Assembly: GCF_001428385.1 (NCBI RefSeq) | Contig: NZ_LMSK01000002.1 | Span: forward strand, 1,040,731 to 1,104,730 | Length of the DNA stretch: 64,000 nucleotides | Reading direction: 5' to 3' | DNA from: Rhodanobacter sp. Soil772 | GTDB taxonomy: Bacteria; Pseudomonadota; Gammaproteobacteria; Xanthomonadales; Rhodanobacteraceae | Shown: in pieces, positions 1 through 64,000 of the stretch | Layout of the letters: every line of letters begins with the position of its first letter | Numbering within the stretch: the stretch's first letter is position 1 | The notes under the pieces: generated by a model | The model's database searches: none | Told to the model about the DNA's origin: nothing | What the model saw: only the letters and a program-made list of their open reading frames with translations | Made by a program: the position numbers and the translations under genes

Positions 1-2136
<2,136 letters not shown>

Positions 2137-2168
2137 TTATGCAATCCTTGGGAGATGCAACCCTTCGA

Positions 2169-3248
2169 TTATAGCAGGCGCGCCAGCTCGCCTTGTTCCA
2201 CGTGGAACACGTGTGCGGGAAGCCCCTGCAGCGCCGCCGGCAGCTCGGTGCCGGTCAGCAGAACCTGGGCACGAGCCGCCATCAGCTGGGCCACTACGGC
2301 GGCTTGATGGGACTGGTCCAGTTCCGAGGCGAGGTCGTCCAGGCACACGATGGGCCATTCGCCGCGATGTTCGGCATACAGCTCGGCCTGAGCCAGCATG
2401 CAGGCCAGTGCGGTGAGTTTTTCCTGGCCACGCGACAGATGCTCGCGCAACGGAGCATGTTCGAACCCGACCGACCAGTCGGCGCGATGCGCACCCAGCG
2501 TGGTATGCCCGCGAGCCAGATCCCTGCCCCGCTGTTCGCGCAACTGCCGAGCCAGGTCGTGCTCCTCTGACCAGCCACGTCGATAACGCAGGTCGAGCGC
2601 GCCCAGTTCCGGCAGCAAGCCGGCAACGCTGGCCAGCAGCTTCGGACGTAGCAGGTCCAGATAGGCGCGTCGCTGCAGGTCGATCTGGTGGGCGGACTGC
2701 GCCAGCTCCGCCTCCCACGGCGCAAACAATGCATCAGTCGGTGCCGACGCAGAACGCAACAAGCTGTTGCGCTGTTTCAGCGCGCGTTGATAACGGCGCC
2801 AGCCGGACAGGAAATCGTGTTCCACGTGGAACACGCCCCAGTCCAGATAACGACGACGCTCTTCGGCCGCGCCCGCGATCAGTGCATGCGAACCAGGCTC
2901 GAAGCAGACCACGGCGCATTCGCGCACCAGTTGCCCGATCGCCACGTTCTCGCCGTCCACTTTTGCTTCCCAGCGCACTCCGTCCCGGCCCAGGCCAAGC
3001 CGGCAGACACGCTGATCGGCATGGCGCAGTTCGGCGAAGATCGATAGCTGCGGCGTGCCCCGCTGCAACAGCGCCTCTTTCGCGCCACTGCGGAACGAGC
3101 GTGCATGCGACAGCAGGAACACCGCCTCCAGCACGCTGGTCTTGCCGGCGCCGTTGGCACCCACGAAGACGTTGACCGCCGGGTCCAGCACCACACCGAC
3201 GTCGGTGAGGCAGCGCAGTCCGCGCATGCGCAGCTGTTCCAGCCTCAT
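2169..3248 (-). CDS. recF: DNA replication and repair protein RecF
   Basis: SMC/ABC-type ATPase that helps load RecA on gapped DNA with RecO and RecR. 359 residues. Walker A (GANGAGKT) is at about residues 30-37, the ABC signature LSRGQEKLTALAC lies in the C-terminal half, and Walker B (IVCLDDLASELD) follows. The frame extends upstream to 3320, but the start MRLEQLRMRGLRCL matches where RecF proteins begin, so 3248 is chosen. It lies between dnaN and gyrB on the same strand. Two perfect 16-bp parS palindromes are embedded in the coding sequence (2194-2209 and 2818-2833), so this gene also serves as a partition locus. Confidence 0.97.
   Translation of the reverse strand: MRLEQLRMRGLRCLTDVGVVLDPAVNVFVGANGAGKTSVLEAVFLLSHARSFRSGAKEALLQRGTPQLSIFAELRHADQRVCRLGLGRDGVRWEAKVDGENVAIGQLVRECAVVCFEPGSHALIAGAAEERRRYLDWGVFHVEHDFLSGWRRYQRALKQRNSLLRSASAPTDALFAPWEAELAQSAHQIDLQRRAYLDLLRPKLLASVAGLLPELGALDLRYRRGWSEEHDLARQLREQRGRDLARGHTTLGAHRADWSVGFEHAPLREHLSRGQEKLTALACMLAQAELYAEHRGEWPIVCLDDLASELDQSHQAAVVAQLMAARAQVLLTGTELPAALQGLPAHVFHVEQGELARLL
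2194..2209. promoter_or_regulatory. parS centromere site 1 (within recF)
   Basis: The sequence TGTTCCACGTGGAACA is a perfect 16-bp palindrome. It matches the chromosomal parS sites bound by ParB in Pseudomonas and relatives. It lies near the 3' end of recF, about 2.4 kb from the candidate oriC. The window encodes ParA and ParB at 58.7-60.4 kb. Binding is inferred from sequence identity. Confidence 0.88.
2818..2833. promoter_or_regulatory. parS centromere site 2 (within recF)
   Basis: A second exact copy of TGTTCCACGTGGAACA, 624 bp from the first and also inside recF. Two identical 16-mers this close together next to the origin are very unlikely by chance and fit a ParB nucleation cluster. 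Confidence 0.88.
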
Positions 3249-3271
3249 GCGCAGTGCGCCCACAAACAGGA

Positions 3272-3302
3272 ACGCCGGGGTCCCTGATGGGAATCCCGGC
3301 GT
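3272..3302 (-). terminator. Hairpin between dnaN and recF (possible attenuator)
   Basis: Outer arms ACGCCGGG (3272-3279) and CCCGGCGT (3295-3302) enclose an inner TCCC/GGGA stem with a TGAT loop. On the minus strand it falls after the dnaN stop and just before the recF start. The downstream T-run is weak, so it may reduce rather than stop transcription into recF. Confidence 0.4.
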
Positions 3303-3344
3303 CGCCTGTTCTTGCTGCACATGGCGAAGACCATGCGGTGGCCG

Positions 3345-4445
3345 TCAGAGCCGCAACGGCATGATCACGTGACGGGCATGCTCGTTGTCGTGTTCCTGCA
3401 CCAGGCAGCTGGACTGGGCATCGCGCAGGCTGAGCCGGGCCTGGTCGCCACGCAGGGCGGCCAGCGCATCGAGCAGGTAACCCACATTGAAACCGACCGC
3501 TAGGTCGGACACGTGGGTATCGGCCTCGACTTCCTCGACCGCCTCCTCCTGTTCCGGGTTGTGCGCCACGATGCGCAGCTTGCCCGGCGACAGTTCCAGC
3601 CGCACGCCGCGGTACTTCTCGTTCGACAGGATCGCGGCGCGCTGCAGGGCGCCACGCAGCACTTCGCGGTCCAGCGTGGCGGTCTTGTCGGCGCCGAGCG
3701 GGATCACCGCCTCGTAATCCGGGAAACGACCGTCGATCAGCTTGGAGGTGAACACCACGTCGCCGCGACGCACGCGCAGGTGGTTGCGACCGAATTCCAG
3801 CTCGACCTGCCCGTCGCCGGTTTCCAGCAGACCGATCAGCTCGTTGACGCCCTTGCGCGGAATGATGATCTGCCGGCGCGTGCTGACCGAGCTCTGCAAC
3901 TCGGTTTCCTTCATCGCCAGGCGGTGGCCGTCGGTGGCCACGCAGCGCAGGGTGTGTTCCTGCAGGTCCAGCAGCATGCCGTTGAGGTAGTAGCGCACGT
4001 CCTGGTTCGCCATCGCGAACGCGGTGCGTTCCATCAGGTCGCGCAGCACTTCTTCCGGCAGGCTGACCTTTTCCACCAGTTCGATCTCGTCGACCGTGGG
4101 GAATTCGCTGGCCGGCAGGGTCGTCAAGGTGAAGCGGCTGCGCCCGGCGTTCAGCGCCACGCGGTCGCCATTGAGCTTGAGGTCGATCCGCGCGCCGTCG
4201 GGCAGGGCCCGCACGATGTCGAACAGTTTGCGCGCGGGAATGGTGATCTCGCCGTCGACCAGCTTTTCCGCCTCGGTGGTGGCCACCATCTCCACCTCGA
4301 GGTCGGTGCCGGTCAGCGACAGCTTGCCGTCACCGACCTTGACCAGCAGGTTCGCCAGTACGGGCAGCGTCTGGCGACGTTCAACGACACCAACCACCTG
4401 CTGCAGCGGCTTGAGCAGCGCTTCTCGTTGGATGCTGAATTGCAT
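3345..4445 (-). CDS. dnaN: DNA polymerase III beta subunit (sliding clamp)
   Basis: Ring-shaped processivity clamp that tethers DNA polymerase III and other partners to DNA. 366 residues, the normal family length, starting MQFSIQREALLKPLQQVVGVVERRQ. It has the three-domain clamp layout and the usual C-terminal HVIMPLRL ending that forms part of the partner-binding pocket. It lies directly downstream of dnaA across the AT-rich putative origin (4446-4689) and upstream of recF, the classical order. Confidence 0.98.
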   Translation of the reverse strand: MQFSIQREALLKPLQQVVGVVERRQTLPVLANLLVKVGDGKLSLTGTDLEVEMVATTEAEKLVDGEITIPARKLFDIVRALPDGARIDLKLNGDRVALNAGRSRFTLTTLPASEFPTVDEIELVEKVSLPEEVLRDLMERTAFAMANQDVRYYLNGMLLDLQEHTLRCVATDGHRLAMKETELQSSVSTRRQIIIPRKGVNELIGLLETGDGQVELEFGRNHLRVRRGDVVFTSKLIDGRFPDYEAVIPLGADKTATLDREVLRGALQRAAILSNEKYRGVRLELSPGKLRIVAHNPEQEEAVEEVEADTHVSDLAVGFNVGYLLDALAALRGDQARLSLRDAQSSCLVQEHDNEHARHVIMPLRL

Positions 4446-4689
4446 GGCTGTGCTTCCCCTATACCTGCTGTTCTGTCTTTAAAAGAAGTTTAGTAGTGGT
4501 TGTTGGTGCTGTGGGTAACTTTTATATCTTGATTTTTGATTGAAAATCAATTGTTTGAGCGATTTTATGGCTGTGCTTGGAGCGCCTGCCTGACGGTGGA
4601 TGATATGTGGATAACTCAAAGCACGAATCCATCCACCCATTATCCACAGCTTGAGCCCCCGCTTATCCATAATCTTTACGCGTCGTCGC
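4446..4689. other. Candidate replication origin oriC (dnaN-dnaA intergenic region)
   Basis: A 244-bp gap, clearly AT-rich compared with its surroundings, especially about 4519-4570, which includes the inverted repeat TTGATTTT/AAAATCAA (4529-4536 and 4543-4550). Exact DnaA boxes are TGTGGATAA at 4606-4614 (reverse) and TTATCCACA at 4640-4648. One-mismatch boxes are TGTGGGTAA at 4510-4518 and TTATCCATA at 4663-4671. Box cluster plus AT-rich unwinding segment between dnaA and dnaN fits oriC as placed in Xanthomonas relatives. Origin function is inferred. Confidence 0.75.
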
Positions 4690-6021
4690 TCAACCGGTCA
4701 GGGTGCGAATCAGTTGTTCCCAATCCTGGCGCATGCGTGCGTCGGTCTCGACGAATTTCCGGATCGTCTTGCAGGCATGCATCACCGTGGTGTGGTCGCG
4801 CCCGCCGAACGCCTCGCCGATCTCCGGCAGGCTGTGCTCGGTCAGTTCCTTGGACAGCGTCATCGCGATCTGCCGCGGCCGCGCCAGCGAGCGCACGCGT
4901 CGCTTGGACAGCAGGTCCTGCAGGCGCACGTTGAAGTACTCGGCGGTGATCTTCTGGATGTTCGGGATGGTGATCGCCTGCGCATGCGTGGCCAGCAGGT
5001 CGCGCAGGGTTTCCTCGGCGAAGTCGGTGGTGATCGGCTTGCCGTAGAAGTTCGCCCGTGCCGCCAGCGTGTTCAGCGCACCCTCGAGGTCGCGTACGTT
5101 GGAGCGGATCCGCTTGGCCAGCAGCATCGCCACGTTCTCGTCGACCGCCACGCCCTTCTCGTGCGCCTTGGCCAGCAGGATCGCCGCCCGCGTCTCGAAA
5201 TCCGGCGGCTCAATCGCCACCGAGAGGCCCCAGCCCAGGCGCGATTTCAGCCGTGGCTCGAGCTTGTCCACTTCCTTCGGGTAGCGGTCGCAGGTCAGGA
5301 TGATCTGCTGCTTGGATTCGAACAACGCATTGAACGTATGGAAGAATTCTTCCTGCGTGGTGTCCTTGCCGGCAAAGAACTGGATGTCGTCGATGAGCAG
5401 CGCATCGACCGAGCGGAAGCGTTGCTTGAACTGGTCCATGCTCTTGGCGCGCAGGGCCTCGATCATCGAGCCGACGAACTGCTCCGAACGCAGGTACATC
5501 ACCTTGAAGTCCGGATTGCGCTCGCGCATCAGGTTGCCGGCAGCGTGCATCAGGTGGGTCTTGCCCAGGCCGGTGCCGCCGTACAGCAGCAGCGGGTTGT
5601 AGGCCCGGCCCGGGTTCGTTGCCACCTGCATCGCAGCGGCCTTGCCGAGCTGGTTCGATTTGCCCTCGACGAAGGTCTCGAAGGTGTAATGCGGGTCCAG
5701 GTTGTGGTTGAACGCGGGCGCAGGGGCCGCCGCCGCCGCCCGGGGCGTTGCCGCCGCTTTGGCGGGCGCCGCCGGCCGGACCGCGCTGGAGCCGACTTCC
5801 AGCCGCACCGGGCAGGGCTTGCCGCCAAGCTGCAGCAGCACCGCCTCGATCTGTTCCAGGTAGCGCCCGCGCACGGTGTCCAGGGTGTAGGAATTCGGCG
5901 CAAACAGCTGCAGGCCGTTGGCATCGTCGCGCGCCTGCAGCGGCATCAGCCAGGTGTGCAGGTCTTCGGCGCTCAAATCGCCTTCGAGGCGCTCAAGGCA
6001 GCGCCGCCACAGATCACTCAT
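4690..6021 (-). CDS. dnaA: Chromosomal replication initiator DnaA
   Basis: AAA+ initiator that binds DnaA boxes and opens oriC. 443 residues from [16 protein letters not shown]. Domain I is N-terminal, followed by an Ala/Pro-rich linker (domain II, about residues 90-120). The AAA+ core has Walker [10 protein letters not shown] and Walker B LLIDDIQF, and the C-terminal DNA-binding signature is [15 protein letters not shown]. The frame extends eight codons upstream, but the MSDLW start matches the family. The upstream gap (6022-6214) carries DnaA boxes, consistent with autoregulation. Confidence 0.98.
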
Positions 6022-6106
6022 GAATAAAATCGACCACAGCTTCAAAGCGCTTGCGCGCGGGGTGATGGGTTAGTCTAGCAGCAGCCTCCACGCCCTCGCG
6101 GCGCAG

Positions 6107-6196
6107 ATATCCACATGGGTATCCACAGGGCGCCTTCCGGCGTCATTTGACAGCGGCGGCGAATACCCCACATACTTTCTGACCTTTTTATCCACA
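6107..6196. promoter_or_regulatory. DnaA boxes in the dnaA-rpmH divergent promoter region
   Basis: Between the divergent dnaA and rpmH genes lie one exact DnaA box, TTATCCACA (6188-6196), and two single-mismatch boxes, ATATCCACA (6107-6115) and GTATCCACA (6119-6127). All are in the same orientation. They could mediate DnaA autoregulation or act as a secondary origin element. Confidence 0.65.
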
Positions 6197-6214
6197 TTCC
6201 CTTCGGAGTAAGCC

Positions 6215-6349
6215 ATGAAGCGGACCTTCCAGCCCAGCAAGCTCAAGCGCGCTCGCACGCACGGTTTCCGTGCCCGTATGGCCACCGCCGACGGCCGCAA
6301 GATTCTCAACGCCCGTCGCGCCAAGGGCCGCAAGCGCCTGATCCCGTAA
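6215..6349 (+). CDS. rpmH: Ribosomal protein L34
   Basis: Small basic protein of the 50S ribosomal subunit. 44 residues, starting [18 protein letters not shown] and ending KGRKRLIP, which is the full canonical L34 sequence. A purine-rich ribosome site (CGGAGTAAG) precedes the ATG. It begins the plus-strand rpmH-rnpA-yidC-mnmE cluster and is divergent from dnaA, the usual arrangement. Confidence 0.97.
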
Positions 6350-6378
6350 GTACCGATCAAGTATTGGGGACGAGCGTC

Positions 6379-6783
6379 ATGTCCACCGCCGGGCTGCCGC
6401 GCGAAGCGCGGTTACGTCGGCCGGGTGACTTCGCCGCCTTGCGGACAAGCAGCGGACGCGCAGGCGGCCGCTGTTTTCATATGCGCTATCGCGACAACGA
6501 CCTGGGCCATGCCCGGCTTGGCCTGGCGATTTCCAAGCGCGTCTCCAAGCGAGCGGTCGAGCGCAACCGGATCAAGCGGTTGCTGCGTGAGTCGTTCCGG
6601 CGCGTGCGCCACCAGCTGCCGGCGGTCGACATGATGGTGATGGCGCGCGAACAGGCCGCCGGCGTACCCGGGCCGCAACTGCTGGCCGAACTCGACGGCC
6701 TGTGGAAAAAACTGCTGGCCAGCCATGCCGAGACGTCGGGGCCATTGAAGCCCGCCGACGACACCACCACAATCGAGCGTTGA
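6379..6783 (+). CDS. rnpA: Ribonuclease P protein component
   Basis: Protein subunit of RNase P, which with the M1 RNA matures tRNA 5' ends. 134 residues from the ATG at 6379, which has a GGGGA ribosome site about 8 nt upstream; a TTG at 6364 is also in frame but less likely. The RNR motif region KRAVERNRIKRLLRESFR, which contacts RNA, is present. It follows rpmH by 29 nt. Only 64 nt separate it from yidC, so the small gene yidD that often lies here is absent. Confidence 0.95.
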   Translation: MSTAGLPREARLRRPGDFAALRTSSGRAGGRCFHMRYRDNDLGHARLGLAISKRVSKRAVERNRIKRLLRESFRRVRHQLPAVDMMVMAREQAAGVPGPQLLAELDGLWKKLLASHAETSGPLKPADDTTTIER

Positions 6784-6847
6784 CCTTTTTCCTTCCTGTC
6801 TCCGCGGCGTTGACACGTGTCGTGGCGTTACCCGGATCTGCTACGCG

Positions 6848-8581
6848 ATGAATCAAACGCGCACCTTCCTCATGTTCGCCCTGCTGGCCGTGGCCTACTT
6901 CCTGTTCCTGGCCTGGGAGAAGGATTACGCGCCACCGCCGCCGCAGGCCGCGGTGGCCAGCGCAGCGAGCGCGGCCACCCCGACAGCTGATGCCAGCGTG
7001 CCCGGCGCAATCCCGGTGGCCTCGGTGCCGGGTGCAGCCACGCCGACGATCACCACCACCGCCGGCCCTGCCGCGCCAGCGTCGGCGCAGCTGATCACCA
7101 TCGACACCGACGTGCTGAAGCTGAGCGTGGACACCCGCGGCGGCAGCCTGGTGCACGCCGACCTGCTGGCCTACCCGCAAGCGCCGCGCACGCACAAGGC
7201 GCCGAACCCGCCGCCGACCGTGCTGCTGGCCAACGACGACGCGCACTACTTCGTGGCCCAGAACGGCCTGGTCAGCAGCAGCGACAGCGCGCCGGCCGAC
7301 CAGCCGAACCACCTGGCGCTGTTCCACAGTGAGAAGACCACCTACGCGCTGGCCGACGGTCAGACCGAACTGAAGGTCGACCTCACCTGGCAGGACGCCG
7401 CCGGCCTCAAGGTCACCAAGACCTACAGCTTCAAGCGCGGCAGCTATGTGATCGGCGTGAGCCAGCGCATCGACAACGGCTCCACCACGCCATGGCAGGG
7501 CAACGCCTATCAGCAACTGCTGCGCGTCGAGCCGCCGAAGGCCAGCAACTGGCTGAAGAACTACACCGACCCGGAGACGCGCAGTTTCCAGGGTGCCGCC
7601 TGGTACACCGGCGAGAAGTTCGAGAAGCTGTCGTTCAAGGATTTCGCCGAACCGAAGGACCTGCTCAACGCCCCGATCAAAGGCGGCTGGGCGGCGATGC
7701 TGAAGCTGTACTTCTTCGCCGCGTGGATCCCGCCGACCGGCCAGACCGAGCAGTACGTCACCCAGACGATCAACCCGGACAGCGCGCATCCGCGCTACCT
7801 GATCCGCACGGTCGGCCCCGCGCTGAGCGTAGCGCCGGGGCAGAGCCTCACCAGCCAGTCGCGCCTGTACGTGGGCCCGAACCTGCAAGGCACGCTGGAC
7901 ACGATCGCGCCGGGACTGGACCTGACCATCGACTACGGCATGTTCAAGATCATCGCGGTGCCGATGCACTGGGTGCTGTCGCAGTTCCACGCGGTCTCCA
8001 AAAACTGGGGCGTGGCGATCATCCTGCTGGTGCTGCTGATCAAGGGCCTGAGCTGGAAGCTGACGGCGGTGCAGTACCGCTCCAGCGCGAAGATGCGCAA
8101 GCTCGCGCCGCGCATCCAGGCGTTGAAGGAGCGCTACGGCGACGACAAGCAAAAGATGCAGATGGCCACCATGGAGCTGTACAAGAAGGAGAAGGTCAAC
8201 CCGATGGGTGGCTGCCTGCCGGTATTGATCACCATGCCGGTGTTCTACGGCCTGTTCTTCGTGCTCGAGTACAGCCTGGAGCTGCGCCACGCGCCGTTCC
8301 TGTGGATCCCCGACCTCAGCGCACCCGATCCGCTCTACATCCTGCCGATCATCTACGCGATCGTGATGCTTGGCACGCAGTGGTTGAACCCGGTCGCCGC
8401 GGGCATGGACCCGACCCAGGCGAAGATGATGAAGGTGATGCCGCTGCTGTTCACCGTGATGTTCGCGTTCTTCCCGGCCGGCCTGTGCCTGTATTACGCG
8501 GTCAACGGCATCGTGGGCCTCGGCCAGCAGTGGTGGATCACCCACCACGTCGATCGCGAGGACGTGGTCAAGCCGGCCTGA
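6848..8581 (+). CDS. yidC: Membrane protein insertase YidC
   Basis: Inner-membrane insertase and chaperone that acts alone or with SecYEG. 577 residues. There is an N-terminal membrane anchor (residues about 5-20), then an Ala/Pro/Thr-rich linker and a large periplasmic beta domain. The conserved C-terminal core begins near GMFKIIAVPMHWVLSQFH and includes NWGVAIILLVLLIKG and the methionine-rich PTQAKMMKVMPLLFTVMFAF. Position after rnpA and before mnmE is canonical. Confidence 0.97.
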   Translation: MNQTRTFLMFALLAVAYFLFLAWEKDYAPPPPQAAVASAASAATPTADASVPGAIPVASVPGAATPTITTTAGPAAPASAQLITIDTDVLKLSVDTRGGSLVHADLLAYPQAPRTHKAPNPPPTVLLANDDAHYFVAQNGLVSSSDSAPADQPNHLALFHSEKTTYALADGQTELKVDLTWQDAAGLKVTKTYSFKRGSYVIGVSQRIDNGSTTPWQGNAYQQLLRVEPPKASNWLKNYTDPETRSFQGAAWYTGEKFEKLSFKDFAEPKDLLNAPIKGGWAAMLKLYFFAAWIPPTGQTEQYVTQTINPDSAHPRYLIRTVGPALSVAPGQSLTSQSRLYVGPNLQGTLDTIAPGLDLTIDYGMFKIIAVPMHWVLSQFHAVSKNWGVAIILLVLLIKGLSWKLTAVQYRSSAKMRKLAPRIQALKERYGDDKQKMQMATMELYKKEKVNPMGGCLPVLITMPVFYGLFFVLEYSLELRHAPFLWIPDLSAPDPLYILPIIYAIVMLGTQWLNPVAAGMDPTQAKMMKVMPLLFTVMFAFFPAGLCLYYAVNGIVGLGQQWWITHHVDREDVVKPA

Positions 8582-8658
8582 GCCCGAGCCGCCGCGTTTG
8601 CATCGTCAGCCGCGAGCGGGCAACCGTCGCGGCTGACTTCGTTTAGAGTCACCGCATC

Positions 8659-10005
8659 ATGACCGAGCACTCCAGCGACACCATCGCCGCCATCGCCAGC
8701 GCGCCCGGTGCCGCCGGCGTGGGCGTGCTGCGCGTATCCGGGCCGGCGGTGCCGGCGATCGCGCGGGCCCTGCTCGGCCGCCTGCCGCAACCTCGTTACG
8801 CCCACTTCGCCGCGTTCCGCGACGCCGCCGGCGGGCTGATCGATCGCGGCCTGCTGCTGCATTTCCCCGCTCCCGCCTCGTACACCGGCGAACACGTGCT
8901 TGAACTGCAAGGCCACGGCAGCGCCGTGCTGCTCGACGCGTTGCTGCACCGCTGCTGCGAACTCGGTGTCCGGCTGGCGCGGCCCGGCGAATTCACCGAG
9001 CGCGCGTTCTTGAACGGCAAGCTCGACCTGACCCAGGCCGAAGCCGTCGCCGACCTGATCGCGGCACGCTCGCAGGCCGGTGCGCGTGCCGCGCTGCAGT
9101 CGATGGAAGGCGTGTTCTCGCGCAGGGTCGAGGCGCTGCTGCAGGCGCTGATCGCCTTGCGTGTGCATATCGAGGCGGCGATCGACTTTCCCGAGGAAGA
9201 AATCGACTTCCTTGCCGACCCGGCGATCGCTGCTCAACTCGAAAGCCTGCGTGTCGAACTGGCTGAACTGCTGCGCGAGGCGCAACGAGGCCTGCGTTTG
9301 AACGACGGCCTCAAGGTGGCCATCGTGGGCCGCCCCAATGCCGGCAAGTCCAGCTTGCTCAACGCACTGGCCGGCAGCGATCGCGCCATCGTCACGCCGG
9401 TCGCCGGCACCACCCGCGACGTGTTGCGCGAAGCGCTCAGCCTCGACGGCATTGCGCTGGAACTGGCCGACACCGCCGGCCTGCGCGACACCGACGACGA
9501 AGTCGAACGCGAAGGCGTGCGCCGCGCTCACGGCGAACTGCAGCGCGCCGACGTGGCCCTGCTGGTCACCACTACCGCCGACTACGCCGCCGACCTGGCG
9601 TTCTTCGATGCCCTGCCCGCCGGCGTCGAGCGCGTGGTGCTGATCAACAAGATCGACCTCGACCAGATTCCCGCCCGCCACAACCAGTGCGAAGGCATGC
9701 ACTGGTTGTGGGCTTCGGCGAAAACCGGCGCCGGCCTCGACACCTTGCGCGAGCACCTCAAGCATCTCGCCGGTGCCGGCAGTGGCGAAGGCGCCTTCAG
9801 CGCCCGTCGACGCCACGTGCTGGCGCTGCAGCAGGTCGGCGCGCATCTCGATCGCACCGCCGCCATCCTCGCCGGCAGTCGCGCCGGCGAACTCGCCGCC
9901 GAGGAACTGCGCCAGGCTCAGCACGCGCTGGGCGAAATCACCGGCAGCTACAGCAGCGACGATCTGCTCGGGGCGATCTTCAGTTCGTTCTGTATTGGCA
10001 AGTGA
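8659..10005 (+). CDS. mnmE: tRNA uridine-5-carboxymethylaminomethyl GTPase MnmE
   Basis: GTPase that, with MnmG, installs the cmnm5 modification at wobble uridine 34 of tRNAs. 448 residues. It has an N-terminal tetrahydrofolate-binding domain (DTIAAIASAPGAAGVGVLR), a central G domain with G1 GRPNAGKSS and G3 DTAGLRD, and the C-terminal FCIGK tail carrying the conserved cysteine. Its partner mnmG is not in this window. The stop codon directly abuts the stop of the convergent ribokinase gene. Confidence 0.97.
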   Translation: MTEHSSDTIAAIASAPGAAGVGVLRVSGPAVPAIARALLGRLPQPRYAHFAAFRDAAGGLIDRGLLLHFPAPASYTGEHVLELQGHGSAVLLDALLHRCCELGVRLARPGEFTERAFLNGKLDLTQAEAVADLIAARSQAGARAALQSMEGVFSRRVEALLQALIALRVHIEAAIDFPEEEIDFLADPAIAAQLESLRVELAELLREAQRGLRLNDGLKVAIVGRPNAGKSSLLNALAGSDRAIVTPVAGTTRDVLREALSLDGIALELADTAGLRDTDDEVEREGVRRAHGELQRADVALLVTTTADYAADLAFFDALPAGVERVVLINKIDLDQIPARHNQCEGMHWLWASAKTGAGLDTLREHLKHLAGAGSGEGAFSARRRHVLALQQVGAHLDRTAAILAGSRAGELAAEELRQAQHALGEITGSYSSDDLLGAIFSSFCIGK

Positions 10006-10902
10006 TCAACCAGACTGCTGCGCGAGGAAAGCATCCACTTCATGCAGGCCCGGCATGCCGCCCTGCGCACCGAGCCGGGTGACCGACAGCGCGGCCGCGG
10101 CACAGGCCTTGCGTACGGCGTCGGCCAAGCCTTCGTGGAGGAACACGGCCAGCGCGGCGTTGAAGGTGTCGCCGGCGCCGGTGCTGTCGACCACCTCGAC
10201 GTTGAAGCCGGATTGGTGGATCGGCTCGCCTTGTTCGCGGTACCAGGCGCCGTCGCCGCCGCGGGTGAGCACGACCGGAGATGGCGCGCGTTGCATCAGG
10301 CTGCGGAAATCCTCATCCGGATCGGCGCCGAGCAGGATCGCCAGTTCGTGCTGGTTCGGGGTGACGTAGCGGGCGAGTTGCAACCAGTCGACCGGCAGCT
10401 TCTGCGCGGGGGCGGGGTTGAGGATCACCGGCACGCCGAGGCGGTGGCCCAGGCGCAGAGTGGCTTCGACGGTTTCCAGCGGGATTTCCATCTGCACCAG
10501 CACGGCGTCGGCGCGGGCGATCAGTGACTGCGCGTGTTCGACCTGTGCCGGGGTGACCCGTGCGTTGGCGGCGGGGACCACGATGATCTGGTTCTCGCCG
10601 CCGGCGACGGTGATCGAGGCGGTGCCGCTGGCGCTGTCGGCGAGTTGCGCGATGTGGCTGAGGTCGACCTTTTCGGCGGCCAGGCTCTCGCGCAGTTGCC
10701 GGCCGAACGCGTCGTCGCCGATGGCGCCGACCAGCGCCACTTCAGCACCGAGCCGAGCCGCGGCCACGGCCTGGTTGGCACCCTTGCCGCCGGGTACGGT
10801 GAGGAAACGTTCGCCCAGGATGGTCTCGCCGGGGCCGACGAAACGCGGCGCCTGGGTGACCAGATCCATGTTGATGCTGCCGACGACGACGATGCGTGTC
10901 AT
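10006..10902 (-). CDS. rbsK: Ribokinase (PfkB family)
   Basis: ATP-dependent sugar kinase, most like ribokinase (ribose to ribose 5-phosphate). 298 residues starting MTRIVVVGSINMDL. PfkB signatures are visible: the substrate loop PGGKGANQAVAAARLG near residue 40 and the catalytic DSTGAGDTFNAAL near residue 245, which contains the catalytic Asp and anion hole. The start at 10902 is chosen over an upstream in-frame ATG because the family begins with this beta strand. No ribose transporter is adjacent, so the exact sugar is inferred. Confidence 0.9.
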   Translation of the reverse strand: MTRIVVVGSINMDLVTQAPRFVGPGETILGERFLTVPGGKGANQAVAAARLGAEVALVGAIGDDAFGRQLRESLAAEKVDLSHIAQLADSASGTASITVAGGENQIIVVPAANARVTPAQVEHAQSLIARADAVLVQMEIPLETVEATLRLGHRLGVPVILNPAPAQKLPVDWLQLARYVTPNQHELAILLGADPDEDFRSLMQRAPSPVVLTRGGDGAWYREQGEPIHQSGFNVEVVDSTGAGDTFNAALAVFLHEGLADAVRKACAAAALSVTRLGAQGGMPGLHEVDAFLAQQSG

Positions 10903-10987
10903 CTGTTGTTCCCCGCCATGGCGCTGCTTCACGATGAACGTGAGAGCTTAACCGCTGACGCGATGGCGCTGGAATTGCGAGCGCAAA

Positions 10988-11042
10988 GAGCAACCCCTCA
11001 CCTGAAGGACTCCCTTCGGTCGCCCAGCCCCAGGGGAGGGCG
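10988..11042. repeat. Dispersed GC-rich intergenic repeat, copy 1
   Basis: Contains GAGCAACCCCTCACCTGAAG followed by GACTCCCTTCGGTCGCC and a CCCAGCCCCAGGGGAGGG end. The same core occurs inverted at 13777-13904 and in a degraded form at about 60528-60572. It lies between rbsK and the unknown gene at 11051. Confidence 0.75.
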
Positions 11043-11050
11043 CAGAGTTC

Positions 11051-11671
11051 TCAGGGGGATGGCGCGCGGCCGATGCCGGTGTCGCCGGGCAGCAGGGCCG
11101 GCGCGGGGCCGGCCACGGCGAGCAGGGATTGCGCGTAGCTGTCCTCGATGCTGACGGTGGAGACTTCGTCCCAGGCGAAGAACGAGGGCTCGCGCATCCA
11201 CTCCGCGTCGGGGCTCAGTTCCTGCATGTTGAAACCGTCTTCCTCGACGTCGATCAGGCGGCCGATGTAGCAGACCTCGGACTCGTCCTCGCTGTCCACG
11301 TGCACGCCGATCACCGCGGCCTGCGCGCCGGCGGCTTGGATGACTTCGCGGATATTGTCCAGCGGGAAGCCGCGCGGCATGCGCGGCAGGATGTGCTTCA
11401 GCGCCAGCGCCTTCTCGAAGAACACATGGTGTTTGTCGGGCGCTTCCAGTTCGCTGACGTCGCGATGGCGCATCACGTACATGCCGTCGTAGGTGACGCC
11501 GTCGCCGACCACCCAGAGCAGGAAGAATTCGCGTCCCACGCCACCCACGTAGCCGCAGAAGCTGCCGTGTTCAAGCTCCTCGCGCCACAACCGCACCAGC
11601 GTCTGCTTCTGCTGCGCCTCGCGCAACTGGGCGCGCTGGCCGGTGTTTTTCAGTTCAATAATGTTGCTCAC
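11051..11671 (-). CDS. Conserved hypothetical protein
   Basis: A 206-residue soluble protein that I cannot assign to a named family. It begins MSNIIELKNTGQRAQLREAQ, a basic Gln-rich stretch. The central part is beta-rich (GSFCGYVGGVGREFFLLWVV, then DGMYVMRHRDVSELEAPDKH), with a second similar beta-rich half (VIGVHVDSEDESEVCYIGRL) and a low-complexity Ala/Pro tail. The two halves suggest a duplicated small beta-barrel, but this is only an impression. No signal peptide or membrane segment is seen. It is downstream of hslU on the same strand. Confidence 0.8.
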   Translation of the reverse strand: MSNIIELKNTGQRAQLREAQQKQTLVRLWREELEHGSFCGYVGGVGREFFLLWVVGDGVTYDGMYVMRHRDVSELEAPDKHHVFFEKALALKHILPRMPRGFPLDNIREVIQAAGAQAAVIGVHVDSEDESEVCYIGRLIDVEEDGFNMQELSPDAEWMREPSFFAWDEVSTVSIEDSYAQSLLAVAGPAPALLPGDTGIGRAPSP

Positions 11672-11707
11672 GGCGCCTATTTTAGCAGATGGGGGTGACC
11701 GGCTTGT

Positions 11708-13042
11708 TTAGAGGATGTAGCGGCTGAGATCTTCGTTCTGGGCCAGGCTTGCAAGGTTTTTGTCTACATGTTCGGCGTCGATAAGGTATTTTTCGCCGGA
11801 TTTGTCCGCGGCCTCGAAGGAAATCTTTTCCAGCAGGCGCTCCATCACGGTGTGCAGCCGGCGTGCGCCGATGTTCTCGGTGCGCTCGTTCACCTGGAAC
11901 GCCACCTCGGCCAGCCGGTCCACGCCGGAGTCGGTGAATTCGATGCCGACGCCTTCGGTGCCGAGCAGGGCCACGTACTGCTTGGTCAGTGCGTTGTGCG
12001 GTTCGCGCAGGATGCGCTTGAAGTCGTCCACGCTCAGCGCGGACAACTCCACCCGGATCGGCAGGCGGCCCTGCAGTTCGGGGATCAGGTCGGACGGCTT
12101 GGCCAGCGAGAACGCGCCGGAGGCGATGAACAGCATGTGGTCGGTCTTGATCGGGCCGTACTTGGTCGACACGGTGGAGCCTTCCACCAGCGGCAGCAGG
12201 TCGCGCTGCACGCCTTCGCGGCTGACTCCGGAGTGGCCGTAGTCGGAACGCTGCGCCACCTTGTCGATCTCGTCGATGAAGACGATGCCGTTCTGCTCGG
12301 CAGATTCCATCGCCTGGGCGCGGATCTCCTCGTCGTTGAGCAGCTTGCCGGCTTCCTCGTCGATCAGCAGCGGCCGCGCCAGCTTGATCGCCAGCTTGCG
12401 CTGCTGCGTCTTGGCCCCGCCCAGGTTCTGGAACATCTGGCGCAGCTGCGCGCCCATCTCCTCCATGCCCGGTGGCGACATGATCTCCACGCCCACGTTC
12501 ATGGCGAAGTCCAGCTCGATCTCGCGCTCGTCCAGCGCGCCCTCGCGCAGCTGCTTGCGCAGCTTCTGGCGGGTGTCGCTGTCGATCGTCGGCGCGGGGT
12601 CGTGGGTCCAGTCGGTCGGCGTTTGCCGGCGCGGCAGCAGCGCGTCGAGGATGCGGTCCTCGGCGCGGTCCTCGGCCTGCGTGCGCACGCGCTTGATCGC
12701 CTGCTCGCGGGTCAGTTTGTAGGCCACGTCGGCGAGGTCGCGGATGATCGATTCCACATCCTTGCCGACATAGCCCACCTCGGTGAACTTGGTCGCCTCG
12801 ACCTTCACGAACGGCGCATTCGCCAGCGTGGCCAGGCGCCGCGCGATCTCGGTCTTGCCCACGCCGGTGGGGCCGATCATCAGGATGTTCTTCGGCGTGA
12901 TCTCGTTGCGCATCTCCACCGGCAGCTGCATGCGCCGCCAGCGGCTGCGCAGCGCCACCGCCACCGCACGCTTGGCGTCGTGCTGGCCGATGATGTAGCG
13001 GTCGAGTTCGTTGACGATTTCGCGGGGAGTGAGTTCGCTCAT
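11708..13042 (-). CDS. hslU: HslU, ATPase subunit of the HslVU protease
   Basis: AAA+ unfoldase that feeds substrates into the HslV peptidase. 444 residues from [20 protein letters not shown]; an upstream in-frame ATG lies in repeat sequence and is rejected. Walker A is GPTGVGKTE and Walker B is [10 protein letters not shown]. The variable I domain lies between them, and sensor II is in the [13 protein letters not shown] region. The C-terminal tail DLSRYIL is the conserved peptide that docks into HslV. It lies downstream of hslV, separated by a 121-bp palindromic repeat. Confidence 0.97.
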
Positions 13043-13050
13043 GGGCTTCG

Positions 13051-13156
13051 CCGGGATTCGGGATTGGGGATTTGGGATTCGGAAAAGCTGAGGGACGCGG
13101 CGGGGTTGGGAATGCGGGCTCTTGCGAATCCCCAATCCCGTCTCCCGAATCCCGGC
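13051..13156. repeat. GGGATTCGGGATT-type inverted repeat between hslV and hslU
   Basis: Tandem GGGATT/GGGGATT words at 13051-13082 face their approximate reverse complement (GAATCCCCAATCCCGTCTCC) at 13125-13156. Together they form a long imperfect hairpin in the hslVU mRNA. Such GGGATTC repeats are common between genes in Xanthomonadaceae. Confidence 0.8.
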
Positions 13157-13163
13157 CTTCGAA

Positions 13164-13700
13164 TCACAGCTCTTCGATCGACACGTTGTGGTTGGTGTAG
13201 ATGCAGATGTCGCCGGCGATCTTCAGCGCCTTCTCGACGATGGTGCGCGCATCCAGTTCGGTGTTTTCCAGCAGGGCCATCGCCGCGGATTGCGCGAACG
13301 GGCCGCCGGAGCCGATCGCGATCAGGCCGTGTTCGGGTTCCACCACGTCGCCGTTGCCGGAGATCAGCAGCGACGCCTCCTTGTCCGCCACCGCCAGCAT
13401 CGCCTCGAGCCGGCCGAAGCGGCGGTCGGTGCGCCATTCCTTGGCCATTTCCACCGCGGCACGGGTGAGATTGCTGTTGTGCTTCTCGAGCTTCTGCTCG
13501 AACAGTTCGAACAGGGTGAACGCGTCGGCGGTGGCGCCGGCGAAGCCGGCCACCACGTCGCCCGCCTTGCCCAGCCGGCGGACCTTGCGCGCATTGCCCT
13601 TCATCACCGTGTTGCCCAGCGTGACCTGGCCGTCGCTGCCGATCACGACGCGGCCCTCGCGGCGCACGCAGACGATGGTGGTGGCGTGAAACGATTCCAT
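13164..13700 (-). CDS. hslV: HslV, peptidase subunit of the HslVU protease
   Basis: Threonine peptidase forming a double hexamer capped by HslU. 178 residues from [19 protein letters not shown]. The catalytic threonine motif TTIVCVRR starts at residue 7, after a short MESFHA leader that would have to be removed. E. coli HslV loses only its initiator methionine, so processing differs here. The conserved GDGQVTLG-like (SDGQVTLG) and GNARKVRRL segments are present. The start at 13700 is chosen over an in-frame ATG 20 codons upstream. First gene of hslV-hslU. Confidence 0.95.
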
Positions 13701-13776
13701 GGGAGCTCCGCAAGAATGTGCCTGAGCGAATGAGATGGGGCCGCAGCGGTTTCGCTTCAATGTCGGGGGCTTTTGG

Positions 13777-13904
13777 CTCCTCCCCCTGCTCGCAGGGGGA
13801 GGCTGGCGACCGAAGGGAGTCCTTCAGGTGAGGGGGTTGCTCAGGTTGGCGAGAAAGATCAAGAGCACCCCTCCCCAACCCTCCCCTGCAGGCAGGGGAG
13901 GGGC
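13777..13904. repeat. Dispersed composite GC-rich repeat, copy 2
   Basis: Two palindromic modules in the xerC-hslV gap. The first is CTCCTCCCCCTGC..GCAGGGGGAGG running into the reverse complement of copy 1 (GGCGACCGAAGGGAGTCC). The second is GATCAAGAGCACCCCTCCCC followed by CCCTCCCCTGC/GCAGGGGAGGG. Both modules reappear at about 60449-60572. Confidence 0.8.
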
Positions 13905-13910
13905 ACAACG

Positions 13911-14813
13911 TCAGGGTTTGCGCTTGGCCCGCGGATGCGCGGCGTCGTAGACCTTGGCCAGGTGCTGGAAATCCAGGTGGGTGTAGATCTGGGTAGTGGC
14001 GATGTCAGCGTGGCCGAGCAGTTCCTGCACGGCGCGCAGGTCGCCGGAGGATTCCAGCATGTGGCTGGCGAACGTATGCCGCAGCAGGTGCGGATGGATG
14101 TGCTTGGGAATGCCCTGCTGCAGCGCCAGCGTCTTCATGCGCAGCTGCACCGTGCGCGGGTTGATCGGCGCGCCACCGCGGCCGCGGAAGATCGGGCTGT
14201 CCGCCGACGTGCCTTCTTCCGTGCCCAGCGCGCGCAGCGCGGCGATGGCGTGGCGGCCGACCGGCACGATGCGGGTCTTGTTGCCCTTGCCGAGCACGCG
14301 CACTTCGCCCTCGTCGAGGTTGAGGTCGAGCCAGCGCAAGCCGCACAGTTCGGACAGGCGCAGGCCGCTGGAGTAGAACAGCTCCAGCATCGCGCGGTCG
14401 CGCAGCGCCAGCTTGCCGCCGCTGTCGGTCTCCACCAGCGCGGCGGCCTCGTCGACGTCGAGCACCTGCGGCAGCTTGCGGCGGACCTTGGGGCCGCGCA
14501 CGCCGAGCAGCGGATCACCGGCCAGCTGGCCTTCGCGGTTGAGCTGGCGGAACAGGCTGCGGCAGGACGACAGCAGGCGCTGCAGGCTTTTCGGCGCCAG
14601 CCCATCCTTGCCGGTCTTGCCGCGATGCTCGCCGGCCACGAACGTGCGCATCCGGTTCGCATCCAGCGCATCGAACGAAGCCAGCTGCTGTTCCCGCATG
14701 AAGTGCAGCAGCTTGGCCAGGTCGCGGCGGTAGCCGGCGACCGTGTGCGGCGAGGCGTGGCGTTCGCCGGCGAGGCGATCGAGCCATTGCTCGACCTGTT
14801 GTTCGGGCGTCAT
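13911..14813 (-). CDS. xerC: Tyrosine recombinase XerC
   Basis: Site-specific recombinase that acts with XerD at dif to resolve chromosome dimers. 300 residues, the normal size. The N-terminal SAM-like core-binding domain is followed by the catalytic domain with Arg in SSGLRLSELCGL, Lys in the GKGNKTR hairpin, HLLRH (His-x-x-Arg), the LLGHAD His and nucleophile Tyr in TTQIYTHLD. It lies in the conserved lptM-dapF-DUF484-xerC cluster, which argues for XerC rather than XerD. Confidence 0.96.
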   Translation of the reverse strand: MTPEQQVEQWLDRLAGERHASPHTVAGYRRDLAKLLHFMREQQLASFDALDANRMRTFVAGEHRGKTGKDGLAPKSLQRLLSSCRSLFRQLNREGQLAGDPLLGVRGPKVRRKLPQVLDVDEAAALVETDSGGKLALRDRAMLELFYSSGLRLSELCGLRWLDLNLDEGEVRVLGKGNKTRIVPVGRHAIAALRALGTEEGTSADSPIFRGRGGAPINPRTVQLRMKTLALQQGIPKHIHPHLLRHTFASHMLESSGDLRAVQELLGHADIATTQIYTHLDFQHLAKVYDAAHPRAKRKP

Positions 14814-14820
14814 CGCCGGC

Positions 14821-15513
14821 TCAGGAAATATCCCGCGAGCGTGCCAGCGCGGCGGTGATGGTGGCGGCGATCATCTTCAGGAACAGCGTGCCCATGCCGG
14901 GCTGGAAGCGGTCCGGGTCGGTGCTGCCGATCGCCAGGATGCCGCAGTCGCCCAGCCGCATCATCGCGACCGAACGGATCTGCCCGGCGTCGGCGCCGAA
15001 CAGGCGCTCGAGCTTCTCGGCGGACAGGCGGCCGGAGACCGGCTCGCCCTTGCGCAGGAATTCGGCGAACTCCGGCAGCGCGGCGCCGCCGCCGGGGATC
15101 TGCTGCAGCCAGTCCGCGCGCGGCAGCTGCGGCTCGTCGCCGAACAGCAGCAGACGTACCTGCTCGGTGTGGAAATCCGCGCCGAGCTTGGCGATCACCG
15201 TGCGCGCGGTCACCTCCATCGTGTTCGCGCGCAGCAGCGCCACGGTGAGCGCGTGCACGCGTTCCATCAGCTTTTCGTTCTCGGCGGCGATCGCGATCAG
15301 TTCGGCCAGCTGGCGTTCGAGTTCCGCGTTCTTGTCGCGCAGGCTCTGCAACTGGTACACCGCCAGTGACGACACCGCGCCGCCCTGCTCGCGCGGCGGC
15401 ATGGTCAGCCGGGCGGCCAGCTCGGGGTATTCGCTGAGGAATTCCGGGTGGCGTTTCAGGTAGGCGGCGACCACGCGGGCCTGGGTGGCGTCGTCGAGCA
15501 GGGTGGCGGTCAT
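14821..15513 (-). CDS. DUF484 family protein (YigA-like)
   Basis: A 230-residue protein of the DUF484 family, with unknown biochemical role and a GAF-like fold predicted for the family. The N-terminal segment VVAAYLKRHPEFLSEYPEL is typical. A coiled-coil-like stretch (LQSLRDKNAELERQLAELI) leads to the globular C-terminal half with GDCGILAIGSTDPDRFQPGM. It lies 7 nt upstream of xerC and downstream of dapF, as yigA does in E. coli, suggesting co-expression and perhaps a link to chromosome processing. Confidence 0.9.
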   Translation of the reverse strand: MTATLLDDATQARVVAAYLKRHPEFLSEYPELAARLTMPPREQGGAVSSLAVYQLQSLRDKNAELERQLAELIAIAAENEKLMERVHALTVALLRANTMEVTARTVIAKLGADFHTEQVRLLLFGDEPQLPRADWLQQIPGGGAALPEFAEFLRKGEPVSGRLSAEKLERLFGADAGQIRSVAMMRLGDCGILAIGSTDPDRFQPGMGTLFLKMIAATITAALARSRDIS

Positions 15514-15607
15514 GCGTGAATGTCCTCGAACCGTTGCGGGGCGCGCGAAAGATGCGCGCCGTCCGGCTGGAGTGTGCGATGGACGCGGGCGCGCTTCAAC
15601 CGCCGCG

Positions 15608-16456
15608 TCAGGTGCCGGCGGCCGGAACCGGCCATTCGCCCTCGAACGCGAACGCGGCCGGGCCGGTCATCCACAGCGTGTGGCCGGGGCCGGCCCAGTC
15701 GATCCGCAGCGTGCCGCCGGGCAGCTCGACGGCCACCGAGTCGTCGACGTCGCCGCGCTGGTGCAGCACTGCCATCGCGGCGCCGGCGCCGGTGCCGCAG
15801 GCGCGGGTCCAGCCGGCGCCGCGTTCGTGCACGCGCAGGCGCAGCTGGCCACGATCGAGCCGCTGCACGAAGCCGGCGTTGGCGCCCTGCGCGAAGCGTG
15901 GATGGTTCGTCAGCAGCGGGCCGAGCCGCTGCAGCGCGGGGTTGGCGAGGTCTTCCACCGCCACCACCGCATGCGGGTTGCCCATCGATACCGCGCCGAT
16001 GTCCAGCCGTTCGTCGCCCACGACGATTTCGTAGCGATCGGCCGTGGCGTCGGCCGCGAACGGGATACGCGCCGGTTCGAATACCGGCTCGCCCATGTCC
16101 ACGGTGACCTGGTTGGCGCCGAGCAGACACACCGTCACCGGGCCGGACGGGCTCTCGATCGCCACGCTGTCGCCCAGCGCCAGCGCACCGGCGCGGTGCA
16201 GCCACGCCGCCACGCAGCGCACGCCGTTGCCGCACTGGCCGGACGACGAACCGTCGGCGTTCCAGATGCCGTAATAGAACGCGCAGGCCGGGTTGCGCGC
16301 CGGTTCGATGCTCAGCAACTGGTCGAAGCCCACGCCGGTGTGGCGGTCGGCCAGCGCGCGGATCTGTGCCGCGTCCAGCGGGAACGCGCGCTGCCGGCAG
16401 TCCAGCACGACGAAGTCGTTGCCGATGCCGTGCATTTTCGAGAAGCGCAGCTGCAT
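15608..16456 (-). CDS. dapF: Diaminopimelate epimerase
   Basis: Converts LL- to meso-diaminopimelate for lysine and peptidoglycan synthesis. 282 residues starting MQLRFSKMHGIGNDFVVLD. The two catalytic cysteines are in the motifs SSGQCGNGVRC (near residue 75) and ACGTGAGAAMAVL (near residue 220). It starts 8 nt after the lptM stop, so the two are cotranscribed, and DUF484 and xerC follow. Confidence 0.97.
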   Translation of the reverse strand: MQLRFSKMHGIGNDFVVLDCRQRAFPLDAAQIRALADRHTGVGFDQLLSIEPARNPACAFYYGIWNADGSSSGQCGNGVRCVAAWLHRAGALALGDSVAIESPSGPVTVCLLGANQVTVDMGEPVFEPARIPFAADATADRYEIVVGDERLDIGAVSMGNPHAVVAVEDLANPALQRLGPLLTNHPRFAQGANAGFVQRLDRGQLRLRVHERGAGWTRACGTGAGAAMAVLHQRGDVDDSVAVELPGGTLRIDWAGPGHTLWMTGPAAFAFEGEWPVPAAGT

Positions 16457-16464
16457 GGGCGGAA

Positions 16465-16641
16465 TCAGTACTGGTCGGTAGCCGGGTTGTCGACGCTGGC
16501 CGGTAGTGCCGGCGCGGCCGGTTTCACCGTGGTCGACGCCGCGGCGGGTTGGCTCGGCAGCACCAGCGGGCCCTTGTTGCCGCAGCCGGCAAGCGTGGCG
16601 AGGGCGAGGCAGAACGGCAGCAGCAAGAGGGATCGGCGCAT
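16465..16641 (-). CDS. lptM: LptM-like small lipoprotein (YifL family)
   Basis: A 58-residue lipoprotein. The signal sequence MRRSLLLLPFCLALATLAGC ends with a lipobox (LAGC) and is followed by GNKGPLVLP, the hallmark of LptM/YifL. In E. coli, LptM aids maturation of the LPS transporter LptD in the outer membrane. The rest is Pro/Ala-rich. Adjacency to dapF is the same as in E. coli. Function is transferred from the family. Confidence 0.9.
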   Translation of the reverse strand: MRRSLLLLPFCLALATLAGCGNKGPLVLPSQPAAASTTVKPAAPALPASVDNPATDQY

Positions 16642-16752
16642 GATCGGAATTCCTGGAGACGGCTGCAGTATAGCGAGCCGCGCTGAACCGGCCGCGGCAT
16701 CGCCGCTATGATGCGCGGATGAATCGCACGACGAGGCGATGAGGGAACGACG

Positions 16753-17442
16753 ATGGACTGGAGCGCGCTGCTGCGCATGCCGATGACCGTGCTGCTGGTG
16801 CTGGCGGTGGTGTTCGGCGTGGCCACCCTGGTGCAGTTGGTGGCCTTGCGCCAGCGCCTGTACGACGGCCGCCGGCTGGCCGCCTGCTGGCGCGCGCTGC
16901 TGTGCCTGGCCTGCTTCGCGCTGACCCTGCTGCTGGCCGGCACCGGCTATGCGCTGCGCGGCTACCGGCTGCTTGGCGAAGAGGCGCCGGTGGTCGAGAT
17001 CGACGCACGCATCCTGTCGCCGCAGCGCTGGGCGCTCACCCTCACCTGGCCCGACGGCAGCACGCGCCAGGTGCAGCTGGCCGGCGACGACTGGCGCGTC
17101 GAGGCGATCGTGCTGAAGTGGAAACTGCCCGCCCTGCTGGCCGGCGTGCCGCCGCTGTACCGGCTCGACCGGCTGTCCGGCCGCTACGACGATCCGGCGC
17201 AGGAAGCCAGCGCGCCCCGCACCGTGATCGGCTTCGGCGAAGCCGGCGCCTTCGACCTGCTCAACCTGAAAAAGCAGTACCCGCGCTGGGTGCCGGAAAT
17301 CGACACCGTCTACGGCAGCGGCGCGTTCCTGCCGCTGGTCGACCAGGGCCACTACAGCGTCAGCCTGATGCGCACCGGCGCGCTGGTGGCGCGGCCCGAC
17401 GAGGTGACCGAGCGAAGGATTGGACAGCCGCTGGGTGGTTAG
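16753..17442 (+). CDS. Predicted inner-membrane protein of unknown function
   Basis: A 229-residue protein with two N-terminal membrane segments (about residues 9-32 and 47-70). A soluble, probably periplasmic domain of about 155 residues follows, beta-rich with WALTLTWPDGSTRQVQLAGD and VIGFGEAGAFDLLNLKKQYP. Ribosome site GAGGGA precedes the ATG. It is divergent from lptM-dapF. I do not recognise a characterised family, and nothing in the sequence looks like a transport pore. Confidence 0.82.
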   Translation: MDWSALLRMPMTVLLVLAVVFGVATLVQLVALRQRLYDGRRLAACWRALLCLACFALTLLLAGTGYALRGYRLLGEEAPVVEIDARILSPQRWALTLTWPDGSTRQVQLAGDDWRVEAIVLKWKLPALLAGVPPLYRLDRLSGRYDDPAQEASAPRTVIGFGEAGAFDLLNLKKQYPRWVPEIDTVYGSGAFLPLVDQGHYSVSLMRTGALVARPDEVTERRIGQPLGG

Positions 17443-17698
17443 GGGGCCTGGCGTCGGCGGGAAGTCTCTTGCGGAGCTGTCAGCGGTCGTTTTGCAACAG
17501 CCGCTCGAACGCCGAGCGGGAATACGCAAAGAATGCATCTCGCAAAACAGTACGGGTGTCTGCGGAAGGCCGCTGACGCCGATTGCGTCATGGGTCGTAA
17601 GCGGCTATGCCGAGATTCTCGGGGCTTCCTTGGTCAACCTGCTGGTAGCGCCACATTAAGCGGCCACGTCGCGGCTCGAACCGCACAACTGCACCCGC

Positions 17699-18235
17699 TC
17701 AGTCCAGCAGCTTCTCGTAGCGCCAGCCATCCGCGCCGTCCTGGTAGTAAGCCGCCAGTGCGGTGATGCGTCGATAGCCGAGTCGTTCGTAGAGTTTGAT
17801 CGCGCTGTGATTGTCGGCGCGTACTTCCAGGCGCAGCGCGCGGCAGCCGCGGCGACGGGCAACCTCGGCGGCGGCTTCCAGCAGCGCCGCACCGACACCC
17901 TGGCCGCGAGCCTCGGGCTGGGTCGCCAGCGAGTACAGCCGCGCCGCGCCGCTGCCCTTGCGGAAGAACAGCACGGCGTTGCCGAGGAAGTGGCGGTGGT
18001 TGGCGCTGGCCACCAGCACCAGGGCCGAATCGCTGTCCAGGTGGCGGCGGTATTGCGCGCGGCTCAGCCGGTCGCTGTTGAAGCTGCGCTGCTCCAGCGC
18101 AACCAGGTCGTCCAGGTCGGACGAAGCGGCGCGGCGCACGCGCAGCAGGCTGGCGGGAGCAGGCGGCAGGTCGGCGGATTCCGCCACGACGCGGCGGGCG
18201 TGCTCGTATGACGGCAGGGGAAAGGTGGTCGGCAC
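17699..18235 (-). CDS. GNAT family N-acetyltransferase
   Basis: A 178-residue acetyltransferase. The acetyl-CoA binding motif A is visible as LYSLATQPEARGQGVGAALL (about residues 100-120), and motif B as ALRLEVRADNHSAIKLYERLGY. It resembles RimI-type enzymes but has an extra N-terminal ~30 residues. The start is a GTG at 18235. It is divergently transcribed from the RimK-like ligase at 18426, a combination reported for RLAN-domain ATP-grasp ligases, so it may modify the same peptide or metabolite. The substrate is unknown. Confidence 0.85.
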   Translation of the reverse strand: MPTTFPLPSYEHARRVVAESADLPPAPASLLRVRRAASSDLDDLVALEQRSFNSDRLSRAQYRRHLDSDSALVLVASANHRHFLGNAVLFFRKGSGAARLYSLATQPEARGQGVGAALLEAAAEVARRRGCRALRLEVRADNHSAIKLYERLGYRRITALAAYYQDGADGWRYEKLLD

Positions 18236-18425
18236 ACGCGGACTTTAGCAGCCGACAGCGCGCGCGGGCGATTTCCGCGTACCGGCGCGCGCCGGCGCCG
18301 TTTATTCGCGCTTCAGCGCTTTCCCTTGTGCCACGGCGACGCTGTGCCAAACTGCGCGTTTTGTACATGCTGCCGCGCCCCGCGCAGGGGCAGCCCCGCC
18401 ATCGCCGTATCGCCCGAGTGGTGCC

Positions 18426-19913
18426 ATGACCCGTCTGGTCATCGTTGTCGAAAAAGCCTCCGACTGGAGTTCGTACTATCCGTCCGTCGACGTGATGAGC
18501 GCGATGGACTACCTGCGCAAGCCGGTCGGCAGCGACGACGAACGCACCCACGTGATCAACCTGTGCCGCAGCTACAAGTACCTCGGTGCCGGCTACTACG
18601 TGTCGCTGCTGGCCGAGGCGCGCGGGCACAAGGTGATGCCGTCGGTGCGCACGGTGAACGACCTGCGCCGGCGCTCGTTGTACGGCGTGGACATCGACGA
18701 CCTCAACCAGAAGCTGACCCACTTCCTGCCGGCCGGCGGCCGCGACACCACCGACTTCGGCATCCTGGTCTACTTCGGCGAAACCGCCTATCCGGCGTTG
18801 CAGGATCTGGCGCGGCAGGTGTTCGAGACGTTTCCCTGCCCGCTGCTGCGGATCGAGTTCGAGCGCGACCGCGTGTGGCAGGTCAGCTCGATCAAGCCGG
18901 TCGGTCTGCACACGCTGGACGACGCGCAGGAGGATGCGTTCGCCGAGGAACTCGACGGTTTCTCGCGCAAGCTGTGGCGCAAGCCGCGCGCGCGGCGCCA
19001 GTTCCGCTACGACGTGGCGATGCTGGTCGACCCGAAGGAGCAGATGCCGCCGTCGAACAAGAAGGCGCTGAAATCCTTCGTCGCCGCCGGCAAGGAGCTT
19101 GGCATCGAAGTCGATCCGATCGGCAAGAACGACTACCAGCGCCTGGCCGAGTACGACGGCCTGTTCATCCGCGAGACCACCGCCAGCGACAACCACACCT
19201 ACCGCTTCGCCCATCGCGCGGAGAAGGAAGGCATGGTGGTGATCGACGACCCCAGCTCGATCCTGCGCTGCACCAACAAGATCTACCTCAACGACCTGAT
19301 GGTTTCGCGCAAGCTGGCAGTGCCGCGCACCGAGATTCTCTACCGCGACGACAGCAAGGGCATGAAAGAAGTCGTCGCCAAGCTCGGTTTCCCGCTGGTG
19401 CTGAAGATCCCGGATGGCTCGTTCTCGCGCGGCGTGGTCAAGGTGGAAGACGAAGAGGCACTGACGCAGGCGGCCAGCGGCCTGTTCCAGCACAGCGCGC
19501 TGCTGCTGGCGCAGGAATACGTCTACACCGAATTCGACTGGCGCATCGGCGTGCTCAACCGCGAGCCGCTGTACGCGTGCAAGTACTACATGTCGCGCGG
19601 CCACTGGCAGATCTACAACCACGGCGCCAAGGGCACCGCGAAATCCGGCGGCTTCGAGACCATCGCGGTGAAGGATGCGCCGGCCGAAGTGGTCAAGCTG
19701 GCGCTGAAGGCGACCCATCCGATCGGCGACGGCCTGTACGGAGTCGATCTGAAACGGGTCGGCAACAAGCCGGTGGTGATCGAGGTCAACGACAACCCGT
19801 CGATCGACGCCGGCGTCGAGGACGCGCATCTGGGCGACGAGTTGTACCTGCGCATCATGCAGGAGTTCCTGCGCCGGATGGAGCGCAAGCGCCAGGGCGG
19901 CAGCACCCACTGA
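18426..19913 (+). CDS. RimK-like ATP-grasp ligase with RLAN N-terminal domain
   Basis: A 495-residue probable amide-bond-forming enzyme. The N-terminal ~150 residues (MTRLVIVVEKASDWSSYYPS...) match the RLAN domain that precedes some RimK-like ligases. The C-terminal ATP-grasp part includes FPLVLKIPDGSFSRGVVKV (ATP-binding loop), AQEYVYTEFDWRIGVL and the metal-binding GVDLKRVGNKPVVIEVNDNP. RimK adds glutamates to ribosomal protein S6. This longer form is probably not RimK itself and may ligate amino acids to a peptide or small molecule. Neighbour: a divergent GNAT gene. Confidence 0.88.
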   Translation: MTRLVIVVEKASDWSSYYPSVDVMSAMDYLRKPVGSDDERTHVINLCRSYKYLGAGYYVSLLAEARGHKVMPSVRTVNDLRRRSLYGVDIDDLNQKLTHFLPAGGRDTTDFGILVYFGETAYPALQDLARQVFETFPCPLLRIEFERDRVWQVSSIKPVGLHTLDDAQEDAFAEELDGFSRKLWRKPRARRQFRYDVAMLVDPKEQMPPSNKKALKSFVAAGKELGIEVDPIGKNDYQRLAEYDGLFIRETTASDNHTYRFAHRAEKEGMVVIDDPSSILRCTNKIYLNDLMVSRKLAVPRTEILYRDDSKGMKEVVAKLGFPLVLKIPDGSFSRGVVKVEDEEALTQAASGLFQHSALLLAQEYVYTEFDWRIGVLNREPLYACKYYMSRGHWQIYNHGAKGTAKSGGFETIAVKDAPAEVVKLALKATHPIGDGLYGVDLKRVGNKPVVIEVNDNPSIDAGVEDAHLGDELYLRIMQEFLRRMERKRQGGSTH

Positions 19914-19939
19914 CTGGCGTCACCCCTGCGCGTCAGGGG

Positions 19940-20197
19940 TTAATACCAGGCCATGCGGCGAACCATGCGCCGGCGCGGCCGGTACAGCGCCAGCAACTGC
20001 CGCGGCAGCGAAGGTTCCAGCGCCAGCAGCACGATCAGCGGCGCCCCGACCAGCCAGAACGCCGGCGTCCAGCCAAGCAGATCGGTGTGCGCCGGTACCA
20101 GCGTGCTCAGCAGCAACGCGCCGCCGCCAAGCAACCACAGCACGGCGGCGCCGAGCAGGCGTTGATGATGTGGGGAAGACAAGGCTTGCGTGCGCAT
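19940..20197 (-). CDS. Small two-segment membrane protein, unknown
   Basis: An 85-residue protein beginning MRTQALSSPHHQRLLGAAVL. Two hydrophobic segments (about residues 16-33 and 43-61) are joined by a short loop with HTDLLGWTP. The tail is very basic (RPRRRMVRRMAWY), suggesting a cytoplasmic C terminus. It lies between the ATP-grasp ligase and aroE on the opposite strand. No family recognised; the membrane pattern supports a real gene. Confidence 0.65.
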   Translation of the reverse strand: MRTQALSSPHHQRLLGAAVLWLLGGGALLLSTLVPAHTDLLGWTPAFWLVGAPLIVLLALEPSLPRQLLALYRPRRRMVRRMAWY

Positions 20198-20305
20198 GGA
20201 CGGTCTCCGCGGAAAAGTGACCGCAGGTTGCGGTGTGCCCATCTCACCGCTTGCGACGTAAGGGCGGCTTGTAGAATGAAGCCAGGTAACCATCAGGGAA
20301 TCCCC

Positions 20306-21136
20306 ATGCCAGCCGCCCAGTTCGCCGTGTTCGGCCATCCGATCAGCCACTCGCGGTCGCCGCAGATCCACCAGGCATTTGCGCGGCAGTTCGGCGTCGA
20401 GCTGGAGTACCGCGCGATCGACGCGGCGCCGGTCGAGTTTGCCGCGGTCGTGCAGCGCTTCTTCGCCGCCGGCGGCCGCGGCGCGAATGTCACCTTGCCG
20501 CACAAGGCCGCCGCCTATGCGCTGGCCGTGCAACGCAGTATGGCGGCCACCCGCGCCGGCAGCGCGAACGTGCTGACCCCGCTGGCCGACGGCCGGCTGG
20601 CCGCGCACAACACCGATGGCGCCGGCCTGGTGCGCGACCTCACCGAGCGTCACCACGTGGACCTGCGCGGCCACACCGCCCTGCTGCTGGGCGCCGGCGG
20701 TGCCGCGCATGGCGTGGCCTGGAATCTGCTGGATGCCGGCGTGGAGACGCTGACCATCGTGAGCCGCACCGCCGAGACCGCCGATGCGCTGGCCGACGCG
20801 ATTGGCGAACCGGCGCGCGCGCATACCCGCTACTGGTCCGATCTGGCCGACATCGGCAGCTACGACATGATCATCAACGCCACCTCGGCCGGCGTGCTGG
20901 GTGCGTCGCTGCAGTTGCCGCCCGCGCTGGTCGGTGCGCGCGCGCTGTGCTACGACCTTTCCTACGGCGCCGCCGCCAGCGGCTTCCTGAGCTGGGCGAC
21001 GGCCGCGGGTGCACGCTACGCATTCGACGGCCTCGGCATGCTGGTGGAAACCGCCGCCGATGCGTTCGAGTTGTGGCACGGCCAGCGTCCGGATACCGAG
21101 CCGGTGTACCAGGCGTTGCGTCAGCGGATGGCGTGA
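20306..21136 (+). CDS. aroE: Shikimate dehydrogenase
   Basis: NADPH-dependent reduction of 3-dehydroshikimate to shikimate in aromatic amino acid synthesis. 276 residues from MPAAQFAVFGHPISHSRSP. The substrate site includes NVTLPHK (catalytic Lys) and HNTDGAG (catalytic Asp). The dinucleotide motif is LLGAGGAAHGVAWNLL, and the C-terminal part carries DGLGMLVETAADAFELW. An AGGGAA ribosome site supports this start. Its stop codon overlaps a truncated cysteine-cluster reading frame. Confidence 0.96.
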   Translation: MPAAQFAVFGHPISHSRSPQIHQAFARQFGVELEYRAIDAAPVEFAAVVQRFFAAGGRGANVTLPHKAAAYALAVQRSMAATRAGSANVLTPLADGRLAAHNTDGAGLVRDLTERHHVDLRGHTALLLGAGGAAHGVAWNLLDAGVETLTIVSRTAETADALADAIGEPARAHTRYWSDLADIGSYDMIINATSAGVLGASLQLPPALVGARALCYDLSYGAAASGFLSWATAAGARYAFDGLGMLVETAADAFELWHGQRPDTEPVYQALRQRMA

Positions 21137-21225
21137 GCACGCTGGCCTGCCGGGTCGATTGCGGCGTCTGTTGCATCGCTGTCGATCAGTTTCAAGTTCA
21201 CGGCGAGGCCGTGACACGGCGCTGA
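21133..21225 (+). pseudogene. Truncated stub resembling a YkgJ-type cysteine-cluster protein
   Basis: A GTG start overlapping the aroE stop opens a 30-codon frame, VSTLACRVDCGVCCIAVDQF, that ends at a TGA. The C-x3-C-x2-CC pattern followed by IA matches the N terminus of YkgJ-family metal-binding proteins, which usually continue for at least 80 residues. Similarity stops after about 16 residues. I read it as the surviving 5' end of a gene cut when the adjacent island was acquired. The short match makes this tentative. Confidence 0.45.
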
Positions 21226-21875
21226 CATTGCCCCGGTGCTTCTCCGTGTGGCAACGGTCGGAGACGGGTGACAGGATCTCACCGTTGGCGTGAGGCTCCG
21301 GCGAGCAGTGGTCGACAGCAGTCCGGCCCGTCAATCCGGAGCCGCCGCCATCGCTTGCGAGCGCATCCATCCAGCTCCGGCGCTCCCGGCCGCACGCCGT
21401 TGGCGAGCGGCGTGCCCCAGTCACCTTGCGCGTAGTACAGGCCGGTGAGGAGCCAGCCGGACCTCAAGGCAACGCTGCAGACCTGGGCGACCGGTTGCAC
21501 CGCTGCGGCCGGCCGTACCCACACATCGCATGGGCGACAAGCCATCCGGTTCCCGGTGGAGACTCGGCTGCGGAACCGTTGCAGGTTCTCCGCTGGCGAC
21601 GTTTGAGTGTCGTCAACTGCGTTATGTTTGTCATTATTTGGTAAGTGAATTACCCACGGGCCTTCCTAGACTCGAAGCCACCGCGCTCAGTGGGTCGAGA
21701 TTTACGGCAACGGCTGAGGCGGCTCAGCGCCCTCGGGTGGGGGGAGAAGAAAACTCAATTGCGTGCGAGAGGCACGGGTTTCGTAGCGGATCGGAAGATT
21801 GCGGAATACGAAATCGTTTGAGTTTGAATGGGGCATGCCCTTTAACGGGCCAAAACAAATAATGAGAGGCTGAGT
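21226..21875. other. 650-bp intergenic region at the left edge of the accessory island
   Basis: No convincing gene. The first half is GC-rich and may contain decayed coding sequence. The second half (about 21600-21870) is richer in A and T than the surrounding genes and should hold the promoter of the TonB receptor. A GAGAGG ribosome site lies just before 21876. Confidence 0.5.
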
Positions 21876-24728
21876 ATGCCGTCTGTAAGAAAGGGTTTGC
21901 CGATTTTACTCTCCGCCATTGCGATCTGTTCCAGCGCCTCCGCGCAGGAGGCCGCACCGACGGACAATCACAAAGTTCGCACGCTGGACGCCGTGGAAGT
22001 CACCGGATCGCGCATCAAAAGTGCGGATGCGGCGACCCAGAACCCGGTGATTTCGATCACGCAGGAAGAAATTTCACGGTCCGGCCTGACCAGTGTGGGG
22101 GACATTCTTTCCCAGCTGAGCTCGGCGGGTTCGGGTTTCAATGCCCAGCTCAACCCCTCCGGCAACACCGGCCTGCCGCCGGACGGCAGCGGCAGCGGCG
22201 CGGGCTCGTCCCAGCTCAACCTGCGCAGCCTCGGCACCAAGCGCGTGCTGGTGCTGGTCGACGGCCTGCGCTGGGTCAATGAAAGTTCCGGTTCGGGCGT
22301 GTCGAACTCGGTCGACATGAACACGATTCCCGTCGGCATCATCGAGCGCATCGAGATCCTGCAGGACGGCGCGTCCTCGCTGTATGGCTCCGACGCGATC
22401 TCCGGCGTGGTGAACATCATCACCAAGAAGTCGCAGAAAGGCGGCGCCGTCAACCTCTACTCCGGCGACAACCTCCGGCTTGGCGGCGGCACGAACCGCC
22501 AGATGGGCCTGTCCTACGGCGGCAAGAGCGAAAAAGTCGAATGGTTCCTCGACCTCGGCTTCTCGAAGCAGGACGGTATTTCGTCGGACGAGTGGGAACG
22601 TTCCTCCTTTCCGGTGCCGGGTACCGGCCTGGCCCTGGGCAGCACGTCGACGCCATACACGCGGCTCATTTTCAGGGGCCAAGACACTTTTGGCGGCCTG
22701 TGCCCCGGCGGCAACTGCAACATCGTGTCCAATGGCACCTCGACCGGTGACCCATCGCAAGACTTCCACCGCTTCAGTGGTGCGACCGACCGCTTCAACC
22801 ACGCGCCGTACGGGTTGCTGCTGAACCCGCTCGAGCGCAACAGCCTTTTCGGCCAGGTGAAGTTCCAGCTTTCCGAGAGCGTCAGCGCCCACGTGAAGGG
22901 GCTCTACAACAGCCGCAAGTCGGAAAACCGCGCCGCGCCGACGAATATCTCATTCGGCACCTCGTTCGGCAGCTCGCCGTACGGCAGCATCACGACCGTC
23001 GATGCGACCAACCCGTACAACCCGTTCGGCCAGACCATCGTGCCGGTGGCCGGCCAGATGCGCCTCGTGTCGGCCGGTGCCCGCCGGTTCAAGCAGGAAG
23101 TGGATACCCGCTACTTCTCGACCGGACTGGAAGGCCATTTCAGCCTGGGAACACGCTTCTTCAACTGGGACGTCAACTACGTCGACGCCACCAACAGGGC
23201 GACGAACGAGTTGTTCACGCAGTACAACGCGGCGAAGCTCAAGCAGGCGTTGGGCCCGATTTCGCAATGCACCGGAGCGTGCGTGCCGTTCAATCTCTTC
23301 GGCGGCCCCGCGGGCGTCACCAGGGAGATGCTCGACTACATCATGTTCACGGGCCTGGACCGCAGCCAGCAGCGTCTGCAGGACTACACCGCGAACATCA
23401 GCGGCAACCTCTTCGACCTGCCGGCGGGGACGCTCGAATTCGCGGCCGGTTACGAGAACAGGAGGCAGTCCGGTTACTACACCCCGAATCCGATCGCGGT
23501 TGCCGGTGAAGTAGGTGGCGCGGGTGTATCGATGCCGCCGCTGTCGGGCTCGTTCACCACGGACGAGTACTACCTGGAGCTCAACGCGCCGTTGCTGGCC
23601 GAATTGCCGGGCATCCAGAGCTTCGACGTGTCGCTGGCCACGCGCTATTCGGACTACTCCAACTTCGGTGGCACCACCAACAACAAGGTCGGTTTCCGCT
23701 GGCAGGTCTTCAATGACCTCACCCTGCGCGGAAACTGGGCGGAAGGCTTCCGTGCGCCTTCGCTGGGCGAACTCTACGCTTCAGGTGCGATCGCCGGACC
23801 GTTGCTCAGGGATCCGTGCTCCGCAGCGACGGGGGCGATGCTGGCCAACTGCAGTGCGATTGGCGTGCCGGCGGGTTACACGCAGCTCAATACGCAGGTC
23901 CTGACGACGACGAACGGCAACGCCGGGCTCAAGCCGGAAACCTCCAAAAGCCTGACGTTCGGTGCGGTGTACAGCCCGGAATGGGGCACGCAGCGCGCAT
24001 GGGCAGACAAGCTGGACTTCTCGCTCGGCTATTACCGCATCAACGTCGAAGGCGCCATCCAGGCACCTGACGCGCAGACCGTGCTGTTCAACTGCGCCAA
24101 CAGCGCCAACCCGGCGTCGTCCGATTGCCAGCGCATCCGCCGCGACAGTCTCGGCAACATCACGCAGTTCGTCATTGCACTGGAAAATCTCGGCGCGATC
24201 CGCATGGATGGCATCGACTTCGGCGTGGACTGGAAGCTTCCGGCAACCTCGTTCGGCCGTTTCGGCGCCCGCATCGATGGTACGTACGCGCTGGAATATA
24301 CCGCCACCGATGCCATCGGACGGCAGCAGCCCGAGCGTGTCGGCATTGAAGTGACCGACCGCGGCCTGCCGCGCCTGAAGACCACGGCCAACGTCGGCTG
24401 GAGGAGCCCCGGCAACGCGTGGGCGATGGACTGGACGGTGCGTTACACCAGCCGCCTGCGCGAAACCTGCGGTTCGGCCATCGCCTATTCGGTCTGCTCC
24501 GACCCGGTGCTCAACCGCCATTACATGGCGGCGACCACGTACCACGATCTGCGCGCGTCCTGGAAACTCCCCGAAGGTTTCGCGGGCCTGTCCCTGGCCG
24601 CGGGCATCAACAACGTGTTCGACAAGGAAGCCCCGATCTGCCTGACCTGCTCGCTCAACAGCTACGACGGCTCGACCTATGCTCTGCCGGGTCGGATGGC
24701 GTATGTCTCGGCGCGCCTGGAATTCTGA
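21876..24728 (+). CDS. TonB-dependent outer-membrane receptor
   Basis: A 950-residue outer-membrane transporter powered by TonB-ExbBD. The signal peptide MPSVRKGLPILLSAIAICSS ends near SASA-QEA. A TonB-box-like LDAVEVTGSRI is followed by the plug domain (SGLTSVGDILSQL ... LVLVDGLRWVN ... IERIEILQDGASSLYGSDAI), then a long beta-barrel ending with RMAYVSARLEF and terminal Phe. There is no CarboxypepD_reg extension, unlike the receptor at 50216. It is the first plus-strand gene of the island, and two exported peptidase-family proteins follow. Ligand unknown. Confidence 0.95.
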   Translation: MPSVRKGLPILLSAIAICSSASAQEAAPTDNHKVRTLDAVEVTGSRIKSADAATQNPVISITQEEISRSGLTSVGDILSQLSSAGSGFNAQLNPSGNTGLPPDGSGSGAGSSQLNLRSLGTKRVLVLVDGLRWVNESSGSGVSNSVDMNTIPVGIIERIEILQDGASSLYGSDAISGVVNIITKKSQKGGAVNLYSGDNLRLGGGTNRQMGLSYGGKSEKVEWFLDLGFSKQDGISSDEWERSSFPVPGTGLALGSTSTPYTRLIFRGQDTFGGLCPGGNCNIVSNGTSTGDPSQDFHRFSGATDRFNHAPYGLLLNPLERNSLFGQVKFQLSESVSAHVKGLYNSRKSENRAAPTNISFGTSFGSSPYGSITTVDATNPYNPFGQTIVPVAGQMRLVSAGARRFKQEVDTRYFSTGLEGHFSLGTRFFNWDVNYVDATNRATNELFTQYNAAKLKQALGPISQCTGACVPFNLFGGPAGVTREMLDYIMFTGLDRSQQRLQDYTANISGNLFDLPAGTLEFAAGYENRRQSGYYTPNPIAVAGEVGGAGVSMPPLSGSFTTDEYYLELNAPLLAELPGIQSFDVSLATRYSDYSNFGGTTNNKVGFRWQVFNDLTLRGNWAEGFRAPSLGELYASGAIAGPLLRDPCSAATGAMLANCSAIGVPAGYTQLNTQVLTTTNGNAGLKPETSKSLTFGAVYSPEWGTQRAWADKLDFSLGYYRINVEGAIQAPDAQTVLFNCANSANPASSDCQRIRRDSLGNITQFVIALENLGAIRMDGIDFGVDWKLPATSFGRFGARIDGTYALEYTATDAIGRQQPERVGIEVTDRGLPRLKTTANVGWRSPGNAWAMDWTVRYTSRLRETCGSAIAYSVCSDPVLNRHYMAATTYHDLRASWKLPEGFAGLSLAAGINNVFDKEAPICLTCSLNSYDGSTYALPGRMAYVSARLEF

Positions 24729-24754
24729 CGCCGCGGCACGTGGAAACCCATTGA

Positions 24755-24780
24755 GCCAACACCTCCTGGGAGGTGTTGGC
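24755..24780. repeat. Perfect hairpin between TonB receptor and M20 gene
   Basis: GCCAACACCTC (24755-24765) and GAGGTGTTGGC (24770-24780) form an 11-bp perfect stem with a CTGG loop. No T-run follows, so it is probably an mRNA stabilising or partial-attenuation structure rather than a full terminator. Confidence 0.65.
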
Positions 24781-24803
24781 GACTCGACAACGAGGGCAAG
24801 TTC

Positions 24804-26342
24804 ATGAAGACCAAATTTGAATCAAGTGGTGGCAAGCCAGCGGTACGCAACCGGCTGGCGGTGTGCGCCGCCGTGCTTGGCGCCAGCTTTGTCGCCGGTG
24901 CCTTCGGCGGCGCGAACACTGCGCTCGCCGCCAGCCCCGCGATCAAGGCGGAAATCGCCAAGCAGCACGACGCATCGATCAAGCGGTTGCAGGAATGGAT
25001 CTCCGTACCGGCAGTCGCCGCGGAGAACCTGAACTATCCGGCTGGCGCCGAGCACATGATGAAGCTGGCCAGGGATGCCGGCTTCCAGCACGTGGAAATC
25101 ATTCCCACCAAGGGCAAGCCGGGCGTGTTCGCCACGCTGGATGCCGGCGCGGAAAAGACCGTGGCGCTGTACTTCCTGTACGACGTCAAGCAGTTCGTCG
25201 CCTCCGAGTGGACCTCGCCGCCGACGGAGGGCCGTCTGGTCCACAAGCCGGGCTTCGGCGAGGTGATGGTCGGTCGCGGCGCGGTCAACCAGAAGGGTCC
25301 CGAGTCGGCTTTCCTGGCCGCCTTGCATGCCATCCGCGCCACCGGAAAGAAGCCGCCGGTGAACCTCGTCCTCGTCGCCGAGGGTGAAGAGGAAATCGGT
25401 TCGCCGAACATCGGCGACCTGGTGCTCAACCCCAAGGTCAAGGCAGCGCTGAGCAAGAGCATGGGCGTCTTCGCGCCCTATCCGTTGCAGGGTCCGGATG
25501 GTGCGGTCACCATCAATCTCGGCGCCAAGGGCATGGTGGAACTCGAGCTGGTTTCCACCGGCAAAGCCTGGGGCCGTGGCCCGACCAAGGACATCCATTC
25601 GTCGTACAAGGCGATGGTGGACAGCCCGACCTGGCACCTGGTCAAGGCGATGTCCTCGATGGTGTCCGAGGACGGCAACACCATCACGATCGACGACTTC
25701 CCCAAGGCCGCTCCGCTGACCGCGGAAGAAAAGGACATGATCGCCAAGGCGACCAAGGTCCGCAGCGAAGAGGCCATGAAGAAACTGTTCGGCGTCTCGC
25801 GCTGGATCGACGATCTGTCGTGGCGCGAAGCGAACGAGCGGCTGGTGTCGCAGCCTACGCTGAACATCGAGGGCATGATCGCTGGCTACACCGGCGAAGG
25901 CGGCAAGACCGTGCTGCCCACCCGCGCTTCGGCGAAGTTCGATATCCGCCTGCCCAGGGGCATGAGCTACGACGTGGCGGTGGCGAAAGTGAAGGCCCAC
26001 CTGATCAAGCACGGCTACGGCGACATCGAAGTCATCGAGACCGGCGGCTACAACTCGACCACCACGGCATCCAGCGCCAGGCTGATCCAGGCGCAGATCG
26101 CCGCGCTCCGGAACGAAGGAATCGAGCCCCTGATGTGGCCGCGTGGCGCGGGATCGTTCCCGGGCTACATCTTCTCCGATCCGCCGTTGAGCTTGCCGGT
26201 GGCCCTGGTGGGTGTCGGTCACGGCGGCCAGCAGCACGCGCCCGACGAGTACTTCGTGATCAAGTCGGAGCATCCCAAGATCAAGGGCTACGATGGCGCC
26301 GTCGAAGCGTACGTCGACTACCTGTACGAGCTGGCGAAGTAA
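24804..26342 (+). CDS. Exported M20-family metallopeptidase-like protein with altered metal site
   Basis: A 512-residue exported protein of the M20 (carnosinase/CPG2-like) fold with a signal peptide ending near ALAAS (about residue 43). It keeps the acidic pair in EGEEEIGSP, the DIHS dimerisation-domain motif and the last ligand region GQQHAPDE. However, the usual YGHYDVQP reads YFLYDVKQ (Leu125 at the metal His), the usual GRGxxDDKG reads GRGAVNQKG (Asn162 at the bridging Asp), and the next Asp ligand (typically SDTP) reads APYP. Three of five ligands therefore appear changed. It may bind metal differently or work as a binding protein. Between a TonB receptor and an S46-like protein. Confidence 0.9.
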   Translation: MKTKFESSGGKPAVRNRLAVCAAVLGASFVAGAFGGANTALAASPAIKAEIAKQHDASIKRLQEWISVPAVAAENLNYPAGAEHMMKLARDAGFQHVEIIPTKGKPGVFATLDAGAEKTVALYFLYDVKQFVASEWTSPPTEGRLVHKPGFGEVMVGRGAVNQKGPESAFLAALHAIRATGKKPPVNLVLVAEGEEEIGSPNIGDLVLNPKVKAALSKSMGVFAPYPLQGPDGAVTINLGAKGMVELELVSTGKAWGRGPTKDIHSSYKAMVDSPTWHLVKAMSSMVSEDGNTITIDDFPKAAPLTAEEKDMIAKATKVRSEEAMKKLFGVSRWIDDLSWREANERLVSQPTLNIEGMIAGYTGEGGKTVLPTRASAKFDIRLPRGMSYDVAVAKVKAHLIKHGYGDIEVIETGGYNSTTTASSARLIQAQIAALRNEGIEPLMWPRGAGSFPGYIFSDPPLSLPVALVGVGHGGQQHAPDEYFVIKSEHPKIKGYDGAVEAYVDYLYELAK

Positions 26343-26549
26343 GCGGTTTCAGCGAGCGGTACATGTTTCATGGTTCGTCCGCCCTTTCCGGTCGCCTCGC
26401 GCGATCGGAAAGGAGCGACGGCTCCTCCGCAAGATGACGCTGCACGAAGGCGCCCGGGTGCCCGATGCATCGCCGGCGCGGGGCGGGCCGGTGGAAATCG
26501 GCATCAATGATTCAATCTGTCCCGTGTGGGGTGGATCCGGGAGATGGTC

Positions 26550-28598
26550 ATGCTCGTCAGGGTTGCAGCAGTTGTTGTCACGGCGTTTTTCGCGAGTGCC
26601 CCTGCCTTCGCTTCCGAAGGGCTATGGCAACCGGACCATCTGCCGCTCGCCGCCGTGAACAAGGCCTATGGTTTCGCACCCGACGCCGACTGGATCAGCC
26701 GGACGCAACGCTCGTCCGTGCGTTTGACGGGAGGCTGTTCGGGTGCCTTCGTCTCGCCGGACGGCCTGGTACTGACGACCCCGCGGTGTATCGAGGCCTG
26801 TGTGCAGAAGGTCTCGACTGCCGCCACGAATTACGCGGCCAACGGCTATTACGCCAGAACCGGCAAGGACGAACTGATCTGCCCGGGCCTGGGCATGGAT
26901 CGCCTCGATGCCATCGAGGACATTTCCGTGCGCATCAGACAAGCGCTGGCCGGCAAGGCTGCCGGCGACCTGCGGGCGGTGAAGAAGGATGTCGAGAAGG
27001 AGTGCGCCAGCAAGGGCGCCCCGGGCACACGCTGCGAGGTGGTCGGTTTCCATGGCGGCGCGACGCATTCGCTCTACCGGTATCACCACTTCGACGATGT
27101 GCGTCTGGTCTTCTCGCCCGAAGGGTCGGTGGCAACCTTTGGTGGCGACCCGAACAATTTCGAATTCCCCCGCTATGCCTTCGATGTCGCGCTGCTGCGC
27201 GCCTACGACAACGGCAAGCCGGTCGCCAGCGCGGACTTCTTTCCGCTTTCCACCCAGGATGCGAAAGCCGGCGAACTGACGATCGCGATCAGCAACCCGG
27301 CCGGTGGCTCGCGGGCGAAAACCCTGGCGCAACTGCAGACCGACAAGGACCGCGACATCGCCCACGCGCTCATGCGCTTCGGTGAACTGCGCGGTGTCCT
27401 GACCCGTTACATCGCGGAAAGCGAGGAGCACCGGCGCATTGCGCAGGCCGACCTTTTCGCCATCGAGAGGCTGTACAAGTCGTTCCGGGGGAAGTTCGAG
27501 GCCCTGCAGGACGCCGACATGCTTGCCCGCAAGCGCGCGGACGAACAAAGCCTGCAGGATTTCGTCGCCGGCGACCCCGCGCGCAAGGCAAGGTACGGTG
27601 CGGCGTGGGACGAGATCGAACGCGCACAAGCCACCTATCGCGAAATCGAGTTGCCGTTCCAGTTCAAGGAAGGTCGCGGCGGCTTCTTCAGCAAGTACCT
27701 GGGTTTCGCCAAGGCGCTGGTGCGCGGCGCCGCCGAGCACGACGCCATCAAACGCGGTGAGCCGGTGCCGGAACTGCAGAGCGAAACGCAACAGTTGTTC
27801 TCCACCGCCCCCGTCTACCCGGATTACGAGAAGGTCAAGTTCACCTTCACGCTCGCCCAGGTGCGCGACGGGCTGGGTCTCTACTATCCCTTCGTGCAGA
27901 AGGCGATCGGCAACGAGTCGCCCAAGGCGCTGGCGAACCGCCTGGTCGAAGGCACCCGGCTGGGCGACATCGCTGTCCGCAAGGCGCTCCAGCAAGGCGG
28001 CACCGCCGCGATCGAGAGCTCCGACGATACCTTCATCAAGCTGGCGCGCCTCATCGAACCCGATGCGAAAGAAGCCCGCAAGCAGATGGACGACTATGAG
28101 GCATGGGTCGGCCGCAACGGCCGCCTGATCGAGCAGGCGCGCTTCGAGAAGTACGGCGACGCGGCCTATCCGAACCCGACCGCCACCCAGCGCTTCTCGT
28201 TTGGCACGGTCGCGGGCTGGCATGACGGCACGCGGCAGGTCGCGCCATTTGCCGACGTCGCAGACCTCTTCGCCCGCGCGAACGCGGAAGCCCCTTTCAT
28301 GCTGCCCCCGTCATGGGTCGCGGCGAAAGGCGCGCTCGATCCGAAGCAGCACCTCAACTTCGTTACCAGCAACGACGTGATCGGCAGCGACAAGGGCGCC
28401 GCGCTGATCGACCGCGACCGTCAGCTCGTAGGCATCGTCTACAGCGGAAACGTCGCCTCGCTGGGCGGTGACTTCTGGTTTGACGAGCGCAGCAACCGCA
28501 CCGTATCGGTTCCTTCGGGCGCCGTGCTCGAAGTTCTCCGCAAGGTGTACAAGGCCGACCGCGTCGTGGGCGAGCTCGAAACGGCCAGGCGGCATTGA
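26550..28598 (+). CDS. S46-family dipeptidyl-peptidase-like protein lacking the catalytic Ser and His
   Basis: A 682-residue exported protein of the S46 family (DPP7/DPP11/DAP BII). The signal peptide starts MLVRVAAVVVTAFFA and ends near AFA-S. The GGGAG ribosome site 6 nt upstream supports this ATG over in-frame 26544 and 26526. Family landmarks are SGAFVSPDGLVLT, FGGDPNNFEFPRYAFDVALL (catalytic Asp kept) and the C-terminal FDERSNRTVSV. The catalytic His motif TNHHC reads TTPRC (Arg79), and the serine motif GGNSGSP reads GSDKGAA (Lys about 615). By known S46 chemistry it should not act as a serine peptidase. Same strand as the M20-like gene. Confidence 0.92.
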   Translation: MLVRVAAVVVTAFFASAPAFASEGLWQPDHLPLAAVNKAYGFAPDADWISRTQRSSVRLTGGCSGAFVSPDGLVLTTPRCIEACVQKVSTAATNYAANGYYARTGKDELICPGLGMDRLDAIEDISVRIRQALAGKAAGDLRAVKKDVEKECASKGAPGTRCEVVGFHGGATHSLYRYHHFDDVRLVFSPEGSVATFGGDPNNFEFPRYAFDVALLRAYDNGKPVASADFFPLSTQDAKAGELTIAISNPAGGSRAKTLAQLQTDKDRDIAHALMRFGELRGVLTRYIAESEEHRRIAQADLFAIERLYKSFRGKFEALQDADMLARKRADEQSLQDFVAGDPARKARYGAAWDEIERAQATYREIELPFQFKEGRGGFFSKYLGFAKALVRGAAEHDAIKRGEPVPELQSETQQLFSTAPVYPDYEKVKFTFTLAQVRDGLGLYYPFVQKAIGNESPKALANRLVEGTRLGDIAVRKALQQGGTAAIESSDDTFIKLARLIEPDAKEARKQMDDYEAWVGRNGRLIEQARFEKYGDAAYPNPTATQRFSFGTVAGWHDGTRQVAPFADVADLFARANAEAPFMLPPSWVAAKGALDPKQHLNFVTSNDVIGSDKGAALIDRDRQLVGIVYSGNVASLGGDFWFDERSNRTVSVPSGAVLEVLRKVYKADRVVGELETARRH

Positions 28599-28651
28599 TC
28601 ATGCGCAGTGAAGCCAGGCGGAGCAGCGCGACGATTGAATCCGGAACGGAA

Positions 28652-30313
28652 ATGAAAAGACCCTGGATCGCTTCCTATGGCAGCACCATCCCGGAAGAAA
28701 TCGATGCGGATTCCTTCCCGACCCTTCTTCATGTGTTCGATGCCGCGGTCGCCCGCTATCCGGACCACACCGCGTTCGTCGGCATCGGCGGTCGCCTGAC
28801 CTACGCGGAAGTCGATCGTGAAGCGCGCGCGTTCGCTGCGTTCCTGCAGGGCCGGCTCGGGGTCAGGAAGGGCGATCGCATTGCGGTGATGCTGCCGAAT
28901 ATCCTCGCCTTCCCGATCGCCATGCTCGGCATCATTCGGGCCGGCGCGATCCAGGTCAACGTCAACCCGATGTATACCGCCCGCGAGCTGGAACACCAGC
29001 TGCAGGACGCGGGGGCCAGCGTCATCGTGGTCTACACCGGTTCCACGCCGACCCTGGCCGAGGTGGTCGGCAAGACCGCGATCAAACATGTGATCAGTGT
29101 GACGCCGGGCGATAGCGGCAACGTGCCCGCGGTCGGTCCCGTCATGGATGCACGGTTGCACGATGCGATCGCGTTCGCGGAGGCGCTGCATGTAGGAAAG
29201 GACCTCGACTTCCGGCCGGTCGACATCGAAGGCAGCGACGTGCTGTTCCTGCAGTACACCGGCGGAACCACGGGGCTGTCCAAAGGAGCGGTGCTGACGC
29301 ATCGCAATCTCGTCGCCAACTTCCAGCAGTTCGGCGCCGTGATTCCGCAGGCACTGCGACCCGGCATCGAACGGGTGGTCACGGCCTTGCCGCTCTACCA
29401 TATCTTCGGGCTGACGGTGAACCTCGTCAGCTACTTCGCCATCGGCGCGACGAACTGGCTGGTGGCCAATCCGCGCGATATCGATGGTCTTGTCCAGACA
29501 CTCAAGGACGCGAGGCCGACGGTCTTTGCCGGGGTCAACACGCTTTATGCGGCGCTGCTGGCGAACCCGGGTCTCGGCGAAGTGGATTTTTCCGAACTCC
29601 GCCTCGCCGCCGGTGGCGGAGCATCGATACTTCCCGTGACCTCGGCGGGTTGGCAAAAGGTCACTGGAGTCATCATCCACGAAGGCTATGGGTTGTCCGA
29701 GACCAGTCCGGTGCTGTCGTTCAACCCGGCGGAATTGACCGAGTTCAACGCAACGGTCGGGCTGCCGCTGCCGTCGACGGATATCAGGCTGATCGACGAC
29801 GACGGTGCCGAAGTCGCCATCGGCCAGACCGGAGAGATCTGCGCGAAGGGCCCGCAGGTGATGCCGGGTTACTGGCGCAATCCGGACGCGACCGCGGTCG
29901 CGTTCACCCGCGACGGATACTTCCGGACGGGCGACATCGGCCAGTTCAACGAGGCGGGCTTTTTGCGCGTGGTCGATCGCAAGAAGGACATGATCAATGT
30001 CTCCGGATTCAACGTGTACCCGAACGAAGTCGAAGCGATCGCGTCCGCCTGCCCCGGGGTGGCCGAGTGCGCATGCATCGGCACGCAAGATATCGGCGAT
30101 GGCGAGAAAGTTTCCCTGTTTGTGGTCCGGTCGGCGGGTTCGACCTTGACCGAGGCGGAGCTGGTTGCGCATTGCCGTAATGAACTTGCGGCGTACAAAG
30201 TTCCCAGGCTGATCCACTTTGTCGATGCGCTGCCGAAGTCCACCGTGGGCAAGATTCTGCGCCGCGAGTTGCGGGCTGTAACGGTAGCCTCGAAGAACCA
30301 GGGTTCGTCGTGA
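28652..30313 (+). CDS. Acyl-CoA ligase (FadD-like, AMP-forming)
   Basis: Activates a carboxylic acid to its CoA thioester through an acyl-adenylate. 553 residues from MKRPWIASYGSTIPEEID, aligned with the usual FadD N terminus; an in-frame upstream start at 28601 is possible. Motifs: P-loop YTGGTTGLSKGA, EGYGLSETSP, YFRTGDIG, DRKKDMINVSGFNVYPNEVE and the C-terminal catalytic Lys in KSTVGKILRREL. It follows the S46-like gene closely and is probably cotranscribed with it. The acid could be a fatty acid or the product of the minus-strand pathway genes; specificity cannot be read from sequence. Confidence 0.92.
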   Translation: MKRPWIASYGSTIPEEIDADSFPTLLHVFDAAVARYPDHTAFVGIGGRLTYAEVDREARAFAAFLQGRLGVRKGDRIAVMLPNILAFPIAMLGIIRAGAIQVNVNPMYTARELEHQLQDAGASVIVVYTGSTPTLAEVVGKTAIKHVISVTPGDSGNVPAVGPVMDARLHDAIAFAEALHVGKDLDFRPVDIEGSDVLFLQYTGGTTGLSKGAVLTHRNLVANFQQFGAVIPQALRPGIERVVTALPLYHIFGLTVNLVSYFAIGATNWLVANPRDIDGLVQTLKDARPTVFAGVNTLYAALLANPGLGEVDFSELRLAAGGGASILPVTSAGWQKVTGVIIHEGYGLSETSPVLSFNPAELTEFNATVGLPLPSTDIRLIDDDGAEVAIGQTGEICAKGPQVMPGYWRNPDATAVAFTRDGYFRTGDIGQFNEAGFLRVVDRKKDMINVSGFNVYPNEVEAIASACPGVAECACIGTQDIGDGEKVSLFVVRSAGSTLTEAELVAHCRNELAAYKVPRLIHFVDALPKSTVGKILRRELRAVTVASKNQGSS

Positions 30314-30777
30314 TGCCGCGGCACCCGCCGAAGACGTAACCGGCTCGGCGAACAGTCACGCGTCGGCGGCCGCGGCTCCATCATGGGCGGGGCGCCGCAC
30401 CAGGGAGGGCCATACGCGCCGGCCCGTGCTGGCGCCAGGTTTGGCGGCTTGGCAAGATGAGTCGATGGGTGGTCAGCTCCAATCTGTATAGTCGGGCGAC
30501 TATCGGGGTGCTGTCCGGGGAGGCGAAAAATGGTGGGGCGCGGCCACAATTCCTCGATCGCATTTCATGCAGCGGCGGCTTCGCGCAGCCGCTCGTGCAT
30601 GGCGTGCCCGTCGGTTTCTCTCGCGTATCGGTATGACGAAGCAGGCTGGCAAGGATCGCGTTGCGGGCCAATGAATGGCGACCGTGCACAGGCCCGCCGC
30701 AGGTGCATCCGGCATCGGCAGTATCCCGTGCCGCACCTCCATGCCGAAAGCGCACCCAGGCTTTCCCGGAGAGCAGA
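30314..30777. other. 464-bp gap upstream of the AraC regulator
   Basis: No supported gene. It should carry the regulator promoter. The only notable element is the dyad at 30488-30503. Short frames here lack family features. Confidence 0.5.
30488..30503. promoter_or_regulatory. Operator-like dyad upstream of the AraC regulator
   Basis: ATAGTCG-GG-CGACTAT is a 16-bp near-perfect dyad 275 bp before the regulator start. It may be a protein-binding site; which protein is unknown. Confidence 0.35.
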
Positions 30778-31866
30778 GTGCCATTGAAGCGACAAGCCGG
30801 AGCGGGCGGAAAAGTCCGGGCGGCCGTGCTCATGCATTACCTCGACGTGGCCAGCGAGATCGGGTTCGATCCGCATCCCACGCTGGCGAATGTCGGCTTG
30901 AGCCCGGACATGTTCGAGAACCAGGATCAGACCCTGCAGGCGGAGGTCGTGGTTCGCCTGCTCGAACAAAGTGCAGCGGCCTCGGGCTGCGAAACCTACG
31001 GTTTGAGGATGGCCGAGCCGAGGAATATTTCCGCGCTGGGGGCTGTCAGCTTGCTGGTGTCGCAGCAGCGCACGCTGAAAGACGTGTTGAACACGATCAT
31101 CAGCTACCGCCAGCTCGTGAATGAAGCGCTGGCCATACACATGGAGAATGCCGGCAAGTCCACCATTCTCCGGCAGGAAATCGTCATCGGTGCCCAGGAG
31201 TCGCTGCGCCAGGCCACTGAGTTGGCCATCGCCGTACTCTTCCTGACCTGCCGCTCGATTTTCGGCACGCGCTGGCGTCCGTCGAGCGTGAATTTTTCGC
31301 ACCCTGCTCCCGCGAGTCTGCGCATCCACCGGCGGGTCTTCCAGTGCCCGGTATCCTTTGGCTCGGACTTCAACGGCATCGTGCTCCCCACCGAGATTCT
31401 GGAGATTTCGAATCCGTTGACCGATCCGGTCATGGCCACCTATGCCCGGCAATTCATCGAGACGATGTCGTCAGGCGATACCGTTTCAACCGTCCAGGAA
31501 GTGCGGAAGTCCATTCACATCCTTTTGCCGATGGGATCGGCGACGATCGAGCAGGTGGCCAAGCTGCTGGCTTTCAACGTGCGCTCGCTGCAGCGTCGCC
31601 TTGACGAAAACGGCGAGACTTTCGTCAGCTTGATCAATGAAGTAAGGCGTGAACAGGCGCTGCGATTCATGAAAGATCCTTCGTGCGCGCTGGGCCATAT
31701 TTCCGAGCAGCTTGGCTACAGCAACCCCAGTTCTTTTACGCGCTGGTTTGCCACCCAGTTCGGCGTCACCCCGGCGCGTTGGCGTGCGACACAGGGCATT
31801 CGCTATCGCCGCGGTGTCATGCCGCAGGCCGTACTGCCCGAGCCGCGGATTCGTCGAGCCCTGTAG
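30778..31866 (+). CDS. AraC-family transcriptional regulator (OruR/ArgR-like)
   Basis: A 362-residue DNA-binding regulator. The N-terminal ligand-sensing region (MHYLDVASEIGFDPHPTLANV onward, about 200 residues) is of the arabinose-binding-like type seen in OruR-like regulators. The C-terminal double helix-turn-helix includes IEQVAKLLAFNVRSLQRRLD and ISEQLGYSNPSSFTRWFATQ followed by GVTPARWR. A GTG at 30778 with a GGAG site 6-8 nt upstream is chosen; the frame opens further upstream without a good start. It sits between the two arms of the island and is the obvious candidate to control them. Confidence 0.88.
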   Translation: MPLKRQAGAGGKVRAAVLMHYLDVASEIGFDPHPTLANVGLSPDMFENQDQTLQAEVVVRLLEQSAAASGCETYGLRMAEPRNISALGAVSLLVSQQRTLKDVLNTIISYRQLVNEALAIHMENAGKSTILRQEIVIGAQESLRQATELAIAVLFLTCRSIFGTRWRPSSVNFSHPAPASLRIHRRVFQCPVSFGSDFNGIVLPTEILEISNPLTDPVMATYARQFIETMSSGDTVSTVQEVRKSIHILLPMGSATIEQVAKLLAFNVRSLQRRLDENGETFVSLINEVRREQALRFMKDPSCALGHISEQLGYSNPSSFTRWFATQFGVTPARWRATQGIRYRRGVMPQAVLPEPRIRRAL

Positions 31867-31922
31867 CGACGAGGTTGCCCGGGCACGGGCCACGAGGGGC
31901 CGCCAGCAGTTCTTCGCCTCCT

Positions 31923-33221
31923 TCAGGCGATGCCGTCAATGGCGTGGGGCTTCCCGCTGTGTTGCCGCCACAGCGACAGGGCAAGACGGTAGAGGAAGAT
32001 CGCCATCAGGCCCATGACGGGCATGATCAGAAGCGCATTGCGAAGGCCGATATGGTCGGCAATGACACCGGTTACGAAGGGGCCAGGTGCGAGGCCGAGT
32101 ATGTTGTTTACCAATGTCAGAACCGCAAGCGCGGTCGCATGGAACGACACGTGCGACAACTGCGTGACCATCGAGCCGGTTGGGCCGGCCATCCCGGCGG
32201 AAAAGAAAAAGCCGAGTGCGATGAAGCCGAGTTGCACGGGCCCTGGCGGCAGCGCGAACGCAATGAAGAGGCTCACGGCAGACACCGCGCAATAGATCAT
32301 GGCCAGACGCACCTGCTGCCCGCTCGCCGGCGCAGCGCGACTCTTGCGATCGCTTACTATGCCGAGCACGACCATTCCGACGCCGCCGCAAAGGACGAGT
32401 ATCGCCGCGAAGCTGGCGGCCTGGGCCGTCTGCATTCCGTAGTAACGCACCATATAGCTTGGAGTCCATGCCATCAGTGCGCTGGGAAGAAACATTTGCA
32501 CGCCGCTCGCGGCATAGAGACAGAGCAGGACCGGATTCGTGAACAGGTTGCGCAGACTTGTCGTGGGCCCCGAGGCGGCCCTGGCGCTGGCACCCGATGG
32601 AGCCCGCGCCATCCTGCGCTCTCGCACGACGAAGGGGTAGATCACCGCGAAGACAAGGCCGAACGCCGCCATGGCGTAAAAGGCCACGCGCCAGCCGAAG
32701 TGCGCCGCGATGGCGCCGCCGGAGGCTATTCCCAGCACGGACCCGAACAACCCGCCGGCCATGAAGGCGCCGGTGATCGTGGCGCGCATGTGGACCGGGA
32801 ACACCGACAGCGCCACGGCGAGCCCGACGGCACCGTAGGCGGCCTCGCCCAACCCGACAAAGAAGCGGGCGATCAGCATTTCTTCGTAGGTGCGGGCGAA
32901 CCCGCAGGCGAGCGTTGCGAGACTCCAGAGCAGGGCCATCGTGACCAGGCACCTGATGCGTCCGTACCTGTCCGCCAGCAACGAAAGCGGAAGCGTCAGG
33001 AGGCCCACCGTGAGGGCAACGACGCTGCTCAGTCCGCCGAGTTTCGCGTCGGATACTCCCCACTCCATTTTCAGCAGCGGAAATACCGCATTCAGCACCT
33101 GCCTCGACATGTAGTCGGACAACAGAAGTGCGAAGGTCAGCGCGAACACCATCCAGGCGTAGGTCCGCGGCGGCAGGGATTCGCCGTTCAATGACAACGC
33201 CGGGTTATCGCGCTGGGGCAT
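31923..33221 (-). CDS. Major facilitator superfamily transporter
   Basis: A 432-residue inner-membrane transporter with about 12 hydrophobic segments. The segment 2-3 loop signature is LADRYGRIRC, and segment 1 is followed by SDYMSRQVLNAVFPLLKMEW. Position 33221 is chosen as start because the segment before it (to 33293) is not membrane-like. It is the last gene of the minus-strand qor-tauD-BKACE-hydrolase run, 130 bp after the hydrolase. It probably imports the compound, or exports a product, of this pathway. The sequence resembles organic-acid carriers, but the substrate is unknown. Confidence 0.9.
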   Translation of the reverse strand: MPQRDNPALSLNGESLPPRTYAWMVFALTFALLLSDYMSRQVLNAVFPLLKMEWGVSDAKLGGLSSVVALTVGLLTLPLSLLADRYGRIRCLVTMALLWSLATLACGFARTYEEMLIARFFVGLGEAAYGAVGLAVALSVFPVHMRATITGAFMAGGLFGSVLGIASGGAIAAHFGWRVAFYAMAAFGLVFAVIYPFVVRERRMARAPSGASARAASGPTTSLRNLFTNPVLLCLYAASGVQMFLPSALMAWTPSYMVRYYGMQTAQAASFAAILVLCGGVGMVVLGIVSDRKSRAAPASGQQVRLAMIYCAVSAVSLFIAFALPPGPVQLGFIALGFFFSAGMAGPTGSMVTQLSHVSFHATALAVLTLVNNILGLAPGPFVTGVIADHIGLRNALLIMPVMGLMAIFLYRLALSLWRQHSGKPHAIDGIA

Positions 33222-33351
33222 GGAATTCTCGCTCTCGGGAGTTTGTGCAATCAACTTGAAATGCGTGGCATGGACATGAATGGCAGTGCCCATGACGTAT
33301 CCGTCAAGACGGGTGGATGCGCGCCGACCGGACGTGGACGATACGACGTCC

Positions 33352-33999
33352 TCAACCTTCCGTCAGCAAGGAATGGATATGGTGGGTCGCCTCGGGCCAA
33401 TCACCGTAACCAGACGCTGGATTCAGGTGGCCGACCTCGCCGAGATCGACCAGCTTGCTTCCCCAGTCGCGGGCAAAGCCGGCAATTCGCGAAGCCTCTC
33501 CCAAAGGATCATTGCTGCTTGCAGCGACGATGCTGCGAAATGGCAATTGCGCACGCGGCAGCGGCAACCAGCCACCCGCACGCAGCGCATCCAGCGCGGG
33601 ATACGCGGGCGGCATGGGCAGTTCGAGGTCGGCCGGCGCGGCCAGCAGCGCGCCGTGTATCGCCCGGTTGCTGCCGTGTTCGGCTGCCCAGTGGATGGTG
33701 ATCATGACGCCCGCGCTGTGGGCCACGAAGACGATGGGCCCTTCGACGGCGGCCACCACCGATTGCAACGCGTTGACGCGCGCCGCCCGACTGAGCTTGT
33801 CGGTCTCCAGGGGAGGCACGGTACGGGAGCGTGGCAGGCGTTCGGCGAGAAGCGTCTGCCAATGCTCGGCAACGTGATCCCGCAGACCGGGGACGATCAC
33901 GACGGTTACATCATGCGGGGTCATCATGATGCCGGCACCGCCATGGATTCGTGCCTGCGGGATCACGTTGCCGAGCATTGGCTTTGCCGGAGCACTCAT
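33352..33999 (-). CDS. RBBP9/YdeN-type alpha/beta hydrolase
   Basis: Small serine hydrolase, 215 residues from the ATG at 33999, whose start overlaps the upstream stop by 4 nt (ATGA). The family N terminus is TVVIVPGLRDHVAEHWQ, the nucleophile elbow is VFVAHSAGVM (Ser in HSAG) and the C-terminal His lies in GEVGHLN. Family members normally begin at about MMTPHDVTVV, so 33927 may be the true start. The extra ~24 residues are partly encoded by one arm of a 28-bp inverted repeat. Likely cleaves an ester, amide or thioester in the same pathway. Confidence 0.82.
   Translation of the reverse strand: MSAPAKPMLGNVIPQARIHGGAGIMMTPHDVTVVIVPGLRDHVAEHWQTLLAERLPRSRTVPPLETDKLSRAARVNALQSVVAAVEGPIVFVAHSAGVMITIHWAAEHGSNRAIHGALLAAPADLELPMPPAYPALDALRAGGWLPLPRAQLPFRSIVAASSNDPLGEASRIAGFARDWGSKLVDLGEVGHLNPASGYGDWPEATHHIHSLLTEG
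33858..33982. repeat. Perfect 28-bp inverted repeat at the BKACE-hydrolase junction
   Basis: Bases 33858-33885 and 33955-33982 are exact reverse complements (28 of 28) separated by 69 bp. The 33858-33885 arm encodes the conserved GLRDHVAEHW motif of the hydrolase, so the other arm is probably the secondary copy. The hydrolase ATG pair at 33922-33927 lies in the loop. Confidence 0.9.
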
Positions 34000-35078
34000 G
34001 TGCGGTTGCTGGCGCGTCGTGATCCCCCGTGCCGGGTCGCTCCCACCTGGCCCGGCCGGCGGCTGGGCGCAAAACCATTCTGGTGCAGGGCTTCTTCGGC
34101 GTCGTTGTAGAACGTGCCGATCTTGTAGATCTCGCGCGCCTCTTTGGCGCTCGCCACTTCGCGGCCGAATTCGCGGGCTATCCGGACCAGCTGCTGGACC
34201 TGCTCCACACTGGTTATCTTGCGCGTGCGATCCTGGGCCCAGAGGTTGTCCTCGTTGCCGCAACGGACATGCAGGCCCATCGCGATGGCCATCATGTTGA
34301 CCGGCAGCACGTTCAACATCGACGACTCGAGCGTGAGCACGGCGCCATCGGGCACGGCGCGAACGAAGTTGGCCAGGTTGTAGAGGTTCGGCGCGTCGAA
34401 GCCGCCGCCGATGGCGACCCAGGTAAGAATGAGGGGAACGTTGCAGGTACCGCGCCGCATCATGCGCTCGACCGTCTCGAGCTGGGTGATGTTGGCCAGC
34501 TGGAAGTGCGTCTGGATACCGCTGGCGCTGAGCCTGCGGATATGTTCCTCGACCCATTCCGGGCCGGCGGGTATCGTCATTTCACGATAGGCGCGGTACA
34601 CCTCCGGCCTTGCGATGCTGGTGCCGCGCAGATCGGCTTCACACATCTGCTCCACGATGTTCATCTGGTTCGTGTTGATCGCAATCGTCACCTGGTCCGG
34701 CCGCGGGTCGAGCTCGGCCAGCATGTGGCGCGTATCGTCCGAAAGCCACTTCGCGGCCTCGCCATCGCTTTCCGGTGCAAAGGAGATGGACCCGCCCACC
34801 TGGATGATCATGTCGGGCACGGCCTTGCGGACGCCGGCGATCAACTCGTTGAACATCGAAAGGCGCTTGGAACCCTTGCCGTCGAGCTCGCGCACATGCA
34901 GGTGCAGCACGGTGGCGCCGGCGTTGTAGCAATCGACCGCCGTCTGGATGTGTTCCTGCATGGTGAGCGGAAGATCCTCGGGGAAATCCTCAGGCACCCA
35001 CTCCGGACCGTAGGGGGCGACGGTGATGACCAGTTTCTGCTGGTTTTCGGGGAATAGAGATCCGTCTAGAAAATTCAT
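33996..35078 (-). CDS. Beta-keto acid cleavage enzyme (BKACE, DUF849)
   Basis: Zinc-dependent enzyme family that condenses a beta-keto acid with acetyl-CoA to give acetoacetate and a new acyl-CoA. 360 residues. The zinc-binding HxH motif is in GATVLHLHVRE (about residue 60), and the TIM-barrel family segments IIQVGGSISF, LELSSML-like TLESSMLNV and AQDRTRKITSVEQVQQLVRI are visible. GGAG ribosome site 7 nt before the ATG. The C terminus (GQVGATRHGGSRRASNRT) is unlike the family and may be changed by the rearrangement behind the inverted repeat. Operon with tauD-like, qor-like and hydrolase genes. Confidence 0.9.
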   Translation of the reverse strand: MNFLDGSLFPENQQKLVITVAPYGPEWVPEDFPEDLPLTMQEHIQTAVDCYNAGATVLHLHVRELDGKGSKRLSMFNELIAGVRKAVPDMIIQVGGSISFAPESDGEAAKWLSDDTRHMLAELDPRPDQVTIAINTNQMNIVEQMCEADLRGTSIARPEVYRAYREMTIPAGPEWVEEHIRRLSASGIQTHFQLANITQLETVERMMRRGTCNVPLILTWVAIGGGFDAPNLYNLANFVRAVPDGAVLTLESSMLNVLPVNMMAIAMGLHVRCGNEDNLWAQDRTRKITSVEQVQQLVRIAREFGREVASAKEAREIYKIGTFYNDAEEALHQNGFAPSRRPGQVGATRHGGSRRASNRT

Positions 35079-35139
35079 GAGTCACTCCATGCAGGATGTG
35101 GGAGGTCGATGTGCCGGGGAGGCTGAAAGCGCGAAGCCA

Positions 35140-35997
35140 TCAATACGGTTTGGCGCCGACGATCGCGGCGCGCTCCATCTTTCTGAAGCTCGGTGGGTAG
35201 TCCATGACCGCGTAATGGTTGGTGCTGCGGTTATCCCAGATCGCCACGCTGTAAGGCGTCCAGCGCCAGCGCACCTGGTACTCCGGGTTGTACGCCTGGC
35301 TGATCAGGTACTTGAGCAAGTCGGCTCCGACCTGGTTGTAGTCCTGGCCGTAACGCACGTGTTCGCTGGTGTGGTAGTTGACGAAGTGGGTGGCGAAGGC
35401 GTTCACGAACAGGACTTTCTCACCCGTATCCGGATGGGTGCGGACCACCGGGTGTTCGGCGTCTGGGTACCGGGCCTTCAAGGCGAGGCGCTTTTCGGCG
35501 GGGAAAGCCGCGGCGAACGACGCGTTAAAGCTGTGGTTCGCGATCAGGCCGTCGATCTGCGATTTGATCGCTGCAGGAAGCTTTTCATAGGCCAGCACCA
35601 TGTTCGCCCACATCGTGTCACCACCGGTCGGTGGGCATTCGATGCAGCGCAGGACGCAGGCCATGGGTGGCTTCCCGCGGAAGGTGCCGTCGCAATGCCA
35701 AGCGTTCTCGTAACGCTCCCTCGGGGTATCAGGGCTCTTGTAGATCTGCACCAAGCCCGGCGCTTCCGGGTGACTGGGGATGAGCGGATGGTCTTCGAGC
35801 TCGCCCAGGCGCTGGGCGAATGCCATGTGCTGCTGGCGCGAAAGCTTGTCGAGTGTCTGGTCGCGCAGGAACAGCACGCGGTGCTTCAGCAGCGCCGCGT
35901 AGATTTCCTCGAACAGACCATCGTCGGTCACGGCATCCGCCAGATTCACATCCAGCAGTTCCGCACCGATGGCACAGGTCAGGGGGTCGATGCGCAT
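35140..35997 (-). CDS. TauD/TfdA-type Fe(II)/2-oxoglutarate dioxygenase
   Basis: A 285-residue non-haem iron oxygenase that hydroxylates its substrate while decarboxylating 2-oxoglutarate. Iron ligands appear as His and Asp in NAWHCDGTF and a distal His in NRSTNHYAVMDY. The 2-oxoglutarate-binding Arg is in RKMERAAIVG. Family members act on taurine, phenoxy-acids, gamma-butyrobetaine and similar acids; the substrate here is unknown. It starts 2 nt after the qor-like stop, so they are cotranscribed. Confidence 0.9.
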   Translation of the reverse strand: MRIDPLTCAIGAELLDVNLADAVTDDGLFEEIYAALLKHRVLFLRDQTLDKLSRQQHMAFAQRLGELEDHPLIPSHPEAPGLVQIYKSPDTPRERYENAWHCDGTFRGKPPMACVLRCIECPPTGGDTMWANMVLAYEKLPAAIKSQIDGLIANHSFNASFAAAFPAEKRLALKARYPDAEHPVVRTHPDTGEKVLFVNAFATHFVNYHTSEHVRYGQDYNQVGADLLKYLISQAYNPEYQVRWRWTPYSVAIWDNRSTNHYAVMDYPPSFRKMERAAIVGAKPY

Positions 35998-35999
35998 GC

Positions 36000-36980
36000 T
36001 CACACCACGAAGATCGAGGAGCCCGTGGTCTTGCGACTCTCGAGGTCTTGATGTGCCTGCGCCGCCTGCTCCAGCGAATAGCGCTGGTTGATTTCGATCT
36101 TGATGCGACCGGCGGCGACATGACCGAATACTTCCGCGGCCAGCGCGGCTTTCTCGGCGGGATCGGCGATGTAATCCGCCAGCGCGGGACGGGTCAGATA
36201 GAGCGACCCCTTCATGGCCAGGAGCTGCGGATCGAACGGCGGAATGGTGCCGGAGGCGGTACCGACGCAAACCATCAGGCCGCGACGGCACAGTGAATCC
36301 AGCGAGGCCATGAAGGTGTTCTTGCCGACGCTGTCGAACGCCACATCGACACCGCGACCACCGGTCAATTCGCGCACGCGCGGGGCAATAGCCTCGCGTG
36401 TGTAGTTGATGATCTCGTCGCAACCATGGCTGCGCGCCAGGGCCGCTTTCTCATCGGTCGAGACGGTACCGATCACTCGCAAGCCGAGCAGCTTCGCCCA
36501 CTGCGTCACGATCAGCCCGACACCGCCGGCGGCCGCGTGCAGGAGAATGGTTTCGCCCGGCTTGAAGTCATGGATGCGGCGCATCAGATACGCGGAAGTG
36601 AGCCCGCGCATCGTCATCGCCGCCGCCGTCTCGCAGTCGATGCCTTCGGGCAACTTGATCAACGAAGCCGCCGGAACAAGGCGCTCCGTGCTGTAGGCAC
36701 CCAGGGTATTGATGAAGCCGGTATAGGTGACCTTGTCGCCGACCGTGACGTTCGTTACGTCTGGACCCAGTTCGGTAACGACGCCTGCCGCCTCGACCCC
36801 GATACCGGAGGGCAATGGGATCGGATAAGTTCCATTGCGGAAGTAGGTGTCCGCATAATTCAGGCCCACGGCAACATGGCGCAGGCGGACTTGCCCCACA
36901 CCCGGGGCACCGACATCAACGTCCTCGAGAACCAGGACCTCTGGAGCTCCGGTCTGATAAAATCGCACGGCTTTGACCAC
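36000..36980 (-). CDS. Zinc-independent quinone oxidoreductase (MDR family)
   Basis: A 326-residue NADPH:quinone-reductase-like medium-chain dehydrogenase/reductase. The GroES-like N-terminal half has VGLNYADTYFRNGTYPIPLP and GIGVEAAGVV. The Rossmann half has HAAAGGVGLIVTQWAKLLG and DVAFDSVGKNTF. Structural zinc cysteines are absent, as in Qor. It begins at a GTG with a GGAG site. First gene of the minus-strand island operon; it may reduce an enone, quinone or aldehyde intermediate. Confidence 0.9.
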   Translation of the reverse strand: MVKAVRFYQTGAPEVLVLEDVDVGAPGVGQVRLRHVAVGLNYADTYFRNGTYPIPLPSGIGVEAAGVVTELGPDVTNVTVGDKVTYTGFINTLGAYSTERLVPAASLIKLPEGIDCETAAAMTMRGLTSAYLMRRIHDFKPGETILLHAAAGGVGLIVTQWAKLLGLRVIGTVSTDEKAALARSHGCDEIINYTREAIAPRVRELTGGRGVDVAFDSVGKNTFMASLDSLCRRGLMVCVGTASGTIPPFDPQLLAMKGSLYLTRPALADYIADPAEKAALAAEVFGHVAAGRIKIEINQRYSLEQAAQAHQDLESRKTTGSSIFVV

Positions 36981-37303
36981 GTGGTCGGACTCCGGGTTTT
37001 ATTGGGTGACGGTCTCGACTTTAGGGAGGCCTCCCGGCGTGTTGCTTCTCCATCTGCGACAAAAGATTCTCATTTGGAGACAGCGGTAGCTCCGACTTGA
37101 GCAAATCGTCAAAGCCATCATCTGTGGTTGCTGGTTTCTGTCGAAAGCTGGGCCGGCTTTTCATCGAAAAGCGGGCAGTCCGTTCGGTGACGCTGACGGG
37201 TACCGACACGGGACTGAAACACGTGACGGCTACCGTGGCGCCTGTCGCCGGGAGCGCGCCGCCGGCGCCGTCTTCGCGAGCGACCGTCCATGCAGCAGGT
37301 GTC

Positions 37304-37858
37304 ATGTTCCGCTCCCTTTTTGCCGCGTCGCGTCGTCACGCCCTTGTCCTCGTTCCGCTGATGGTCCTGCTGGCGTTCGGCGGTGGCGTCTTCTGGTACG
37401 GCCGCGCCACCGCCGAGGCGGCGATGGTGGATCTCGGGCCGCTGCCCGCCGATACGGTGGATACCGCCGCCGATGACGCGCAAAGCGGCAGCGGCATCCT
37501 GCTCGGGTTGGCTCGCGATGCGATGCACGACGGCCGCCTGGTCGCGCCGGTCGGCAGCAATGCGTTCGAGTTTTACTTGAGCGTGCTGCAGCTGGATCCG
37601 GGCAACAAGACTGCCGGTGAGGCTCTGCGCGAATCCTTCCCGCGCGCCGCGGACGAGATCGAGCACACCATCAACCGCAGGGAGCTGGAAGAGGCGCGGC
37701 GCGAGATCGACCTGTTGCGCGAATTCGACCGCGACAACTTCACGCTGGCCCTGCTCGGCGGCAAGCTCTCCGCCGCGCGCAACATCGTGATGCGGCAGCA
37801 CGAGGCCGAAGCCGAACGCATCCGCCAGGCGAACGCGGCGCGCGGCGCGGCGATGTGA
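37304..37858 (+). CDS. Membrane-anchored protein, possibly a TonB-related fragment
   Basis: A 184-residue protein with one membrane segment (about residues 11-30, ALVLVPLMVLLAFGGGVFWY) and a periplasmic part. That part has a repeat-like helical region (SVLQLDPGNKTAGEALRESF, then INRRELEEARREIDLLREFD) and a charged tail. The pattern recalls the middle part of some Xanthomonadales TonB proteins, but the C-terminal TonB domain is missing. The frame is open back to a TTG at 37097; the ATG at 37304 is preferred because it directly precedes the membrane anchor. It marks the right flank of the island. Confidence 0.65.
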   Translation: MFRSLFAASRRHALVLVPLMVLLAFGGGVFWYGRATAEAAMVDLGPLPADTVDTAADDAQSGSGILLGLARDAMHDGRLVAPVGSNAFEFYLSVLQLDPGNKTAGEALRESFPRAADEIEHTINRRELEEARREIDLLREFDRDNFTLALLGGKLSAARNIVMRQHEAEAERIRQANAARGAAM

Positions 37859-37871
37859 TTCCGCGCCAGGG

Positions 37872-38201
37872 TCAGCGCAACAGCGGCCCGACTTTCTTCA
37901 GCAGCAGCGCGACCAGTTCCGGCTGCATGAACGTGTAGTCGTCGGGGATGTCCAGGCAAACCACCCGCTTGCCCTTGAGCCGCGTGCGGTGGCGCGCCTG
38001 CAGCCGGTGGCGGTGACTGGCCTCCATCACCACGATCAGTTCGGCCCAGTCCAGCTGCTCGGCCGTCAGCATCGTCTCTGCATCGTCGGCCAAGCCAGCG
38101 GAGTCGACTTCAAGGTTCGGCCAGGTGCCGAATACCTGCTCCGCGGTGGGACTGCGCAGGCGGTTGCGGCTGCACAGGAACAGTACGCGTCGCGGCGGCA
38201 T
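37872..38201 (-). CDS. Low-molecular-weight protein tyrosine phosphatase-like protein
   Basis: A 109-residue protein with the phosphatase loop CSRNRLRSPT (C-x5-R-S) near the N terminus after RRVLFL, and a late Asp in LDIPDDYTFM as candidate general acid. It is shorter than classical LMW-PTPs (~150), like a compact family found widely in proteobacteria. Its start overlaps the stop of the gamma-carbonic-anhydrase-like gene by 1 nt, so they form an operon. Target unknown. Confidence 0.87.
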   Translation of the reverse strand: MPPRRVLFLCSRNRLRSPTAEQVFGTWPNLEVDSAGLADDAETMLTAEQLDWAELIVVMEASHRHRLQARHRTRLKGKRVVCLDIPDDYTFMQPELVALLLKKVGPLLR

Positions 38202-38734
38202 CAGGCGGACGCCAGGTACTCGTCTTTCAGGCGCACGTAGTGGTCGGCGGAGTAGTGCAGCTGCTCGATCTGGCGGTCGCTGAGCAGGCGCACGAACTTC
38301 GCCGGGTTGCCCAGCCACAGCTCGCGTTCGCCGACCACCTTGCCCGGCGGGATCAGCGCGCCGGCGCCGATGAAGCCGTACTTGTGCACCACCGCGCCGT
38401 CCAGCACGCTGGCGTGCATGCCGATCAGGCAGTAGTCGCCGATCGTGCAGGCGTGCACCACCGCCGCGTGGCCGATGGTGACACCCTCGCCGATCAGGCA
38501 CGGGAAGCCCGGGCCGTACGGCCCGGCGTGGGCGACGTGCACGATGCTGCCGTCCTGGATGCTGGTTCTCGCGCCGACGCGGATGTGGTTGACGTCGCCG
38601 CGCAGCACCGTGCCCGGCCAGATCGACACGTCGTCGCCCAGCACCACGTCGCCGATCACGCTGGCGGCGGGGTCGACGTAGACGCGTTGGCCGAGGGTGG
38701 GCGCGATGCCCTTGAAGCTGCGCAGGGGGTTCAT
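38201..38734 (-). CDS. Gamma-carbonic-anhydrase-like hexapeptide-repeat protein (YrdA type)
   Basis: A 177-residue left-handed beta-helix protein. Hexapeptide repeats run through SVIGDVVLGDDVSIWPGTVL, IGEGVTIGHAAVVHACTIGD and FIGAGALIPPGKVVG. Metal-binding histidines typical of the gamma class are seen in HVAHAG and GHAAVVHAC. Members often bind zinc but many show no strong carbonic anhydrase activity. It is translationally coupled to the phosphatase-like gene. Confidence 0.9.
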   Translation of the reverse strand: MNPLRSFKGIAPTLGQRVYVDPAASVIGDVVLGDDVSIWPGTVLRGDVNHIRVGARTSIQDGSIVHVAHAGPYGPGFPCLIGEGVTIGHAAVVHACTIGDYCLIGMHASVLDGAVVHKYGFIGAGALIPPGKVVGERELWLGNPAKFVRLLSDRQIEQLHYSADHYVRLKDEYLASA

Positions 38735-38827
38735 CCGGGCATTCTAGCGGCGCGGCCGGGCCGTCACATCGTGATGCTTGATTTCGCCCGGCGCGATCGC
38801 CACGCTGACGGCCTGAAAGGAGCGTTC

Positions 38828-40870
38828 ATGAGTCACGACAACCCGCTGCTGGCCGACGACACCCTGCCGACGTTTTCGCAGATCCTTCCCGAGCACGTTG
38901 CGCCGGCGATCGACGCGATCCTGGCCGACTACCGCGCCAGCATCGACGCGCTGGTCGCGCCTGGCGCGCCACGCGATTTCGCCACGGTGATGCTGACCCA
39001 GGAACGGCTGGAGCAGCGCCTGGCGCGGGCCTGGGCGCCGGTGTCGCACCTGCATTCGGTGGCCGACAGCGAGGCCTTGCGCGCGGTGTACGGACCGGCC
39101 GAGGAGAAGCTCACCGAGCACGCGATCGAGCTGGGCCAGAACCGCGACCTGTATGCCGCGGTGCAGGCGCTGGCCGATGCGCCGGATTTCGCCGCGTTGC
39201 CGCGCCCCGAACGCGCGCTGGTCGAACATGCGCTGCGCGACTTCCGGTTGTCCGGCGTGGCGCTGGACGAGCCGGCGCGTTCGCGCTTTCGCGAGATCGG
39301 GGTGGAGTTGTCGAAACTCTCCACCGAATTCTCCAACGCCGTGCTCGACGCCAGTGAGGCGTGGCACGAACACGTCAGCGACGAGCGCGACCTCGCCGGC
39401 ATCCCGGACTCCGGCCGCGCGGTGCTGCGCCAGTATGCGCAGGACCAGCAACTGGACGGCTATCTGGTCACCCTGAAGCAGCCCAGCGTGCAGGCGGTGC
39501 TGACCTACGCCGACCATCGCGGCCTGCGCGAGCGGGTGTACTGGGCCTACCAGACGCGCGCCTCCGACCAGGGCCCGAACGCGGGCAAGTTCGACAACAG
39601 CGCGCGCATCGAGCGGATCATGGCGCTGCGCCACGAGGCGGCGCGGCTGCTCGGTTTCGCCAACGCGGCGGAGGAGTCGCTGGCGACCAAGATGGCCGTC
39701 TCGCCGACCGAGGTGATGGAGTTCCTGCACGACCTGGCCGCGCGCGCGAAGCCGGTGGCGCAACGCGAGCTGGCCACGCTGCGCGAGTTCGCCAGCACCG
39801 AGTTGAAGCTGGACAACCTCGAACCGTGGGACGTCGGCTACGCCGCGGAGAAACTGCGCCAGCGCGAATATGCGCTGGACGAGGAACAGCTGAAGCCGTA
39901 CTTCCCGCTGCCGGCGGTGATCGACGGCCTGTTCGGCCTCACCACGCAGTTGTACGGCATCACCCTCGCCCCGCGCGACGGCGTCGACGTGTGGCATCCG
40001 CAGGTACGCTACTACGACGTGCGCGACGCCGACGGCCGCGTGTTCGCCGGCGCCTACGTCGACCTGTACGCGCGCAATGGCAAGCGCGGCGGCGCGTGGA
40101 TGGACGTCTGCCGCGCCCGCTTCGACGACGGCGCGCAATGGCAGTTGCCGGTGGCCTTCCTCACCTGCAATTTCGCGCCGCCCACCGAGGGCAAGCCGGC
40201 CCTGCTCACCCACGACGACGTGCTGACCCTGTTCCACGAATTCGGCCACGGCCTGCACCACCTGCTCACCGAGGTCGCGCTGCCCTCGATCGGCGGCATC
40301 GACGGCGTCGAGTGGGACGCGGTGGAGCTGCCCAGCCAATTCATGGAGAACTTCGGCTGGAACCGCGAGGCGCTGGACCTGTTCGCGAGGCACTGGCAGA
40401 CCGGCGAGCGGCTGCCGGACGCGTTGTTCGAACGCATGCTGGCCGCGCGGCATTTCCACGCCGGCCTGTTCCTGGTGCGCCAGCTGGAATTCGCCCTGTT
40501 CGATTTCCTGCTGCACCTGGAGTACGACCCGGCGCAAGGCGCCCGCCCGCTGGCGGTGCTGGAACAGGTGCGCAAGCAGGTGGCGGTCATGCATCCGCCG
40601 GCGTGGCAGCGCTTCCCGCACGGCTTCAGCCACATCTTCGCCGGCGGTTACGCGGCCGGTTATTACAGCTACCTGTGGGCCGAGTTGCTCAGCGCCGACG
40701 CGTTCGGCGAATTCGAGGAGCATGGCGTGATCGATCGCGCCACCGGCGAACGCTTCCGCCGCGAGTTCCTCGCAGTCGGCGCCAGCCGCCCGGCACTGGA
40801 AAGCTTCGTCGCCTTCCGCGGCAGGAAGCCGGAGCCGGAGGCGCTGCTGCGCAGCCACGGGCTGGCCTGA
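38828..40870 (+). CDS. prlC: Oligopeptidase A (M3 family)
   Basis: Cytosolic zinc oligopeptidase that degrades short peptides, including cleaved signal peptides. 680 residues from MSHDNPLLADDTLPTFSQIL. The zinc site HEFGHGLHH is near residue 475, with the third ligand region ELPSQFMENF downstream, and the C-terminal HIFAGGYAAGYYSYLWAELL is characteristic of M3. The frame opens earlier, but this ATG matches the family. It converges on the cold-shock gene through a shared terminator. Confidence 0.96.
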   Translation: MSHDNPLLADDTLPTFSQILPEHVAPAIDAILADYRASIDALVAPGAPRDFATVMLTQERLEQRLARAWAPVSHLHSVADSEALRAVYGPAEEKLTEHAIELGQNRDLYAAVQALADAPDFAALPRPERALVEHALRDFRLSGVALDEPARSRFREIGVELSKLSTEFSNAVLDASEAWHEHVSDERDLAGIPDSGRAVLRQYAQDQQLDGYLVTLKQPSVQAVLTYADHRGLRERVYWAYQTRASDQGPNAGKFDNSARIERIMALRHEAARLLGFANAAEESLATKMAVSPTEVMEFLHDLAARAKPVAQRELATLREFASTELKLDNLEPWDVGYAAEKLRQREYALDEEQLKPYFPLPAVIDGLFGLTTQLYGITLAPRDGVDVWHPQVRYYDVRDADGRVFAGAYVDLYARNGKRGGAWMDVCRARFDDGAQWQLPVAFLTCNFAPPTEGKPALLTHDDVLTLFHEFGHGLHHLLTEVALPSIGGIDGVEWDAVELPSQFMENFGWNREALDLFARHWQTGERLPDALFERMLAARHFHAGLFLVRQLEFALFDFLLHLEYDPAQGARPLAVLEQVRKQVAVMHPPAWQRFPHGFSHIFAGGYAAGYYSYLWAELLSADAFGEFEEHGVIDRATGERFRREFLAVGASRPALESFVAFRGRKPEPEALLRSHGLA

Positions 40871-40925
40871 TCGCGGCAGGCTGGGGTAGTGCCCAGGCCC
40901 GGGCACTGCCAAACGCCAGGCGAAA

Positions 40926-40949
40926 AAAAGCCCGCCGAAGCGGGCTTTT
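40926..40949. terminator. Bidirectional intrinsic terminator between prlC and csp
   Basis: Stem AAAAGCCCGC / GCGGGCTTTT (40926-40935 with 40940-40949) with a CGAA loop. An A-run lies to the left (T-run on the minus strand), so it best serves the csp transcript but can work both ways. Confidence 0.9.
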
Positions 40950-40974
40950 CAAGATCGCTCAATTCCCGAAGGAA

Positions 40975-41184
40975 TTAGGCAACCTGGACTTCCTCAGCCT
41001 GCAGGCCTTTCTGGCCCTTGGTGACGACGAACGTGACGCGCTGGCCTTCCTGCAGGGACTTGAAGCCCGTGCCCTGGATCGCGCGGAAATGCACGAACAG
41101 GTCGTCACCGCTTTCCGGGGTGATGAAGCCAAAACCTTTGGCGTCGTTGAACCACTTGACTGTACCGCTCTGACGATCCGACAT
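40975..41184 (-). CDS. Cold-shock family protein
   Basis: A 69-residue single-strand nucleic acid binding beta-barrel that melts RNA structure. RNP1 is KGFGFI and RNP2 is LFVHF, within [20 protein letters not shown]; both are intact. The ~300-bp gap before the next gene leaves room for a long 5' leader as in cspA-type genes, but cold control cannot be judged from sequence alone. It is followed by a strong terminator. Confidence 0.95.
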
Positions 41185-41489
41185 GTAACATTACCTTTGA
41201 AGCATGGATGATTTGCGGCTCGGAGCGAAGTGCACTTGACCGCAATAGGGGCAAGAAAATCGGAGTTGCCTCGGACTCTTGCTTAGCCAGCATACACCGG
41301 AATACCGGTTTTCGGTGATTTTCCTGTGCAAATTGCCTGAGGTGGGCCCGCCTCAGGCATCCAGACCGGCCGGTTTGTGCCGCCCAGCCGCGCTGCAGCG
41401 CCACTCGGCGGGCCTTGGCGATGGTTTCCGGGCCGCAGGTTTATCCCCGGTCCGGTAGCCCGTGGCGGCGCTTCCCTTACAATGCCGCG
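41185..41489. other. Divergent intergenic region between csp and xthA
   Basis: A 305-bp gap holding both promoters. The part next to csp is relatively AT-rich and could form the leader of the csp mRNA. No gene seen. Confidence 0.5.
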
Positions 41490-42281
41490 ATGAAAATTGC
41501 CTCGTGGAACGTCAATTCGCTGAAGGTGCGCCTGCCGCACCTGACCCAGTGGCTGGCCGACGCGCAGCCGGACGTGGTGGCGTTGCAGGAAACCAAGCTA
41601 GAAGACGCGAAGTTTCCGGTCGACGAACTGGCTGCGGCCGGCTATCGCGCGGTGTATTCGGGCCAGAAGACCTACAACGGCGTGGCGATCCTGGCCCGCG
41701 ACCAGCCCGTCGACATCGTCACCGACATCCCCGGCCTGGACGACCCGCAGCGGCGCATCCTCGCCGCCACCATCGGCACCCCCGGATCGAGTCCGGGGCA
41801 GGTTCTGCGCGTGGTGAATCTGTACGTGGTCAACGGCAAGGCGGTCGGCGACGAGAAGTACGCGTACAAGCTGGACTGGCTGACCAAGGTGCGCGAGTTC
41901 CTGGCGCGCGAACAGGAACGCCACCCGAACCTGGTCGTGCTGGGCGATTTCAACATCTGCCCGGACGACCGCGACGTTTACGACCCGGCCGCCTGGGGCG
42001 AGGACATTCTGTGTTCGCCGCCGGAACGCGCCGCGCTCAAGGCGATCACCGACCTCGGCCTGCACGACAGCTTCCGGCTGTTCCAGCCGGAGGCCGGACA
42101 CTACAGCTGGTGGGACTACCGGCAGGCCGCGTTCCGTCGCAACATGGGCCTGCGCATCGACCTGATCCTGATCGGCGAGGCATTGAAATCCGCCGCCACG
42201 GCGGCGGCGATCGACCGCGAACCGCGCCGCTGGGAGCGCCCCTCCGACCACACGCCGGTGACGCTGGAACTGGATATCTGA
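41490..42281 (+). CDS. xthA: Exodeoxyribonuclease III
   Basis: AP endonuclease and 3'-5' exonuclease in base excision repair. 263 residues starting MKIASWNVNSLKVRLPHL. Catalytic motifs of the EEP fold: NVNSL, LQETKLED (Glu), VLGDFNICPDDRD (Asp, Asn) and the C-terminal RPSDHTPV (Asp-His). The frame is open upstream, but this ATG gives the exact family start. The next gene begins 4 nt after its stop. Confidence 0.96.
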   Translation: MKIASWNVNSLKVRLPHLTQWLADAQPDVVALQETKLEDAKFPVDELAAAGYRAVYSGQKTYNGVAILARDQPVDIVTDIPGLDDPQRRILAATIGTPGSSPGQVLRVVNLYVVNGKAVGDEKYAYKLDWLTKVREFLAREQERHPNLVVLGDFNICPDDRDVYDPAAWGEDILCSPPERAALKAITDLGLHDSFRLFQPEAGHYSWWDYRQAAFRRNMGLRIDLILIGEALKSAATAAAIDREPRRWERPSDHTPVTLELDI

Positions 42282-42285
42282 AGTA

Positions 42286-42963
42286 ATGACCGCAAAAACC
42301 GAATGGCCCAGCTCGCTGGACGACAACGAGCTGGATGAGCTGGATCGCTATCTGCGCGCGCATACCGGCGAAGGCGACCTGCTGCTGGACGGCGTGCACG
42401 GCCTGCTCAGCGCGCTGGCGGTCGGCCCGCTGCTGGTGCTGCCGGACGAATGGCTGCCCGAAGTACTGCACGAGCCGTTCGCCGACGAGGGCGAAGGCAA
42501 CCGCGTGCTGGCGCTGCTGGCCAAGCTCAACGATTCGATCGTCGCCGAGCTCGAGGTGGACGCCTACGAACCGATCCTCGGCGAGGTTGAGATGGAAGGC
42601 GGCCCGATGCTGTCCGCCGCCGGCTGGTGCGAAGGCTTCAGCCGCGGCATCGACTTGCGCGCCGGGCTGTGGGAAGGCCGCCTGGCCGAGGACCCGCAGC
42701 TGATGGAACTGCTCGGCCCGGTGATGGCGCTGGCGGTGGACGAAGGCATCCTCAGCGCCGACACCGAGTTCGAGAAACTCAGCGACGACGAATACGACGA
42801 GTGCCTGGCACAGGTGCCGGCCGTGCTCGGCGCGGTGAACCAGTACTGGCAGGCCAAACCCGCCACCGAAGCGGAAGTCGAGGCGATGGTGCGCCAGCAG
42901 CAGCCCACCGACGACGACGATGGCAACCCGCCGCGCCAGCGCAGCGGGCACTGGGTGCATTGA
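42286..42963 (+). CDS. YecA/UPF0149 family protein
   Basis: A 225-residue acidic soluble protein of the UPF0149 (YecA/YgfB) family. Typical segments are LDRYLRAHTGEGDLLLDGVH, AAGWCEGFSRGIDLRAGLWE and a Glu/Asp-rich helical second half. Some relatives end in a SEC-C zinc motif, which is absent here. Its start lies 4 nt after the xthA stop, so the two are probably cotranscribed. Biochemical role unknown. Confidence 0.87.
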   Translation: MTAKTEWPSSLDDNELDELDRYLRAHTGEGDLLLDGVHGLLSALAVGPLLVLPDEWLPEVLHEPFADEGEGNRVLALLAKLNDSIVAELEVDAYEPILGEVEMEGGPMLSAAGWCEGFSRGIDLRAGLWEGRLAEDPQLMELLGPVMALAVDEGILSADTEFEKLSDDEYDECLAQVPAVLGAVNQYWQAKPATEAEVEAMVRQQQPTDDDDGNPPRQRSGHWVH

Positions 42964-43109
42964 GGCCGTCGTAGCGGGAGCGGCGACGCCGGCTTGGATT
43001 CGACTGCGCCGGCGTTGCCGTGGCGGAACGATCCGTTCCGGCACCGGCGCTTGGATAAGCGCGCGAACGGGGCCATCTTGGCGGCCAGTCATTCCTACCG
43101 GAGTAAGCC

Positions 43110-43943
43110 ATGAGCGACCGCCACATCACCCGCCGCATCCGCGGCATGGACACGTCCGACGGCGCCGGCGTGAAGCTGAAGCGCGTGATCGGACAGCCCG
43201 GGCTGGACATGCTCGATCCGTTCCTGCTGCTGGACGAGTTCCGTTCCGACAGCGCGAACGATTACATCGCCGGCTTCCCGGAACATCCGCATCGCGGCTT
43301 CGAGACGGTCACCTACATGCTGGCCGGGCACATGCAGCACCAGGACAACCACGGCAACCGCGGTGACCTCACCCCCGGCAGCGTGCAGTGGATGACCGCC
43401 GGCCGCGGCATCCTGCATTCGGAAATGCCGCAGCAGGAGAACGGCCTGATGTGGGGCTTCCAGCTGTGGGTGAACCTGCCGGCGGCCGACAAGATGACCG
43501 CGCCGCGCTATCAGGACATCGGCCCCGAGCGGATTCCGGTGGTGCAGCCGGCCGCGGGCGTCGAGGTCAAGGTGATCGCCGGCGAACTGGCCGGCGCCAC
43601 CGGCCCGGTCGAGGGCATTGTCACCGCGCCGGTGTACCTGGACATCGCCCTGCAGCCGGGCGCGCGGTTCACGCTGGATATTCCCGCCGGGCATCACGGC
43701 TTCGCCTACGTGTTCGACGGCGAGGCGGCCCTGGTCGGTGGCGAGCAACTGCAGCGCAGCGAGCTGGGCGTGCTGTCCGACGGCGAACAGTTGCAACTGG
43801 CCGGCGGCGACAAGCCCTCGCGCCTGCTGGTGGTCGCCGGCAAGCCGCTGAACGAAAGCGTGGCGCGCTACGGGCCGTTCGTGATGAACACGCCCGAGCA
43901 GATCCACGAAGCGATCGCCGACTTTCGCGCCGGCAAGTTCTGA
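43110..43943 (+). CDS. Pirin family protein
   Basis: A 277-residue bicupin. The metal site residues of pirins are visible in EHPHRGFETVTYML (two His) and GRGILHSEMPQ (His and Glu). The C-terminal cupin includes DIPAGHHGFAYVFDGEA. Some bacterial pirins degrade quercetin and others regulate metabolism; the role here is not clear. A GGAGTAAG ribosome site precedes the ATG. Convergent with the sugar ABC operon. Confidence 0.93.
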   Translation: MSDRHITRRIRGMDTSDGAGVKLKRVIGQPGLDMLDPFLLLDEFRSDSANDYIAGFPEHPHRGFETVTYMLAGHMQHQDNHGNRGDLTPGSVQWMTAGRGILHSEMPQQENGLMWGFQLWVNLPAADKMTAPRYQDIGPERIPVVQPAAGVEVKVIAGELAGATGPVEGIVTAPVYLDIALQPGARFTLDIPAGHHGFAYVFDGEAALVGGEQLQRSELGVLSDGEQLQLAGGDKPSRLLVVAGKPLNESVARYGPFVMNTPEQIHEAIADFRAGKF

Positions 43944-43955
43944 GTAGAGAAACAC

Positions 43956-44009
43956 GCCCGCTTTTGCCCCCTCTCCCTCCGGGAGAGGGTACGAAGGCGA
44001 AAGGCGGGT
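43956..44009. terminator. Long hairpin between convergent pirin and ABC permease genes
   Basis: Inner stem CCCTCTCCC/GGGAGAGGG (43969-43977 with 43981-43989) is extended by imperfect outer arms GCCCGCTTTTGCC and GGCGAAAGGCGGGT. Short T-runs lie on both sides, so it likely ends both transcripts. It also resembles the dispersed CCCTCTCC repeats. Confidence 0.65.
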
Positions 44010-44027
44010 TTCTTCATTGAAGCGGGC

Positions 44028-44849
44028 TCAGCCCTTCACACTGCCCAGCAGCAGCCCTTGCAGGTAGTAGCGCTGCATCGCCAGGAACAGCAGCAGCACC
44101 GGCAGCACGGTGACCACCGAACCGGCCATCATCAGTTCGCTGTCCTGCGCGTGTTCGCGCGCCAGCGAGGCCAGCCCGATCGGTAGCGTGTAGTGCTCCT
44201 GCCCGGTCAGCACGATCAGCGGCCACATGAAGTCGTTCCACGCGGCAAGAAAGGTGAAGATCGCCAGCGTCACCACGATGGGTTTGAGCAGCGGCAACAC
44301 GATCTGCGCGAAGATGCGCCACTCGCCGGCGCCGTCGATGCGCGCGGCCTCCAGCAGTTCGTCGGGGATACTGCGGGTGTACTGGCGCACCAGGAAGATG
44401 CCGAACACGGTGGCCATCGCGGGCACCACCACGCCGGCGTAGCTGTTGATCAGGCCGATGTATTTCAGCAACAGGAACAGCGGCAGCATCGCCACCTGGG
44501 CGGGGATCACCAGCGCGCCGAGCAGTGCCTGGAACAAGCGCTCGCGGCCGGCGAAGCGCAGCTTGGCGAAGGCGTAGCCGGCCATCAGGTTGAACACCAG
44601 CGACAGCGCGGTGATCGCGCCGGCGACCAGCAGGCTGTTGAGCAGGTAGCGGCCCATGCCGGCGTGCACGAACAGCTCGCGGTAGTTCGCCCAGCTCGAG
44701 TGCTTCGGCAGCAACGACGGCGGCAACGCACTGGCTTCGCCCGGCGCCATGAACGACACCGACAGCATCCACAGCAGCGGGAACAGCGCGACTGCCGCGG
44801 CGCCGATCAGCAAGCCGTTGATCAGCGCCTTCATCAGCCGCGGGCTCAT
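44028..44849 (-). CDS. Sugar ABC transporter permease (MalG-like)
   Basis: A 273-residue inner-membrane permease with about six membrane segments. The EAA motif that contacts the ATPase is ELLEAARIDGAGEWRIFAQI. N-terminal MSPRLMKALINGLLIGAAAV and the APGEASALPPSLLP periplasmic loop fit carbohydrate-importer type 1 (CUT1) systems. The start overlaps the MalF-like stop by 4 nt. Last gene of the minus-strand operon; no ATPase follows. Confidence 0.94.
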   Translation of the reverse strand: MSPRLMKALINGLLIGAAAVALFPLLWMLSVSFMAPGEASALPPSLLPKHSSWANYRELFVHAGMGRYLLNSLLVAGAITALSLVFNLMAGYAFAKLRFAGRERLFQALLGALVIPAQVAMLPLFLLLKYIGLINSYAGVVVPAMATVFGIFLVRQYTRSIPDELLEAARIDGAGEWRIFAQIVLPLLKPIVVTLAIFTFLAAWNDFMWPLIVLTGQEHYTLPIGLASLAREHAQDSELMMAGSVVTVLPVLLLFLAMQRYYLQGLLLGSVKG

Positions 44850-45739
44850 GTCGGCTCTCCATCAGAATGCTCCCCGCGCTGCGACAGCTTCACCATCAGC
44901 ACGGTCACCGCGAACATGAGCAGGAACAGCAGGAACGCCACCGCCGAAGCCGAGCCGAGGTTCCACCACTTGAAGCCTTCGTCGTACATCAGGTACAGCA
45001 CGCTCACGGTGCTCTGCAGCGGGCCGCCCTCGGTCATCACGTAGGGCTCGGCGAACAGCTGGAAATAGCCCGACACGGTGAGGATGCCGACCATCAGCAT
45101 GGTCGGTTTCAGCATCGGCAGGGTGATATGGCGGAACTGCCGCCAGCTGGATGCGCCGTCGATGCGCGCGGCCTCGTACAGGTCCGGCGGGATCGCCTGC
45201 AGGCCGGCCAGGAAGATGATCATGTTGTAGCCGAAGTTTTTCCACACTGCGAACAGGATGATCGTCGGCATCGCCCAGTGCGGATCGCCGAGCCAGTCGA
45301 CCGGCTGAATGCCGAGCAGATCCAGCATGTAGTTCGCCATGCCGTACTTGGTGTTGAACAGGTAGCGCCAGATCACCGCCACCGCCACCACCGTGGTCAC
45401 CACCGGCGCGAACAGCGCGGTGCGGAAGAACGGCTTGCAGCGCGCCAGCGGCGAGTTAAGCAGCATCGCCGCGCCCAGCGAGGCGCCCATCGACAGCGGC
45501 ACGCCCACCGCCACGAAGTACACCGTGTGGCCCAGTGCGGACCAGAACAGCGGCCGCTGCAGCAGCTCCCAGTAATTGCCGAGGCCGACGAAGCGCAGAT
45601 TGCGGATGTCGGCCAGCGCGTAGAGGTCGTAGTCGGTCAGGCTGAGCGCGAGTGCGGCCAGCACCGGCAGCAGGAAGAACACGCCCAGCACGACGAGTGC
45701 CGGGGCGAGGAACAGCCAGGCGCTGCGCTGCGAATTCAT
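44846..45739 (-). CDS. Sugar ABC transporter permease (MalF-like)
   Basis: A 297-residue inner-membrane permease, partner of the MalG-like protein. It starts MNSQRSAWLFLAPALVVLGV, has six or so membrane segments, and the EAA loop is DLYEAARIDGASSWRQFRHI. Its ATG overlaps the stop of the binding-protein gene by 4 nt, and its stop overlaps the next ATG by 4 nt, so the three genes are translationally coupled. Confidence 0.94.
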   Translation of the reverse strand: MNSQRSAWLFLAPALVVLGVFFLLPVLAALALSLTDYDLYALADIRNLRFVGLGNYWELLQRPLFWSALGHTVYFVAVGVPLSMGASLGAAMLLNSPLARCKPFFRTALFAPVVTTVVAVAVIWRYLFNTKYGMANYMLDLLGIQPVDWLGDPHWAMPTIILFAVWKNFGYNMIIFLAGLQAIPPDLYEAARIDGASSWRQFRHITLPMLKPTMLMVGILTVSGYFQLFAEPYVMTEGGPLQSTVSVLYLMYDEGFKWWNLGSASAVAFLLFLLMFAVTVLMVKLSQRGEHSDGEPT

Positions 45740-47055
45740 GGCGTGGGTTCCCGGGCAGGGTCGCGCTGCGCATGGTCGAGCACCCAGCGGCGCTTGGCCA
45801 GGATCGCGTCGGCACGGCGATCGATCTCGGCGGCGGCCTGGTCGATCGTCAGCCGACCGGCGATCGCCTCGGCGGCGACCAGCTGCATCTCGTTGGCGAT
45901 GCGCTCCCACTCCGGCACCGGCGGCGTCGGCTTCACTTGTTCCAGCTGCTCGCGGAACGCGCGCGCCTTCGGGTCGCCGCGCAGCGCGCCGCCCTCCCAC
46001 GAATTGCGCCGCGGCGGCATGTCGCCGAGCAGGTCGTAGAACTGCTGCTGCACCGCTGGTTGCGACAGGTATTCGATCAGCTGCCACGCGGCGTCCTTGT
46101 GTTTCGAGGCGCGGAAGATCACCAGGCTGGAACCGCCGGCCACGCCGATGCCGGCGCCGTCCGGGCCGGGCAGCGGTGCGGTGGCCCAGTCGTCCTGCTG
46201 TGATGCTGGCAGGCGCGAACGGAACTCGCCGATGTTCCACGGCCCGGACAGGTAGAACGCGTACACGCCGCGGCCGAATTCTGTCCACGGGTTGCCGGCC
46301 TCGACGTTGGTGATCGCCGGCGCCTGCTTCAGCTTGAACGTGTCGACGTAGAACGCCAGCGCGCGCTTGAAGCCGGCGCTTTCGAAGTTGCCGTAGCGGC
46401 CGCCGTCGCGCAGCAGCGGCTCGGGCTGTTGCAACGCCAGCGACATCAGCTGCTCGTACTCGTTGGTCGGCAGCAGGATGCCGTAGCGGTGCTGCGACGG
46501 ATCGCTCAGCGCGGCGAGCTGGCTCCGCCACTCGGCCCAGGTGCGCGGCGGGGCGTCGAAGCCGGCCTTCTGCAGCAGATCCTTGCGGTAGAACAATAGC
46601 CGCGTGTCGACGTACCACGGCACGCCGTACAGCGTGCCGTCGATCACGTTGGTGGCCCAGATGCTGGCGAAGTAGTCGTGCGGTTGCACCACCGCCGAGC
46701 GGTCCACGCGTGCCTGCAGCGGCTCCAGCGCGTGCAGCGCCGCCAGCTCGGGCAGCCAGGTGTTGCCGAGCTGGCTGAGGTCCGGCGTGGAGTTGCCGGC
46801 GAACGCGGTGAGCAGCTTCTGGTGTGCCGCGGTCAGCGGCAGCTGCTGCACCTTCACGCGGATGTCCGGATGCGCGCGCTCGAACGCCGGCAGCAACTTC
46901 ACGATCGCCTCGCCTTCGCGGCCGATCGTCCAGAACGTGAGTTCGTGCCCCGCCGGTGCCGGCGCGCAGCTGCCCAGCAGTGCGCCGCACAAGGCGATCG
47001 CGGCGGCCAGCCACAAGCTACGCCGCGATCGCTGCGGGCGCGCGCCGCAGGTCAT
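45736..47055 (-). CDS. Sugar ABC transporter substrate-binding lipoprotein
   Basis: A 439-residue family-1 extracellular binding protein, here lipid-anchored: the signal ends LLGSC-AP (lipobox). HELTFWTIGREGEAIVKLLP is the usual mature start. Aromatic residues in GVPWYVDTRLLFYRKDLL and the YAFYLSGPWNIGEF segment probably bind sugar. It overlaps both neighbours by 4 nt. Given the adjacent glucanase, a beta-glucan oligosaccharide ligand is inferred. Confidence 0.94.
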   Translation of the reverse strand: MTCGARPQRSRRSLWLAAAIALCGALLGSCAPAPAGHELTFWTIGREGEAIVKLLPAFERAHPDIRVKVQQLPLTAAHQKLLTAFAGNSTPDLSQLGNTWLPELAALHALEPLQARVDRSAVVQPHDYFASIWATNVIDGTLYGVPWYVDTRLLFYRKDLLQKAGFDAPPRTWAEWRSQLAALSDPSQHRYGILLPTNEYEQLMSLALQQPEPLLRDGGRYGNFESAGFKRALAFYVDTFKLKQAPAITNVEAGNPWTEFGRGVYAFYLSGPWNIGEFRSRLPASQQDDWATAPLPGPDGAGIGVAGGSSLVIFRASKHKDAAWQLIEYLSQPAVQQQFYDLLGDMPPRRNSWEGGALRGDPKARAFREQLEQVKPTPPVPEWERIANEMQLVAAEAIAGRLTIDQAAAEIDRRADAILAKRRWVLDHAQRDPAREPTP

Positions 47056-48515
47056 TTTTCCGGTGTCCCGGCGCCCAGCCAGCCGCCTTCGAAGCCGGCG
47101 CGCTCAAGTCCCTTGCGGATGTACGGGTTCTTCTTCATCACGTTCCACACGAAGCCGCTGCGCCAGTTTTCGGTCATCAGCACGATCGGGCCCTGGTCGA
47201 TCCCCAGCTGCAGAGTGTCGACCCAACCCAGGCCGGGTACCAGCTTGCCGGTGCGCAGCGTGGTGGGGGTGTGGAAGCTGAGGTTGAACGCGTCGACGAA
47301 ACCGTAGTCGTTGTAGATGTATTTGCCGTAGCGCTGCTTCATGGTTTCCAGCGCGGGCACCACGATTTCCGGCGCGAACGCGATCGAGCCTGCGGCTGCG
47401 GTCGGCGCGATGGTGCCGTCGTCGGAGATGTAGTCGAGCCCGACGCCGCGCGCGGTATAGCCCTGGAACGTGCGATCGCCCGCGGCGCTCTTCACGACCA
47501 GGCCGCCGGGCCCGTTGCTGGCGGTGAGGCCCCACACGTTGGCGCCATAACCGGTCCAGTGGCCGGGGTTGGCGATCGCGTAGCTGCGCTGCGCGTAGGC
47601 GGCGCGGCGGCTGTTCTCGAAATAGTCGAGATCGTGCTCGCGGCTCCAGGCGTCGCGGATGCCGCGGAAGTCGACCCAGCTCTGGCTGTACTGGTGGCCG
47701 AACAGCGGTGCGAAATTGAGGAAGGTTTGGCCCTGGAAGCTGCCCCAGGTCAGATGATTGGTGGAAAGCCACGCCGTCCAGGCTTCCGGCCCGACCGGAT
47801 GAGTCGGCGAGCCAAGCGCGAGGATGTACACCAGCATGCCTTCGTTGTAGCCCTTCCAGTCCGCCGGGATGAACTGGCCGCCCGGCGTCCAGCCCATGCT
47901 GATCAGCGGCTTGCGCGGCTGCATCCACGGCCAGTCGACGCGGCGGTAGATCGTGTCGGCGAGCTGGCGGATCTCGGTCTCCTGCGGCGTGTCGCGGTCG
48001 TAGTACGACTGCGCGAACAGTACGCCGCCGAGCAGCAGGGTGGTGTCCACGCTGGACAGCTCGACGTAACGCATCGCACGCCGGCCGGTCTTCATGTCGA
48101 GGAAGTGGTAGAAGAAACCGTGGTAGCCGGTGGCATCGTCTTCGCTGTCGTTCTGCGGCGCAGCGGCGAAGAAGCGCAATGTTGCCAGAGTGCGCGCCGC
48201 CGCCTGTCCGCGCGTGATGTAGCCGCGCTCGACGCCCACGCCGTAGGCGGTCAGTCCGAAGCCCACCGCGGCGATCGAAGAGAACGACTGGCCCGGATAC
48301 GAGTCAGGCACCAGCCCGGTCTTCGGATCCGCACTCTGCCAGAACCAGTCGAAGCTGCGTCGCTCGAGGTCGTCGACCAGCGCCTGCTGCTGTGTGGGCA
48401 GGGCGGCGTAGCCGAGGGCCGACGACCGTGCCGCGACCGGGGTTTGCCAGCCGGCGCCGAACACCAGCAGAGCAGAGAAGGCGACGGTGTGCAGGATCCG
48501 GAAAAACTTGGACAT
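47052..48515 (-). CDS. Exported glucoamylase-like glycoside hydrolase (GH144-type)
   Basis: A 487-residue exported protein of the Glycoamylase-domain family (PF10091 type), which includes GH144 endo-beta-1,2-glucanases. The signal peptide starts MSKFFRILHTVAFSALLVFG. Mature landmarks are LERRSFDWFWQSADPKTGLV, SIAAVGFGLTAYGVGVERGY, YFLDMKTGR-like FYHFLDMKTGRRAM, WKGYNEGMLVYILALGSPTH and SYAIANPGHWTGYGANVWGL. The (alpha/alpha)6-barrel pattern is clear. Beta-1,2-glucan as substrate is an inference from family and from the nearby GH1 and importer genes. Its stop overlaps the binding-protein start by 4 nt. Confidence 0.9.
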   Translation of the reverse strand: MSKFFRILHTVAFSALLVFGAGWQTPVAARSSALGYAALPTQQQALVDDLERRSFDWFWQSADPKTGLVPDSYPGQSFSSIAAVGFGLTAYGVGVERGYITRGQAAARTLATLRFFAAAPQNDSEDDATGYHGFFYHFLDMKTGRRAMRYVELSSVDTTLLLGGVLFAQSYYDRDTPQETEIRQLADTIYRRVDWPWMQPRKPLISMGWTPGGQFIPADWKGYNEGMLVYILALGSPTHPVGPEAWTAWLSTNHLTWGSFQGQTFLNFAPLFGHQYSQSWVDFRGIRDAWSREHDLDYFENSRRAAYAQRSYAIANPGHWTGYGANVWGLTASNGPGGLVVKSAAGDRTFQGYTARGVGLDYISDDGTIAPTAAAGSIAFAPEIVVPALETMKQRYGKYIYNDYGFVDAFNLSFHTPTTLRTGKLVPGLGWVDTLQLGIDQGPIVLMTENWRSGFVWNVMKKNPYIRKGLERAGFEGGWLGAGTPEK

Positions 48516-48594
48516 GCTGGGGCACTCTTTGTTGCGGGGGAAGTGTCGCGTGCAGCCATGGCAACGGAAACCGCCCGGTCCGGAGGTAGGCCGA

Positions 48595-50115
48595 TCAGGC
48601 GACCAGCGCGGGCGCCGTGCAGCAGCGGTCGAGGAATGCCTGGTGCGGCGGCATCACGTCGACGCAGCTGGCCACCACGCGTCCGACGCTGGCCATGAAC
48701 TCGGCCAGCTCCGCGTCCGGCATCTGGTCGACCAGCGGATGGTAGCTCTGCGGCATGATGTGCTGGCCCAGCATCACCTGTACCCAGCTGACCACCGCGA
48801 ACATTTCCTCGCCGTCGCGGAAGAAGCGACCGCTATCGCGGAACAGGCGGATGTTGTCCGCCAGCTGCGGCGGGATCGACATTGTGCGGCACTGGTTCCA
48901 GAACGGCGTGTCGTCGCGCTCGGTCGCGTGGTAATGCAGGATCAGGAAATCGCGGATGCGCTCGTATTCGAAGCGCGACTGCGTGTTGTAGCGTTCGATC
49001 AGCACCGAGCTGAAATCCCGCTGCGGAAACAGGTTGAGCAGGCGCGCGATACCGGACTGGATCATGTAGATGCTGGTCGATTCCAGCGGCTCCATGAAGC
49101 CGCCGGCCAGGCCCAGCGCGACCACGTTGCGGTTCCATGCCTGTCGGCGCACGCCGGTGGTGAAGCGCAGCAACCGTGGCTCGCCCATCGGCTTGCCGTC
49201 GAGATGGCCGAGCAGGGTGGCGGCCGCCTCGTCGTCGCTGACGTGGGCGCTGGAATAGACATAGCCGTTGCCGGTGCGATGCTGCAGCGGGATGCGCCAC
49301 TGCCAGCCGGCCGGTCGCGCCGAGGCGCGGGTGTACGGCGTCGGCGGCCCCACCTTCTCGCAGGCCACCGCCAGCGCGCGGTCGCACGGCAACCAGTGGC
49401 TGAAATCGAGGTAGCCGGTGTGCAACGCCTGCTCGATCAGCAGGCCGCGGAAACCGGAGCAGTCGATAAACAGCTCGCCCTCAATGCGCTCGCCGCTTTC
49501 CAGCACGATTGCTTCGACGAAGCCGCTGTCGGGGTGCAGCACGGTCTGTGCGACCTTGCCCTCGGTGCGGCGCACGCCGCGTTGTTCGGCGTAACCGCGC
49601 AAAAAGCGCGCGTACTTTCCGGCGTCGAAGTGATACGCATAGGCGACGTTTGCCAGCGGCGAGCCCGGTGGCGCGTCACTTGCCGACGGCATGAAGCGAC
49701 CACGCGGCGCGGCCACGGTGTTCAGCGAGTACGCGCCGATATCCTGTGCCTTGCCTGCCCGGTGCGCCTTGATCCAGTACTGGTGGAACGGCAGCAGGCC
49801 GACGTCGTGGCCGATCGTGCCGAAGCCGTGCACGTAGCTGTCGCCGAGCCGACCCCAGTCGTTGAATTGCACGCCAAGCTTGAACGTGCCCTGCGTGTTC
49901 TTCACGAACTCGACGTCGTCGATGCCGAGCAGGTTGTTGAACAGCTTGAGGTGAGGCACCGTGCCCTCGCCGACACCGACGGTGCCGATCTCCTCGGACT
50001 CGACCAGCCGGATCGAATAGGCGGCGCCGAGCACCTTGGCGAAGGCGGCCGCCGCCATCCAGCCGGCAGTGCCGCCGCCGACGATGACAATGTTCCTGAT
50101 GCGCAAGTCGGTCAT
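48595..50115 (-). CDS. Tryptophan-halogenase-like flavoprotein
   Basis: A 506-residue FAD-dependent protein of the tryptophan halogenase family. Motifs are the GxGxxG-type IVIVGGGTAGWMAAAAFAKV, the catalytic-Lys region TFKLGVQFNDWG and the WxWxIP motif in GWQWRIPLQHR. Start 50115 (MTDLRIRNIVIVGGG) is chosen over an upstream frame start because it directly precedes the FAD strand. In Xanthomonadales and Caulobacterales such genes often sit beside TonB receptors in sugar-use loci, where their reaction is not established. A terminator separates it from the receptor. Confidence 0.92.
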   Translation of the reverse strand: MTDLRIRNIVIVGGGTAGWMAAAAFAKVLGAAYSIRLVESEEIGTVGVGEGTVPHLKLFNNLLGIDDVEFVKNTQGTFKLGVQFNDWGRLGDSYVHGFGTIGHDVGLLPFHQYWIKAHRAGKAQDIGAYSLNTVAAPRGRFMPSASDAPPGSPLANVAYAYHFDAGKYARFLRGYAEQRGVRRTEGKVAQTVLHPDSGFVEAIVLESGERIEGELFIDCSGFRGLLIEQALHTGYLDFSHWLPCDRALAVACEKVGPPTPYTRASARPAGWQWRIPLQHRTGNGYVYSSAHVSDDEAAATLLGHLDGKPMGEPRLLRFTTGVRRQAWNRNVVALGLAGGFMEPLESTSIYMIQSGIARLLNLFPQRDFSSVLIERYNTQSRFEYERIRDFLILHYHATERDDTPFWNQCRTMSIPPQLADNIRLFRDSGRFFRDGEEMFAVVSWVQVMLGQHIMPQSYHPLVDQMPDAELAEFMASVGRVVASCVDVMPPHQAFLDRCCTAPALVA

Positions 50116-50140
50116 ATGGAACCTGTGACAGGGTCGGGTG

Positions 50141-50173
50141 AAAAGCAAAGCCCGCGAGAGGAGCGGGCTTTGC
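50141..50173 (-). terminator. Intrinsic terminator after the TonB receptor gene
   Basis: An 11-bp stem GCAAAGCCCGC / GCGGGCTTTGC (50145-50155 with 50163-50173) with a 7-nt loop, followed on the minus strand by TTTT. It would end or reduce transcription from the receptor into the halogenase-like gene. Confidence 0.85.
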
Positions 50174-50215
50174 GGTGCTGCCTCTATCGCCGCCTCGATG
50201 CGATCGGGTGTGGCA

Positions 50216-53200
50216 TCAGAACCTCATGCCCAAGGTGAACTTGATCGTACGCGGCACGAAGGTGATGTTGCCGGTTGGGTTGTACATCGCGGGGTTGTTG
50301 TTCGGCACGCCATTGGAGCCCCAGTTGACCAGGATGTCCGTGTAGTTCCTGAAGTTGAAAGCGTTGAGCAGATCGAAGCGGCCATAGAGCTTGATGCCGT
50401 GGCCGAGGTCGAAGTCCTTGGTTGCCTGGAAGTCGACGTCGCGATAGCCGAAGACCTTGCCGCCGACGAGGAACTTGCCGTTGCCGCCCGGTGTGGCCGC
50501 CGCCGGGGTGCAACCGCTGCCGTTCGGGAAGGTCGCGCCGTAGCAGGCAATCCCGTTGAACGGAGTCGGCGTGGCGAGGGTCAGTTTGGCCGACAACGTG
50601 ATACCCCACGGGATATCGATCACGCCGGTGGCGACGAAGCGGTGCCTGGCGGCGGCATTGGAATCGATGAACGGGTACTGGTGAATCGTCGCCTCGTCGA
50701 ACGAGTAGTGCTCGCCGATGTCGCGGTTCTGCGTCGCCCGGGTATAGGTATAGGCAAACGTGGTGCCCCAGCCGGATTCCTTCGTGTAAGGCTTGTCGGC
50801 CGACAGCAGTAGTTGGGTGGTGCGTGTCTCGATGCCGTTGTTGCCGATGATCAGACCGCCGAAGCCGGGCACGCCGTTGCCCCAGGGCTGGCTGCCGTTC
50901 TTGAAGAACGAGCCGTCCGGGTAGCGGTTGCCCAGGGTAAACACGAAGCCGTCGTGGCTGAGGATGCGCGCGACCGCGACGCTCGTGTTCCAGTCGCCGA
51001 TCTTGTTGCGCATGCCGAGACTGAACTGGTCCGAATACGGTGCCTTCAGATGGTTGTTGATGGCATCCACTTCATTGCCGGCGTTGGTCGTCGTCAGCAA
51101 AGCCTGCAGGTTGCCGACGCCATTGAGGTATTTCGGATCCCAGTCGAAACATGGCGCGCCGTTGTTGTAGCAGGGGCCGACGGCACCGGGTTGGCGGAAA
51201 TACACGGTGGATTCCGGCAGTGAGGCCTTGGTCTGTTCCAGCTGAAGGTAGTCGTACAGGTCGCGGTCATAGGCACGGCCGGCACCGCCGAAGACCACGT
51301 GCTCCTCGTCGCCGCTGATGTCATAGGAGAAGCCGAGGCGCGGCTGGAATTCGTTCTTCTGCGCCTTGCGGTTGTGGCCGGTGCTGATGTAATCGTTTAC
51401 ATTGACGCCGCCCAAAGCTAATGCCTGGGCATAGGTTTGCCCCGCCGGCGCGGTTGAATCCGGGTTCGGGCCATTCAGCGCGGCTACTACGTTGGCCGGC
51501 GTCACGTAGTTGAGGTAAGACGGATTCCGCTCGTAGTCCCAGCGCACGCCCAGGTTGAGGGTCAGCTTGTCGTTGACTGCCCAATCGTCCTGGATATACA
51601 TGCCCAGTTGTTTGTCCGACGATTTCGCCACCGGGCTCAGGCCCGGCACCGGATTGGGGAAAAACGCCTTGTACGGCGTCGCCGAAGTGCCGGTCGTGTT
51701 CACGTTGTAAAAGAACTGCGGATTGCTGGTGCCTGCATCCTGCGCGTTGAGGTCCACCATCTTGTACTTCACGCCCATCTTGACAACGTGATCGCCGTGC
51801 CAGTTGAGATCGTTGAAGGTGAGGTCGTCCTGCAGCGCGGGACCTTTCTGGCCCTTTTTCTGGGTGGCCAGCGCATTCGCCGCGCCGGTGATCAGGATCG
51901 TCTGGTCGTTCATCGGATCGAAGGTGTAAACCGCGCCGTTGCCGCTGCCCAAAGAGGTCGGATTGTTGTAGGCGTTTTCGTGAGTGAATAGCACCTCGTT
52001 GAAATAGGCGTCGCCGCTGTGCTGCCAGCGCAAAGCAATACGGGTGTCGTTATTGATGGCGTTGATGCCGGCCGGCGGCGCGGTCGCGCCACCGATGTTG
52101 TCGTACTGGTCTTCCTGGCGCTTCTGTGCGCTCAGTTCGAAGCGGTCACGATCGGTCGGCTCCCAGTCGATCTTGCCGAAGTACAGGTCTTCGGTGAAAG
52201 GCAGATCCGAAGGACCGGCCTGGGCCGCGACATCCGCTGGCAGATAGCCGATCGTGTTGGTAACGCCCGGCACCACCGTTACCGGGGTATCGAACTTCTT
52301 CGCCTCGTAAGTGAAGAAGAAATGCATCTTGTCCTGGATGATCGGGCCGCCGATGGCGAAGCCGTATTCTTTCTCGTGTGACTTGGATTTCTTGTGCGCC
52401 GCTTCTTCAGCGGGTGTCTCGGCGCGCAGGCTGTCGTTGGTATAGGTGCCGAATACTTCGCCGTGGAATTCGTTGGTACCGGACTTGGTATCGGCGGTGA
52501 CGGCAGCGCTGGATATCTGGTCGTACTCTGCCTTGTAGTTCGACGTGATCACCTTGTACTGACCGATCGCCAGTTGTGGAAACGGGTTGCCCTGGCTGGC
52601 GAACTGGCCGCTGACGCCACCTTCCTTGACATAGCTCTTCTGGCCGACGCCGTCGATGTAGACGTTTACCGAACTGGCGTTTTGCGCGCCCCCTTTCAGC
52701 GAGGTATGACCGGAGGAATCGACGTTGAAGACCATGCCCGGGACGGTGTCCGCAAACTCGAGGAAGTTGCGTGATACCTGCGGGATCGTATCGATCTGGT
52801 GCTGCGAGATTGTCGCGCCAACTTCGGATGTCTTTACTTCCACTAGGCTGATGCCGGTAACGGTGACGCCACCGAGCGTGGTGACCGGGCCGGTCGGTGC
52901 CGTAGCGGCGGCCGCCAAGTTGAGCGTCGCGGTAGACGCCACCGATAGCGTGACGGTTTGCTGGGTGCCGGGGCCGGCATCAACCTGATAAGTGCCTGGC
53001 GGTAGTCCGACCAGCGCATAACTGCCGTCGGCTCCGATCCTGGTGCGGCGTGTGCTGCCAGTGGCGACATTCTTGGCGGTGACATCGGTGTTGGCCGGTC
53101 CGTTGCCGCGCAAGGTGGCATTGGCCGTCTGCGCCCATGAGACCGCCGGTGCGCCGGCGATGGCGGCCACCGACGCGCTGATCAGGCTCGCCAACATTTT

Positions 53201-53227
53201 CTTTCTGAAGTGCAAAGACGTTTTCAT
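50216..53227 (-). CDS. TonB-dependent receptor with CarboxypepD_reg-like domain (Oar type)
   Basis: A 1003-residue outer-membrane transporter. The signal peptide starts MKTSLHFRKKMLASLISASV and ends near SWA-Q. Next comes an Ig-like domain (DVTAKNVATGSTRRTRIGAD ... YALVGLPPGTYQV), then the TonB-box-like GGVTVTGISLVEV, the plug (IPQVSRNFLEFADTVPGM) and a long barrel ending IKFTLGMRF. A strong GGGAGG ribosome site fixes the start. It is first in the carbohydrate locus, downstream of lacI, and probably imports glucan fragments. Confidence 0.95.
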   Translation of the reverse strand: MKTSLHFRKKMLASLISASVAAIAGAPAVSWAQTANATLRGNGPANTDVTAKNVATGSTRRTRIGADGSYALVGLPPGTYQVDAGPGTQQTVTLSVASTATLNLAAAATAPTGPVTTLGGVTVTGISLVEVKTSEVGATISQHQIDTIPQVSRNFLEFADTVPGMVFNVDSSGHTSLKGGAQNASSVNVYIDGVGQKSYVKEGGVSGQFASQGNPFPQLAIGQYKVITSNYKAEYDQISSAAVTADTKSGTNEFHGEVFGTYTNDSLRAETPAEEAAHKKSKSHEKEYGFAIGGPIIQDKMHFFFTYEAKKFDTPVTVVPGVTNTIGYLPADVAAQAGPSDLPFTEDLYFGKIDWEPTDRDRFELSAQKRQEDQYDNIGGATAPPAGINAINNDTRIALRWQHSGDAYFNEVLFTHENAYNNPTSLGSGNGAVYTFDPMNDQTILITGAANALATQKKGQKGPALQDDLTFNDLNWHGDHVVKMGVKYKMVDLNAQDAGTSNPQFFYNVNTTGTSATPYKAFFPNPVPGLSPVAKSSDKQLGMYIQDDWAVNDKLTLNLGVRWDYERNPSYLNYVTPANVVAALNGPNPDSTAPAGQTYAQALALGGVNVNDYISTGHNRKAQKNEFQPRLGFSYDISGDEEHVVFGGAGRAYDRDLYDYLQLEQTKASLPESTVYFRQPGAVGPCYNNGAPCFDWDPKYLNGVGNLQALLTTTNAGNEVDAINNHLKAPYSDQFSLGMRNKIGDWNTSVAVARILSHDGFVFTLGNRYPDGSFFKNGSQPWGNGVPGFGGLIIGNNGIETRTTQLLLSADKPYTKESGWGTTFAYTYTRATQNRDIGEHYSFDEATIHQYPFIDSNAAARHRFVATGVIDIPWGITLSAKLTLATPTPFNGIACYGATFPNGSGCTPAAATPGGNGKFLVGGKVFGYRDVDFQATKDFDLGHGIKLYGRFDLLNAFNFRNYTDILVNWGSNGVPNNNPAMYNPTGNITFVPRTIKFTLGMRF

Positions 53228-53260
53228 GATTACCCTCCCCGGCAAAATTTCGATACGACA

Positions 53261-53272
53261 GACAGTGCTGTC
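53261..53272. promoter_or_regulatory. Dyad upstream of the TonB receptor
   Basis: GACAGTGCTGTC (arms GACAG/CTGTC) lies 34 bp before the receptor start. It may be an operator or part of the promoter. It does not match the LacI-type motif seen at 54448 and 57433. Confidence 0.3.
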
Positions 53273-53389
53273 ACGTTGCTTTGTGTTGCCCGCGGGCGGA
53301 ATGCCCCCACGATCCGTTCATGAGAAACCGCCTCGTGTCGATGCGGTTTCAGCCAGCGCGGTCCTGCGCCGGTCCTGATTTCCTGCCTG

Positions 53390-54400
53390 CTACGCGATCG
53401 GCGCGCCGCTGGACGCGCGTACCACCAGTTCGGCGCGGACGCGGCGGCGGGTGCCGGTGGCGACGCTGCCGGGGTTGTCGATCTGCTTGCCCAGCAGCTC
53501 CATCGCCTGTTCGCCGAGCTCGGCGATGTGCACCTGGATCGTGGTCAGCGGCGGCGTCACGTAACGCGCCATCGGCACGTCGTCGAAACCGCAGACGGCG
53601 ATTTCCTCGGGCACGCAGATGCCGGCCTCGCGCAAGGCTGCCATGCAGCCGATCGCCATCATGTCGTTGGCGGCGAACACGGCGTCCGGCCGCGGTCGCA
53701 TCGCCAGCACCTGCTGGCCGGCGCGATAGCCGGATTCCTCGCTGAAATCGCCGCCCAGGGTGGTCACCGGGTTGCCCGGCGCATGGCTGGCCAGTGCTTC
53801 GCGGTAGCCGAACTCGCGCTCGCTGGCGTCGCGGTTGCCGGACGGGCCCTGGATGAACGCGATGCGCTGGTGGCCCAGCGACAGCAGGTGCTCGACCATC
53901 AGCCGGGCGCCGCCGTCGTTGTCCACCGACAGCGCGCAGTAGTCGGTGCCGGCCAACCGGGTGTTCATCAGCACGGTGGGCAGATCCTGCGGCAGATTCT
54001 GCCGCAGAAAGTCAGCATCGGCGTGCGGCGACATCAGCAGCAGGCCGTCGACGCGGCCCTGCATCGCGCGCAGCGCGACGGCGGCGGCCGCGGCATCGTC
54101 GTGCGAGCTGGACACCAGCAAGTGCAGGCCGCGCGCCCGCGCGGCCAGGTCGATGCCGCGGATCAGCTCGGAAAAGAACTCGCCGTACAGGTCCGGCAGC
54201 AGCGCGCCGACGGTGTTGGTGCGGCGGGTGATCAGCATGCGCGCCGCGGCGTGCGGCACGTAGCGCAGGCGCAGCGCGGCCTCGCGGATGCGCTGGCTGG
54301 TCTCCGCGGTCACCCCGCGGCCGCCATTCAGTGCGCGCGACACCGATGCCACGGATACCTTGGCCTCGCGCGCTACATCTTTGATGGTTGCTGCCGACAT
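53390..54400 (-). CDS. LacI-family transcriptional regulator
   Basis: A 336-residue repressor. The helix-turn-helix is ATIKDVAREAKVSVASVSRAL at the N terminus with the hinge LRYVPHAAARML, and the periplasmic-binding-like core includes GALLPDLYGEFFSELIRGI and AVCGFDDVPMARYVTPPLTT. Start 54400 is chosen because LacI proteins begin just before this motif. It lies directly upstream of the TonB receptor on the same strand. Operator-like sequences occur before it (54448) and between GH1 and UgpC (57433). Confidence 0.94.
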   Translation of the reverse strand: MSAATIKDVAREAKVSVASVSRALNGGRGVTAETSQRIREAALRLRYVPHAAARMLITRRTNTVGALLPDLYGEFFSELIRGIDLAARARGLHLLVSSSHDDAAAAAVALRAMQGRVDGLLLMSPHADADFLRQNLPQDLPTVLMNTRLAGTDYCALSVDNDGGARLMVEHLLSLGHQRIAFIQGPSGNRDASEREFGYREALASHAPGNPVTTLGGDFSEESGYRAGQQVLAMRPRPDAVFAANDMMAIGCMAALREAGICVPEEIAVCGFDDVPMARYVTPPLTTIQVHIAELGEQAMELLGKQIDNPGSVATGTRRRVRAELVVRASSGAPIA

Positions 54401-54803
54401 GTCGTGAGTTGTCCGGGAAGGGCTCGGAAACCGCATTGCAGCGGCAACGTAAACGTTTTCATGGCGCATTGTAAAGTGCTTGTAAAGTCGGCTTTATGCT
54501 GCGTCGCAGCAGTTTTTGGCCATTCGCGACGGGCATGCCGGATAGATCGCCAGTGCGTCGCCGGTGATGCGTGGAAAACGTGCTACGGCAGTGCAGCAAC
54601 CGGCTCGTTGGCATGATTCGGGCATGCCCTTCAAGGACTTGTCGATTCTGTGAATGGCGTCGCCAATACGCGGGTTGCGGTCTATTGTTAAAGATTCGAT
54701 TTCGCCGTTAAATGAAGGTTAATCTTTGTGGGCTCAGGTAGCTGTACCCTCAAGCTACCGCGAATTTGTAGAAACCATAGGCAAGCTACTGTTTTCCCAG
54801 ACC
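54401..54803. other. Intergenic region between lacI and the SPFH-like gene
   Basis: 403 bp. The left part holds the lacI promoter and the operator-like site at 54448, plus a direct repeat TGTAAAGT at 54470 and 54481. The right part is AT-richer, with AAAGATT/AATCTTT inverted words near 54690-54725. A weak in-frame TTG at 54726 could extend the next gene. Confidence 0.5.
54448..54461. promoter_or_regulatory. LacI-type operator upstream of lacI
   Basis: CGTAAACGTTTTCA matches 11 of 14 bases of the site at 57433-57446 and has the central AACGTT typical of LacI-family operators. It lies 48 bp before the lacI start, suggesting autoregulation. Confidence 0.55.
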
Positions 54804-55262
54804 ATGATGATTCTGCTGACCCTGCTGCTTGTTGTGCCCGCCGTGCTGATCGCCAGCGCGGTCAAGCACGTGCCGGCCGGTCAGGTCTACAGCCTGTATC
54901 GCCGCGGCAAGCTGCTGCGCGTGCTGCAGGCGGGCACGCACCTGGTCTTGCCGGTGCTGGATCGGGTCACGCACAAGATCAACCTGGCCGGCCAGACCCT
55001 GCGTTTCGAGGAGCCGCTGGCCGACGCGCACGACGTGCGCGGCACGGTGTACTGGCAGGTGCTGGAGCCGGAGCGCGCCGATGCGGTGTTCGAGCAGGTC
55101 GACCAGCTGATCCGCCGCGGCGCGCAGGAAGCCTTGCGCAGCGAGCCGGCCGCCGATCGTGCCGACCGCCGCGATCTGGGCGCGCGGGTGAAGCAATCCT
55201 TGAACAGCGCGCTGCGCGAGCGCGGCATGATGGTGACCCGGGTCGACCTCGACGTCGCCTGA
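54804..55262 (+). CDS. Short membrane-anchored protein, SPFH/band-7-like N terminus
   Basis: A 152-residue protein. The N-terminal membrane anchor MMILLTLLLVVPAVLIASAV is followed by VKHVPAGQVYSLYRRGKLLR, like the start of SPFH/stomatin proteins. Only about half of a usual SPFH domain follows, ending with RVKQSLNSALRERGMMVTRV. The ATG pair at 54804/54807 lacks an obvious ribosome site; a TTG at 54726 with upstream AAGG is the alternative. A terminator follows. Compact stand-alone member or remnant is not resolved. Confidence 0.7.
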   Translation: MMILLTLLLVVPAVLIASAVKHVPAGQVYSLYRRGKLLRVLQAGTHLVLPVLDRVTHKINLAGQTLRFEEPLADAHDVRGTVYWQVLEPERADAVFEQVDQLIRRGAQEALRSEPAADRADRRDLGARVKQSLNSALRERGMMVTRVDLDVA

Positions 55263-55323
55263 CCACGGCATTGCGCCAGGGCGCCCGAGAGCGCCCGCGC
55301 TGCAGGGGATTTGCAAGTCTTCG

Positions 55324-55347
55324 ACCCGCCTCGGCGGGTTTTCTTTT
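55324..55347 (+). terminator. Intrinsic terminator before rsmG
   Basis: ACCCGC-CTCG-GCGGGT (55324-55339) followed by TTTCTTTT on the plus strand. It ends the SPFH-like transcript 67 bp before the rsmG start. Confidence 0.8.
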
Positions 55348-55413
55348 GCCGGAGTTGGCAATGCCGGCGCGAGCCACGGATACTTTGCGCCCCACGCTCC
55401 CCGAGTACCCCCG

Positions 55414-56043
55414 ATGACCACGCGCGACGCCTTGCAGGCCCGACTCGAACAGGGCATTGCCACGCTGGGGCTGCAGCTGCCGGCCGGCGCGGTGCCGCGG
55501 CTGCTCGACTACCAGGCTTTGCTGGAGCGCTGGAATGCGGCGTACAACCTCACCGCCGTGCGCGACCCGGCGGAAATGGTTACCCGCCACCTGCTCGACT
55601 CGCTGGCGATCCTGCCGTACGTGCAAGGAGAAACCCTGGCCGACCTGGGCACCGGTCCCGGCCTGCCCGGCGTCGTGCTGGCGATCGCCGCGCCGGGGCG
55701 GGAGATCCTGCTGGTCGATTCCAACGGCAAGAAGGTGCGCTTCCTGCGCGAAGCGATCCGCGCGCTGAAACTCGACGGCGTGCGCGCCGTGCAGTCGCGG
55801 GTGGAAGACGTCGCGGGCCAGTACGACTGCGTCACCGCGCGCGCGTTCGCCAGCCTCGCCGACATGCTCGGCTGGGGCGGCCACCTGCTGGCGCCGGACG
55901 GGATCTGGCTGGCGATGAAGGGCAAGCGGCCGGACGACGAATTGCCGGGTATTCCGGCCGGGTTCGAAGTGCGCGGCACGCACGAGCTGGTGGTGCCGGG
56001 GCTGCCGGCCGAGCGCCATCTGCTGGTGCTGGGCCGCGTCTGA
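55414..56043 (+). CDS. rsmG: 16S rRNA (guanine-527-N7)-methyltransferase RsmG
   Basis: Methylates G527 of 16S rRNA using S-adenosylmethionine. 209 residues. SAM-binding motif LADLGTGPGLPGVVLAI near residue 80, then LLVDSNGKKVRFLREAI and TARAFASL, all standard. In most relatives rsmG is directly followed by parA-parB; here the GH1 and UgpC genes intervene. Confidence 0.96.
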   Translation: MTTRDALQARLEQGIATLGLQLPAGAVPRLLDYQALLERWNAAYNLTAVRDPAEMVTRHLLDSLAILPYVQGETLADLGTGPGLPGVVLAIAAPGREILLVDSNGKKVRFLREAIRALKLDGVRAVQSRVEDVAGQYDCVTARAFASLADMLGWGGHLLAPDGIWLAMKGKRPDDELPGIPAGFEVRGTHELVVPGLPAERHLLVLGRV

Positions 56044-56049
56044 GCGAGC

Positions 56050-57405
56050 TTATTCGTCCAGCACGCCGCCATTGCTTTCGATCACCTGCGCATACAGGTT
56101 CGCGGTGGCCTTCGGCGTGCGTTGCTGGGTGGCGAAATCGACGTGGTACAGGCCGAAGCGCTTGGAGAAACCCAGCGACCACTCCAGGTTGTCCATCAGC
56201 GACCACGCGTAATAGCCCTTCAGGTTCACCCCGGCCGCGATCGCCTTGTGCAGCGCCTTGAGGTGTTTGCGCAGGTAGTTCGTGCGCAGCGGATCGGCGA
56301 GTTCGCCGTTCTCGGCCACCGGCGGGTCGTAGAACGCCGAGCCATTTTCGGTGATGTACAGCGGGATGTCGCCGTAGCGCTGCTTGAACCAGGTCAGCGT
56401 GTCGGTCAGGCCCTGCTCGAATACTTCCCAGCCGGTCTCGGTGTAGGTCTTGTTCGGCTGGCGCACCGGCGAGGCCTTAAGCGGGTACTGGTTCGGGTCG
56501 TGCTTCACCACGGCGCGGGTGTAGTAGTTGATGCCGACGAAGTCGACCTTTTGCTTCGTCAGCTTGAAATCGTCTTCCGGAAACTCCGGCCAGGCGTCGC
56601 CGAAGATCTCCTTCAGCTCGGGCGGGTAGCTGCCCAGCAGTGCCGGATCGGCGAACTGCTGGTTCATGTAGGCATGCGCGCGGCGGGTGGCGGCGAGGTC
56701 TTCGGCGCTGTCCGAGTGCGGGTATTTCGGCTCGATGTTGAACACCACGCCGATCTCGTGCTGGCCATGCGTGCGATACGCCTGGATGCCGGCGCCGCTG
56801 GCGCGCATCAGGTTGTGCGCGGCGATCGGCGCCTCGTACTTGTTGCGATGGCCCGGTGCCAGCGCGCCGTGCAGGTAGCCGCCGTCGGTGACCACCCACG
56901 GCTCGTTGAGCGTGGACCAGCGCGGCACGCGGTCGTCCAGCGCCTTGAACATCACCTCGGCGTACTCGGCGAACCAGTGCGCGCTGTCGCGGTTGAGCCA
57001 GCCGCCGCGGTCGTCCAGCGCGGCCGGCAGGTCCCAGTGGAACAGCGTGGCGTTCGGCGCGATGCCGTTTTCCAGCAATTCGTCGACCAGCCGCGAATAG
57101 AAATCCAGCCCCTTCGGATTGACCCGGCCGGTGCCTTCGGGCAGCACCCGCGCCCAGTTGATGCTGAAGCGGTAGCCCTTGAGGCCGAGCGCCTTCATCA
57201 GCTGCACGTCGTCCTTGTAGCGACGGTAGTGGTCGCAGGCGACGTCGCCGGTGTCGCCGTTCACCATCATCCCCGGCGTATGCGCGAAACGCTGCCAGAT
57301 ACTGGGGCCGGCGCCGTCGGCCAGCGGCGAGCCCTCGATCTGGTAGGCCGAGGTGGCGGCACCCCAGTGGAAACCGTCGGGAAAGCGGAAGCGGGGGTGC
57401 GTCAT
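56050..57405 (-). CDS. GH1 beta-glucosidase
   Basis: A 451-residue cytosolic glycoside hydrolase that releases glucose from beta-glucosides. It starts MTHPRFRFPDGFHWGAATSA; the acid/base Glu is in STLNEPWVV (about residue 165) and the nucleophile Glu in LYITENGSAF (about residue 355). No signal peptide, so it acts on imported sugars. It is divergent from the UgpC-type ATPase with LacI-type operators between, and should complete breakdown of oligosaccharides made by the exported glucanase. Confidence 0.95.
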   Translation of the reverse strand: MTHPRFRFPDGFHWGAATSAYQIEGSPLADGAGPSIWQRFAHTPGMMVNGDTGDVACDHYRRYKDDVQLMKALGLKGYRFSINWARVLPEGTGRVNPKGLDFYSRLVDELLENGIAPNATLFHWDLPAALDDRGGWLNRDSAHWFAEYAEVMFKALDDRVPRWSTLNEPWVVTDGGYLHGALAPGHRNKYEAPIAAHNLMRASGAGIQAYRTHGQHEIGVVFNIEPKYPHSDSAEDLAATRRAHAYMNQQFADPALLGSYPPELKEIFGDAWPEFPEDDFKLTKQKVDFVGINYYTRAVVKHDPNQYPLKASPVRQPNKTYTETGWEVFEQGLTDTLTWFKQRYGDIPLYITENGSAFYDPPVAENGELADPLRTNYLRKHLKALHKAIAAGVNLKGYYAWSLMDNLEWSLGFSKRFGLYHVDFATQQRTPKATANLYAQVIESNGGVLDE

Positions 57406-57418
57406 GAGAGGTCCTGCG

Positions 57419-57433
57419 ATCAAAGCGCTTGAT
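57419..57433. promoter_or_regulatory. Second dyad in the GH1-ugpC promoter region
   Basis: ATCAAAGCGCTTGAT has a perfect AAGCGCTT centre with near-symmetric arms. It touches the LacI-type site at 57433 and lies 14 bp before the GH1 start. It may be a second operator or another regulator's site. Confidence 0.4.
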
Positions 57434-57446
57434 GTAAACGATTACA
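57433..57446. promoter_or_regulatory. LacI-type operator between GH1 and ugpC
   Basis: TGTAAACGATTACA has perfect TGTAA/TTACA arms around NCGN, the LacI-family pattern. It lies 28 bp before GH1 and 94 bp before the ATPase gene, so one repressor could control both. Confidence 0.7.
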
Positions 57447-57539
57447 TGGGCAGAATAGCCGAATGTTTCGCCGATGTGCAGGCAAGCGCATGCTGCGGCG
57501 GAGACGGGCCGTCGTGGCCAACCCCCACCGGAGATACCC

Positions 57540-58631
<1,092 letters not shown>

Positions 58632-58697
58632 GCGCAGGCAGCACTCGGCTGGGCGAGGCATTACACTAGCCCTCCCGCGTACGGTAGCTATCCATCC

Positions 58698-59573
58698 ATG
58701 GCCCGCATCATCGCTGTCGCCAACCAGAAAGGCGGCGTCGGCAAGACCACCACTGCCGTCAATCTCGCCGCTGCGCTCGCCGCCGCGAAGCGCAAGGTAT
58801 TGCTGGTCGACCTGGACCCGCAGGGCAACGCCACGATGGCCTCGGGCATCAACAAGCGCGACATCAAGGCGAGCGGCTGCGAAGTGCTGCTGGAGGAAGT
58901 GGAGATCGCCGCGGCGATCGTGCCCACCGACGCGCACTACGACCTGCTGCCGGGCAACGGCGACCTCACCGCGGCCGAGCTGAAACTGATGGACGCGCTG
59001 GCCCGCGAGCACCGGCTGAAGGAAGTGCTGGCGAAGATCGCGCCGAACTACCACACCATCCTGATCGACTGCCCGCCGTCGCTGAACCTGCTCACGCTGA
59101 ACGCACTGACCGCCGCCGATGGCGTGCTGATTCCGGTGCAGTGCGAATACTTCGCGCTGGAAGGCCTGTCCAGCCTGCTCGACACGGTCAAGGCGGTGCG
59201 CCACCGGTTGAACCCCACGCTGGAGATCGAGGGCCTGCTGCGCACTATGTACGACGTGCGCAACAACCTCGGCAACGAAGTCTCCGCCCAGCTCACCCAG
59301 CATTTCGGCGACAAGGTGCTGCGCTCGATCATCCCGCGCAACGTGCGCCTGGCCGAGGCGCCCAGCCACGGCCAGCCGATCCATCTGTACGATCGCAGCT
59401 CGCGCGGCGCGATCGCCTACATCGGCCTGGCCGGCGAGGTGATCCGGCGCGAGCGCGGGCTGCCGCGCAGCGGGCCGGTCGATCTTCCGGTCGAAGACAT
59501 CGAACCACCCGCGCCTGCGCACGGCGACAGCGGTCCGACGCTCAAGGCGCCGGCCGCCAACCATCAGGAATAA
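58698..59573 (+). CDS. parA: Chromosome partitioning ATPase ParA
   Basis: Deviant Walker ATPase that moves ParB-parS complexes apart after replication. 291 residues from MARIIAVANQKGGVGKTTTA (deviant Walker A KGGVGKTT), with VLLVDLDPQGNATMASGI, HTILIDCPPSLNLLTLNAL and RNVRLAEAPSHGQPI. The C-terminal ~30 residues are Pro/Ala-rich. parB follows after 3 nt. The gene is near the origin-proximal parS sites in recF. Confidence 0.96.
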   Translation: MARIIAVANQKGGVGKTTTAVNLAAALAAAKRKVLLVDLDPQGNATMASGINKRDIKASGCEVLLEEVEIAAAIVPTDAHYDLLPGNGDLTAAELKLMDALAREHRLKEVLAKIAPNYHTILIDCPPSLNLLTLNALTAADGVLIPVQCEYFALEGLSSLLDTVKAVRHRLNPTLEIEGLLRTMYDVRNNLGNEVSAQLTQHFGDKVLRSIIPRNVRLAEAPSHGQPIHLYDRSSRGAIAYIGLAGEVIRRERGLPRSGPVDLPVEDIEPPAPAHGDSGPTLKAPAANHQE

Positions 59574-59576
59574 GGC

Positions 59577-60446
59577 ATGGCTGCTGCAAAAAAACGTGGA
59601 TTGGGACGCGGGCTGGACGCCCTGCTCGGCGGCGCCGGCGATGCCGCACCGTCGGTGCTGACCCAGGAAGGCGAACTGCGCGTGCTGCCGATCCAGCAGA
59701 TCCAGCCCGGCAAGTACCAGCCGCGGCGGCACTGGAACGACGAGGCGCTGGACGAACTGGCCGCGTCGATCAAGGCGCAGGGCCTGATCCAGCCGGTGGT
59801 GGTGCGCGAGATCGGCAGGAACAGCTACGAGCTGATCGCCGGCGAGCGCCGCTGGCGGGCGGCGCAGCGCGCCCAGTTGAGCGAACTGCCGGCACTGGTG
59901 AAGGCGGTGCCGGAGGCGGCGGTGCCGGCGATGGCGCTGATCGAGAACATCCAGCGCCAGGACCTCACCCCGCTGGAAGAAGCCGACGCGCTGAAGCGGC
60001 TGATCGACGACTTCGACCTCACCCACCAGCAAGCCGCCGACGCAGTCGGCCGCTCGCGCGCCTCGGTGTCGAACATGCTGCGGCTCACCGAGATGCCGGA
60101 GTCGATCAAGCGCCTGCTCGACGACGGCAAGCTGGAGATGGGCCACGCCCGCTGCCTGCTGACCCTGGACGAATCCATCGCCGTACCGCTGGCGCGCCAG
60201 GCCTCGACCCTGGGCTGGTCGGTGCGCGAGCTGGAAGAAGCCGCGCGCCGCGCGCAGACCGCGCCGAAAGGCAAGGCCAAGCACGCGTCCACGCGCGACC
60301 CGAACATCGCCGCGCTGGAACGCGAACTGGCCGAGCGTCTGGCCACTCGGGTCGAACTGGCCCAGGGCCGCGGCGGCCACGGCAAGCTGGTGATCCACTA
60401 CCACAGCAACGACGAGCTGGAAGGCATTCTCGGCAAGATCCGCTGA
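59577..60446 (+). CDS. parB: Chromosome partitioning protein ParB
   Basis: CTP-dependent DNA clamp that loads at parS and spreads. 289 residues. N-terminal ParA-contact segment AKKRGLGRGLDALLGG, nuclease-like CTP-binding region with GERRWRAAQRAQL and ENIQRQDLTPLEEADALKRL, helix-turn-helix LTHQQAADAVGRSRASVSNM and a C-terminal dimer domain. Cotranscribed with parA. Its expected target matches the two parS palindromes in recF. Confidence 0.96.
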   Translation: MAAAKKRGLGRGLDALLGGAGDAAPSVLTQEGELRVLPIQQIQPGKYQPRRHWNDEALDELAASIKAQGLIQPVVVREIGRNSYELIAGERRWRAAQRAQLSELPALVKAVPEAAVPAMALIENIQRQDLTPLEEADALKRLIDDFDLTHQQAADAVGRSRASVSNMLRLTEMPESIKRLLDDGKLEMGHARCLLTLDESIAVPLARQASTLGWSVRELEEAARRAQTAPKGKAKHASTRDPNIAALERELAERLATRVELAQGRGGHGKLVIHYHSNDELEGILGKIR

Positions 60447-60448
60447 AG

Positions 60449-60572
60449 CCCTGCTTTGCCCCCTCCCTCGCAAAGCAGGGGAGGGCTGGGGTGGGGTCGC
60501 TCTTGATCGTGTCTTTCAAGTCAAAGGCAAACCCCCTCGCCTGAAGGAAGTCCCTTTGGGACACCTCGAATA
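60449..60572. repeat. Dispersed composite GC-rich repeat, copy 3
   Basis: Contains CCCCTCCCTCGCAAAGCAGG, GGAGGGCTGGGGTGGGGTCG, then CTCTTGATC and, further on, CCCCCTCGCCTGAAGGAAGTCC. Both modules of copy 2 (13777-13904) are recognisable. It follows the parB stop directly and may end its transcript. Confidence 0.75.
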
Positions 60573-60587
60573 ACCCTGCTTCAAGCT

Positions 60588-60665
60588 CGTCATCCCAGCG
60601 AAAGCTGGGATCCAGCGACTCCAAGCCCTTGAAACGCAACGGCACTGGATTCCAGCTTTCGCTGT
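60588..60665. repeat. REP-like palindromes (TCCCAGCGAAAGCTGGGA type)
   Basis: TCCCAGC-GAAA-GCTGGGA (60593-60610) is followed by CTGGATTCCAGCTTTCGCTG near 60645-60664, an inverted partial copy. This is the widespread proteobacterial CCAGCGAAAGCTGG intergenic element. Confidence 0.8.
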
Positions 60666-60772
60666 CGAGATTCCCCTTGGGATGCGCAGGGGAGGAGCCG
60701 TCTGCGCTTTGGCATTAAACTGCCCCGTTGCTGCGTCAGGCGCAGCGCCCGTTCCGCTGAAAGGCCTGCCCC

Positions 60773-61489
60773 ATGCCGCAACTCTCCGTCGTCGTCCCCG
60801 TCTTCAACGAACGCGACAACATTCCGCCGCTGCTGGCCGAGATCGCCGCCGCGCTGCGCGGCCGGGTCGACTACGAAGTGATCTACGTCGACGACGATTC
60901 CAGCGACGACAGCCGCGCCGTGCTCGCCGCGCAGAAGGCGCTGCACCCGGAGCTGCGCGTGCTGCACCACGTCACCCGCAGCGGCCAGAGCACGGCGGTG
61001 TGGAACGGCGTGCGTGCGGCTGTGTCGCCGTGGATCGCCACGCTCGACGGCGACGGCCAGAACGACCCGGCCGACATCCCGAAGCTGCTCGCCGCGCGCG
61101 ACGCGGCATCGGCCGACACGCGGCTGCTCGCCGGCTGGCGCACCACCCGCCGCGACAGCTTCAACAAACGCATCTCCTCGAAGGTCGCCAACGCGGTGCG
61201 CTCGCGCATGCTGAAGGACGCCACCCCGGACACCGGCTGCGGCCTGAAGCTGTTCGAGCGCGAGGTATTCCTGCGCCTGCCCTACTTCGACCACATGCAC
61301 CGCTACCTGCCGGCGCTGGTCAAACGCGCCGGTTTCGCCAGCCAGAGCGTGCCGGTCGGCCATCGCCCGCGCACCGCCGGCGTGTCCAAGTACGGCATGC
61401 TTGATCGGCTGTGGGTCGGTCTGGCCGACCTGCGTGGCGTGGCGTGGCTGATGCGTCGCGGCAAGGTGACAGCGGTCGAGGAACTCTGA
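60773..61489 (+). CDS. Family 2 glycosyltransferase (DPM1/GtrB-like)
   Basis: A 238-residue glycosyltransferase. N-terminal LSVVVPVFNERDNIPPLLAE, the DDDSSDDS nucleotide-sugar region (about residues 43-50) and LDGDGQNDP (DxD-like metal site) are typical of dolichol- or polyprenyl-phosphate sugar transferases. No C-terminal membrane segments are seen, so it may associate with the membrane through other proteins. Acceptor and sugar unknown. Confidence 0.9.
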   Translation: MPQLSVVVPVFNERDNIPPLLAEIAAALRGRVDYEVIYVDDDSSDDSRAVLAAQKALHPELRVLHHVTRSGQSTAVWNGVRAAVSPWIATLDGDGQNDPADIPKLLAARDAASADTRLLAGWRTTRRDSFNKRISSKVANAVRSRMLKDATPDTGCGLKLFEREVFLRLPYFDHMHRYLPALVKRAGFASQSVPVGHRPRTAGVSKYGMLDRLWVGLADLRGVAWLMRRGKVTAVEEL

Positions 61490-61553
61490 TCCAGATCACG
61501 TCGGGCTGATCCGGTCGTCGTATGCTGGGGATCTTCCTTTCGGGAGACCGCCC

Positions 61554-61922
61554 ATGAGCATCACCGTCAAACGTGTCTACGAACCGGCCGCGAAAGCCGA
61601 CGGCTATCGCGTGCTGATCGACCGGTTGTGGCCGCGCGGGCTGAAGAAAGAGGCGGTGCTGCTGGACCTGTGGGCGAAGGAGCTGGCGCCGTCGACCGCC
61701 TTGCGCCAGTGGTTCGGGCACGATCCGGCACTGTGGGACGGTTTCCGCCACCGTTACGCCAGCGAGCTGGATGCGCTGGCCGAGCACTGGCAGCCGCTGG
61801 CCGAACGGGCCGCGCGGCACCACGTCACCCTGCTCTACGGCGCACGCGACGAAGAGCACAACAACGCGGTGGCGATGAAGGCGTATCTGGAAAACTGGCT
61901 GCACACGCACGGCCCGCGTTGA
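61554..61922 (+). CDS. DUF488 family protein
   Basis: A 122-residue cytosolic protein of the DUF488 (YeaO-like) family. The signature is VLIDRLWPRGLKKEAVLLDL near residues 20-39, with WAKELAPSTALRQWFGHDPA and TLLYGARDEEHNNAVAMKAY. A GGGAG-type ribosome site (TTTCGGGAGACC) precedes the ATG. Biochemical function is not known. Confidence 0.9.
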   Translation: MSITVKRVYEPAAKADGYRVLIDRLWPRGLKKEAVLLDLWAKELAPSTALRQWFGHDPALWDGFRHRYASELDALAEHWQPLAERAARHHVTLLYGARDEEHNNAVAMKAYLENWLHTHGPR

Positions 61923-61938
61923 GGCTGAGGCGCGCGAC

Positions 61939-62880
61939 TCAGGCCTCGCGCTGCGGCGTACCGGCGCGCGGCCAGTTCGCCAGCGCCACGCGCGCCTGCA
62001 CGCGGCCCAGCTCGATCAGTTCGCGCGCGCGGTAGAACTCGTAGGCGAGGGCCATGTTGTGCGGCAGCTGGATCAGCAGATCCGGCGCGTACGCGGCCAG
62101 GCGCAGGCGCGACAGGTTCGCCTGCATCAGGTCCATCGACTGCGCCAGCAGTTCGAACGTGCCCGGCTCGCGCGGGCGGATTTCACCACGCGGGATCATC
62201 CGGCCGATGAACTCGCCGATGCGGTGGCGATAGCCGTTTTCCACGGTCGTCGGCTGGATCGGCGGTTCCGGCGGCGTGACCGTCACCGCCGGGCCGTCCA
62301 CGCTGACCGCGATCAGGTAGTCCGCGGTTTCGCGGATCAGCGGCGTCACCGGCACCGGATTGAGCAGGGCGCCGTCGACCAGCCGGCGGCCGTCGATGAG
62401 GTGCGGGCGGAACACCGTGGGGATCGCGATCGACGCGCGGATCGCATCGAACAGGCCGCCGCGGCTCAGCCACACCTCGCGGCCGCGCTCGATGTCGGTG
62501 GCCACCGCGGTGAAGGTCAGCGGCAGCTCCTCGATCTGCACGTCGCCGATCAGCCCGCGCATGGTCTCGATGATCTTTTCGCCCTTGATCAGGCCGCCGC
62601 CGGTGAACGTCCAGTCGACCAGCTTGAGCACGTCGAGCTTGGCCAGCGCGCAGACCCAGTCGCGATACACGTCGAGCTTGCCCGCCGCATGGATGCCGCC
62701 GATCAGCGCACCCATCGAGGCGCCCGCGATCGCCACGATCTGGAAACCCTGCGCCTCGATTTCCTCGATCACGCCGATGTGCGCCAGCCCCTTCGCGCCG
62801 CCGGCACCGAGTGCCAGCGCCACGGTCGGCTTGCGCGGCACGGGTGCCGGGGCGGCAGTGGCGACATCGGCGGCGCCCAT
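61939..62880 (-). CDS. Patatin-like phospholipase (RssA type)
   Basis: A 313-residue lipid acyl hydrolase family member. Oxyanion loop GAGGAKGLAHIGVIEE, nucleophile elbow GASMGALIGG (Ser in GxSxG) and the catalytic Asp in VDGALLNPVPV. No signal peptide, so it is cytosolic, like RssA-type patatins. It starts 3 nt after the WYL regulator stop and forms an operon with it. Substrate unknown. Confidence 0.93.
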   Translation of the reverse strand: MGAADVATAAPAPVPRKPTVALALGAGGAKGLAHIGVIEEIEAQGFQIVAIAGASMGALIGGIHAAGKLDVYRDWVCALAKLDVLKLVDWTFTGGGLIKGEKIIETMRGLIGDVQIEELPLTFTAVATDIERGREVWLSRGGLFDAIRASIAIPTVFRPHLIDGRRLVDGALLNPVPVTPLIRETADYLIAVSVDGPAVTVTPPEPPIQPTTVENGYRHRIGEFIGRMIPRGEIRPREPGTFELLAQSMDLMQANLSRLRLAAYAPDLLIQLPHNMALAYEFYRARELIELGRVQARVALANWPRAGTPQREA

Positions 62881-62883
62881 CGC

Positions 62884-63867
62884 TCAGCCTTGCGGCGGCT
62901 GGTAGCCGCCGAGGGCCAGCTGCAGCAGGATCTTCATTTCCTCGCGCAGCGACAGCGGCGCCACGATCTCCGCGTCCGGGCCGTACTTCAGCACGTCCAT
63001 CAGCAGTTCCTTCGAGTTGGAGTAGGGCAGCTTCAGCTCGTAGCGGCCGTCCGGCAGCCACTCGCCCTTCTGCTGCGAATGCCAGTGCTCGTCGGCGACC
63101 CAGCGAGCGGCGTGCTGCGAAAAACGGATCGTCGCCCACGCCTTCGGCTTGCCGGCGAAGATGCCGTAGCTGGAGGCGAGCAGCTCGTTGAGGTCGGCAT
63201 CGGCCACGTCGGTGGCGGCTGTGTCCAGCGCCTGCGCGTCGGCGATGCGGTCGACCGCGAAGCTGCGCAGCGCGTGGCGGTCGTGGTCCCACACGTCGAG
63301 GTACCAGTTGTCGCGGTAGTGGGTCAGCCGCTGCGGCGACACCGTGCGGCGGCTGTCCGCGTTGGTGGTGCGTGCGCGATAGCGGAAGCGCAGCTGTTTG
63401 CGCTCCAGCACCGCGCCGGCGACGATGCGAAACACCTGCTGGTCGAGCTTGCGTTCGCCCCAGGCGACCACGCGGATGCGCTCGATCGGCAGCGCCTTGC
63501 CGCTGTCCTGATGCGACAGCAGGCCCTCGATGCGCGCCTTGAACGGCGCCAGCGCGCCGGCCAGCACGCCGGGGCCGGAGCGGCTGATCAGCTCGTTCAG
63601 CGCCAGCAGCGCGGCCAGTTCGTCGGACGTCAGCCACAGCCCGGGCAGCTCGAACTTCGCGCCCTCGCCCACTTCATAGCGGAACGCGGCCTGGTCGGTG
63701 CCGGCGCTTTCGATCGGCGCGCCCAGCGCATCGCGCAGGAAGGCCACATCGCGGTACAGCGTGGCGCGCGAGCACTCCAGCTCGCCGAGCAGGCGCGACA
63801 GCGGAATCGGGTAGTGCGCCGACTTCAGCAGTCGGTGCAGGGTCAGTATGCGTTCGTAGCGATCCAT
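62884..63867 (-). CDS. YafY-type transcriptional regulator (HTH_11 and WYL domains)
   Basis: A 327-residue regulator. The N-terminal helix-turn-helix is MDRYERILTLHRLLKSAHYP ... LLGELECSRATLYRDVAFLR. The central WYL domain has RFRYRARTTNADSRRTVSPQ and LTHYRDNWYLDVWDHDRHAL, followed by a C-terminal WCX-like part. Start 63867 is chosen as the standard MDRYERI start. It may control itself and the adjacent patatin gene; the signal is unknown. Confidence 0.92.
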   Translation of the reverse strand: MDRYERILTLHRLLKSAHYPIPLSRLLGELECSRATLYRDVAFLRDALGAPIESAGTDQAAFRYEVGEGAKFELPGLWLTSDELAALLALNELISRSGPGVLAGALAPFKARIEGLLSHQDSGKALPIERIRVVAWGERKLDQQVFRIVAGAVLERKQLRFRYRARTTNADSRRTVSPQRLTHYRDNWYLDVWDHDRHALRSFAVDRIADAQALDTAATDVADADLNELLASSYGIFAGKPKAWATIRFSQHAARWVADEHWHSQQKGEWLPDGRYELKLPYSNSKELLMDVLKYGPDAEIVAPLSLREEMKILLQLALGGYQPPQG

Positions 63868-63973
63868 GGGGTCGTCGGCATATCGTGGGGAAGAGGCGTT
63901 GTGTAGCATGGCGGCGGCCTGTGGCGGCCGCAAGTCGCCGCGTGCATCGCCACCGACTCCCATTGGACGTCCC

Positions 63974-64000
63974 ATGCCGCCCATCCGCGAACTGTCGCCC
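63974..64000 (+). CDS. Possible 5' end of a divergent gene (cut by window)
   Basis: Nine codons from an ATG (MPPIRELSP) run off the window end. The gap to the WYL gene would fit a divergent promoter. Far too short to identify. Confidence 0.25.

Follow-up and report, generated by a model that had tools for sequence, protein, structure and literature searches.

The window, a stretch of 64,000 nucleotides from Rhodanobacter sp. Soil772, carries a gene of the S46 peptidase family inside a block of DNA that sets this genome apart from the genus relatives compared. The block and the genes that lie in it are:

21190..37200, no strand, island of about 16 kb, missing from the compared genus relatives; its ends are good to tens of bases at best
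21876..24728, + strand, TonB-dependent receptor, first gene of a likely operon (from gene order and spacing)
24804..26342, + strand, M20-family protein immediately upstream of the S46-like gene, with Leu125 and Asn162 at metal-ligand positions
26526..28598, + strand, S46-family protein of 690 aa without the catalytic His and Ser; start GTG 26526 or ATG 26550
28595..30313, + strand, AMP-binding acyl-CoA ligase, FadD-like; an in-frame ATG at 28601 lies two bases past the S46 stop
30661..31866, + strand, AraC-type regulator (start uncertain)
31923..33293, - strand, MFS transporter
33996..35078, - strand, BKACE-family beta-keto acid cleavage enzyme
35140..35985, - strand, TauD/TfdA-type dioxygenase (start uncertain)
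36000..36980, - strand, quinone oxidoreductase

The island was delimited by comparing window positions 15001-48000 by BLASTN (pieces longer than 150 bases) with eight genus relatives, taken from 20 that were searched for the two flanking genes and having both genes on one contig. In all eight, similarity ends at 21142-21191 and resumes at 37199-37246 with nothing between, and in the relatives 67-242 bases separate one flank from the other. A small Cys-containing frame runs across the gap in six of the eight relatives, the exceptions being the pair whose gaps are shortest; part of such a gene may therefore have given way to the island. GC content is 63.4% within the island versus 66.8% and 66.9% in the flanks. 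The right half (31923-36980) is like a beta-proteobacterial cluster: plasmid pAZKH of Azoarcus sp. KH32C carries quinone oxidoreductase, TauD/TfdA, BKACE (81.3% identical) and MFS (52.6% identical) genes in the same order. The island ligase is 64.9% identical to one from Burkholderia pyrrocinia, where an AraC gene follows. These likenesses to Azoarcus and Burkholderia clusters point to a mosaic catabolic island. Positions 20500-38000 hold no tRNA, and the longest exact direct match between 21000-21900 and 36900-37500 is one 13-mer. Six short patterns run against viral contigs, a search that detects close relatives only, confirmed no viral source, and the 26 plasmid records matched by the S46 gene include no near donor (best 39.4% identity). 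The island sits between genes conserved in the genus, near others that by eye resemble the replication-origin genes dnaA, dnaN and gyrB.

The preliminary description had reported an intact, full-length frame with S46 landmarks throughout, and both statements hold. ORF analysis of the window gives an unbroken frame of 690 residues on the + strand from a GTG at 26526 to 28598, the ATG of that description lying at 26550. The Pfam S46 profile PF10459 matches at 528.7 bits against a cut-off of 22, with residues 29-685 covering profile positions 1-697 of 698, and the NCBIfam Dpp7 equivalog NF053519 scores 150.8 bits, far under its cut-off of 1200. An AlphaFold2 model built from 30 aligned sequences has a mean pLDDT of 87.9 and a pTM of 0.84, and a search with it gave 31 PDB matches at E 0.001 or below, every one an S46 structure (best TM-score 0.83) and dipeptide-bound DAP BII (3wol) included. 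Solved S46 structures are matched by sequence alignment as well. In the predicted model a helical domain is set inside a double beta-barrel domain, with helices at 267-546 between strand-rich regions; S46 homology is present by profile and by fold over the full length. The signal-like N-terminus suggests that the protein is secreted or periplasmic. The genome (G000) comprises 3.57 Mb in five contigs, with an assembly that is 99.98% complete and 0.06% contaminated, and encodes two more S46 proteins above the family cut-off. Their genes lie side by side on a different contig (C1), both have an intact triad (alignment rows L054 and L002:1489-3822), and both are about 28-31% identical to the window protein.

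The passages of PMC8041751 on the S46 active site describe for SmDPP7 a triad of His84, Asp222 and Ser655, and an oxyanion hole formed by the backbone of Ser655 and Gly653. There, the substrate amine is held by Asn213, Trp214, Asp672 and Asn328, Arg218 fixes Asp672 (R218A abolishes all activity), and the clamp closes upon the dipeptide (PMC8041751). For DAP BII the same source names His86, Asp224, Ser657 and Asn330; the remaining DAP BII numbers used here are those of SmDPP7 plus two, checked by counting along the structure alignment. The signal-like stretch and the corresponding sites in the window protein, all on the + strand, are:

26550..26612, + strand, putative Sec signal peptide, residues 9-29 (...SAPAFA, then SEGLW), from sequence and low pLDDT at residues 21-29
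26775..26789, + strand, residues 84-88, TTPRC in place of TNHHC by alignment, with Arg87 for the catalytic His (His86 in DAP BII)
27183..27185, + strand, Asp220, kept equivalent of catalytic Asp224; D in all 149 other rows that have a letter here
27468..27470, + strand, Arg315 for Asn330 (substrate-amine holder); N in 155 of the 156 other rows that have a letter here
28383..28403, + strand, residues 620-626, GSDKGAA in place of GGNSGSP by alignment, with Ser621 for the oxyanion Gly and Lys623 for Ser657
28443..28445, + strand, Ser640 for Asp674 (substrate-amine holder); D in all 154 other rows that have a letter here

The His-Asp-Ser triad of an active S46 dipeptidyl peptidase reads Arg87, Asp220 and Lys623 here, and at the two positions whose backbone forms the oxyanion hole, the nucleophile Ser and the Gly two residues ahead of it, stand Lys623 and Ser621. 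The amine-holding set of Asn, Trp/Phe, Asp and Asn is also incomplete, with two of the four replaced (Arg315 and Ser640), Asn211 kept and Phe212 being the letter of most rows. Both motif replacements had been recognized in the preliminary description, where the arginine was numbered 79 and the lysine about 615, together with a kept catalytic Asp and a predicted absence of S46 serine chemistry. This account stands, with the residues renumbered as Arg87 and Lys623 and with no His or Ser at the places aligned with the catalytic His and Ser, and the changes extend beyond it to the substrate-amine residues (Asn330- and Asp674-type) and the oxyanion Gly. Across ten active-site positions (Arg87, Asp220, Lys623, Ser621, Asn211, Phe212, Ser640, Arg315, Arg216 and, as the tenth, Tyr639 in the place of Phe671), six are changed, compared with 23 among 115 other conserved positions (p 0.010 in a one-sided Fisher test, a small one, on a set picked by the analyst from residues named in PMC8041751). 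With six of ten changed, neither cutting nor the usual hold on the amine is expected to remain. The sequence thus strongly supports a loss of S46 serine catalysis, and ordinary dipeptide binding is unlikely because half of the amine-holding residues are replaced. Basic residues now occupy the former His, Ser and Asn places (Arg87, Lys623 and Arg315); since the broken conserved positions together shift the net charge by only +2, the claim of a basic change concerns the cleft and not the whole protein.

To place these substitutions within the family, relatives were gathered from overlapping sets of genomes (a kinship sample of 60, the class with 369, the genus with 45 and the order with 398) and from GTDB genome contigs, where the best 80 of 570 relatives were kept; the window's genome or its near kin may lie outside these 80. 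The broad alignment keeps 158 of 165 rows (149 loci) after window-locus copies, duplicates and substrings were dropped; its 157 other rows include the two paralogues and partial pieces, and are non-independent, many coming from one genus. Among these 157, the His column has 148 H and 9 gaps, the Asp column 149 D and 8 gaps, the Ser column 153 S, 1 T (row L096) and 3 gaps, the Asn330-type column 155 N, 1 S and 1 gap, the Asp674-type column 154 D and 3 gaps, and the oxyanion Gly column 153 G, 1 D and 3 gaps. Whether other members share Arg or Lys at the His and Ser positions, a check raised in the preliminary description, is answered in the negative, as none of the 157 rows does. A conserved inactive S46 branch is not supported, on this count and because the nearest 12 rows are intact.

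A narrower subfamily alignment holds 109 rows including the window, reduced from 117 by dropping three of fewer than 640 residues and five duplicates, and in its 108 other rows the His column is 100% and the Ser column 99.1% conserved. The window protein breaks 29 of the 125 columns that reach 95% conservation, too many to put down to chance; the median among the 108 others is 1, and the next two rows break 14 each. In a quick ML tree of 98 of the 109 rows its end branch is 1.23, where its 12 clade mates (SH-aLRT 99) have 0.042-0.22. This 13-row clade holds the nearest kin, up to 52% identical, and the other 12 members all keep His and Ser. Branch length alone proves nothing, since L036 has an end branch of 1.17 and breaks 14 conserved positions with its triad intact. 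With no Arg or Lys in any other row, the window protein is, as these alignments have it, a lone, fast-evolving lineage among the sequences searched. Within the genus, the S46 gene is found in one of 45 genomes at E 1e-80.

Such divergence could reflect either decay or retention. Measured against its 12 sisters, the protein keeps a hydrophobic residue at 137 of 143 all-hydrophobic columns (Ala and Tyr counted) and all six sister-invariant cysteines, with eight of 34 sister-invariant glycines changed. It differs at 89 of the 296 sites invariant in the 12 sisters, where sisters left out in turn show 2 to 13 differences at 301-312 invariant sites, and it departs from the majority at 225 of 362 variable sites. 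When an intact sister gene was taken to 52% identity in a neutral-decay simulation, a simple random-mutation model, none of 200 runs stayed stop-free and the mean was 9.5 stops. The kept core and cysteines, together with the stop-free frame, argue for selection on the fold through most of the divergence. They give indirect support to retention over decay, as the preliminary description had held, and concern past divergence, not proof of present selection; the new role also suggested there is a plausible proposal. The frame could also be intact because inactivation was recent, as the branch need not wholly postdate it, in which case the gene would be a still unbroken passenger of the island and its product functionless. 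This we regard as unlikely. It would suit an S46-like gene known from one species only, in one of 45 genus genomes, with a 1.23 end branch, breaks at 29 of 125 conserved positions and changes common to no other aligned row. The 690-codon frame, the kept core hydrophobics and cysteines and the stops that the simple neutral model accumulates at the same divergence all speak against it, as does a next gene that begins directly past the S46 stop.

The M20-family protein encoded at 24804-26342 has an altered active site of its own. In its subfamily the metal-ligand His is replaced by Met (Leu in the window) and the bridging Asp by Asn, and all 29 other rows carrying both stretches (L166 to L193 without L186, plus L136 and L137) read M-Y-D-V and N-Q-K-G. 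In alignments with the solved relatives 4mmo and 2pok, His and Asp stand at those two positions, which we take to be the metal-ligand His and the bridging Asp. The window M20 protein has an end branch of 0.9, yet breaks only five of 114 conserved positions. As the aligned rows have it, its odd residues are a family trait, unlike the changes in the S46-like gene, and a conserved pseudo-M20 group in this order is possible. That two adjoining peptidase relatives both have altered active sites is suggestive. An ancestral TonB-M20-S46 operon was sought in 20 regions round M20, 15 round S46 and 13 round TonB homologues under set BLAST limits, and was not found in them: none pairs S46 with TonB or M20, and L208 alone combines two of them, an M20 gene and, about 4.5 kb away, a TonB receptor with 35% identity.

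Our preferred reading, which we put forward tentatively, is that the gene encodes a secreted, catalytically dead S46 homologue kept by selection on an acquired island, with a cleft that binds an anion. Given a kept fold, lost cutting residues and a place on an island, the protein is probably kept for a non-cutting job. As read from the aligned positions, the cleft would have shifted from amine-binding and catalytic (His, Ser, Asn and Asp) to basic (Arg87, Arg315 and Lys623), and Arg216, freed of its usual partner, the lost Asp, would add to this basic character. The two-domain clamp would then bind an anionic ligand and leave it uncut; a carboxylate processed by the island is one candidate. 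Because the gene follows the TonB receptor and M20-like genes and precedes the acyl-CoA ligase gene, helping to capture or hand over this ligand in the periplasm would be the likeliest job. We infer anion binding from residue types, location from the signal-like N-terminus and the pathway role from the neighbours.

Pseudopeptidases are known to act as partners or decoys, and the protein might bind proteins or peptides at its surface, or pair with active S46 enzymes, two intact genes for which lie in the same genome. S46 enzymes are dimers (PMC8041751), and inactive metallopeptidase relatives regulate or scaffold, in the cases treated in PMC11266112. We consider a partner or decoy role distinctly doubtful, as the intact paralogues are distant in sequence and on a different contig, and as active-site positions have changed more often than other conserved ones. 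The cleft could instead support new chemistry, with Lys623, by itself or together with Ser621 or Ser640, serving as a base or forming an imine. Here the Lys lies exactly at the nucleophile position, new serines have appeared at two other active-site positions and the island encodes a beta-keto acid cleavage enzyme, but relatives with a conserved Lys are lacking among the 157 other rows, and we judge this highly improbable. More improbable still is the fuller version, an S46 fold turned into a different enzyme. Lys623, sharing the active site with Ser621, Ser640 and several arginines, would there be the catalytic base or form an imine, and the substrate would be an anion, for example a beta-keto compound, from the pathway of the island. 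An assembly or sequencing error, which the preliminary description had named as a possible refutation and which presence in a single genus genome might suggest, is extremely unlikely, because the codon differences number in the dozens, stay in frame and span several motifs, with no frame break, in a high-quality assembly.

The locus offers a natural test of peptidase-clamp evolution, since the catalytic centre has changed along with some of the substrate-holding residues while the core is kept, and an anion-binding cleft is a concrete prediction. It also bears on annotation, since a score far above the S46 cut-off means that the protein would be called a peptidase. Mammals lack S46 enzymes, which are exopeptidases under study as drug targets (PMC8041751). 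Titles and abstracts of the S46 literature searched, which lies mostly outside subscription journals, describe no inactive homologue, a weak indication that none has been reported. Pseudoenzymes occur in most enzyme families (PMC11266112), which makes this one less surprising, while the double rewiring and the island setting make it more so. The inactive homologues treated there are alike in having a peptidase fold without catalytic residues; they are metallopeptidases, and the main text lacks the term 'serine peptidase' and has 'M20' in reference identifiers only (PMC11266112).

Among characterized S46 enzymes, DAP BII (3wol and others) and S. maltophilia DPP7 (7dkb, 8grt) share with the window protein the full-length fold, the catalytic Asp and the Asn215-type and Arg220-type residues. 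In contrast, identity to these structural matches is 22-24%, and the His, Ser, oxyanion Gly, Asn330-type and Asp674-type residues are replaced in the window protein. The nearest kin belong to the S46 subfamily with FGGDPDNFNFPR (L055-L165, L005 and L034-L038; up to 52% identity), whose hosts include Pseudomonadota, Myxococcota, Acidobacteriota and others. The 12 clade mates from this subfamily differ in keeping His and Ser and in their neighbours in the regions inspected. Another member of the subfamily, L158 (G639:C4:2364412-2366496), has one in-frame TAA within its match. The S46 protein of Sinimarinibacterium sp. CAU 1509 (L096:3887-6055) resembles the window protein in having an altered serine motif, GDNTSGP, and 14 broken positions, the second-highest number, tied with L036. 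Unlike the window protein, it keeps the His and the amine-holding Asp and has Thr in the Ser column, a second and separate nucleophile change within the family.
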